DNA of 41,291 nucleotides from an uncultured beta proteobacterium (lineage in GTDB: Bacteria > Pseudomonadota > Gammaproteobacteria > Burkholderiales > Burkholderiaceae_C), in NCBI GenBank assembly GCA_903914615.1, contig CAIWPS010000779.1, forward strand, positions 1 through 41,291, given 5' to 3'. How positions within the stretch are numbered: the first letter of the stretch is position 1; each line of letters starts with the position of its first letter. Positions 1 to 41,291 of this stretch are shown here, piece after piece. Position numbers and translations under genes: made by a program. Below the pieces are notes generated by a model, which searched no databases, was not told where the DNA came from, and saw only the letters and a program-made list of their open reading frames with translations.

Positions 1-131
1 ATATCTGCGTCTGGCCGCCATAAGTGCGCGCCTTCCAGACCAGTTCCGCCGGCATCGCCGCAGTAAGAAAACGCAAGTGTGAAAGCGCAACTGTGAACCG
101 CGAGGGAGATGCGATGCAGGACGAATTACGG
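1..131. repeat. Exact terminal direct repeat (copy 1; copy 2 at 41161-41291), consistent with a circular or terminally redundant phage genome
   Basis: Bases 1-131 are identical to 41161-41291, starting atatctgcgtctggccgcc and ending gacgaattacgg. Confidence 0.97.
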
Positions 132-425
132 AAGCTGCTCAAGGAAGAGTTATCGCTGCGGGATAAGGTTGACGCCAAAATTCGCAGCTTGTATGTGCGA
201 GGCGCCAGAGCGCGCTACTCGACGTTCAGCTACAGCGTGGTGGTCGAAGTGATCGACGTGAGCCACGACGGCCGGGTGAAGATCTGCAACCTCGAGACGG
301 GAAAGATGCGTTGGGTCGACGGGCGCTCGCGTGACCTGGTCTGGCTCGCGGGTCCGGTTGTGTTGTGGCCTGGCGTGGCGTCGACAGAGGGTGCGTCGGC
401 AGCTGAGCAGGCGGTGCAGAGATGA
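114..425 (+). CDS. Hypothetical protein
   Basis: ORF from ATG 114 (MQDELRKLLKEELS...) with purine-rich gagggag upstream; the ORF-track start at 24 is probably too early. Confidence 0.6.
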   Translation: MQDELRKLLKEELSLRDKVDAKIRSLYVRGARARYSTFSYSVVVEVIDVSHDGRVKICNLETGKMRWVDGRSRDLVWLAGPVVLWPGVASTEGASAAEQAVQR

Positions 426-856
426 CGCCGCGTCGGATCATCCTGCTGGTTGGACATCAGGAAGAGCAGCTGGGGCCGCGGCGCTTCTTCCTGGAGACTC
501 GGGGCTTTCGTGTGCTGACGGCGACGACGTTGCGTGATGCGCTCAATGCGGTGGTGCGCAATGACGTGCGCGTGGCTGTGGTCGACCTGGAGTTTGAGGA
601 AGGCAACGGCGTGCAACTCGGGCTGAGCCTGGTCACGATGCTGCGTGAATGGAGCGCCGACGTTCGCACTGTGCTGGTTACCAGGGTAGACAAAGGAATC
701 GCGCATCCGGCCGAAGCGCTTTTGTTTGCCGGACCGCAGCTGAACTTTGAGCTGATCGAGCGCGTCAGGGTGCTGTCGGGTCGGAAGCGCGGGCCGAGAC
801 GCGTTGAGGGTGCTATCAGGGTGGTTGCTGCAGGGGGCGTCGTATGCGCGAGCTGA
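422..856 (+). CDS. Degenerate response-regulator receiver (CheY-like) protein
   Basis: RRIILLVGHQEEQLGPRRFFLETRGFRVLTATTLRDALNAV...VAVVDLEF...ALLFAGPQLNFELIERVRVL follows the beta/alpha pattern of a REC domain; ATGA overlap with the preceding CDS. Confidence 0.55.
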   Translation: MTPRRIILLVGHQEEQLGPRRFFLETRGFRVLTATTLRDALNAVVRNDVRVAVVDLEFEEGNGVQLGLSLVTMLREWSADVRTVLVTRVDKGIAHPAEALLFAGPQLNFELIERVRVLSGRKRGPRRVEGAIRVVAAGGVVCAS

Positions 857-1758
857 TGGACTTCACCGAAAGCTACCCTGCGCCCGAGGCCACGGCGGAC
901 GGCGCGGTGGGTGCGGTGAGTGACGACAGGCCGCCGGCTGGAACGCCGTGTGCGTGGTGTAAGCAGTTCGGCCATTGGTGTCAGGCAAAGATCTACTTCC
1001 GCGACCAGGAGCTCGGCGTGGATGCGGAGATCTGCATTCCGTGCTTTGAGGGGCGTGACTGCGATGTGGTGATTGCAAAGCTGCAGTCGATAGAAGACAG
1101 CCTGCAGCGGTTCGCGAATCCATGCCAGCCGGTGCGGTCGGTGATACCGGTCGACCGAGCCAAGCGGATCGTCGTCGATGAGCCGGTGAAGCTGCTGCGG
1201 AATGGTAATGGCACTGGCAGGGCCATTGGGCGGGTGCTGTTGGCGACCCTCGGCGGGCCGAGAAGCGAGAAGCGAGAGGCCGAGGCCGCGATCAGGCGCG
1301 AGCGCTATGCCCAGCCGGAGCGGACGGCGCCAGTCGAAGAGTTGGAAGAGCTTTTGGCAGTTGGGCCAGTCAGGGTCGTGAAGGAGAAGAGGATGCCTGG
1401 GCCGATTTCGGAAGAGGTAATTTTGCAGATTCAGAGCGCTCCGGAGAACGAGAGCACGAACGCCCTGGCCAAGCGCCTGGCGGTTGCTTACAACACGGCA
1501 TACAAGTACCGCAAGCAGACAGCGAAGGCTCGCAGGAAGCCTGGCAGCGCACTGGCGAAGCAAGGGCCGCAAACAACCGGAGTGCCGATCGACATTGTCG
1601 CCGTCGGCGAGCGCATCCAGGCGCTGGCCACGCCGCTGCCGCAGACGATTGAGGGGCACGTTTCGCTGTCGATTCCGCAGGAGCGGCTGGATGCATGGTG
1701 GGGGCGGCTGGCTCCGGAGAAGAAGCTGCAGCTCGCCCTGGCTGAAGTTGGGCTGTGA
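844..1758 (+). CDS. Cys-rich (CxxC...CxxC) protein with HTH-like C-terminal half
   Basis: CAWCKQFGHWC...CIPCFEGRDC; C-terminal segment SEEVILQIQSAPENESTNALAKRLAVAYNTAYKYRKQ resembles an HTH. Confidence 0.5.
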   Translation: MRELMDFTESYPAPEATADGAVGAVSDDRPPAGTPCAWCKQFGHWCQAKIYFRDQELGVDAEICIPCFEGRDCDVVIAKLQSIEDSLQRFANPCQPVRSVIPVDRAKRIVVDEPVKLLRNGNGTGRAIGRVLLATLGGPRSEKREAEAAIRRERYAQPERTAPVEELEELLAVGPVRVVKEKRMPGPISEEVILQIQSAPENESTNALAKRLAVAYNTAYKYRKQTAKARRKPGSALAKQGPQTTGVPIDIVAVGERIQALATPLPQTIEGHVSLSIPQERLDAWWGRLAPEKKLQLALAEVGL

Positions 1759-1761
1759 GTC

Positions 1762-2022
1762 ATGGCGAAGCGCGAGTGGGATCTGACGAGCACGCATTCT
1801 CTCGAGGCCGCGGCGGAGTGGCTGCGCAAGAAGTCGGGTGCGCTGATCGTCTTTGTCATTCGACCAGGCGACGGGGCGCTGGCGGCCGATCCGCTGCTCG
1901 ATGTGGTGGATGTGCATGACCGGCTGGGGGATGGGGATACGCCGAAGCTGCTCGGACGGCTGAAAGAGATTAGGGACGAAGAGCGGTCGATGGTTTTGAA
2001 GAGGGAGGCGAAAAAGCGATGA
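1762..2022 (+). CDS. Hypothetical protein
   Basis: 86-aa ORF in a tightly packed operon; overlaps the next start. Confidence 0.5.
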   Translation: MAKREWDLTSTHSLEAAAEWLRKKSGALIVFVIRPGDGALAADPLLDVVDVHDRLGDGDTPKLLGRLKEIRDEERSMVLKREAKKR

Positions 2023-2234
2023 GCCTGGACTACAGCATCCTTCAGACGCTAGACGCGCTCGATCAGCTCCGTCACGTTGCGGAGTATCTCGCGGGGCAGT
2101 TTAGGCGGGATATGACGCGCAGTGATGCCGTTGCGCACTTGCAGGCGCGGGCGATCGTTTCGCGCGTACAGGCTGAGGTTTTTTGGATGGCGAAGAAGTT
2201 GGTTAGCAGGAACGAGGGGAAGCATGGCAGCTAA
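2019..2234 (+). CDS. Hypothetical protein
   Basis: 71-aa ORF; start overlaps the preceding stop. Confidence 0.5.
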   Translation: MSLDYSILQTLDALDQLRHVAEYLAGQFRRDMTRSDAVAHLQARAIVSRVQAEVFWMAKKLVSRNEGKHGS

Positions 2235-3429
2235 GTCGTCGATTGAATGGACAGACGCAACGTGGAACCCGATACGGGGGTGCAGTCGTGTGAGCGAAGG
2301 TTGCCGGCATTGCTATGCCGAGAGGATGGGTTCGCGCTTCAGCGGCGATGGGCAAGCATATAACGGGCTGGCGGTGATGCAGCACGGAAAGCCCCATTGG
2401 ACGGGGCATATTGAGTTTGTTGAGGGGCATTTGCTGGACCCGCTGAAGTGGGGTCCGGTTATAGAACACGCAGAAGGATGTTCGGGGCTACGGATGCGAG
2501 GCCGCCGCACCTGCAATTGCGCGACACGCCCGCGCCGGATCTTCGTTAACTCGATGTCTGATCTCTTTCATGAGAACGTGACTGATGAAATGCGAGACAA
2601 GATCTTCGCGGTGATGGCGCTGTGCCCGCAGCATACCTTGCAGGTGCTCACGAAGCGGCCGGCGAGGATGCTGGAGTATTTCACCACAGATGGCGTTTGG
2701 CACCACATCAAGATTGAGGCTGAATCAATTGCTCGACTTCGCAAAATGCCGATTTACTGGAGCGCGCACCGATCGCCTGAATGGCTTGACCATGTCTGGC
2801 TGGGTGTGAGCGTCGAGGATCAGAAGACCGCTGACAAGCGCATCCCGCTGCTATTACAGACTCCGGCGGCGGTGCGGTTCATCTCCGCTGAGCCGTTGCT
2901 TGGGCCTGTTGATTTGACGGTTCTTCGTCGTGCGCCGAGTGACTTCGATCGTGCGATGCCAGGATTTGATCGGTGTAAGGACTTCTACAGTGACGCTCTC
3001 AATGGTTTCAACGGAGTGTTGATGCATGACGGCAAATGCTTCGAAGAGCCAGAAGGTTCGATGTCTGCACTCGACTGGGTGATCTGCGGCGGCGAGAGCG
3101 GCCCTGGGGCGCGTCCGATGCATCCGGAGTGGGCTCGCGGTCTGCGCGACCAGTGTGAGGAAGCTGGCGTGCCGTTCTTCTTCAAGCAGTGGGGTGAGTG
3201 GATCGCGTGGGAGCCTGAGCAAGAGCCTTGCTGGAAATCGCAGTACGGCAAGAGTGAGGATGCGCACGCACTGTTTCCGGAGAACATTGCCGACGATCCG
3301 CCGGGATGGGATTGCGGACTCGGATACGACGAGGAAGATGCAGCCGCGTTTCAGCGCGTCGGCAAGCATGCTGCTGGCTCGCTGCTCGATGGCCTTGAGT
3401 GGAAGCAGTTTCCGGAGGTTGCGCGATGA
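2224..3429 (+). CDS. Phage Gp37/Gp68 family (DUF5131, three-Cys motif) protein
   Basis: MAAKSSIEWTDATWNPIRGCSRVSEGCRHCYAERMGSRF... and VWLGVSVEDQKTADKRIPLLLQTPAAVRFISAEPLLGP, WVICGGESGPGARPMHPEWARGLRDQC are family hallmarks; start taken at ATG 2224 rather than 2122. Confidence 0.85.
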   Translation: MAAKSSIEWTDATWNPIRGCSRVSEGCRHCYAERMGSRFSGDGQAYNGLAVMQHGKPHWTGHIEFVEGHLLDPLKWGPVIEHAEGCSGLRMRGRRTCNCATRPRRIFVNSMSDLFHENVTDEMRDKIFAVMALCPQHTLQVLTKRPARMLEYFTTDGVWHHIKIEAESIARLRKMPIYWSAHRSPEWLDHVWLGVSVEDQKTADKRIPLLLQTPAAVRFISAEPLLGPVDLTVLRRAPSDFDRAMPGFDRCKDFYSDALNGFNGVLMHDGKCFEEPEGSMSALDWVICGGESGPGARPMHPEWARGLRDQCEEAGVPFFFKQWGEWIAWEPEQEPCWKSQYGKSEDAHALFPENIADDPPGWDCGLGYDEEDAAAFQRVGKHAAGSLLDGLEWKQFPEVAR

Positions 3430-3842
3430 AGGCGTTGAGCGTGCGCGCGCCTTGGTGGTGGCCGATTCTTCACCTCGGTAAAGACATCGAGAACCGCGAC
3501 TGGGCAACTGGCTTTCGAGGTCCTGTGTATTTGCATGCAAGCAAATTCTGGAAGGTCAGTGAAGTCAGCGAGGACTGGGAGGACGTGAAGAACATAGCTG
3601 CCCGCGCTGGGGTGACCGTGCCCTATATGGGCAAAGCGGAAACGGAGGCAATGCGAGATGCCGGCGGCTGCATCGTCGGCCAGGTCGACATCGTGGGCTG
3701 TGTGAGCAGCAGTAACAGTCCCTGGTTCTTTGGCAAGTACGGATTCGTTCTGGCGAATCCGGTAGCGTTCGAGCGTCCGGTCCCGTTCAAAGGGGCGCTC
3801 GGCTTCTTTGAGGTTGCAGATGGAATTGAGGTGGTGCGATGA
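3426..3842 (+). CDS. ASCH domain-containing protein
   Basis: MKALSVRAPWWWPILHLGKDIENRDWATGFRGPVYLHASK...GGCIVGQVDIVGCV typical ASCH N-terminus; ATGA overlap with the DUF5131 gene. Confidence 0.8.
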   Translation: MKALSVRAPWWWPILHLGKDIENRDWATGFRGPVYLHASKFWKVSEVSEDWEDVKNIAARAGVTVPYMGKAETEAMRDAGGCIVGQVDIVGCVSSSNSPWFFGKYGFVLANPVAFERPVPFKGALGFFEVADGIEVVR

Positions 3843-4192
3843 AGGTGATGAAGCGAAGTCTGGCGGCGTTTGCAATGCCGGCGGTGTGTTTGCTTGCGGG
3901 CTGCGTGCGCAAGCAGGTTGTGGTGCAGCCCTGCGCGTTGTCCGCGCCGGCGAAGATCGTGGCCAGCGTGCAGCCTCCGGTGCCGCCGGCGCTGCCGGAG
4001 GCCTCGGTGTGCCCTGCCGGGTTCACGCATGTGGCGACGGTCAAGCGCAGCTCGGGAGAGTCGGCGCATCCAGGCGTGCTCTTTGTGCAGGTTGGCGATG
4101 TGTGGCTGGTGTGTGTTGACAAGGGCAAGCCTGGAAGTGAGCGGGCGGCGGCAGGGATGCAGCGCAGGGATAACGCGCCGCCTGAGAAGTAA
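3839..4192 (+). CDS. Small putative lipoprotein (possible o-spanin-like lysis component)
   Basis: Signal peptide with lipobox VCLLAGC followed by a Pro-rich segment; adjacent to lysis-like genes. Confidence 0.5.
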   Translation: MKVMKRSLAAFAMPAVCLLAGCVRKQVVVQPCALSAPAKIVASVQPPVPPALPEASVCPAGFTHVATVKRSSGESAHPGVLFVQVGDVWLVCVDKGKPGSERAAAGMQRRDNAPPEK

Positions 4193-4219
4193 TGACGCGA
4201 GCGGCGGCAGGAAGGAGAA

Positions 4220-4591
4220 ATGCATATGTGGACGTGGAAGCAGGCGACTGGCGAGCTGGTCGACGGTGCGGGTGTGACGGTCGGGCGAGGCTACTCGGGC
4301 GATTGCGAGCACTATAACAATCCGGCTTCGCAGGAGATCCCCGGCGTGGGGCCGATCCCGCGCGGGCGGTATATCATCGGGAATTTTTTTGACGATCCAG
4401 GCGGCAAGGGGCCGGTCGTTTGCAGGTTGACTCCGATACCGCCGACGAACACGTTTGGGCGATCGGGCTTCATGATTCACGGGGACTCGGCCGACAACGA
4501 TCACTCGGCTAGCCATGGGTGCATCGTGCTCGCGCATGCGCTGCGGGCAGCCATCAGCAGCAGTGGCGATTCGATTTTGGAGGTGGTGTAG
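4220..4591 (+). CDS. Tlde1/DUF2778-like L,D-transpeptidase-fold protein, candidate endolysin
   Basis: GPIPRGRYIIGNFFDD...FGRSGFMIHGDSADNDHSASHGCIVL contains the His...SxGC catalytic signature. Confidence 0.75.
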   Translation: MHMWTWKQATGELVDGAGVTVGRGYSGDCEHYNNPASQEIPGVGPIPRGRYIIGNFFDDPGGKGPVVCRLTPIPPTNTFGRSGFMIHGDSADNDHSASHGCIVLAHALRAAISSSGDSILEVV

Positions 4592-4737
4592 TGAAGCTCA
4601 GCTACTGGTTCCTGTGCATCATCATGACGTTTCTGGCTTGGGCGTTTCGGGGCAACTTTGCCGCGCTCGTGACGCTCTGTGTGTTCTTTGTGGCTGCGAT
4701 GATCCATGGCGTGATCACTTGGCAACTGGGTAAATAA
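4591..4737 (+). CDS. 48-aa two-TM protein, candidate holin
   Basis: From GTG 4591: MKLSYWFLCIIMTFLAWAFRGNFAALVTLCVFFVAAMIHGVITWQLGK; overlaps the stop of the LDT-like gene. Confidence 0.5.
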   Translation: MKLSYWFLCIIMTFLAWAFRGNFAALVTLCVFFVAAMIHGVITWQLGK

Positions 4738-4785
4738 ACCGCTCGCTGTCAACCGGGGAAATCATGCAACAACTCAATTCAGGCT

Positions 4786-5661
4786 GTGCAGCCATGGCCT
4801 CGGGGGCGTGCTTTGAGTAACGACATTACTCCCGATGCGTGGAAGACGAAGTTAGGGAATTCGCCGGCGAAGACGGTGTTGGTAAAGATCTCTGAGGTGG
4901 CGAACGAGTCCGGCTTTGGTTGGCCTTCTCTGGCGCATATCTGCGACCGGACGGAATTGAGCAATCGGCAGGTGCAGCGGGTGCTTCAGGTGTTTGAGGA
5001 GATTGGTTTGATTGCAAGAACCAAAACGACCCTGCAAAGCGGCAAGGTGGTGCCGGCAATGCAGATTGCTTTGGAACTGCTGGGCAAGGATCTCCGCGTT
5101 GAGTTTCGCGCAGCCTTCCTGCGGGCGCAGAGTAAGTTGCCAGTTGAAGAAGGTGTCTCAGAGACAGTGGGTCAACCTGTCTCAGAGACATCGGAAAGTG
5201 TCTCAGAGACGCAAAAGGGTGTCTCAGAGACACATCCCCCACACCCCCTATATGGAGGAACCGCTATAGAACCGTCAGGGAACCAACCCCCCTACCCCCC
5301 ACGGGGGGAGAGTGAGTTTTCTCTCCACCCGTTGCTTTTGCATCACGCAGCCGACGAAGTGATGCGCGCCTGCGGTTGGACGGTCGAGGGTGACAGGCGG
5401 TTGAGGAATGCCGTGCTGGCACAGCTCAGGCTGGCGTCGATGCAGGGCGAGGCGCTGCCGCTGGCCTCGGCGCGGATGATCTGCGCGTGGGCGGAGCACC
5501 TGGATGCCAGCGCCGAAGGGCTACTGCGGGGCTCGCCGTACGGGCCAAAGAAGTTTATCGGCCTGGGGAAGTGGAACGACCGCGACTCGTGGCACTGGGA
5601 CACGCAGAAGCTGGACAGGCGGCGAGATGCCCGCGTGGGCATGTGGCAGGGGGCGAGATGA
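4786..5661 (+). CDS. Replication-initiator-like HTH protein
   Basis: N-terminal winged-HTH-like DITPDAWKTKLGNSPAKTVLVKISEVANESGFGWPSLAHICDRTELSNRQVQRVLQVFEEIGLI; internal repeated palindromes; start may be GTG 4786 or TTG 4813. Confidence 0.6.
   Translation: MQPWPRGRALSNDITPDAWKTKLGNSPAKTVLVKISEVANESGFGWPSLAHICDRTELSNRQVQRVLQVFEEIGLIARTKTTLQSGKVVPAMQIALELLGKDLRVEFRAAFLRAQSKLPVEEGVSETVGQPVSETSESVSETQKGVSETHPPHPLYGGTAIEPSGNQPPYPPRGESEFSLHPLLLHHAADEVMRACGWTVEGDRRLRNAVLAQLRLASMQGEALPLASARMICAWAEHLDASAEGLLRGSPYGPKKFIGLGKWNDRDSWHWDTQKLDRRRDARVGMWQGAR
5154..5232 (+). repeat. Four iteron-like 13-bp palindromes TGTCTC-A-GAGACA inside the replication gene
   Basis: Copies at 5154-5166, 5178-5190, 5199-5211 (last base g) and 5220-5232; start-to-start spacing 24, 21, 21 bp; each encodes VSET in frame. 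Confidence 0.9.
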
Positions 5662-6191
5662 GCGAGAACGTGCAGGATGCGCAGGTCGACCAGCTGGAGG
5701 CTGCGTGCGAGGTTGCGGCGGCGCAGTTCGCGGGTGGCATGGAGATTGCGGTGATCGCCGAGGAATGGGACCGGGATGAGAACTGGGTTGTCAGCGCTAT
5801 CCGCCGGGCGCTGCTCAAGTTCATCCCGGCTCGTGAGGGAGGGCTGAAGCGCTCGAGGACGGAGCGGCAATCGGCGAAACGGGCGGAGGAGACGAGGATC
5901 GGCGAGTTGCAGCCAACCCTGCCTTTGCCTGCTGCGCTGCCAGGGCGAATGCTGCCTGCGAAGAAGGTGCTGGGCTATGCGGAGAACGGGTACAGGGTGG
6001 GCGAGAGCCATCACAATACCCGTATCTCGGACGAAGTGGTGGACAGTATTCGTGAGATGCATGAGGAAGGCCGGAAGACGATACCGGAGATCGCCGAGGA
6101 GCTCGAGCTGCCGTTTGGGACGGTGGCCAAGATATGCGCGTACCAGCGCCGTGCGACACCCGCGGTGCGGTTCAAGAGGGTGCAGCAATGA
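5658..6191 (+). CDS. HTH DNA-binding protein (hypothetical regulator)
   Basis: C-terminal ISDEVVDSIREMHEEGRKTIPEIAEELELPFGTVAKICAYQRR is HTH-like; immediately precedes terS. Confidence 0.55.
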   Translation: MSENVQDAQVDQLEAACEVAAAQFAGGMEIAVIAEEWDRDENWVVSAIRRALLKFIPAREGGLKRSRTERQSAKRAEETRIGELQPTLPLPAALPGRMLPAKKVLGYAENGYRVGESHHNTRISDEVVDSIREMHEEGRKTIPEIAEELELPFGTVAKICAYQRRATPAVRFKRVQQ

Positions 6192-6709
6192 GTGAGAAGA
6201 TCACGCCGAAGATGGGTTTGTTCGTCGCCCGGTACCTCATTCACGGGAACGCGACGCTGGCTGCGAAGGAGGCGGGCTACGCGGGAGCTAGCGCGCATGT
6301 GACGGGCGCCAAGTTGCTAAAAAATGCTAAGGTTGCGGCGGCTATCGCGGAGCGCAAGGCCCGACAGAATGAGCGGTTGGAGCTCACTGCAGACAAGGTG
6401 CTGCGGGAGCTGATGAAGTGCGCGATCTGGGACATCCGCGACCTGTACGACGAGGCTGGAAATCTGCGCGCGATCACCGATCTGGATGAGATTACGCGTG
6501 CTGCGATTGCCGGGATCGATGTGGAGACGCGGGAAGTCGAGGTTACCGGACCTGCGGGGACGTTTGCGCGATCGGTTACGAGGAAGTTCAAGATGGTTGA
6601 CAAGGTGCGTGCCCTGGAACTCCTTGGCAAGAACCAGAAGCTTTTCACGGATAAGCATGAGATCGAGGGCAAGCTGACGCTCGAAGAGTTGGTAGGCGGC
6701 GCGGCTTGA
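6188..6709 (+). CDS. terS: Terminase small subunit
   Basis: MSEKITPKMGLFVARYLIHGNATLAAKEAGYAGASAHVTGAKLLKNAKVAAAI typical Terminase_2-like N-terminus; followed by TerL. Confidence 0.85.
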   Translation: MSEKITPKMGLFVARYLIHGNATLAAKEAGYAGASAHVTGAKLLKNAKVAAAIAERKARQNERLELTADKVLRELMKCAIWDIRDLYDEAGNLRAITDLDEITRAAIAGIDVETREVEVTGPAGTFARSVTRKFKMVDKVRALELLGKNQKLFTDKHEIEGKLTLEELVGGAA

Positions 6710-8187
6710 GGACGGCGGCGCAGTTGCGGATCCAGGAGTGGCGGCGCGACCCTATCCGGTTCGTGCGCGAAGTCTTCCATGTAGAGCCGGATGCGTGGCA
6801 GGCCGAGGGGTTGGAGTATCTCGGCACTCCAGGGCGCAAGCGGCTGGGGTTGAAGGCCTGCGCCGGGCCGGGTAAGACAGCCGCGATCGCGTGGGCTGGA
6901 TGGCATCGGCTGCTGTGTTTCGCTTCGCCCAGGGAACATCCGAAGGGCATGGCGATCTCGATCACCGGCGAGAACCTGCGCGATAACCTTTGGGCAGAGA
7001 TGGCGCGGTGGCAGAATGAAAGCCCGCTGCTGCTGCAGGCGTTTCAGTGGACGGCTTCGCGTATCTTTGCGAAGGAGCATCCGGAGACGTGGTTTCTGGC
7101 GGCGAAGGGCTGGCCGAAGTCCGCGGACCAGGAGACGATCGGGCGGACGCTGGCCGGGTTGCATTCTCGGTACCCGTTTTACCTCATCGATGAGAGCGGC
7201 GACATTCCGCCGAACCTGCTGCGCTCGGCCGAGCAGGGATTGACGAGCTGCGAAGACGGGCTGATTATTACGGCGGGCAACACGACAAGCCAGACGGGCC
7301 TGCTCTACGAGGTGTCGACACGGCTGCGCGGCGAGGAGCCGGGACAGTGGAAGGTGATCTCGATCACTGCCGATCCGGACGATCCGAAGCGGACTCCGCG
7401 CGTGGACATGGAATGGGCTCGGCAGCAGATTGCGACCTACGGGCGTGAAAATCCGTGGGTGATGGCGTATGTGCTGGGGCAGTTTCCGCCTGGCTCGATC
7501 AATGCGTTGCTGAGTGTAGAGCAGGTTGAGGCGGCGATGAAGCGGTCGCCGGCGCCGGGTAGCTTTGAGTGGGCGGAGAACCGGCTGGGCGTCGACGTGG
7601 CGCGATTTGGCGATGACCGGACGGTGTTGTTTCCTCGGCAGGGGTTAGCGGCGCAGCGGCCTGCGATCATGCGCCACGCGCGTGACTCAGCGGTCAGCGT
7701 GGACATTGCGAATCGCGCGATGGGGATGCGCAGCGAGCAGGAGATTGACCAGGCATTCCTTGACGACACAGTGGGCTGGGCGCATGGAGCAGTCGACGTG
7801 CTGCGGGCCTCGGGCTGGCCAGTGTATGCGGTGCAGTTCGATAAGCCGAGCGGCAACCCGCGCTACGTGAATATGCGCGCGCAGATGTGGATGGAGATGG
7901 CGGAGTGGATCAAGAGCGGCGGGTGTCTGCCAGAGATCCCGGAGATGATTCCGGAGCTGACCACGGTGACGTACTTCTTCCACAACGGCAAGTTCCAGAT
8001 CGAGTCGAAGGACCAGATCAAGAAACGCCTGGGTCGATCGCCTGACCTGGCGGATGGGCTGGCGCTGACCTTTGCGTTGCCGGACTCGCCCGCGCGTCGT
8101 CAGGATGGGTTGCCGCGCGGCGATCGGGGCGGAGCTGGACGGCAACAGCAGGAGTATGACCCGTACGCGCGGATGAATCAATCATGA
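6706..8187 (+). CDS. terL: Terminase large subunit
   Basis: Walker A-like ACAGPGKTAA, Walker B-like YPFYLIDESGD, nuclease-region LGVDVARFGDDRTVL; TTG start overlapping the terS stop. Confidence 0.9.
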   Translation: MRTAAQLRIQEWRRDPIRFVREVFHVEPDAWQAEGLEYLGTPGRKRLGLKACAGPGKTAAIAWAGWHRLLCFASPREHPKGMAISITGENLRDNLWAEMARWQNESPLLLQAFQWTASRIFAKEHPETWFLAAKGWPKSADQETIGRTLAGLHSRYPFYLIDESGDIPPNLLRSAEQGLTSCEDGLIITAGNTTSQTGLLYEVSTRLRGEEPGQWKVISITADPDDPKRTPRVDMEWARQQIATYGRENPWVMAYVLGQFPPGSINALLSVEQVEAAMKRSPAPGSFEWAENRLGVDVARFGDDRTVLFPRQGLAAQRPAIMRHARDSAVSVDIANRAMGMRSEQEIDQAFLDDTVGWAHGAVDVLRASGWPVYAVQFDKPSGNPRYVNMRAQMWMEMAEWIKSGGCLPEIPEMIPELTTVTYFFHNGKFQIESKDQIKKRLGRSPDLADGLALTFALPDSPARRQDGLPRGDRGGAGRQQQEYDPYARMNQS

Positions 8188-8192
8188 GATCG

Positions 8193-8224
8193 TACCCGTA
8201 ACTTTTCGCGCGGGCAGCATACTT
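8193..8224 (+). promoter_or_regulatory. Promoter-like bipartite element, copy A
   Basis: TACCCGTAACTTTT...GCATACT; conserved with 11944 and 30249, same 24-bp offset between halves. Confidence 0.5.
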
Positions 8225-8230
8225 CGTTTC

Positions 8231-8728
8231 GTGCCTGAAGACATGATTCAAGTCGGAAAATGCAAGGCAGCGGTCCAAGTGGGTCAATGCTCGGCGGAGG
8301 TGCTGTTTGCCGACGTGGATTTCGAATCCCTGGTGAGCTTGTACGCGGCGGAAAGCCGGAGCAGCCTATTGCCGCCGGTATCGCCGAAGATTGCCCTGTA
8401 TCGGCAGCTTGAGGCGGTTGGCGCGGCAAAGTGCTTTGGCGCGTTTTTGAACGGGTATTTGCGAGGGTTTGCGTTTGTGATTTGCGCACCGTTGCCGCAC
8501 GACGGCCGCAAATACGCCGTGTGCGAAAGTCTGTTTGTTCACGTTGAAGCGCGGCGGTTCGGCCTGGGCGAGATGCTGATGGAAGCTGCCGAAGCGTACG
8601 CGATGGATCAGGGTTGTGAGACGATCCTGTACAGTGCGCCGGTAGGTAGCCGGTTTGCTCAACTGTTGTTTCTCCACGAGGACAAGTATTCGCACGCTGG
8701 TTTCACGTTTATGCGGAGGCTGGCGTGA
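8231..8728 (+). CDS. GNAT-family acetyltransferase
   Basis: AVCESLFVHVEARRFGLGEMLMEAAEAYAMDQGCETILYSA GNAT core; start GTG 8231 or ATG 8243. Confidence 0.75.
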   Translation: MPEDMIQVGKCKAAVQVGQCSAEVLFADVDFESLVSLYAAESRSSLLPPVSPKIALYRQLEAVGAAKCFGAFLNGYLRGFAFVICAPLPHDGRKYAVCESLFVHVEARRFGLGEMLMEAAEAYAMDQGCETILYSAPVGSRFAQLLFLHEDKYSHAGFTFMRRLA

Positions 8729-9243
8729 TGGAAAGCGTGTTGACGGCACCGGTGAATTATGCGGACGCGCACATGCGGGCTATGCTGGCCGCTCAGTCGC
8801 AGCCCCTCCAGGTGTTGCCTGTTGCGCCTGACCAGGCTTTGCAAAGGATCGCCGAGCTGGAGGCGATGATGCTGCGCTGCGAGCAAGAGGAAATCCCAAC
8901 TGAGCATCTGTTCCATGCCGGCATGTACGCGCGCACGCTCACGGTTCCACCTCTCATGGTTGTTACCGGCAGCCTGACAAAGTGCCCGACGACGCTGATC
9001 GTTTCGGGAACGGGCTATCTGCTGGCTGGAGATGCATTGGTGGAGTTCGATGGCTATCGCGTCATCGCGGGAAGCGCAGGCCGCAAACAGGTGCTCGTTA
9101 CCCGTTCGGAGGTCAAGGTCACTATGATCTTTTCGACGAAGGCAAAGACTGTCGAGGAGGCCGAGGCGGAGTTCACGAATGAACACGACAGGCTCCTGAG
9201 TCGCAAACAAGATGCAAACACCGTCGTCATGACGGGAGAGTGA
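8725..9243 (+). CDS. Conserved phage protein, cupin-like
   Basis: EEIPTEHLFHAGMYARTLTVPPLMVVTGSLTKCPTTLIVSGTGYLLAGDALVEFDGYRVIAGSAGRKQVLVTRSEVKVTMIFST resembles cupin-fold proteins found near podovirus head genes. Confidence 0.5.
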   Translation: MMESVLTAPVNYADAHMRAMLAAQSQPLQVLPVAPDQALQRIAELEAMMLRCEQEEIPTEHLFHAGMYARTLTVPPLMVVTGSLTKCPTTLIVSGTGYLLAGDALVEFDGYRVIAGSAGRKQVLVTRSEVKVTMIFSTKAKTVEEAEAEFTNEHDRLLSRKQDANTVVMTGE

Positions 9244-9253
9244 GGGAGCGCAT

Positions 9254-9607
9254 ATGTCGGGAGCAGTTTCAGCGACGACAATCGCAGCGATCGCGGCGGG
9301 GGCGGCGGGGGTTGGTTCTCTGGCGTATGGGATTTATTCCGGAAACAAGCAGGCCGGCGTACAGAAGAAAGAGCTACAGAATCAGGAGCAGGCTCAGCAG
9401 GAGGCTGAAGCGACCCAGCTCAGCACAGAGCGGCAGAACGCGACGGCCGAGAATGCTGCGAATCAGAAATCGCCGGATGTGAGCCAGATACTGGCGCGCG
9501 CGGCGACGCAGGGGAACTCGGGCCTGAGTTCAACGATGCTGACAGGGCCTGGCGGCGTGAACACGGGAAACCTGAACCTGGGCAAGACTTCGCTGCTGGG
9601 GAGCTAA
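9254..9607 (+). CDS. Small putative structural/ejection-related protein
   Basis: Ala-rich TM-like N-terminus then Gln/Ala-rich tail; just upstream of the portal gene. Confidence 0.4.
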   Translation: MSGAVSATTIAAIAAGAAGVGSLAYGIYSGNKQAGVQKKELQNQEQAQQEAEATQLSTERQNATAENAANQKSPDVSQILARAATQGNSGLSSTMLTGPGGVNTGNLNLGKTSLLGS

Positions 9608-9611
9608 CGGA

Positions 9612-11303
9612 ATGCCTGAAGACTTTGCAGATATGCGGCAGAAGCTGATGGCGCGCATGGGTCAGATGAAGACGGAGCGCTCCAGTTGGTGGGGTCACTG
9701 GCAGGAGATCTCGACGTATCTGCTGCCGTGGAATGGCCGCTACTTTCGCCAGGACCGCGACAAGGGCATCCGACGCAACAATCAAATCTACGACTCGACC
9801 GGCATACGCGCTTTGCGCACGCTGGGCGCGGGCTTAATGGCCGGCGCGACGTCGCCGGCGCGGCCGTGGTTTCGGCTGGGAACGCACGACCCGGAGCTGA
9901 ACGATGCGCAGCCTGTGAAGCTGTGGCTGAGCGATGTTGCCGAACGGATGCATTCGGTCTTTCAAAAGTCGAACACGTACCGGTCGCTTCATCAGATCTA
10001 CGAAGAGATGGGCGCGTTTGGCACCGCTGCGAGCGTCGTGCTGCCCGACTTCAAGTCTGTGATTCACCACTACCCGCTGACCATCGGCGAATATGCGATT
10101 GCGTCCGACTGGCAGGGCCGGGTTGTCACGCTCTATCGCGAGCTCGAAAAGACGGTGAGCGAAACAGTTGCCGAGTTTGGTCTTGAAAATTGCTCGTCGA
10201 CGGTGCAGTCGCTTTACTCGACTGGCCAGCTGGGTGTGTGGGTGCCGATCGTTCACGCGATCGAGCCGCGCAGTGACCGCGATCCACGCATGAAAGACGC
10301 GAAGAATATGCCCTGGGCAAGCTACTACTTTGAGCTCGGCGGCGAAAGTGGCAAGGTCCTGCGCGAGAGCGGCTTCAAGCAGTTCCCAGCGGTGGTTCCC
10401 CGGTGGGCGGTTGCCGGCGGCGACATCTACGGCAATTCGCCTGGCATGGAGGCGCTGGGAGACATCAAGCAGCTGCAGCATGAGCAGCTCCGCAAGGCGC
10501 AGGCGATCGACTATCAGACGAACCCCCCGCTGCAGGCGCCGGACAGCTTGAAGAATCGCGACGTAGAGCGGCTGCCTGGCGGCATCACGTTTGTTCCGGC
10601 GAACGGCAATCAGAAGATTGAGTCCGCCTTCAATGTAGAGCTTGATCTCGGCGGGCTGCTCGCGGACATCCAGGACGTGCGGGAGCGCATCCGGCAAAGC
10701 TTCTTCTCGGATATCTTCCTCATGCTGGCCAACTCGACGAACCCGCAGATGACGGCAACGGAAGTTGCGGAGCGTCATGAAGAGAAGATGCTCATGCTCG
10801 GGCCCGTGCTCGAGCGGCTGGACAATGAGTTGCTCTATCCGCTGGTCGAGACGACGTTCACGCATATGGTCGAGATGGGCGCGATTCCTCCTCCTCCGCC
10901 GGAAATGCAGGGAATGGATCTGAACGTCGAGTTCATCTCGATGCTTGCGCAGGCGCAGCGCGCAGTGGGCACCAACAGCGTGGATCGCTTCGTGGGCAGC
11001 CTGGGCACCGTGGCGCAGATGAAGCCGGATGTGCTGGACAAGTTCAACTCGGATGCCTGGGCCGATGCGTACAGCGATATGCTGGGCGTCGATCCGAAGC
11101 TGATTGTGGCCAACGATCAGGTTGCCATGGTCCGACAGTCGCGTGCGAAGGCGCAGGCGGCGCAGGCACAGATGGCGGCTGTGCAGTCTGCGAGCGCGTC
11201 GGCAAAGAATGTCGGCCAGGCGCAGGGAGCGGCGGGGCCGGGCTCGGACATCATGAACCTCTTCAGCGGGTATCAGTCGCCTGGCGCGACGGAGGTGCAG
11301 TGA
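9612..11303 (+). CDS. Portal (head-tail connector) protein, T7/BPP-1-type
   Basis: KTERSSWWGHWQEISTYLLPWNGRYF...GTRALRTLGAGLMAGATSPARPWFRLG-like N-terminus; size and synteny. Confidence 0.88.
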   Translation: MPEDFADMRQKLMARMGQMKTERSSWWGHWQEISTYLLPWNGRYFRQDRDKGIRRNNQIYDSTGIRALRTLGAGLMAGATSPARPWFRLGTHDPELNDAQPVKLWLSDVAERMHSVFQKSNTYRSLHQIYEEMGAFGTAASVVLPDFKSVIHHYPLTIGEYAIASDWQGRVVTLYRELEKTVSETVAEFGLENCSSTVQSLYSTGQLGVWVPIVHAIEPRSDRDPRMKDAKNMPWASYYFELGGESGKVLRESGFKQFPAVVPRWAVAGGDIYGNSPGMEALGDIKQLQHEQLRKAQAIDYQTNPPLQAPDSLKNRDVERLPGGITFVPANGNQKIESAFNVELDLGGLLADIQDVRERIRQSFFSDIFLMLANSTNPQMTATEVAERHEEKMLMLGPVLERLDNELLYPLVETTFTHMVEMGAIPPPPPEMQGMDLNVEFISMLAQAQRAVGTNSVDRFVGSLGTVAQMKPDVLDKFNSDAWADAYSDMLGVDPKLIVANDQVAMVRQSRAKAQAAQAQMAAVQSASASAKNVGQAQGAAGPGSDIMNLFSGYQSPGATEVQ

Positions 11304-11575
11304 TGGTTTCGGTATCGCCCGTGTTGACGCAGGCCGAAGTTGAGACCGAGCAGATCATTGCGCTCGATCAGCCGGAGTTCTTTCCCATTGTGGTGGCGCG
11401 GGTTCGCTTTGCTCAGGGCAGCGCTGCCACGTATACGCGCTTTCGGCTGTCGCCGGCAGAGCGCCGGCTGATTGCCGAGGGCGGCGACATTCTTCTTTCA
11501 CAACCCCACATCGGCGCACTGATGCCGATCGGGATACAGATCGCGCTGCCAGATGCGTATCCGGTCGCGGAATAG
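11300..11575 (+). CDS. Hypothetical protein
   Basis: 91-aa ORF overlapping the portal stop; start GTG 11300 or ATG 11303. Confidence 0.5.
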   Translation: MMVSVSPVLTQAEVETEQIIALDQPEFFPIVVARVRFAQGSAATYTRFRLSPAERRLIAEGGDILLSQPHIGALMPIGIQIALPDAYPVAE

Positions 11576-11584
11576 GGAGGGTCA

Positions 11585-11923
11585 ATGGCAACGCTGATCA
11601 ACATGGAGAACACAGCGGAAGAGGCGAAACAACAGGTCGATCCGAGCATGGTCAAGGGACCGAAGTATCCCTGGGGCTTGACGATCTCGCTCGACGATGA
11701 CTCGCTGAAGAAGCTGGGAATCGACACGCTGCCGGAAGTGGGCACGGCGGTGATGGTCGTGGCGAAGGCGACCGTGGCTTCGGTAAGCGCGCGTCAGTCT
11801 GAAGGCGGGGAGAACTACCGTTGCCTCGATCTGCAGCTCACAGATATGCAGGTGAGCGGCACGCAGAAGGATAGGATGGGCCGCGCTACGGAAGCGCTGT
11901 ACGGCAAAGCTAACGCTAGCTAA
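11585..11923 (+). CDS. Putative capsid staple protein
   Basis: MATLINMENTAEEAKQQ...KYPWGLTISLDDDSLKKLGIDTLPEVGTAVMVVAKATVASVSARQSEGGENYRCLDLQLTDM matches the family pattern; between portal and Bbp19-like genes. Confidence 0.6.
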   Translation: MATLINMENTAEEAKQQVDPSMVKGPKYPWGLTISLDDDSLKKLGIDTLPEVGTAVMVVAKATVASVSARQSEGGENYRCLDLQLTDMQVSGTQKDRMGRATEALYGKANAS

Positions 11924-11943
11924 TCTCGAGCGCTCACGCATCG

Positions 11944-11975
11944 TACCCGTAACTTTTTCTCTGCAACGCACAATC
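11944..11975 (+). promoter_or_regulatory. Promoter-like bipartite element, copy B
   Basis: TACCCGTAACTTTTT...GCACAAT; same spacing as copies A and C. Confidence 0.5.
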
Positions 11976-11980
11976 ATCCG

Positions 11981-12319
11981 GTGAGCAACTACGATCCCAC
12001 GGACCTCCGAGGACAGCAGGATGGAAAGCGTGAAGCGGATGCGCGGAAACGCATGGACCGCGACGCTGAGATTGCGGACCTGAAGTGGTTGATGAGTTCC
12101 AAGCGTGGCCGCCGCGTGATGTGGCGGCTGCTCGAGCTTTCCGGGCCATTCCGGCTTTCGTTCACGACGAACGCCATGCAGATGGCCTTCAACGAAGGCA
12201 ACCGCAACCTGGGCAACCAGTTGTTCAGCGAAGTGATGACGTTATGCCCGGAGCTATATCCGGTGATGGTGAAGGAGCAACAGGATGAACGAGACGGCAA
12301 CGGCAAACAATCCAACTGA
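11981..12319 (+). CDS. Bbp19-like protein
   Basis: DLKWLMSSKRGRRVMWRLLELSGPFRLSFTTNAMQMAFNEGNRNLGNQLFSEVMTLCPELYPVM; position upstream of scaffold/MCP. Confidence 0.65.
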   Translation: MSNYDPTDLRGQQDGKREADARKRMDRDAEIADLKWLMSSKRGRRVMWRLLELSGPFRLSFTTNAMQMAFNEGNRNLGNQLFSEVMTLCPELYPVMVKEQQDERDGNGKQSN

Positions 12320-12971
12320 AGCCAATGCCTCAGCAGCAGCGTCGACAAGCGCTGCTGCAACGGAGGCGTCCACGACGCTGCTGGCAACGGCCGGCAACGG
12401 GACGGACGACACCCAGCAGACGCAGACTACGCAGACTCAGACGCCGCCAGCGGCTGAGGAGAATGCGGACGGCACTTCGAAAGCGGAAGAAACCACAACC
12501 ACCGGCGCGCCCGAGAAGTATGAGTTCACAGCGCCCGAGGGTACGGCATACGACCCCGCGATTCTGGATGCTTTCGCAGGAGCGGCCAAAGAGGCCAATC
12601 TGACGCAGAATGCGGCGCAGAAGCTGATCGAGAAGATGGCGCCAACGCTTGCCGCGCGCCAGGCCGATCAGGTGAAAGCAGCCCATAACGAGTGGCTGGA
12701 AACATCGAAGGCGGATAAGGAATTCGGCGGCGAGAAGCTGCCTGAAAACCTTGGCGTGGCCCGCAAGGCGCTCGATGCGTTCGCTACTCCGGAGCTGTGC
12801 AAACTGCTGGACGAAACCGGCCTGGGGAATCATCCGGAAGTGATCCGGATGTTTTTCAGAGCTGGCAAGGCGATCAGCGAGGACAAGTTTGTGGGAGGCA
12901 ACCAGGCCGGGGGCGGCAAGGCGAATCCTGCGAATGTTCTCTACGACAAAACCCCCGCAGGGAAAGGATAG
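12285..12971 (+). CDS. Putative head scaffolding protein
   Basis: Low-complexity Thr/Ala/Gln N-terminus, helical C-terminal half; directly upstream of MCP. Confidence 0.65.
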   Translation: MNETATANNPTEANASAAASTSAAATEASTTLLATAGNGTDDTQQTQTTQTQTPPAAEENADGTSKAEETTTTGAPEKYEFTAPEGTAYDPAILDAFAGAAKEANLTQNAAQKLIEKMAPTLAARQADQVKAAHNEWLETSKADKEFGGEKLPENLGVARKALDAFATPELCKLLDETGLGNHPEVIRMFFRAGKAISEDKFVGGNQAGGGKANPANVLYDKTPAGKG

Positions 12972-12977
12972 TGGAAG

Positions 12978-14018
12978 ATGCCGAATCTTATTGACATTGC
13001 AAAGTCGTTCGATCCGCAGGGCAAGGTCGCCGTGGTGGCCGAGCTGCTCAACCAGTCGAACGAAATCATCCAGTACATGAACTTCATCGAAGGCAACCTG
13101 CCGACGGGCCACAAGGGCGTCGTTCGTGCCGGTCTGCCCAGCGTGACGTTGCGCCGGTTCTACAAAGGTGTTACGCCGTCCAAGTCTGGCCGCGACACGA
13201 TCGAGGATGTCTGCGCGATGCTCGAAGGCCGCAACGAGATCGACAAGGATCTTGCTGACCTGAATGGCAACGCTTCCGCGTTTCGCATGTCGGAAGGCCT
13301 GTCCTTCATGGAATCCATGAACCAGAGCTTCTCGCAGCAGGTGATTTACGGTGATACGTCCGCGAACAAGGACGGGATTCTGGGCCTGGCGCCGCGCTAC
13401 AACGCGATCGCCGGCGCCACCAATGCGCAGAACATCATCAACGCCGGCGGCTTCGGCAGCGACAACACTTCGGTGTGGCTGGTCGTCTGGGGCGAGAACA
13501 CCGTCACGGGCATCTACCCGAAAGGTTCGAAGGCTGGCCTCACGCAGGAAGACCTGGGCGTGATCGATGCGTTCGATGGTTCGCAGAATCGCTTCCGCGC
13601 GTATGCCGAGCTCTACCAGTGGAAGTTTGGCCTGCATGTGAAGGACTGGCGCTATGCGGTGCGGATCGCCAACGTCGACGTAAGCGACCTGGTGAGCCAG
13701 ACCGCTACCCAGGCGAACACGGCGGCGACCTGGCTGCCGATCCTGATGATGAGAGCCTTCTCGCGCATTCCGTCGATGGGCATGGGAACGGCGACGTTCC
13801 TGGCCAACCGCACGGTGAAGGAGATGCTGTCGGTCGCGGCCGTTCAGAAGACGATCTACGGTCTCAAGATGGAGGAGGCCGGCAACCAGTTTGGGACGGT
13901 GACGGCTGGCAGCGTGGCGGGACAGGGTAACGGTATTCGCGGCGGCCAGCTCAAGTTCTTTGGCGTACCGGTGCTTACCGTCGACCAGATCCTGCTCAGC
14001 GAAGCCGTCGTCTCGTAA
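12978..14018 (+). CDS. Major capsid protein (BPP-1-like)
   Basis: Size, position after scaffold, sequence LIDIAKSFDPQGKVAVVAELLNQSNEIIQYMNFIEGN...VIYGDTSANKDGILGLAPRYNAIAG. Confidence 0.85.
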   Translation: MPNLIDIAKSFDPQGKVAVVAELLNQSNEIIQYMNFIEGNLPTGHKGVVRAGLPSVTLRRFYKGVTPSKSGRDTIEDVCAMLEGRNEIDKDLADLNGNASAFRMSEGLSFMESMNQSFSQQVIYGDTSANKDGILGLAPRYNAIAGATNAQNIINAGGFGSDNTSVWLVVWGENTVTGIYPKGSKAGLTQEDLGVIDAFDGSQNRFRAYAELYQWKFGLHVKDWRYAVRIANVDVSDLVSQTATQANTAATWLPILMMRAFSRIPSMGMGTATFLANRTVKEMLSVAAVQKTIYGLKMEEAGNQFGTVTAGSVAGQGNGIRGGQLKFFGVPVLTVDQILLSEAVVS

Positions 14019-14046
14019 TCGGTGGCGTGATTGGCATCGGGTTCGA

Positions 14047-14076
14047 ATCGCGCTGTTGTCTCATCAGCAGCGCGAT
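14047..14076 (+). other. Strong intergenic stem-loop downstream of MCP
   Basis: atcgcgctgttg-tctcat-cagcagcgcgat: 12-bp stem with one G.U and a 6-nt loop; no T-run. Confidence 0.75.
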
Positions 14077-14117
14077 CCAAGGGTTATCGATTCACAACCA
14101 ATAGAATGGAGAGTTCG

Positions 14118-14558
14118 ATGGGAATGCTTGATTCGGCACTTGTATTTTCAGAAGGGCAGGCGGTGACCGCAACGGGCGACACTGCGAGTACGAACGTGTA
14201 CCAGTCTGCGAATGCCAACCTCGGCGACGAAGGCTTGACCGGCGAGAACCTGTGGTTGCAGGCGTTCTGCAGCACCACGGCGACGTCTGGCGGCTCGGCA
14301 ACGGTTCAGGCCGTGCTGCAGGACTCCGCTGACGGCGTGACGTATGCGGACGTTGTGGCGGGTCCCGCGGTCGCGGTAGCGAACGTTGTGGCCGGGAAGG
14401 CGCTGCTGCAGGTGCAGCCGCCTCCAGGGACACGTCAGTACCAACGTGTCGTCTGGCGCATCGGAACGGCCGCGCTCACGGCGGGCAAGTTCGATGCGTA
14501 CATTACCAACACCCTGCAGCGCAACATCGCACAGCCTTCCGGCTTCACTGTGTCGTAG
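14118..14558 (+). CDS. Bbp16-like capsid cement/stabilisation protein
   Basis: MGMLDSALVFSEGQAVTATGDTASTNVYQSANANLGDEG...; start taken at ATG 14118 after gagag. Confidence 0.7.
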   Translation: MGMLDSALVFSEGQAVTATGDTASTNVYQSANANLGDEGLTGENLWLQAFCSTTATSGGSATVQAVLQDSADGVTYADVVAGPAVAVANVVAGKALLQVQPPPGTRQYQRVVWRIGTAALTAGKFDAYITNTLQRNIAQPSGFTVS

Positions 14559-14585
14559 CTGGACTGATTTGACGGACTGAGAGAC

Positions 14586-14615
14586 GGCCGCGGCCAAACC
14601 GGGCGGCGGCCTTTT
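14586..14615 (+). terminator. Rho-independent terminator candidate
   Basis: GGCCGC...GCGGCC stem followed by TTTT. Confidence 0.55.
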
Positions 14616-14658
14616 CTGGGTGTATGTAGAGCGTGAACGTAAGGACTGGGTGAGTCGG

Positions 14659-14871
14659 ATGGAAGTGAAAGCGATTCGGACGTGTTTTGTCGGCAGCTAT
14701 CGCGAGACTGGCGAGCAATTCGACTACGACGGGCCTATGAATACCAACTTGCAGCCTCTGAGTGGCAAGTGGCCCAGCAAAGCAGTGCAGGCTGCGCAGG
14801 CGCTTCAGGCCGCGCAGTCGAAAGCGCCGCAGACGGGGTTATCTGAGCCAGCGGAACCCGTGAACAGGTAA
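14659..14871 (+). CDS. Hypothetical protein
   Basis: From ATG 14659: MEVKAIRTCFVGSYRETGEQFDYDGPMNTNLQPLSGKW... Confidence 0.5.
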   Translation: MEVKAIRTCFVGSYRETGEQFDYDGPMNTNLQPLSGKWPSKAVQAAQALQAAQSKAPQTGLSEPAEPVNR

Positions 14872-14889
14872 GCGCCGGAAACGCTATCC

Positions 14890-14924
14890 ACGGGGCTGAG
14901 GATTGCCGCCCTTGGCCCCGTTTT
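14890..14924 (+). terminator. Rho-independent terminator candidate
   Basis: ACGGGGC...GCCCCGT followed by TTTT. Confidence 0.55.
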
Positions 14925-14946
14925 ACTGCAACGAGCGAGGAGCGAG

Positions 14947-15651
14947 ATGAGCAGCGAGGTTACGATCTGCAACATGGCCCTGGGGCACTTGGGCGATACG
15001 GCGACGATCGCGAGCATCAGCCCCCCGGATGCGTCGGTCCAGGCGCAGCTCTGCGCGAAGTTTTATCCTGCTGCGCGCAATGCACTGCTCGAAATGTACG
15101 CGTGGGGGTTCGCGACGCGGCGTGCGGTTCTTGCGCTTCTCGATCTGCCCGATATAGCGGGAGAATGCCAGAGCTGGCGTTTTGCGTATGCGTTGCCGGC
15201 GGGGATGCTCAATGCGCTGGCTGTGCAGCCGAAGGATGCCCCGAGCGACTATGAGGCGTGGTTTGGGCCGGTCGACAGGGATCACTTTCCGCCATATCCG
15301 CAAGGTTATCTTCCAGTACCGGGCGCGCCCCTTATCGTTCCCCAGCCGTTTGAACTTGAAACCAGCGCCGATGGCACCGAAGTGTTGCTGACCAATGTGC
15401 CGTGCGCACTCTTGCGCTATACGGTGCTGGTCACAGACGCAACCAAATTCAGTGCGCTGTTCAAACTCGCCCTGAGCTGGCTGCTGGCGTCGATGCTGGC
15501 TGGCCCGATCCTCAAGGGAGATGCGGGCATGCAGGCCGGGGAGCAGTGTCTGGCGATGTTCAACACGTTTGAGGCGAAGGCAGAAGCAAGCGATGCCAAC
15601 CAGCGCAAGACGAACGTTCAGCCGGCAGTGAGCTGGATACGGGGACGCTGA
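14947..15651 (+). CDS. Tail tubular protein A-like (gp11-type adaptor)
   Basis: SSEVTICNMALGHLGDTATIASISPPDASVQAQLCAKFYPAARNALLEMYAWGFATRRAVLA typical N-terminus; synteny. Confidence 0.75.
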   Translation: MSSEVTICNMALGHLGDTATIASISPPDASVQAQLCAKFYPAARNALLEMYAWGFATRRAVLALLDLPDIAGECQSWRFAYALPAGMLNALAVQPKDAPSDYEAWFGPVDRDHFPPYPQGYLPVPGAPLIVPQPFELETSADGTEVLLTNVPCALLRYTVLVTDATKFSALFKLALSWLLASMLAGPILKGDAGMQAGEQCLAMFNTFEAKAEASDANQRKTNVQPAVSWIRGR

Positions 15652-18600
15652 TGCCGAAAATGCGAAATTACTTCCGCTCGTTTGCCGGCGGAGAGATCAG
15701 TCCGGAGATGTTCGGGCGTATCGACGACGCGAAGTTTCAGACGGGCGCGGCGACGGTGCGCAACTTCATCACTACGCCTACGGGCGCGGCGAAGAACCGG
15801 CCCGGTTTCGCGTATGTGAGCGCGACCAAGGGCAATGGCGTGGCGCGGCTGATCCCGTTCACATACTCGGCCGAGCAGACCATGGTGGTCGAGCTGGGCA
15901 ACCAGTATGCACGCTTTCATACGATGGGCGAGACGCTGCTCTTCGACAGCGCAGACGCTGTGCCGTGGCGGGCGCCGTCGCCTGCGCTGACCTATACGCT
16001 GACCACGCCCGCGGTGTTTACCTGGACAGCTCACGGGCTGACCACCGGGCAGGCGATCCGGTTTTACGCGCCGAACAACTCTTCGGGCCTGCCGATCCCG
16101 ACAGGCTTGCAGCTCGCATACACCTACACCGTCAATGTGCTGGACGCGAACACCTTCCAGATCCTGGATGGAGGAAATGCGGTGGCTCTAGGCGGCGGCA
16201 GCGGCGGCGGCTCCTTCACACCGTACACTGGAACGGGCACCGCGAACGTGAGCGCGACGGCGTATGCCAGCAGCCTTGATATCGAGTATTCGAATATCCT
16301 GGGCGGCCTGGCCAATGTCGCAGTCGGACCGGGCGTGGCGACCCTGAATGCGACGATCGCCGCAAGCGTGGTTAAGACGGGCGGCGGATTCTGCAGCATC
16401 GCCTTTCAGTACTCGACGAACGGCACGACCTGGATAACGTTCCGCACGGCTACGGCAAGCCTCACGACCGCAGTGTCGGTGTCTATCCCGATCACGAACC
16501 TCGACACGCTGCAGCTGCGCGTGATGGCCTCGTGCTTCACCGGAGGCGCAGGCGAGGGTGCGGAGGGAGTAGCTGGCGGCGGCCCTGGATCGGGCGCGAC
16601 CGCCAGTGGGGCTGCGTCGATCTCCGCGTGGAGCATCGATGTGCCGACTGGAGGCAGCTCGGGGACATTCGCGCCGATCGAGGCCTACCTCTACTATTCC
16701 GCCGGCGCTGTCGCCTCCTACGGCGGCAACTACTACGCGGCCGTGGTGAGTGACACCGGCGGCATCACGACTCCCGGCACAGATGCGGGCGCGATCTGGC
16801 GTCTGCTGCCTTCGAACCTGGCTTACGAAATTGCGACGCCCTACGCGGCGGCGGACCTGTTTGCGATCCACTACACGCAGAGCTCCGATGTGATGACGCT
16901 CGTGCACCCAAACTATGCCCCGATGGAGCTGAGTCGCGAGTCGGCCACGCAATGGTCTCTGACGCCGATCGTCTTTGGGCCGCCGCTCAATACCCCTGAA
17001 GGCGTCGCCGTGGCCGCAACGCCAGGCTACAAAGCGACGATTGCGAGCATCACCCTGGCGAGTCCGGCTGTGTTCACGACTGTGTCGAATCACACGCTGT
17101 CGGAAGGCGACGGTGTCTACATCGAGAACCTGACGGCGACCATCGGCGGTACGCCGACGCCTCTGGACGGCTTTTACATGGTCGAGAAAATACCTGTCGA
17201 CGGAAGCGGCAACCTGATCCCGAATCAGCTGATCCTGATGGATTACAGCGGCAACACGCTGAGCGCCTCGGGGTTTAGCGCTTACAGCTCGGGCGCGACG
17301 ATCCAGTACGGAACGCAGATCTTCAACATCACCAATCCCTATGCGGTGCAGGCCATTGCTTCGGACGGCGTGACGACGAGCGCGCTCTCTGCCTCCGCGT
17401 CAGTGCTGAATAACCTGGATGTGACGGGCAGCTATAACACGGTGAGCTGGTCGGCGGTGAACGGCGCGCAGAGCTACAACGTGTACAAGCAGTTCAATGG
17501 GCTGTGGGGCTACATCGGCAACACGACCGCGCTGAGCTTTGTAGACAATAACATCGCCGTGGATATGAGCATCACTCCGGGCTACCCGGACTCGGTGTTT
17601 TCAGGCTCGGGCAACTATCCGGCGGCCGTCTGCTACTTCCAGCAACGGCGATGCTTTGCCGGGACGTCGAACGCGCCGCAGAACGCGTGGATGTCGAACA
17701 GCGGGACGGAGAGCATGTTCAGCTACTCGCTGCCTTCGCTATCAACGGATCGCATTGCCTTCCGTGTGGCAGCGCTGCAGGCCGATGCAATCCAGCACCT
17801 GGTGCCGATGGTTTCGCTGATCCTGCTGACGAGCGAAACGGAGTTTGCGCTGGGGCAGCCAGGCACCTATGAGACGATCACGCCATCTTCGCTTTCGGTA
17901 AACGCGCAGAGCTACATCGGCGCGTCTTCGGTGCAGCCGACGGTCATCAACACGACTATGGTCTACGCGGCCTCGCGCGGAGGCCACGTGCGCGAGCTGG
18001 GATATGCCTGGACGGTGAACGGGTACCAGACGGGCGACCTCTCGCTGCGGGCGTCGCATCTGTTCGACAACCTCACGATCGTCGACCAGGCCTACTCGAA
18101 GTCGCCTCTGCCGATCGTCTGGTTTGTCAGCTCGAACGGTCAGCTGCTGGGTCTGACTTACATTCCGGAAGAGCAGATCGGCGCGTGGCATCACCACGAC
18201 ACGCAGGGTACCTTTGAGTCGATCACCTGCGTTCACGAAGGCAACGAAGATGTGCTGTACGCGGTCATCAACCGGACGATCGGCGGATCGACGGTGCGCT
18301 ATGTGGAGCGTCTGGCGACCAGGCTCTTCGATACGCTCGCGGACGCGTTCTTTGTCGACGCCGGCGCAAGCTTCAGTAATGAGACGCCGGTGACGGAGAT
18401 CGGCGGGCTGACCTGGCTGGAGGGGCAGACCGTTTCAGTACTGGCCGACGGCGGCGTGCAGTCCCAAAAGGTTGTCACCGGGGGATCGATCACCCTCGAT
18501 GCCCCTGCCAGCGTGGTGCAGGTGGGTCTTCCGTACGTGAGCCAGCTCGAGACGCTCCCGGCGGTGCTGCAGCTGGACGGCTATGGCCAGGGCCGCGTGA

Positions 18601-18854
18601 AGAACATCAACCGCTGCTGGGTCAAGGTCTACCAGTCCAGCGGCATCTTTGTCGGGCCCGATGCCGATCACCTGACCGAGATCAAGCAGCGAACGACGGA
18701 GCCGTGGGCATCGCCGCCGGCGCTGCAGACAGGCGAGCTGGCGGTGCTGACAACTCCCAGCTGGCAGGAAAGTGGCCAGGTATGCATCCAGCAGCAGAAT
18801 CCGCTGCCGGTCGACGTGGTTGGTCTGACGATGGAGGTGGTGCTTGGGGATTAA
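15651..18854 (+). CDS. Tail tubular protein B / nozzle-like protein
   Basis: 1067 aa; MRNYFRSFAGGEISPEMFGRIDDAKFQTGAATVRNFITTPTGAAKNRPGFAYV N-terminus; follows TTA. Confidence 0.7.
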   Translation: MPKMRNYFRSFAGGEISPEMFGRIDDAKFQTGAATVRNFITTPTGAAKNRPGFAYVSATKGNGVARLIPFTYSAEQTMVVELGNQYARFHTMGETLLFDSADAVPWRAPSPALTYTLTTPAVFTWTAHGLTTGQAIRFYAPNNSSGLPIPTGLQLAYTYTVNVLDANTFQILDGGNAVALGGGSGGGSFTPYTGTGTANVSATAYASSLDIEYSNILGGLANVAVGPGVATLNATIAASVVKTGGGFCSIAFQYSTNGTTWITFRTATASLTTAVSVSIPITNLDTLQLRVMASCFTGGAGEGAEGVAGGGPGSGATASGAASISAWSIDVPTGGSSGTFAPIEAYLYYSAGAVASYGGNYYAAVVSDTGGITTPGTDAGAIWRLLPSNLAYEIATPYAAADLFAIHYTQSSDVMTLVHPNYAPMELSRESATQWSLTPIVFGPPLNTPEGVAVAATPGYKATIASITLASPAVFTTVSNHTLSEGDGVYIENLTATIGGTPTPLDGFYMVEKIPVDGSGNLIPNQLILMDYSGNTLSASGFSAYSSGATIQYGTQIFNITNPYAVQAIASDGVTTSALSASASVLNNLDVTGSYNTVSWSAVNGAQSYNVYKQFNGLWGYIGNTTALSFVDNNIAVDMSITPGYPDSVFSGSGNYPAAVCYFQQRRCFAGTSNAPQNAWMSNSGTESMFSYSLPSLSTDRIAFRVAALQADAIQHLVPMVSLILLTSETEFALGQPGTYETITPSSLSVNAQSYIGASSVQPTVINTTMVYAASRGGHVRELGYAWTVNGYQTGDLSLRASHLFDNLTIVDQAYSKSPLPIVWFVSSNGQLLGLTYIPEEQIGAWHHHDTQGTFESITCVHEGNEDVLYAVINRTIGGSTVRYVERLATRLFDTLADAFFVDAGASFSNETPVTEIGGLTWLEGQTVSVLADGGVQSQKVVTGGSITLDAPASVVQVGLPYVSQLETLPAVLQLDGYGQGRVKNINRCWVKVYQSSGIFVGPDADHLTEIKQRTTEPWASPPALQTGELAVLTTPSWQESGQVCIQQQNPLPVDVVGLTMEVVLGD

Positions 18855-19557
18855 CCTGCTGACGAGTACGTGGGACAACATTGAGGAACTCTTCGATCCG
18901 GCGCCCGGGCCGAACTGGTCGTCGGACTGGTCAGGACCTGGGCTGGGCGGGAAAGGCATTGGCGCGGCCGGTACCGGATCGATGTTTTCGAGCATGGGGC
19001 TGATTACCCAAAGCCTGGGCGCGGTGACGAGCGCGGTGGGCGCCTACTTTGGCGCGAAGTCTCAGCAGTACCAGGCGAAGAGCCAGGCATCGAGCGACCA
19101 GTTCCAGGCGACGATGGCGCGGATGAACGCGAGTGCGGATGAGCGCAACGCTGAAACCATCCTCGAGGCCGGCAAGAGCCAGGTGGCCAACTACACGATG
19201 GGCGCGGGGCAGCAGAAGGCCGAGTCGACCGCAAGCATGGCCTCGCACGGCATCGCGCTTGGCGTAGGCTCTGCGGCCGACGTAAGCGCCAGCCAGGACG
19301 TTGTGAAGGATATTAACGTCCGGAACATCAACATCAACGCGGTGACCGCCGCGGCGGCCGAGCGGACGCAGGGCGCCAATGAAGAGGGCGCGGCGACGAT
19401 CTATGACGCGTCGGCCAGGAATGCGCTGCTGACGGCGAAGTCGATCAGCCCGATCGGCAGCGGCGCGGCCAGCCTGCTGGGGAGCGCGGCACAGATCGGA
19501 AGCCAGTGGGACTGGCGCAACTGGATGCGCCAGCAGGGGTATGGAGGGGGTAACTAA
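18844..19557 (+). CDS. Internal virion/DNA-ejection protein (gp14-like)
   Basis: GLITQSLGAVTSAVGAYFGAKSQQYQAKSQASSDQFQATMARMNA...DINVRNININAVTAAAAER; synteny. Confidence 0.6.
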   Translation: MGINLLTSTWDNIEELFDPAPGPNWSSDWSGPGLGGKGIGAAGTGSMFSSMGLITQSLGAVTSAVGAYFGAKSQQYQAKSQASSDQFQATMARMNASADERNAETILEAGKSQVANYTMGAGQQKAESTASMASHGIALGVGSAADVSASQDVVKDINVRNININAVTAAAAERTQGANEEGAATIYDASARNALLTAKSISPIGSGAASLLGSAAQIGSQWDWRNWMRQQGYGGGN

Positions 19558-21692
19558 TGCCATTGACGGTGCCATCAGAATTTGTACCCAGCGTGTCGAC
19601 GCAGCCTGCGCAAACGCCGCGCATGACGGCGCCGTTGGTGGTTCCTGGGCAGAACGATGCGCCGCAGTTGATTCAGAAGCTGGGTGCGGATGCGATGCAG
19701 GCTGGCACCACGATGCGGCAGATCGGGCAGACGATCGGCGATCGGGTTGCGCAGATGACGGACCAGGCGCAGATCAAGTCTGCCGAGAACCAGTTTCTTC
19801 AGTCCGCGATGCCGGTGCTGAGCAAGTACAAGACGACGGAAGGGATGGACGCAGCTCAGCAGTTCGACCCGGCGTCCCAGGCGATTGCCCAAGCGCGCGC
19901 CGATGCGGCGGATACGCTGACAAGTCCCAGCCAGCAGCGAGCTTTTGGCATGCTCGTCGACGCCCACGCGACAACGCTGGCGGCGCAGATGGCGGCGCAT
20001 CGCGACACGCAGCAGGTGCAGTACGGCAAGGATCAGTCCAAGGCGCGCGCGCAGAACCTGAACGCAACTGCGGCGCTGGACGTTGCCGGCCGCAACCGAA
20101 GCGACTCTATCTTTGCGCAATACGGACAAGAGTCTGACAACGAAACGCTGAACTACGCATCGCTGAGCGGCAACGCTCCCGATAGCGATGTGTCTCAGAA
20201 TGCGCTGCGTCTGAACCGCACCGATCGCTACACAAGCGTGATTACGTCGCTGCTGGACAAGCGGGCCTTCAGCGAGGCGCAGGACTTCTTTGACGAGCAC
20301 AAGGGCGAGATGGACATGAAGCGGGCCGAGGTGCTCGGCAATGCCGTCAAGTCGGCCTCGCAGCAGGTCCAGATCACGGACTACCGCGATCGGGCTGTCC
20401 AGAGCCTGCAGAAGACCAGCGGTCCGGGCCCACTGGCGCAGCCGATCCCGGCAGCGACCATCACCACGACCGATGACGGCAACGGCCTGTTCATTCATGA
20501 GGTGCCGGGCAGGGACGTGCATGCCCCTGCCAGCGGAACTGTGACCAAGGTATGGAACGACGACAAGTGGGGTCTGTCGGCGGAGATCGCGATGCCTAAT
20601 GGCTACACGGCGACCTTCAATAACCTGGGCGCGGTGAACTACAAGGAAGGCCAGAAGATCACGCAGGGCCAGCCTCTGGGGCTTACGGGCAAGACTGCGC
20701 AGGGCCAGGGCGGCGTCGCTTATGAGATCACCGGTCCGGATGGTAAGTACGTCGATCCGCGGCAGGCCTCCGGCAGCCCGTTCGACCCTTCTAACTTCAG
20801 CGCCCCTTCCGACGAGGCGAAGGCTGTCGAGTGGGTCAACGCGAACGTGGAGGATCCGCAGCTGCGCCGCGAAGCTGAGAACCAGGTGCGATCGCTCGCG
20901 AACACCAATCGAAATATCGAGAACCAGCAGCACGCGGCGGCGGTGAAGCAGGCGACGGATTGGTGGTTCCAGCACGGCACGATCTCCACCTTGCCGGCGG
21001 AGGTCAAGATGCAGCTGACGCCGGAAGACGTCGACAGCTTTAACCAGCAGGCCAAAGCGAAGAACGATGTGGACCTGCAGGCGAACTGGCTCGAGCATCC
21101 GGATCAGATGACCGTCGACGCTGTGCGGCAAGCACACGCGCAAGGGCGGCTGACGGATGCGGGTTACCTCTCGGCGCTGCGAAATGCCATAGCGATACAG
21201 CAGGACGCAAGTAACACCGATCCGCAGAAAGTACGTGCTGTGTCGGTGGATCACGATCAACTAACGGACCTTTTGACGATGAACCAGATGCCGAATTTGG
21301 CCATGCCAAAACAGGACGCAGACAAGCTACAGCGCGTGGAGCTCGAGACTGCGATCAAGAATGAGATCGATGTCCAGCAAGAGCGCAATAATCGCACGCT
21401 GACCTGGCAGGAAAAGGGAAAAATAGCGCGGGACATGATCATCGACAAGGTCTATACGCCGAGCCCGTGGTACTCGCCTCAAATGAACGAAGGCCTGAAG
21501 CCTGTCGCCATCGCCACTCCGGAAGAGCGGAAAAACGCGACGGTGTGGGTGGGTGATCAAAAGGTTCGCATGATGGATATCCCCCCGCAAGTTACGACGC
21601 AGGCTATGCAGGACTTGATGGCGAACAAGGTGCCGGCCACCCAGGCAAACATCGCGGCGTGGTGGATCAGGAAAGGAAAACCTGCACAGTGA
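19557..21692 (+). CDS. Internal virion/ejection protein (gp15-like position) with embedded degenerate M23/LytM-like domain
   Basis: Segment ~20478-20775: GRDVHAPASGTVTKVWN...YTATFNNLGAVNYKEGQKITQGQPLGLTGKTAQGQGGVAYEITGPDGKYVDP follows the LytM pattern but lacks the HxH. Confidence 0.65.
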   Translation: MPLTVPSEFVPSVSTQPAQTPRMTAPLVVPGQNDAPQLIQKLGADAMQAGTTMRQIGQTIGDRVAQMTDQAQIKSAENQFLQSAMPVLSKYKTTEGMDAAQQFDPASQAIAQARADAADTLTSPSQQRAFGMLVDAHATTLAAQMAAHRDTQQVQYGKDQSKARAQNLNATAALDVAGRNRSDSIFAQYGQESDNETLNYASLSGNAPDSDVSQNALRLNRTDRYTSVITSLLDKRAFSEAQDFFDEHKGEMDMKRAEVLGNAVKSASQQVQITDYRDRAVQSLQKTSGPGPLAQPIPAATITTTDDGNGLFIHEVPGRDVHAPASGTVTKVWNDDKWGLSAEIAMPNGYTATFNNLGAVNYKEGQKITQGQPLGLTGKTAQGQGGVAYEITGPDGKYVDPRQASGSPFDPSNFSAPSDEAKAVEWVNANVEDPQLRREAENQVRSLANTNRNIENQQHAAAVKQATDWWFQHGTISTLPAEVKMQLTPEDVDSFNQQAKAKNDVDLQANWLEHPDQMTVDAVRQAHAQGRLTDAGYLSALRNAIAIQQDASNTDPQKVRAVSVDHDQLTDLLTMNQMPNLAMPKQDADKLQRVELETAIKNEIDVQQERNNRTLTWQEKGKIARDMIIDKVYTPSPWYSPQMNEGLKPVAIATPEERKNATVWVGDQKVRMMDIPPQVTTQAMQDLMANKVPATQANIAAWWIRKGKPAQ

Positions 21693-24600
21693 GTACACCG
21701 AATCAGCCATTGAGCATAGCGCAGCAGATGCTGCATGAGGGCTCGTTGCCGGATATGCCGGATCAGTCCGGACAGCAGGTCACCGGAGTTCCGATGCGGG
21801 CGGTTGTTTCGGCGGTGGCAGCGACCGATCCTGACCGGGAGGCATACTACCAGCAGCTCGCGCAGCGAACTGGCATGGGTGTGGACCTGGTGCGCCATGA
21901 TCCCAAGGCGGCTCAACAAAGGGCGCTGAACGTGGATCTCGATCAACGCGATCTGGAGATTCGTAACCCGATCCTGGCGGACCAACTGCGTGACCCGAAC
22001 TTTGCCGGGGTGGCACACGACGATCTGGATAGCCTGACGCGGATTGACGAGGGCGCGATGCGGCTGCGGGCTATCTCTCAGAATCCCGAAGCGCTGAATG
22101 GGTTGACGCCGACTCAGCGGGAAGCGGTGATCGATGAGCGGACGCGGGTGGCGATGGAGCGCTACCGCAATGGGGGCGGGAACGGCTTTTGGAGCGGCGC
22201 ATACGCCGAGGCCAAGTCGGCGGCGGCCAGCTTCAACACCGGCGTAACGGGTTTTTTCAAACCGATCATTGACGATGTTGGCACGGGAATTGAAGACGCG
22301 CTGGATACACCCAAAGCGCTGATGGATGGCTTGACGGGGATCGACCCAAGTTTCCAGGGGTTGAAGAACGTTTGGGTGAGACCGCACGGGTCGGCGACGC
22401 GGGATGTTACGCAACAGGCGCAGGATTATCTGTCGGCTCCTATCCTCTCGGGACCGCAGAAGACGCTTATCGATCCGGTGACCAAGCAGCCGTTTGCGAA
22501 CCCGGACTACAGCGGGTGGGGTCGCGGTCTGGGCAACGCGGTGGAACAGGTGCCTGGACAGCTCCTGGCCTTATACCTGGGCGGGGGGGCGCTTGGAGCG
22601 GCGGGAGAAGCGGCCGGTGTAGATGGTGCGGCGGCGGCGGCCGAGGCCGGTTCAGGCGAAGCGTCGGCGCCCAGCATGGCGGGGGAGGCTTTTGCGCACA
22701 AAACTCTGCCAATGGTGCTTGGCACGCAGGCCGCGCAGACGACGTACGCCCAGGCTAGGCAAAAGGGAGCGGACCAGAAGACGGCTGCGATGGCCGCTCT
22801 GTACGCGGGCGTGGCCAACTACGCGTTCATGGGCAAGATGCCGGAGCCAGTTCCGGCGGAGAGCTTCGGGGGATTGGCTGGCCAATATTTTGCCCGTAGC
22901 GCGGCGTTTGGGACCGGCATGGCCGTGTCAGACAATGCGATCGCGCGGGGGAGTTACGATCCGGATCGCGGTTTGCTGGAGGATGTGCCGCAGTCGATCC
23001 TGCAGATGGCGGCTTTCGAGGGCCTGGGCGCGGGAGGCCAGCTTGCCGATCTGGGAGGCGAGGCGATCGCCCGCTGGCGCGGCCGCAACGCCGCCCCGCA
23101 GGCGCCAGCGGAGCCGACGCCGTTTGCGCAGACCATGGCCGATCAGGTGGCGGCCGTGGAGCAGTCGAAGCTGCGCGCCCGGTCGCCGCAGGATTTCCAG
23201 CAGTCGGTGAACCAGCAGTTCGAAGGCGACGCCAGCCTGCGGATTCCCGCGCAGGAGTTTGTGAACTACTTCGACGCGCAAAAGCTGGACCCGGCGATGA
23301 TGGCGAACCGGGTGGGTGTAAGAAATCTGGAGGAAGCTGCGGCGGCCGGGTCAGACCTGGAGATTCCGAGTGCGAAGTTCTTCGGGCAACTCGATCCTGA
23401 GCATCAACGCGGCTTGTTGTCGGATGTCGTCGATCCCATGACTGAGATGACGGCTCGCCAGGCGGAGCAGCATCGCGCGGAGCTGCAGGAGTTCCTCGCC
23501 AACGGCGGTGTGAGCAAACTGATGGAGGATGCGCGCCAGGCGGACGCAGAGACGCAGGCCACGCCCGGCTGGCAGGCGGTGAAGGATGAGATGCGGCAGC
23601 GCTACGTCGAAGCCGGGGTGAGCGAGCGCGAGGCGGAGGATAAGGCCACGCTGGACGCGAATGTGCATGCGAACCTGGCGCGCGAGGCTGGGTTGACGCC
23701 CGAAGAGCTGTTTCATTCGACGAACCCCAAGGTCAAGGTCGGGGATGCACCGTCGAGCTCGGAGATCCCGACTCATCAGCAGCCGTGGTACCAGTCCGCG
23801 ATCGACGGAATACGGTCTGTGGTCGCAGCTGCGAAACAAAAGGGCGACGTAAAAAAGTGGACAAAGTATGCACCCGTCAGCGACTGGTTGCGTGGCGCAG
23901 CGAAGAACGTAGGTCTTACGCTGGATGGGTTCGAGCATGGTCTTGATGCAGATGCGGTGAGGCACGCGAATGCGGCGCATAGCGACGCAAAGTCTGAAAA
24001 AAACAGAGGGTTAGTAGCGATAACCGATGAGGATTTTGAGAAGATCCCGCTAGTGGTGTCGGAGCCGGACAGGGTTGTTTTTGGCGCAAAAAGCGGGGAT
24101 GGACTAGATCAACTTTTCTATATCAAGAAAATGAATGACGGCTCGATTGTCCATGTCGAGGAGGTGCGAACGGGCCGGAAAAGACTCGCAGCCGTTTCGC
24201 TGAGAAAGCACCCCGCCGCGGCCAATATTGACAAGGTCATTACCAACCTAGACCACAACGTCCGAAACGACGGCGGGCGTACTCCCCTGATTGTAGTAGA
24301 CGGCCCGGGAGCAGACAAGAGCGAGGGGGCGGCTGAGCCGGGGAAGACGCTATATCAGTCTCGCTCCCCGATCGGGGGCGCCGACGGGAAACAGTCCACG
24401 CTGCTGACGCCGGGTGGCAAACTGCCCGCGAAATACCGCCTGGTGGAGGCGGCAGACCTGATTCCATCGCACAACCCTCAGACATTTGCGGTGAACGGCG
24501 ACTACCCGCAAGGCGTGCAGGAGCGGGCCTACGACAAGAGCAAAGAGGCGCAGGCGCGGGTGATCGACCAGGCGCAGAACTATGAGCCGGCGTACACAAT

Positions 24601-27600
24601 CAACACGAATCCGGACGCGGTGAACGGGCCGCCGGTGATTACCCCGGATGGCACCGTGCTGGGCGGCAATTCGCGCACGATGAGCACGGTGAGGCTTTAC
24701 CGCGACGGCAAAGGCGATGTGTATCGGAACGCTCTCCGCGAACAGGCTGGCGACTACGGCCTGAAGCCGGAAGAAGTGGACGCGATGAAGGAACCGGTGC
24801 TGGTGCGGCAGGTGCAGGCACCGCAAAGCGTGGACGCCATGCGGCGGCTGGGGACGGACCTGAATCGCTCGATGACCGGGGCGCTAGGCGCGACGGAGAA
24901 GGCTGTGAGTGTCGGCAAGAACCTCAAGCCGGAGACACTGCGTTGGGTCTCGGATGAGCTGAATGCCGGCGACATGACGCTGCGGGAGATGCTGGCGGCG
25001 CGCGGCGGGGAAGTACTCAAGCGGTTTGTGCAGGACGGGGCACTGACCGAACGCGAACGGCCGCAATACATCGACAGCGCAACGGGAGGCCTGAATGAAT
25101 CAGGCAAGGCGTTTGTCGAGAAGGCGCTGCTCGGTTCCGTGTTCGACGATCCCCGGCTGATGGAGTCCGCGCCTAAGTCGATCGTGGCCAAGATCGAGCG
25201 ATCGCTGGGGGCGATTACGTCGTTTGCATCCAGGGGGGATGCTTGGAACATCGTGTCCGCGCTACGCGAAGCCATCGACGAGCATGGGTCGATCCAGCGC
25301 AGCGGCTCAACGGTCGAGGACCGGATCGGGCAAACGTCGTTGTTTGGCGAGGAGCGCAATCCGCTGGTCGATGCTCTGGTGCGAGTGCTGGCTAGCAAGC
25401 CGAACGCAGTGAAGGAGGCATTCGACGCCTACGCGCGCGACAGCGACGAGAACCTGCCGGGCCAGAACAGGATGTTTGGCGAGGCGAGCGCATTCGATGC
25501 TTTCAATCACGCATTTGGGAGTAAACTTTCGGAACAGGAGTTTGAAGATGGACGCAGATCAGCAGACGAAAGCCACGGAGGACCGTTACCGGTCAGTTCG
25601 GGAAGCGACGCGCATCTACCTGTCGCATCCGCCGGGGATACGGGAAGCGGCGGTGAGGAACTACCACGCAGCGGAGGGGGATCGCGGGAGGCAGTTGCAA
25701 AGCCTGAAAGCGGCGGACTGGTGCCGGGAGCACAACCTGAACCTGCCGCCGCTGCCGAACCACTAGAGTCGATCCCGGATCATCCCTATGCGAGCCAGGA
25801 GACGCAAGCGGTCTCGGCCGAGCATGGTACCCGTACGCTAATACCCGGGACGCTCGGATGGATGCGACGGCTGCCGGATGGCTCGTTTGAGATCGGCAAG
25901 ACGAAGATCGGCAACTTTAGCACGCTGGTGCATGAGACGGCTCATATGTATCTCGAAACCATTCGCGACCTCGTCAAGCGGCCGGGGGCGAGCGATCGTC
26001 TGAAGGGTGACTACCAGAAAATCCTCGACTTCCTGGGCGCGAAGGATGGCGAGGATCTGACCACGGAACAGCATGAGAAGTGGGCGCGAGCCAATGAGCA
26101 GTATGTGCGCGAAGGCAAGGCGCCGTCTCCCGGACTCAAGGGTGTCTTCCAAAGGTTTGCCTACTGGCTGCATGGCGTTGACGGCCGCGCGAAGGATCTG
26201 GGAGTGGAGCTCGATCCGGAGACGCGCGGAGTGCTCGATCGTATGTACCAGTCTGAGCGCACTGTCGACCAGGCGGCGGAGGAGACCGGGCCATCGATGT
26301 TCAAGAGCCCGGAAGAGGCTGGCTGGACGGAAGCGGAATTCCAGAAGTACGCCGAGACCAAAGGCATCGGCGTTGACCAGGCAAAAGAGCAGGTGCGTGC
26401 AGAGCTGAATGCGGCCGCGGAGCGGGAGCAGACGGAGAGCCGGCGCGAAGAGCAGCGCAACGTGTACGACGCGGCCATGGAGAAGATTGACAAGCGGCCG
26501 GAGTACACGGCGATCCGCTCGCTGCGCAAGGGCAAGCTAGACACGGGCGAAGAGATCTCGCTGAATCGTGACCAGCTCGTCGAGCAGTTCGGCGAAGACC
26601 GCGTAAAGGCATTGCAGAAGGCGCATCCAGGTCTGTACCGGCTCGAGGGCGGAGCGGATGCGGAGTCGGTGGCGGAGATCTTCGGGTACCACTCGGCGGA
26701 TGAGATGCTGCAGTCGCTGACGGCAGCGCCGCGGCGCAAGGCTGCGATCGAGCAGGCCACGCGGGACTACCTGGTCAACAAGTACGGCGACGTGCGCTAC
26801 GACGGCACGCTGAATGACCGAGCCCGCTATGCGATCGAGAACAAAGAGCGCGGGGCGAACATCTACCGCGAGCTGCGGGCTCTGAAGGCCAAGGTAGCTG
26901 CGCTCGAAAAGAATGCGTCCGACGCGAAGGCGGCGATGGCGGGGATCGAGATCGCGCCGATGGATGCCTATCGCGCCGCGGCCAAGCAGATGATCGACCA
27001 GAAGGCGATCGCGGATCTGCAGCCGAGCCGCTACCTGGACGCGAGCCGCCGGTACTCGCGCGATGCCTTCGACGCGCTCCGGAGCGGCAACGTGAAGCGC
27101 GCGGCCGAGGCCAAACACAAAGAGCTGTTGAATCACTTCCTATTCCCCGAGGCGACGGAGGCGCGCGACTACGTCGACAAATTTGAGAAGTATGTGAAGC
27201 AAGCGGTAACGAGCAAGGGCATTCAGCAGCGGATGGCTCTGGCCGGCGGCGACTACCGGACGCAATTCAACTGGCTGCTGGCCCGCTACGGCCTCGCGCC
27301 GGCGGCTGAACCGCCTGGACGCAGTCTGCGCGCCTGGGCGGATGAGATGTACGACATGGGCAAGGAACCGGCCAATGCGCCGAACATCCTGGACAGCACG
27401 AAAGGCCGGAACTATCGCAACGTGCCCTTGTCGGAGATCCGCGACCTGCATGACACGTTGCTGAATATCCAGGCGCTGGCGCGGCAGGAGTTCAAGACCT
27501 TTGTGCAGGGCAAGCAGATTGTCTTTGCCGAGGCGAAGCAAGCCATGATCGACAGCGCCCGGCAGAATCTGCGCGAGAAGCCGGAGAAGGTCTTTGAGGA

Positions 27601-29611
27601 GAACCGGCCGGCCCTGGACAAAAAGCTGGATGGCTTGCGGTACGCGGACTCATTCCTGATTCGCATGGAGCGCATGATCGAGTGGCTAGACGGCGGAAAG
27701 TCGGGCCCGTGGCATGACAACGTTTGGAACCTGGCCTCGGACGCGCAAGGCGACGAGTACACGATGCAGCATCAGGTGACCCATGCAGTGACGGACGCGC
27801 TGGCCAACATGCCGGCAGAGATGCGCCGGCGGCTGTGGACAGAGAAGGTGAACGTGGAGGGCGTGGGAGAGCCACTGACGCGCCGTAGCCTGCTTTCCAT
27901 GGCCTTCAACATGGGAAACGAAGGCAACCTCGACCGGCTGCGAAAGACGTTCGTTTCTCACGGCTGGGATCCGGACGCTATCCAGCGCATCGGCGGCATG
28001 CTCACGCGCGAAGAATGGCAGTTCGTGCAGAAGACGTGGGACTCGCTGAAGCCGCTGGGCGAGCGTATGAACGCGCTCGAAAAGCGGTTGACGGGCCTGC
28101 CGCCGGCGATGGTGCAGCCGACGCCAATGACGATTCATCTAGACGGTGGCGAGACGCTGCACCTGGACGGCGGCTACTACCCGATCAAGATGGATCCGAA
28201 GTACTCGGACAAGGGCATCGCCCAGGATGCTAAGGAAACGGCGCAGAACGCCATGCAGTCGGGGTATGTGCGCGCGACTACATCCAAGGGCTACACGAAG
28301 GAGCGTACGGGCTTCGGCGGCCCATTGCTGCTGGATTATGAGCAGGTGTTGACCGATCACGTCGCGAAGGTGGCCAAGGATCTTTCGCATCGCGAATTCA
28401 TGCTCAGCACGCAGCGCCTGCTGCTGGATACGGAGGTGCGCAAAGCTCTGCGGGAGACGCTGGGCCCAGCCTACGAGGCGCAGTTAATGCCCTGGCTGCG
28501 CACGATCATCAACGACCGCAACGGCAGCGCCGTGCAGGGGCTCGGCAAACTGAGCAGCGCGATGCAGGCGCTGCGCGGGAATATCGTGGCGGCGTCGATT
28601 GGCTTCAAGGTGTCGACGTCGCTGCTGCAGATCACGCATGCGCCCAGGATGCTGCTGTACGCCAAACCGGGATCGATCGCGCAGGCGCTGGTCGACTTTC
28701 TGGCGCGGCCGCGCGAGATGACGCGGGAGATACAAGAGCTCTCGCCCAACGAGATGCGCTTCCGCGGCGATAATCTGGATCGTGACGTACGGGCCGTGCT
28801 GCGCGAGCCGAGCTACAAAGAGGGCTTCGCCAGGAAGGCTGCGCAGGCTGCGCGTTTTTCGCTGGCGACCGTCGACCATCTCTTCAGCCACACTCTGTGG
28901 AGCGCGGCGTACCGTGACGGGCTGGCAAAGTACGCCGATCTTCCCGAAGATGAGGCACAGAGCAAAGCTGTGCATGAGGCAGATAGCGCGGTGCGGCTGG
29001 GGCTTGGGACGCAGGCGCCGAAGGACCTGCCTGCGATCATGCGCAACAACGACTTCAATAAGATGATCACGACGCTGTACGGCTTCCACAACGGCGTCTA
29101 TAACCAGCTCCGCGACAATGCTCATCAATTCCGGTACGGCGAAGGAAGCGCGGCCGGCCGAGTAGGTAAGCTGACCTATGCGACGATCCTGACGGCGATC
29201 GTGCCGTCACTGCTGGGCTCGCTGGTGACGGGAGATGGGCCGAAGGATGGAGAGAACCCTGGGCTGTGGGCGGCGAAGAAAGCGCTTCTGTTCTCGGCCG
29301 ACACGGTGCCGGTGCTCGGCTCATTCGCGCACGCCGCTGTGGAGCGCCGCGACATGCAATTGACGCCGCTCGAAAATGTATTCACGAAGGCCGGCAAGGT
29401 GGCAATGGACGCAACTTCAGGTAAAGAGGATAAGGACTGGCTGGGCATTGGTCTGAATGCGGCCGAAGCTGCAGGGGATGTGGCGGGAGTTCCGGGATCG
29501 GGGCAGCTCGTTAAGACGTTGCGCTATGCGCATCGCGCTAACCAGGGCAAGATCGAAAACCCGAGCTGGTGGGATGCGATCGCGGGCGGAGGCAGCACGG
29601 CGCATAAGTAG
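21689..29611 (+). CDS. Giant (~2640 aa) polyvalent ejection protein: N-terminal HDD motif, PBECR-like nuclease, DdrB-ParB-like domain, HExxH zincin motif, LPD38-like C-terminus
   Basis: AHDDLDSLTRIDEG near the N-terminus; RVVFGAKSGDGLDQLFYIKKMNDGSIVHVEEVRTGRKRLAAVSLRKHP; YRLVEAADLIPSHNP...GGNSRTMSTVRLYRDGKG; LVHETAHMYLE; C-terminal NQLRDNAHQFRYGEG...TGDGPKDGENPG. GTG start 21689 overlaps the previous stop and has gaaagga upstream. Confidence 0.8.
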   Translation: MSTPNQPLSIAQQMLHEGSLPDMPDQSGQQVTGVPMRAVVSAVAATDPDREAYYQQLAQRTGMGVDLVRHDPKAAQQRALNVDLDQRDLEIRNPILADQLRDPNFAGVAHDDLDSLTRIDEGAMRLRAISQNPEALNGLTPTQREAVIDERTRVAMERYRNGGGNGFWSGAYAEAKSAAASFNTGVTGFFKPIIDDVGTGIEDALDTPKALMDGLTGIDPSFQGLKNVWVRPHGSATRDVTQQAQDYLSAPILSGPQKTLIDPVTKQPFANPDYSGWGRGLGNAVEQVPGQLLALYLGGGALGAAGEAAGVDGAAAAAEAGSGEASAPSMAGEAFAHKTLPMVLGTQAAQTTYAQARQKGADQKTAAMAALYAGVANYAFMGKMPEPVPAESFGGLAGQYFARSAAFGTGMAVSDNAIARGSYDPDRGLLEDVPQSILQMAAFEGLGAGGQLADLGGEAIARWRGRNAAPQAPAEPTPFAQTMADQVAAVEQSKLRARSPQDFQQSVNQQFEGDASLRIPAQEFVNYFDAQKLDPAMMANRVGVRNLEEAAAAGSDLEIPSAKFFGQLDPEHQRGLLSDVVDPMTEMTARQAEQHRAELQEFLANGGVSKLMEDARQADAETQATPGWQAVKDEMRQRYVEAGVSEREAEDKATLDANVHANLAREAGLTPEELFHSTNPKVKVGDAPSSSEIPTHQQPWYQSAIDGIRSVVAAAKQKGDVKKWTKYAPVSDWLRGAAKNVGLTLDGFEHGLDADAVRHANAAHSDAKSEKNRGLVAITDEDFEKIPLVVSEPDRVVFGAKSGDGLDQLFYIKKMNDGSIVHVEEVRTGRKRLAAVSLRKHPAAANIDKVITNLDHNVRNDGGRTPLIVVDGPGADKSEGAAEPGKTLYQSRSPIGGADGKQSTLLTPGGKLPAKYRLVEAADLIPSHNPQTFAVNGDYPQGVQERAYDKSKEAQARVIDQAQNYEPAYTINTNPDAVNGPPVITPDGTVLGGNSRTMSTVRLYRDGKGDVYRNALREQAGDYGLKPEEVDAMKEPVLVRQVQAPQSVDAMRRLGTDLNRSMTGALGATEKAVSVGKNLKPETLRWVSDELNAGDMTLREMLAARGGEVLKRFVQDGALTERERPQYIDSATGGLNESGKAFVEKALLGSVFDDPRLMESAPKSIVAKIERSLGAITSFASRGDAWNIVSALREAIDEHGSIQRSGSTVEDRIGQTSLFGEERNPLVDALVRVLASKPNAVKEAFDAYARDSDENLPGQNRMFGEASAFDAFNHAFGSKLSEQEFEDGRRSADESHGGPLPVSSGSDAHLPVASAGDTGSGGEELPRSGGGSREAVAKPESGGLVPGAQPEPAAAAEPLESIPDHPYASQETQAVSAEHGTRTLIPGTLGWMRRLPDGSFEIGKTKIGNFSTLVHETAHMYLETIRDLVKRPGASDRLKGDYQKILDFLGAKDGEDLTTEQHEKWARANEQYVREGKAPSPGLKGVFQRFAYWLHGVDGRAKDLGVELDPETRGVLDRMYQSERTVDQAAEETGPSMFKSPEEAGWTEAEFQKYAETKGIGVDQAKEQVRAELNAAAEREQTESRREEQRNVYDAAMEKIDKRPEYTAIRSLRKGKLDTGEEISLNRDQLVEQFGEDRVKALQKAHPGLYRLEGGADAESVAEIFGYHSADEMLQSLTAAPRRKAAIEQATRDYLVNKYGDVRYDGTLNDRARYAIENKERGANIYRELRALKAKVAALEKNASDAKAAMAGIEIAPMDAYRAAAKQMIDQKAIADLQPSRYLDASRRYSRDAFDALRSGNVKRAAEAKHKELLNHFLFPEATEARDYVDKFEKYVKQAVTSKGIQQRMALAGGDYRTQFNWLLARYGLAPAAEPPGRSLRAWADEMYDMGKEPANAPNILDSTKGRNYRNVPLSEIRDLHDTLLNIQALARQEFKTFVQGKQIVFAEAKQAMIDSARQNLREKPEKVFEENRPALDKKLDGLRYADSFLIRMERMIEWLDGGKSGPWHDNVWNLASDAQGDEYTMQHQVTHAVTDALANMPAEMRRRLWTEKVNVEGVGEPLTRRSLLSMAFNMGNEGNLDRLRKTFVSHGWDPDAIQRIGGMLTREEWQFVQKTWDSLKPLGERMNALEKRLTGLPPAMVQPTPMTIHLDGGETLHLDGGYYPIKMDPKYSDKGIAQDAKETAQNAMQSGYVRATTSKGYTKERTGFGGPLLLDYEQVLTDHVAKVAKDLSHREFMLSTQRLLLDTEVRKALRETLGPAYEAQLMPWLRTIINDRNGSAVQGLGKLSSAMQALRGNIVAASIGFKVSTSLLQITHAPRMLLYAKPGSIAQALVDFLARPREMTREIQELSPNEMRFRGDNLDRDVRAVLREPSYKEGFARKAAQAARFSLATVDHLFSHTLWSAAYRDGLAKYADLPEDEAQSKAVHEADSAVRLGLGTQAPKDLPAIMRNNDFNKMITTLYGFHNGVYNQLRDNAHQFRYGEGSAAGRVGKLTYATILTAIVPSLLGSLVTGDGPKDGENPGLWAAKKALLFSADTVPVLGSFAHAAVERRDMQLTPLENVFTKAGKVAMDATSGKEDKDWLGIGLNAAEAAGDVAGVPGSGQLVKTLRYAHRANQGKIENPSWWDAIAGGGSTAHK
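25548..25766 (+). CDS. Overlapping +1-frame small gene (72 aa) inside the giant ORF linker
   Basis: AGGAG at 25536-25540, 7 nt before ATG 25548; MDADQQTKATEDRYRSVREATRIYLSHPPGIREAAVRNYHAAEGDRGRQLQSLKAADWCREHNLNLPPLPNH; GC-rich third positions. Confidence 0.5.
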   Translation: MDADQQTKATEDRYRSVREATRIYLSHPPGIREAAVRNYHAAEGDRGRQLQSLKAADWCREHNLNLPPLPNH

Positions 29612-29613
29612 CG

Positions 29614-30210
29614 CTAGCGCGTGGTGGCGGCAGTGTGATGGTCGATCGCGCGCAGACGAGCTGCATTCACTTCGACGCGCGATAGCGCGTCGAGGTCATC
29701 ATGTGCACGTGCAGCGAACTCCGGATCTTGCATCTGCCGTGCGAGGATAGGTGACTTGGAAAGAAGTCGGCGCTGCTTGACTAAGGTCATCCTTGCGTAG
29801 AGTAAACGTAGACCTAAAGCAATGCAGAGGCATATAGCGAGCGCCAGCGGCGGCCACGTGCCTCGGTCGTATCTAAGTATCGACGCAAAGATGAGCAAGC
29901 CGACGCTGGTAGCTTGCAACGCCTGAGTGCCTCGGGACGGGGTGTTTCCTGAAAGATCGCCGATATGCGAAGCAGTTAGCCTGTTGAGCTTGCGTCGAAT
30001 TGCGAATCTCCGGATGCCATACCACGTGGCGGCCATGACAATCGCGAAAATCGCCATCGTAAATACATTGAACTGCTCGTCGCTCTCGAGGTTGCTCCAC
30101 CATTCAAGGGAGCTGATCACCGCGCGATAAGCCAGCAGGCCGGCAAAAACGCCTATAGCAATACCCAGTGAACGACGCACTTCGAAATGTTTCTGCAATT
30201 CCCTGCGCAT
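29614..30210 (-). CDS. Predicted 4-TM membrane protein with C-terminal ejection-protein-like HDD motif
   Basis: Start ATG at 30210 with SD GGAGG upstream; TM segments SLGIAIGVFAGLLAYRAVI, FTMAIFAIVMAATWYGI, ALQATSVGLLIFASILRY, PPLALAICLCIALGLRLLYA; C-terminal SPILARQMQDPEFAARAHDDLDALSRVEVNAARLRAI. Confidence 0.75.
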   Translation of the reverse strand: MRRELQKHFEVRRSLGIAIGVFAGLLAYRAVISSLEWWSNLESDEQFNVFTMAIFAIVMAATWYGIRRFAIRRKLNRLTASHIGDLSGNTPSRGTQALQATSVGLLIFASILRYDRGTWPPLALAICLCIALGLRLLYARMTLVKQRRLLSKSPILARQMQDPEFAARAHDDLDALSRVEVNAARLRAIDHHTAATTR

Positions 30211-30248
30211 TGGCTTTTCCTCCGGAAGCGACAGTCTAACATGACTCA

Positions 30249-30280
30249 TACCCGTATCTTTCTACAACTAAAGCACACTC
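30249..30280 (+). promoter_or_regulatory. Promoter-like bipartite element, copy C
   Basis: TACCCGTATCTTT...GCACACT; same 24-bp offset as copies A and B. Confidence 0.5.
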
Positions 30281-30301
30281 TTTTTGGGAGAGTGCTGCGG
30301 G

Positions 30302-33283
30302 ATGACGATCACTTCGACTTCGCGGGTGGCGGGTCCTTTTTCGGGAACAGGGTCGACCGCTTCATTTCCATTTACCTTCAAGGTGTTTCAGCAGAGTGAC
30401 CTGTACGTAGCGCTGCTGGATTTGACCGGCGGCGCGATCACTGTGCTGGCTCTGACGACGGACTATACCGTTGCGTTGAACTCCGATCAGGACACCAATC
30501 CCGGCGGATCGGTGACACTGACGACGGGCGGCCAGGCGGGCGGCGTGCTGGCGACAGGGTTTACGCTCACGATCACCTCGAGCATGGCTGCGTTGCAAGG
30601 CGTGGACCTGTCGAACGGCGGCGCCTTCTATCCGGATGTGATCAACCAGGCGCTCGATACTCTGACGATCTTGATCCAGCAGCAGAACGATACTCTGCAG
30701 CGCACGATCGTCTTCCCGCTGACGGACGGCAATCCCCCGGCGTTCAGCACGACGCTGCCGTCTGCGCCGGCGCGCGCGGGCCTGATGCTCGGCTTTGACA
30801 GCAGCGGCGACCTGGCGACATACAACTCCGTTCCGGAGCCGGGTCCCCAGGGTTCCCAGGGTCCCCAGGGGACACCGGGGCCGGCCAATACGCTGGGTAT
30901 CGGTACGGTTGCGACGGGTGCGGCAGGAAGCTCCGCAGCAGCCACAATCACCGGTGCATCCCCCACGCAAACGCTGAACCTAACAATTCCTCAAGGGATT
31001 CAGGGCATCCAGGGCATACAAGGCGCACAGGGCGTACAGGGCGTAGTCGGCCCGAGTGGTGCATCCTTGAACTATCGCGGCGCGTGGAGCAGCTCTACGA
31101 CCTACGCGCTCAATGATGCGGTCTCGGTTTCGAGCGTGCTGTACGCAAGCATCCAGGGTTCGAACCTGAATCAGAATCCGTCGACGGCAACGACGTACTG
31201 GGCGATCTTCCCAGCGCCGACGCTCTCGACCTCCATCCCGCCGATCGCGTCCGGAAGCGGTTCGTCCGGTTCCGCAGCTACGGCAGCCAAGGGCGACCAC
31301 GTTCATCCAACGGAGGTCACCGGCGTCGCAATCGCTCCTGCGTCGATCGCCGCAACCGGAAACATCGCCTCGGCCGGCGTCATCACGGATATGGAAATCG
31401 TCACACTGAGACAGCCCAACAGGCTCAACCTTGGGTGGGCGGTTCAAGACGTCAACGGCAATGTTGCGCTGGGTGTGACCAACACGGGTGCTGTCATCGG
31501 AGTCAATCAGCTTCCGACAGGCGCCACGATAAGCGGGTCTGATCTCACGCTGCCGGGCAATCTGTTCCTACCCAACGGCCTGCTCTCCGACGGTGAAATC
31601 GTCTCCATCAGTCCTTACAACTACCTCGGCCTTGTCTGGGCGTTCATCGACAGCACGTACCAGGTAGCGTGGGGCATCACCAAGGCGGGCACGCTCTATA
31701 TTCCCGCGCCTTCGTCCTCGGCAGCCATCACAGCCAGCGCGGCCGCGCCGCTCAATCAGACGGGCAATCCACTCGCGCCCAATGTCGATAGCCTGAGTTT
31801 CTATTACGCTCCGGACGGCAGTGCGGTGCAGCAAGTCAGCCGTGTTGCTGAGGTTACCGCTTCCACCTTCGCGGTTGCGACGGGTGCGGCTGTTTCTTCG
31901 TCCAGGGCGGCCATTCCGATGACTACCGACTCAAGCAACCACAACACGCAGCCTTCGCCCAATCAGGATGCGAGCTGGATCACCTACCTCAAGACTCCGA
32001 CGGCCGGAGGCGCGCCCACGATCATGAAGATGAATCGCTGGGGTCAGCACAAGATTCCGATGACCACGGGATATGAAAAGCTCTTCGCGTTATCCCATGT
32101 GCTTATCGGTGGTCAGAGCCTGGCGGACGGTGCGGCGTCCACGGCGATCAGTCTTGCCCAGCCATTCAGCAATGTAATGTTCAACGCAGGCGTACGGCCT
32201 GGCGGCAATGCAGGTCCAACCGTTCCGGCCATGCCTGCGCCGACCTCGATCGTCCCTCTTGTTGAACAGACCGACGCGACAAACGCCTATGGCGAAACCA
32301 TCGCATCTGGTTTCGCCAACACGGTCTATCAGTGGATGGCAGAAGCTGGCATCCTCATGCCTCTGCTGTTATCTGACTGGGGCGTCGGAGGCTTCGCGTA
32401 TGCCTCGCTCGCGAAAGGTACGCAGCCATACGCCAATGGCCAGGCGCAGGTCTCGGGAGGGCTGAGCTTGTTCTCTGCTGCGGGATATGCATCCTATGGC
32501 GTGCGCTCTCTGCTCTGGGTGCATGGCGAGGCGGATGCATTCACTGCCGCGTACGATGCGAACCTTGCAACGATGCAGGCGAACTTCGAGGCTGACACAC
32601 TCGCGCTGACCGGGCAGCCCACGAATATCCCCATGTTCCTCTGCCAGACATCTGGCCTCTGCTCCTATCCCGTGGCAAACGGTCTGCTGCCGACAACGAT
32701 CTTATCGCCATATCTCCAGTTGCAGGCAGCCATCAACAATCCTGGAAAGATCGTTCTCACCGGGCCTAGTTACATGTGCCAGTACAACACGGGTCCGAGC
32801 CCGCACATGATCGCCCAGGGCTACCGTAAGCAGGGCGGATATTTCGCCAAGGCATTCCTCAAGCAAGTCTTCCAGAACGAAGCGTGGAGGCCTCTCTCGC
32901 CTCGCAAGATCGTGCGCGACGGCTTGAATATCTATGTTGATTTCTGGGTTCCGGTACCGCCGATCCGGATCAACGTTGCCGACGTGATACAGCCAACCTG
33001 GGCTGGAAGCAAGTATGGCTTCGAATACTTCGATAGCAGCGCCACGCCGCCAGCAATCAGCGCCGTGAATGTGATCGGCCCGACGACGTTGCAAATCGTG
33101 CTTGCGTCGGTGCCTACGGGGAGTAACAAACAGCTCCGCTACGCCTATACATTCACGCAGAATACGCAGCCTGGTCCTACCACGGGGCAGCGCGGCAATC
33201 TCTGTGACTCCGATACCGCAACTAGCTGGTATGGCGATGCTCTGCCTAACTGGTGTGTCCACTTCAATCAGGCGATCAACTAA
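30302..33283 (+). CDS. Tail fiber/spike: T7-fiber-like N-terminus, two collagen-like segments, C-terminal SGNH/sialate-O-acetylesterase-like domain
   Basis: TSTSRVAGPFSGTGSTASFPFTFKVF; GPQGSQGPQGTPGP and IQGIQGIQGAQGVQG; LIGGQSLADG, DWGVGG, LLWVHGEADAF, SPHMIAQGYRKQG blocks. Confidence 0.8.
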   Translation: MTITSTSRVAGPFSGTGSTASFPFTFKVFQQSDLYVALLDLTGGAITVLALTTDYTVALNSDQDTNPGGSVTLTTGGQAGGVLATGFTLTITSSMAALQGVDLSNGGAFYPDVINQALDTLTILIQQQNDTLQRTIVFPLTDGNPPAFSTTLPSAPARAGLMLGFDSSGDLATYNSVPEPGPQGSQGPQGTPGPANTLGIGTVATGAAGSSAAATITGASPTQTLNLTIPQGIQGIQGIQGAQGVQGVVGPSGASLNYRGAWSSSTTYALNDAVSVSSVLYASIQGSNLNQNPSTATTYWAIFPAPTLSTSIPPIASGSGSSGSAATAAKGDHVHPTEVTGVAIAPASIAATGNIASAGVITDMEIVTLRQPNRLNLGWAVQDVNGNVALGVTNTGAVIGVNQLPTGATISGSDLTLPGNLFLPNGLLSDGEIVSISPYNYLGLVWAFIDSTYQVAWGITKAGTLYIPAPSSSAAITASAAAPLNQTGNPLAPNVDSLSFYYAPDGSAVQQVSRVAEVTASTFAVATGAAVSSSRAAIPMTTDSSNHNTQPSPNQDASWITYLKTPTAGGAPTIMKMNRWGQHKIPMTTGYEKLFALSHVLIGGQSLADGAASTAISLAQPFSNVMFNAGVRPGGNAGPTVPAMPAPTSIVPLVEQTDATNAYGETIASGFANTVYQWMAEAGILMPLLLSDWGVGGFAYASLAKGTQPYANGQAQVSGGLSLFSAAGYASYGVRSLLWVHGEADAFTAAYDANLATMQANFEADTLALTGQPTNIPMFLCQTSGLCSYPVANGLLPTTILSPYLQLQAAINNPGKIVLTGPSYMCQYNTGPSPHMIAQGYRKQGGYFAKAFLKQVFQNEAWRPLSPRKIVRDGLNIYVDFWVPVPPIRINVADVIQPTWAGSKYGFEYFDSSATPPAISAVNVIGPTTLQIVLASVPTGSNKQLRYAYTFTQNTQPGPTTGQRGNLCDSDTATSWYGDALPNWCVHFNQAIN

Positions 33284-33292
33284 GGAGCAATT

Positions 33293-34102
33293 ATGTCGCG
33301 AGCTTTCAAGCTTTCTGGAGTCACCTTCACTGCGACCGGCCTTCCTAGCATCTATGACCCGTCGTTCTTGGCGCCGAATCTAGTCGGCTGGTGGGCTGCC
33401 GATCAGGGCCTGACTGTAAACGGATCCAACCAGGTCACGAACTGGAACGATCTTTCAGGCGCAGGTAATTCGTTGGGCAATCCCACGGCGGCTAACTCGC
33501 TCGTCGAAACGCTCGCTGGGCAAAATGGGCTGCCTGTGCTTTCTTCTCCGACAGCTTCGCCCACGCAGGGTTACTGGGTGCAAAGCGCCGCGGCAATTAC
33601 CGCATTGGGCTTCAGTCTCACCACTCCATTCAGCATCAATGTAGTAATCAAGCGGCAGGCTGCCGGCGTGGTCAACGAATCACTGATATCGAACAACCCC
33701 TCTGCTGGCTTTGCTGGATGGCAGTTGATGATTGGCACCAACTTCGGAAACGTTGCGCAATTCAGGATTCAGACAACCGCGGGTAGCTCGTTTTCTGTCC
33801 ACGGAAGCACGGTGCTCAGTGCTGGAGTCGCTTATGTGATTGGAGTAACTTATGACGGATCCGGAACCGCCGCTGGCATCCAGATTTACGTTAACGGGGT
33901 AGCGGAGACCATGACAATAGCGATCAACACCGCGACTGGCGCTGTTGCCAATGGACTGCTCGAAATCGGCGGTTGGGGTGCAACTAGCAATAACTTCCGC
34001 GATGCAGATTTCTTTTGCGAAGCCGTTATTGCCAACGTAAAAATCACCACGGCGCAGATAGCCCAGTTGACGGCTTACTACCGCGCCAAGTGGGGATTCT
34101 AG
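33293..34102 (+). CDS. LamG/concanavalin-like jelly-roll protein (tail-associated)
   Basis: LVGWWAADQGLTVNGSNQVTNWNDLSGAGNSL...FSINVVIKRQ...YVIGVTYDGSGTAAGIQIYVNGV...AQLTAYYRAKWGF. Confidence 0.7.
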   Translation: MSRAFKLSGVTFTATGLPSIYDPSFLAPNLVGWWAADQGLTVNGSNQVTNWNDLSGAGNSLGNPTAANSLVETLAGQNGLPVLSSPTASPTQGYWVQSAAAITALGFSLTTPFSINVVIKRQAAGVVNESLISNNPSAGFAGWQLMIGTNFGNVAQFRIQTTAGSSFSVHGSTVLSAGVAYVIGVTYDGSGTAAGIQIYVNGVAETMTIAINTATGAVANGLLEIGGWGATSNNFRDADFFCEAVIANVKITTAQIAQLTAYYRAKWGF

Positions 34103-34195
34103 GCCTGGGAAAACCTGTCGTTTCTTCTACCGTTCTTTAACGCATGGATCGACGGCCGGTGGCCAAGTGTTTGCAGGAAAGGATTATGAGTCTAC

Positions 34196-34477
34196 GTGGA
34201 TGCGGATGCGCGGCATTACCAAAGCCAGCTGCACGAGATGAATCAGAAACGCATGGATGCGCAGGACGAGAAGCTCGATCTGATCCTGGAATCCGTGTCG
34301 CGGAACGATTCGCTTCATGAGGAGTTTCCGAAGCTCGTCGAGCGCGTTGGCAATCTCGAAAAGCAGCGGGAGTTTGGCAGGGGAGTTATCGCCGCAGTTG
34401 CGCTGATCGGCGGTATTACCGGCAAGTGGACCGGGTCTCTTGTGGAGTGGTGCTTTCACCATTGGTCTGGCAAGTAA
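34196..34477 (+). CDS. Small coiled-coil + single-TM protein (holin/hemolysin-XhlA-like)
   Basis: QDEKLDLILESVSRNDSLHEEFPKLVERVGNLEKQ followed by GVIAAVALIGGITGKWTG; GTG start. Confidence 0.45.
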   Translation: MDADARHYQSQLHEMNQKRMDAQDEKLDLILESVSRNDSLHEEFPKLVERVGNLEKQREFGRGVIAAVALIGGITGKWTGSLVEWCFHHWSGK

Positions 34478-34500
34478 CTCAACGGGAAAAGGAGATAAGA

Positions 34501-35337
34501 ATGGAATTGCTAAGCAATATCGTCAGTCAACCCAAGACCTCGATCGCGGGGCTCTTGATTGGAATCGCAACCGTCGCCGGCGTGCTCTCGCAGCAGGGCG
34601 TCACGCTCGGGACGGCGGGCAAAGGCACAATGGTCGCGCTCATTGGCGGCATCGCGGCCGCGCTGCTGGGGCTCATTTCGCAGGATCCGGGTGCTTCGCA
34701 GCGTTCGTCGGCCGGTCCAGCGTTGGGGTCTTCGTCCGGAGCTGGCAGCGCGCAGAAGCTGGGCGTGCTCGTGCTCTGCTCGATCGTACTCATGGGATCG
34801 ATGATTGGCTGCTCGGCCGCCGCGGTTGCGCAGGACATCGTTAACTTCACGCCCCCGCTCGAGTCGGCGATCGCCACGGTCGACACCACGGCGAGCCTTC
34901 TGCTGCCGGCGGACGCACCGCTCTTCGCCCTGGTAACCGCGGGCCTGGATGCGGCGATCAATGAACTGGACGCGCAGGCGAAGGCTTACCTGGCCAATCC
35001 AAACGCCGGAGTCCTGGCGGCGCTGCAGAACGCGGCCGTGACTGCCCAGCAGACGGTCAACGCATCGCTGTTGAAGGCGGCCGGGATAAAGGACTCGGCC
35101 AGTCAGACGCACGCGCTTGCCGCAATCAATGGAGTGGGCACGATCGTGACGGCGATCCTGGGACTCGTGCAATCGATCTCGAGCAAGTCGCAGGTGGCTC
35201 AGATGGCGGCCAGGTCGCCCATCAAGCTCGCCCAGGTGCGTCAACTCCTGGACGAACGGCAGATGGCTGAAGTCGCCCAAAGCTACGGGATAACGCCGGA
35301 TGTGTTCCTAGCCAGGGAGGCCGCGGCGGGGTTCTAG
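34501..35337 (+). CDS. Membrane protein with holin-like N-terminus and lipobox-like third hydrophobic segment
   Basis: TM-like TSIAGLLIGIATVAGVL, TMVALIGGIAAALLGLI, then LGVLVLCSIVLMGSMIGC; SD aaaaggag. Confidence 0.5.
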   Translation: MELLSNIVSQPKTSIAGLLIGIATVAGVLSQQGVTLGTAGKGTMVALIGGIAAALLGLISQDPGASQRSSAGPALGSSSGAGSAQKLGVLVLCSIVLMGSMIGCSAAAVAQDIVNFTPPLESAIATVDTTASLLLPADAPLFALVTAGLDAAINELDAQAKAYLANPNAGVLAALQNAAVTAQQTVNASLLKAAGIKDSASQTHALAAINGVGTIVTAILGLVQSISSKSQVAQMAARSPIKLAQVRQLLDERQMAEVAQSYGITPDVFLAREAAAGF

Positions 35338-35379
35338 GAAGACAAGTTTTTTCACAAGCTCTCGCAAAACGAGAGAACC

Positions 35380-35422
35380 AAGGCAATTGGGGGCCGGCGA
35401 TCCGGTCCCCGTTTTTTGCCTT
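35380..35422. terminator. Bidirectional rho-independent terminator
   Basis: Nested stem: aaggcaa...ttgcctt around ggggGCCGGcgatCCGGtcccc with TTTTTT; lies between the + operon and the convergent - strand RHH gene. Confidence 0.8.
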
Positions 35423-35448
35423 GAGCCGCGCTAGGGGACGGCGCCATC

Positions 35449-35610
35449 TTACTTTTTGCGGGAGATTAGGATTTTTTCCTCTTCGACTAAACGGCTGAGG
35501 GCAAAGCGGATAACACCTGCCTGGGTGAGTCCGAGTTTGTCGGAAAGTTTTTCAAGCTGGGCAAACTGGGTAGCACTGAGCCGGAGTGTGGTCTGCTTCA
35601 TCGACGCCAT
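35449..35610 (-). CDS. Ribbon-helix-helix DNA-binding protein
   Basis: MASMKQTTLRLSATQFAQLEKLSDKLGLTQAGVIRFALSRLVEEEKILISRKK; start taken at 35610. Confidence 0.65.
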   Translation of the reverse strand: MASMKQTTLRLSATQFAQLEKLSDKLGLTQAGVIRFALSRLVEEEKILISRKK

Positions 35611-35799
35611 GAGACAAGCGTAAAATCTGTTTTGTGTGTCGAAACGATATCGAAGCGGTACCGGTGCGATACCGATCCGGCATCTTTTAGGTGGCTTTTG
35701 AGTATACTGGTTGAGGTAGCTCTCGGCATGGCACGAAGGGGCCATTGCTCCATGAGTCGAAAGTCATGCTATAACTATCTTCAGTAACTCACGAGCTAG

Positions 35800-36000
35800 T
35801 TACAAGCCTGACTTGACAAGTCTCGCAATCGCGATTTGAGCGATAGCATTGCGGTTGGTGGAGTTCTCGCCCGCGAGCCTGTCGAGCTGCTGAATAGTGC
35901 TCAACGGGAGTCTTATGTGAAGCGTAGCTGTTTCCTCTTTCGGGCTTGTCGAGGGCTTTTGGGAGGTCGTCTGTGCGGGTTTATCGGGTCGGGTTGCCAT
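35800..36000 (-). CDS. Ribbon-helix-helix (Arc/CopG-like) DNA-binding protein
   Basis: ETATLHIRLPLSTIQQLDRLAGENSTNRNAIAQIAIARLVKSGL; start taken at 36000. Confidence 0.65.
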   Translation of the reverse strand: MATRPDKPAQTTSQKPSTSPKEETATLHIRLPLSTIQQLDRLAGENSTNRNAIAQIAIARLVKSGL

Positions 36001-36041
36001 GTGACCTATTGTAGCCACATATGACACATATCGATTAAAAA

Positions 36042-36102
36042 ATGAGTGTACTACTCATATTCTTTTATTCTTGTGTCGTATTGTGTTGCATCCGTACACA
36101 AT
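36042..36102. promoter_or_regulatory. Inverted-repeat operator-like sites between RHH and integrase genes
   Basis: ATGAGT-gtact-ACTCAT (36042-36058) and ATTGTGT-tgcatccgt-ACACAAT (36080-36102). Confidence 0.45.
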
Positions 36103-36170
36103 CCGCGATACAACAGACGAACGGGCCCAGATTGGCGAGTGTCCGGAATCCTAGCCGGAGGCAATCACCC

Positions 36171-37382
36171 GTGCGTCCAACATCCCTTGCAGCTTTAACT
36201 TACAAGCACACGACTGGGCACCTCGATTGTCCGGCGTGCGATAGGATGCGTTTCTTGGGGCGGCAATTAATTACTCCCGACATGCTTTTCATGGATGCCT
36301 TTGAGGCGTGGATCTCGCAGCGAGTTATGGCTGCGCCGGACAATGTCACCCTGGTCCTGAAGCCAGTCAAAGCCCGCTATCTTGCGCCTCGGACCATCAA
36401 GGATTACCGGGCTACGGCAGCGGCGCTGAATAAATTCTTCGCGAAGCTGAAACTGGGCGAGATCCATCAGGGACACCTGGCCCAGTACCAGGCCGCGCGA
36501 GCTTTCTGCGACGTGTCGGCTTGCGTCGACGGCCGCTGGGAAAAGCCGTGTGGGTCCAACCGCATCCGCAAGGAGATTGATCTGCTGGTTCGCATCCTGA
36601 GATCGGCAAAACTTTGGGGCGACGAGCAGAAGGAAGACTTCGTGCGCGTCCGCCGAGAAGAGAACGACGTGCGGCGAGCGCTCACGCCGGAGGAGCAGGC
36701 GCATTTCCTTCGCACGGCCGCAAGCCGGGAAGACTGGCGCTTCATTCTCTGGTATGCGTGCGTCGGCCTGCAGACGGCCGCGTCGACCGACGAGTTGAGA
36801 AATCTCCAGATCGGCGACGTCTCCGTCGGCCGGCGTGGTTTTGAGATGATCCATATCCGCTGGAAGTCTGAGGGCGTCAAGAATAAATACCGGGTGCGTC
36901 CGGTGCCGCTCGAGGGGCAGGCCGTCTGGGCAATGGAGAAACTGATCGAGCGCGCGGGCAAACTGGGCGCCAGTCAGTTCCACCATTACCTCTTTCCGCT
37001 CGGCGCGCGCGGCGGTCATTGCTACGATCCGGAGCGGCCTATGACGGAATCGGGTTTGAAGAAGCGCTGGGAGGCGGTTCGCACGGCTGCCAATCTTCCC
37101 TGGCTGCGTCCCTACGATCTGCGCCACACCGGGATTACCAGAATGGCGGAAGCCGGCGTCCCTGTCGAGGTCGCCATGTCGATGGTCGGGCACATGACCC
37201 TGCAGATGCACCGGCACTATACGGCGATCTCCGGCAACTCGCAACGCCGCTGGATGAGCGCGACCTGGGGGTCGAATCCAGCCCACGATGAGGCGGAATC
37301 CGGCAGGAAACAGCCCTCCGGCGCGCGGAAGTCGAATCAAAGTAGTAGCGCTTTTGTACAGAAACTTCCGAAGCGCGCCTAA
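36171..37382 (+). CDS. int: Tyrosine recombinase/integrase
   Basis: LRPYDLRHTGITRMAEAGVPVEVAMSMVGHMTLQMHRHYTAI (HxxR...H...Y). ORF is open from 36042, but the first ~43 codons are hydrophobic/atypical and overlap palindromes, so the true start is probably GTG 36171 or ATG 36246. Confidence 0.88.
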   Translation: MRPTSLAALTYKHTTGHLDCPACDRMRFLGRQLITPDMLFMDAFEAWISQRVMAAPDNVTLVLKPVKARYLAPRTIKDYRATAAALNKFFAKLKLGEIHQGHLAQYQAARAFCDVSACVDGRWEKPCGSNRIRKEIDLLVRILRSAKLWGDEQKEDFVRVRREENDVRRALTPEEQAHFLRTAASREDWRFILWYACVGLQTAASTDELRNLQIGDVSVGRRGFEMIHIRWKSEGVKNKYRVRPVPLEGQAVWAMEKLIERAGKLGASQFHHYLFPLGARGGHCYDPERPMTESGLKKRWEAVRTAANLPWLRPYDLRHTGITRMAEAGVPVEVAMSMVGHMTLQMHRHYTAISGNSQRRWMSATWGSNPAHDEAESGRKQPSGARKSNQSSSAFVQKLPKRA

Positions 37383-37390
37383 TTTATATC

Positions 37391-37418
37391 TTGACAGACC
37401 GAGTTTCTGTTCTATATT
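37391..37418 (+). promoter_or_regulatory. Sigma70-like promoter
   Basis: TTGACA (37391-37396), 16-bp spacer, TATATT (37413-37418). Confidence 0.6.
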
Positions 37419-37510
37419 GGTCAAAGTTTAGTTAAAGAACCCCATAGTGCTTCGAAAGTTTTGGTGGGAAACGATCTAGGGCGACGGTGCGATTTAGCAA
37501 GGCCCTCGGA

Positions 37511-37555
37511 TTCATAACCCATAGGTCGGCAGTTCGATCCTGCCCTCCGCCACCA
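37511..37555 (+). other. attP core: 3' half (positions 32-76) of a tRNA with CAU anticodon
   Basis: TTCATAACCCATAGGTCGGCAGTTCGATCCTGCCCTCCGCCACCA: T-stem GGCAG/CTGCC, loop TTCGATC, 3' acceptor strand CTCCGCC + ACCA; upstream sequence does not complete the anticodon or acceptor stems. Confidence 0.85.
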
Positions 37556-37568
37556 AAAGACTTCAAAA

Positions 37569-37598
37569 GCGCAATGGGTTGGGGATCACTCATTGCGC
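37569..37598. other. Inverted repeat/hairpin next to attP
   Basis: GCGCAATG-14 nt-CATTGCGC. Confidence 0.7.
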
Positions 37599-37620
37599 AC
37601 GTCTATTTGTGGTGAAAACA

Positions 37621-37666
37621 GTGCTCAGAACGATGGAGACAAATCCATCGCTCTAGGCGCTTTTTT
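37621..37666 (+). terminator. Strong rho-independent terminator
   Basis: gtgctcagaacgatgga-gacaaa-tccatcgctctaggcgc pairs along 17 positions with 2 mismatches, followed immediately by TTTTTT. Confidence 0.75.
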
Positions 37667-37740
37667 GCTTCCATGGGCCGCGAATTCAGGAGTGATTTCG
37701 ATTTTTCTTTGGCTGGCAATTTTGTCGAAGGAGATCCAAC

Positions 37741-38454
37741 ATGACGATTCTCGGCGTCCATGCTCCCTGCGATCCGTCGCGGCTTTCCGGCCCTGATATC
37801 GCACAACCGCTTGTCGCCCAACTGATCGATTCCATCGATAACCGTTCGCAGGCAGCTGGGCAGAACCTCGAGTTCCTGCTGGCCCGTTTGCTGTTTGCCG
37901 CGCGCGGGCTTGCCAACGCCCACATCAAGTCGTCGCGCCCGCTGGAGTACGAAGAGCCGCTCGTCTACTGCGACGAGTGCCAGCATGCCGCGCTCCTAGA
38001 CAAGCTGACCCACGCGCCGAGCTGCAGGACCGGTAGCGTGCTGGAGATCCTGGCGTGCATCTGCGAAAGCAGGCCAGCCACTGGGAGGCCCGTCCCCAAT
38101 CGACGCAGGGAGGACGCGTGTGCCGCGGATAACGCAGGCCTGGAATATGGCGAGCCTTGGGAGGCTGGCTGGACTGACCATCTGACCCGGGCCAACGTTA
38201 TTTCGCTCTTCAGTGCCGAGGGTTATCGCCTCGCCGATTTAGCGGGCGCGCCGGCAGAGGCTCGGGAGCATGCGGAGCGTGTCGCCGTCTGCGTGAACTT
38301 CTGCGCGGGGATCTCGACTGAGACTTTGCGGCATGAGCTGCCGCTGGCCTCGGCCGATCGCCGGCGATGGAGCGAGATCCGGCATCTGAGAGTTGCGTTG
38401 CCCTGGCTGCCTGTGCTGCCGACTGAAGCCGATGATAAGGCGGTGCTCCTGTGA
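37741..38454 (+). CDS. Hypothetical protein with Cys-rich motif
   Basis: SD aaggag; YCDECQHAALLDKLTHAPSC; C-terminal AERVAVCVNFCAGISTETLRHELP. Confidence 0.6.
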   Translation: MTILGVHAPCDPSRLSGPDIAQPLVAQLIDSIDNRSQAAGQNLEFLLARLLFAARGLANAHIKSSRPLEYEEPLVYCDECQHAALLDKLTHAPSCRTGSVLEILACICESRPATGRPVPNRRREDACAADNAGLEYGEPWEAGWTDHLTRANVISLFSAEGYRLADLAGAPAEAREHAERVAVCVNFCAGISTETLRHELPLASADRRRWSEIRHLRVALPWLPVLPTEADDKAVLL

Positions 38455-40169
38455 CGGCCTCCGCGGCGGCGGCCGCACCAACCAATCTTGAGGTGATCGA
38501 CATTCCTCTCGGCGAGCTGTCGCCTTCGCGGTTTAATTCGCGGGCTATCAAGGAAGACGACAAGCTTCGCGAGCTGGCCGACTCGATCCGCACGGGCGGT
38601 GTCAACCAGCCGATCATCGTCCGCGAGGTACCGGTAGAGGGCGACGTGATCGAGTACGAGATCGTCGCCGGGCATCGCAGGTTTCATGCTTCGCGGCTGG
38701 CCGGGAAGGGAACGATTCCGGCGATCATCCGCGAGCTTACAGATGACCAGGCGCGCGAGCTACAGATCACCGAGAACCTGCATCGGGAAGATCTGGATCC
38801 GCTCGATGAGGCGCGCGCTTTCAATGAGGCGATGACGTTTGCTTCGCTGAAGCTGCTAAGCGTTCAGGAGCTCGCCGCGCGCCTGGGCAAGAGCCCGGTT
38901 TACATCAGTCGGCGTCTGACGCTACTCGATGCGATCCCGGCCGTCCAGGATGCTCTGCGGCAACGCCTCATTGAAGTGGGCCACGCGCTTGATCTTGCGA
39001 GGTTGCAGGAGGCTGAACAGCAGCGACTGCTCTACTGGCTCGGCGTTGTGGAAGAGAAGGACGATGTGGAAGCCGGTGAGGACAACGACGAGGATGAGTA
39101 CGAAGACGAGGAGGAGGAAGAGGAAGACGATGAATCTCCACTTGTCGCGCAGGATGCCGTTCGTTTCGTAACGACGCGCTCGGTGATCGATCTGCGCAAG
39201 CACATCGGGCAAACCGCGCTGCGAGTTCTCGGTACCGCGCCGTTCGATCCCGGCGATGCCGATCTCGATCCGGAGGCAGGGAGCTGTGCCGACTGCCTGA
39301 AGCGCACGGGCGGCAGTCCGCTGCTGTTCAGCGATGTGAGCGACCAGGACGTCTGCACTGATCGTGCGTGCTTTGACGGGAAGATCAAGACCTTAACGGC
39401 GCGCCGTATTGCCGAGGCGAAAGCTGCCGGGAATGAGCTGATCCAGGTTACAACCGACTGGCAGAACAAGTCGAAGGGCGGCGCTCGCTACCAGCATGAC
39501 GTCGACATTGTGGGCCGCTATGGCTGCGCACCTTGCGAAGCTTCGCAGCCTGGCATCTATGTCGACGGCAAGTCGGTGGGCAAACTGATCCAGGTCTGCG
39601 TTCACAAGACCTGCCCGATTCATAAGGGCCGTAATAATTCGTCGAGCACCGGAGCTGATCCGAAGGCAAAAGAGAAGCGGAAGGCTCTTCTGGCTAAGGT
39701 CAAGGCGGAGAAACAATACCGGCTGCAGCTCTTCAAAGAGTTGATGGCGAAGCCGATCGCGCCGGAGCCCACCGATGCAATGGTGAAGGCGCTCGTTGGG
39801 TTCGCTTTTACCCGCCTGGACAGCACGAAGTACCAGGTGATCGAAGAGGCTCTGGCGTGGCCGAAGGGTTCTTTCGGCTGGGCTGGCGATAAGAATCGCG
39901 CATCGCGAATGGCTGCGTTGACCCAGGCGGATGCGATCCGGATCGCGCTGGTCGCACTCGGAGCCAATGAGCTCACGGTTCATGAGCAGGAGCTCGAGGC
40001 AAAGAGGAACAACGGCAACGCCCGCGTACTCGGGCTGGAAGAGGTTGCGAAGATGCTGGGCGTCGACGTAGCGCCGGTCCGAGAGCGGTTCTTTCCCGGC
40101 GCCATGCCGGCGGCCGCTAAAGCTGTGCCGGCGAAGAAGGCCGCGAAGAAGAAGGTGATGCGCAAATGA
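38451..40169 (+). CDS. ParB/RepB/Spo0J-family protein
   Basis: IPLGELSPSRFNSR, ELADSIRTGGVNQPIIVREV, EIVAGHRRFHASRLAG, ITENLHREDLDPLDEARAF, VQELAARLGKSPVYISRRL. Confidence 0.9.
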   Translation: MTASAAAAAPTNLEVIDIPLGELSPSRFNSRAIKEDDKLRELADSIRTGGVNQPIIVREVPVEGDVIEYEIVAGHRRFHASRLAGKGTIPAIIRELTDDQARELQITENLHREDLDPLDEARAFNEAMTFASLKLLSVQELAARLGKSPVYISRRLTLLDAIPAVQDALRQRLIEVGHALDLARLQEAEQQRLLYWLGVVEEKDDVEAGEDNDEDEYEDEEEEEEDDESPLVAQDAVRFVTTRSVIDLRKHIGQTALRVLGTAPFDPGDADLDPEAGSCADCLKRTGGSPLLFSDVSDQDVCTDRACFDGKIKTLTARRIAEAKAAGNELIQVTTDWQNKSKGGARYQHDVDIVGRYGCAPCEASQPGIYVDGKSVGKLIQVCVHKTCPIHKGRNNSSSTGADPKAKEKRKALLAKVKAEKQYRLQLFKELMAKPIAPEPTDAMVKALVGFAFTRLDSTKYQVIEEALAWPKGSFGWAGDKNRASRMAALTQADAIRIALVALGANELTVHEQELEAKRNNGNARVLGLEEVAKMLGVDVAPVRERFFPGAMPAAAKAVPAKKAAKKKVMRK

Positions 40170-40405
40170 ATCCCACTATGACACCTGGGGTCTGCCGGTA
40201 TTGCCGCGTTGTGGATGAGTCTGCGGGCGGCATCGTCGACGGCAATCGCCGGTCGTGGTGGGACAAAGAGCGCACCGTGTGCAACGCATCCGCATGTATC
40301 ACGCAGTTTGGCATCGACGAGGAGATCGCGCGAAGGAGAGGCTTTGATGCCTACTGTCGCGCGACGACTCGCCGCAAGAAGGTTAAGGGCCGGAGGGTCG
40401 CATGA
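40166..40405 (+). CDS. Small Cys-rich (zinc-finger-like) protein
   Basis: CRYCRVVDESAGGIVDGNRRSWWDKERTVCNASAC. Confidence 0.5.
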   Translation: MNPTMTPGVCRYCRVVDESAGGIVDGNRRSWWDKERTVCNASACITQFGIDEEIARRRGFDAYCRATTRRKKVKGRRVA

Positions 40406-40731
40406 ACTATTTAGCTGTAGCTGATGTGAAGAGGAAGTGTGTTGTTGGCTGCGGATCGCCCGCAGTCTGCGCCGCCGGCTTTTGCCAGAAGTGCATGGGG
40501 GAGGACGATGCGCTCGACCTGGCGTTCGCGCGGAAGCTGGCGCGCAGGGCATATTCCGAGGCCGCCGCGATGGCCAATGAGGACGTCGAGCAGGATCCGC
40601 CGAAGGGCTGGCCACACGTGCCGACGGCCGTGCTCCTGACGACGGTGGTCGTGTTGGGCGCCTGGATCGTGTACGAGATCAGCAGCATGTTTGCGCTCGC
40701 GCTGTTGGATGGGTGGCGGCCATGGGAGTAA
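40402..40731 (+). CDS. Cys-rich N-terminus plus C-terminal TM protein
   Basis: CVVGCGSPAVCAAGFCQKC; VPTAVLLTTVVVLGAWIVYEI. Confidence 0.5.
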   Translation: MNYLAVADVKRKCVVGCGSPAVCAAGFCQKCMGEDDALDLAFARKLARRAYSEAAAMANEDVEQDPPKGWPHVPTAVLLTTVVVLGAWIVYEISSMFALALLDGWRPWE

Positions 40732-41072
40732 TCGGCAAGGTGATCGCGCTGAACCTGCCCTGCATGCTGACCGAGATGGAGCTGCAGTCTCGGAGCATGA
40801 TGCTGGCCGAAACGGTGATCCAGAAAGACGTGGTGGCGCGCGACAAGAAACACGCCATGAAGGAGTTCAAGGACCAACTCACCGGACTGGATGACCGGCA
40901 GCGGCAACTGGTCGATGCCATGAAGACTGGCATTGAGCGGCGCATGGTTTCATGTCACGTGCTCTTTCATGTGCCGCAAGAAGGGACCAAACGCATTGTG
41001 CGGATCGACACCGGCGAGATGGTCAAAGAAAAGGCGATGACCGCGGCGGAAATCGCCGGATCAGGCGGATGA
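40722..41072 (+). CDS. Conserved hypothetical phage protein
   Basis: From ATG 40722: MGVIGKVIALNLPCMLTEMELQSRSMMLAETVIQKDVVARDKKHAMKEFKDQLTGLDDRQRQLVDAMKTGIERRMVSCHVLFHVPQEGTKRIVRIDTGEMVKEKAMT. Confidence 0.6.
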   Translation: MGVIGKVIALNLPCMLTEMELQSRSMMLAETVIQKDVVARDKKHAMKEFKDQLTGLDDRQRQLVDAMKTGIERRMVSCHVLFHVPQEGTKRIVRIDTGEMVKEKAMTAAEIAGSGG

Positions 41073-41242
41073 TGATCCGCTCGGGCCGCCGGAAAATCCG
41101 CGACCGCAATAAGCTTGCGGCGTCCGAGAGCGCCGCGGGGCGGCGATGCCGGTGGGTGAAATATCTGCGTCTGGCCGCCATAAGTGCGCGCCTTCCAGAC
41201 CAGTTCCGCCGGCATCGCCGCAGTAAGAAAACGCAAGTGTGA
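41069..41242 (+). CDS. Small basic hypothetical protein crossing the circular junction
   Basis: ATG 41069 overlaps the preceding stop; MMIRSGRRKIRDRNKLAASESAAGRRCRWVKYLRLAAISARLPDQFRRHRRSKKTQV; 3' end lies in the duplicated 131 bp. Confidence 0.4.
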   Translation: MMIRSGRRKIRDRNKLAASESAAGRRCRWVKYLRLAAISARLPDQFRRHRRSKKTQV

Positions 41243-41291
41243 AAGCGCAACTGTGAACCGCGAGGGAGATGCGATGCAGGACGAATTACGG
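41161..41291. repeat. Exact terminal direct repeat (copy 2)
   Basis: Identical to 1-131. Confidence 0.97.

Follow-up and report, generated by a model that had tools for sequence, protein, structure and literature searches.

Organization of the phage genome

The window, i.e., the whole stretch of 41,291 nucleotides that was analyzed, is an entire contig with a 131-bp direct repeat at both ends (positions 1-131 and 41161-41291) and therefore probably represents the complete genome of a phage, assembled as a circle. On the plus strand it encodes a giant polyvalent ejection protein of 2650 amino acids (21659..29611) with LPD22, PBECR3 and ddrB-ParB domains. In tblastn searches this giant was homologous to Bbp10 of BPP-1 and to the equivalents in the Pseudomonas phages UFJF_PfDIW6, AF and others; homologues were also found in Xanthomonas and Caulobacter phages. 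The LPD22 domain is located at its N-terminus (21809..22075, plus strand; Pfam profile positions 8-93 of 97, E 2.4e-13). Neither the N-terminus nor the C-terminal part matched a solved structure. A head-tail adaptor, a major head protein and an internal virion protein are also encoded in the window, and the tail-fibre gene (30302..33283, plus strand) starts with the ATG at 30302, where the conserved fibre N-terminus (alignment A5) was matched.

The phage is temperate, since it encodes a tyrosine integrase (36042..37382, plus strand; Pfam Phage_integrase, E 3.2e-16), and the carrier of the gene described below is a BPP-1-like temperate podovirus. This integrase-bearing phage additionally encodes a ParB-like protein of 572 amino acids (38451-40169; ParB_N, HTH_ParB) with a possible role in partition or regulation, and a DUF5131 protein at 2122-3429 (E 1.8e-94). 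ORFs with hydrophobic segments, located after the fibre gene on the plus strand (34196-35337), are candidates for lysis genes; a PHROG search with them gave no match.

A small membrane protein with half of an LPD22 domain

The giant and the fibre gene enclose an accessory slot (29612..30302) which is occupied by a minus-strand gene at 29614..30210. With an upstream ATG the ORF would reach position 30249. Since a conserved promoter element, treated below, lies at 30241-30233, translation more likely begins at 30210, where a Shine-Dalgarno sequence (GGAGG, already noticed in the first-pass annotation) directly precedes the start codon; the product then has 198 amino acids.

The product is predicted to be an inner-membrane protein with four transmembrane (TM) helices and positive-inside charges. 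The four helices and a basic N-terminus had been proposed before, and hydrophobicity, modelled helices and charges all support them. AlphaFold places helices at residues 2-40, 43-86, 96-115 and 119-152, followed by the tail helices 154-161 and 163-197, the latter two with a pLDDT of about 88-96 in a model whose overall pTM is only 0.39. Five Lys/Arg residues are found at the N-terminus, seven in the second loop and five in the linker after the fourth helix; the first loop is acidic (no Lys/Arg, four Asp/Glu). Four TM helices with this N-in/C-in charge pattern would therefore place the C-terminal motif on the cytoplasmic side, and the predicted topology thus agrees with the location that the first-pass annotation had assumed.

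The tail (residues 153-198; 29617..29754, minus strand) represents the second half of LPD22. It had been described as an unnamed motif copied from the N-terminus of the giant and covering the last 40 or so residues. The copy and its C-terminal position hold, as does the count of 23 identical residues in the 37-residue stretches at 29644-29754 (minus strand) and 21965-22075 (plus strand); the motif does have a name, being the C-terminal half of LPD22, and the tail is rather about 46 residues long, beginning at about residue 152-153. Pairwise BLASTP of the small protein against the giant gave 27/52 identities (E 3e-13). The Pfam profile of LPD22 (PF18834) matched the small protein at positions 49-92 of 97 with an E value of 1.3e-8 and 35.4-36.3 bits; both the small protein and the giant exceed the gathering cut-off of 28.6 bits. 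The first half of the domain (about positions 1-48) is absent from the small protein, which hence does not hold the whole domain. Across the 5.88 Mb assembly these two proteins are the only ones that match LPD22. The tail scored between 131 (own giant) and 138 (best relative), compared to a mean of 35 for the shuffled small protein (0/1000). The N-terminus of the giant was modelled poorly (mean pLDDT 57), with helices at the same places as in the tail of the small protein.

No relative of the whole 198-aa protein was found in viral contigs or GTDB genomes. In 301 genomes of the family it was matched only weakly and in its hydrophobic part, and in phage records all matches were to LPD22, none of them spanning the whole protein. 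Foldseek comparison of the model with BFVD and PDB returned no neighbour, and searches of PADLOC defence models, PHROGs and Pfam assigned the protein to no defence system and no superinfection-exclusion family.

Divergence of the tail from the giants

The tail of the window protein is about equally close to the giants of relatives (22-27/41 identical residues) and to its own giant (23/41). At the codon level, 27, 28 and 8 of 41 first, second and third positions are identical between tail and own giant; taking all giants compared, the ranges are 27-30, 28-30 and 8-13 of 41. For the giant of the window and those of three relatives, 20-27 third positions agree. Third positions of the tail have thus diverged more than among the sampled giants, and therefore the copy either predates the divergence of these giants or stems from a distant, unsampled donor giant. 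On account of the same divergence, an origin by very recent duplication of the phage's own giant was rejected. The protein sequence of the tail appears to be preserved, which could reflect selection acting in the slot gene or in an unsampled donor phage.

An accessory slot between giant and fibre genes

Relatives of the locus were collected as 80 viral contigs by means of the tail-fibre N-terminus. Seven of the eight phages with the most similar fibres encode a small minus-strand membrane protein in the gap between giant and fibre genes, with lengths of 97 (L060), 98 (L061), 115 (L062), 96 (L063), 109 (L064), 145 (L065) and 167 (L066) amino acids; the eighth, L067, has no slot gene. Giant and fibre genes are separated by only 20-84 bp, with no gene between them, in 67 of the 80 contigs; among the rest, two contigs lack upstream sequence and four contain something else on the plus strand or are unclear. 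In BPP-1 and UFJF_PfDIW6 the giant and the fibre or spike genes follow each other without a gene in between, and the slot gene is likewise missing from prophages of GTDB genomes in which a fibre of this type lies beside a giant. Judged by gene order, the slot gene is an accessory gene inserted between genes which are contiguous in relatives, as expected of a moron, an accessory gene with a promoter of its own.

The membrane cores of the slot proteins are distantly related to one another (L061 against the window, E 1.6e-5), with a closer group made up of L060, L062, L064 and L065; for L063 and the core of L066 no clear relative was detected. Several phages have in common a two-TM core to which varying tails are attached: coiled-coil, Pro-rich or LPD22. 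In L060 and L061 the minus-strand unit includes a second gene (4450-4896 in L060, 4475-4951 in L061), located upstream of the one for the membrane protein. Its product of about 150 amino acids is secreted or lipoprotein-like, 62% identical between both phages, and matches no Pfam family.

Integrase genes were found in seven of the eight genomes with an occupied slot (six of seven contigs and the window), the exception being L062, whose contig of 38.8 kb is perhaps incomplete. Among 19 others only four encode an integrase (four of the 18 tested relatives whose slots are empty or of another kind, none in the L067 fragment). The association between integrase and slot occupancy (Fisher p 0.0025) is confounded by kinship.

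A candidate promoter element conserved at the slot

Just upstream of the slot gene we identified an extended -10 element, TGTTAGACT (TGnTARACT; 30233..30241, minus strand), which occurs a single time in the window on either strand. The same element precedes the minus-strand slot unit in L060, L061, L062, L064, L065 and L066, where it is found once per locus and always at the slot; its background across 72 other fibre loci is 0.01 per kb-strand. L067 with its empty slot does not contain it, and L063 likewise lacks the exact motif. A consensus promoter scan requiring a -35 hexamer found none for the slot gene. Extended -10 promoters need no consensus -35. Downstream of the gene (29400-29614, minus strand) a simple scan detected no terminator-like site. 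By its sequence, the slot gene has a candidate dedicated promoter, conserved at the slot in seven genomes.

Recurrence of the LPD22 tail

Recurrence of the motif in other small TM proteins beside giants had been named beforehand as a check on its meaning, and such a case was found in the slot protein of L066. This protein ends in ELETKNPILARQLSEQK (longer stretch ...EQRELETKNPILARQLSEQK) and contains the LPD22 segment NPILARQL, the copy being only about 16 residues long. Its ungapped score was 65 against the giant of L067, the phage with the empty slot, and 57-61 against the giants of the window, L060, L061 and L064. Against its own giant, which reads HPRTAAWMMNPD at the corresponding place, it scored 26, compared to a null mean of 34; none of 1000 shuffles reached 65. 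A general mimicry by slot proteins of the giant encoded in the same phage was tested and rejected. In the L066 phage the clade-typical NPILARQL is retained in the slot protein while the giant (L164) has a divergent LPD22 at its N-terminus (HPRTAAWMMNPDNASVAHDD); this difference could stem from a swap of the giant or from avoidance of self-targeting. A degenerate DNA pattern for E..NPILARQL matched six stretches in 2.9 million viral contigs, namely four giants of the clade, the L066 slot protein and one unrelated protein.

LPD22-derived tails are thus present in two of eight occupied slots, one of them resembling the giants of other phages and not its own. Comparison of the other six slot proteins with giants, scored against shuffles, gave no convincing LPD22 match, and therefore the copy is not essential to the overall role of the slot. 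In L062 (4592-4936, minus strand) the slot segment PTWSPTVGERVKSFFSSRGG resembles PTWQDKVSDAAQNAFEFMGG, which lies just after LPD22 in the giant of the same phage (p 0.04, not significant once multiple testing is taken into account). Nearly all other LPD22 matches in this study were located at the N-terminus of giants of about 1,700-3,600 amino acids. Two open frames of 336-352 amino acids (G396 and G268) contain the whole domain and were set aside, since they are not membrane proteins of the slot type.

Possible function of the slot proteins

SieA of phage P22 is an inner-membrane protein which is expressed from the prophage and prevents related phages from injecting their DNA; mutations in the ejection proteins gp16 and gp20 allow escape, and SieA occurs in types less than 30% identical to each other (PMC10883804). 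The slot protein resembles SieA in its setting, being small, with several TM helices, and encoded by a podovirus that is temperate. Unlike SieA, the 198-aa protein has no FxRYPxEAxxFNK motif and matches no superinfection-exclusion family in Pfam, PHROGs or PADLOC searches, its tail was copied from a domain of an ejection protein, and exclusion is in this case a proposal from sequence. It also differs from the usual LPD22 proteins in having only half of the domain, attached to a small membrane protein. Exclusion proteins of the HK97 gp15 type are small membrane proteins encoded by prophages and presumed to act on DNA entry; they are not known to carry a copied virion module. Among the open-licence papers searched, titles and abstracts revealed no exclusion protein built from an ejection-protein fragment.

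With slightly more doubt than confidence, we propose as the best-supported reading that the gene of the window is a SieA-like superinfection-exclusion moron which is expressed during lysogeny and displays a module of the ejection protein in the cytoplasm as a decoy. Host RNA polymerase would transcribe it from the extended -10 promoter, yielding a small inner-membrane protein whose LPD22 half-domain tail, copied from a giant of the group, would face the cytoplasm. In a lysogen the tail would bind the normal partner of the giant's N-terminus of an incoming related phage, be it another copy of the giant or a host or ejectosome partner. In this way it would bring the ejectosome, and with it the entry of DNA, to a halt, similarly to P22 SieA. 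The sequence itself shows the gene, its homology to the giant, the slot, the conservation of the promoter element, the recurrence in a second phage and the association with integrases; expression in the lysogen, the block and the decoy mechanism are what we infer here. Against a decoy count the copying of only half a domain, the lack of a convincing LPD22 tail in six of eight slots, and a possible enzymatic nature of LPD22, which Iyer and colleagues, who defined it, list among possibly enzymatic domains (PMC5512222).

The varied tails on a common two-TM core and the majority of slot proteins without a convincing LPD22 tail (six of eight), as well as the addition of a secreted protein to the minus-strand unit in two phages, would also suit a different explanation, namely that the TM core does the work, in lysogenic conversion or exclusion, and that the LPD22 tail is incidental, e.g., a stable cytoplasmic cap acquired by recombination. 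We consider this unlikely though credible: LPD22 tails occur twice, in frame and at the same C-terminal place of differently built proteins, and the second one does not match its own giant.

Phages recombine freely, and the L066 tail is short, with its stop codon abutting the 3' end of the giant gene. The tails might thus be functionless relics, i.e., pieces of a giant gene that became joined in frame through illegitimate recombination. The presence of two in-frame cases and the conserved promoter element make this quite improbable, and so does the preservation of first and second codon positions in the window tail (27-30 of 41, third positions 8-13), an argument which needs there to be no unsampled donor phage.

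The neighbourhood of slot and giant genes and the similarity of the window tail to its own giant would fit a regulator of the own phage, which holds the giant or its partner at the membrane in late infection and thereby times packaging or neutralizes a toxic ejection protein. Such a role is very unlikely, given the opposite strand, the separate candidate promoter, the absence of the gene from most relatives and an L066 tail that matches its own giant below the null mean. A holin, antiholin or other lysis protein, as small multi-TM proteins and a weak match of the L064 slot protein to a holin PHROG (E 1.8e-4) might suggest, is judged highly unlikely, since the gene has its own candidate promoter on the opposite strand, many relatives lack it, and candidate lysis ORFs are located elsewhere on the plus strand.

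Implications for BPP-1-like phages

Under the exclusion reading, slot proteins may keep a further, related phage from delivering its DNA. A broader proposal, which we regard as rather unlikely, is that temperate phages assemble exclusion proteins from an exchangeable small membrane anchor and a piece taken from the ejection protein of a competitor; if true, a change of specificity could be achieved by copying the sequence of the target itself. Inner-membrane exclusion proteins acting on ejection proteins are already known. A slot protein bearing a copy of the target presumed for it would supply a rule of target recognition that can be read directly from the sequence, and in addition a handle on the role of the N-terminal LPD22 of the giants. 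The slot between giant and fibre genes of BPP-1-like phages is accordingly a place in which further exclusion genes may be sought.
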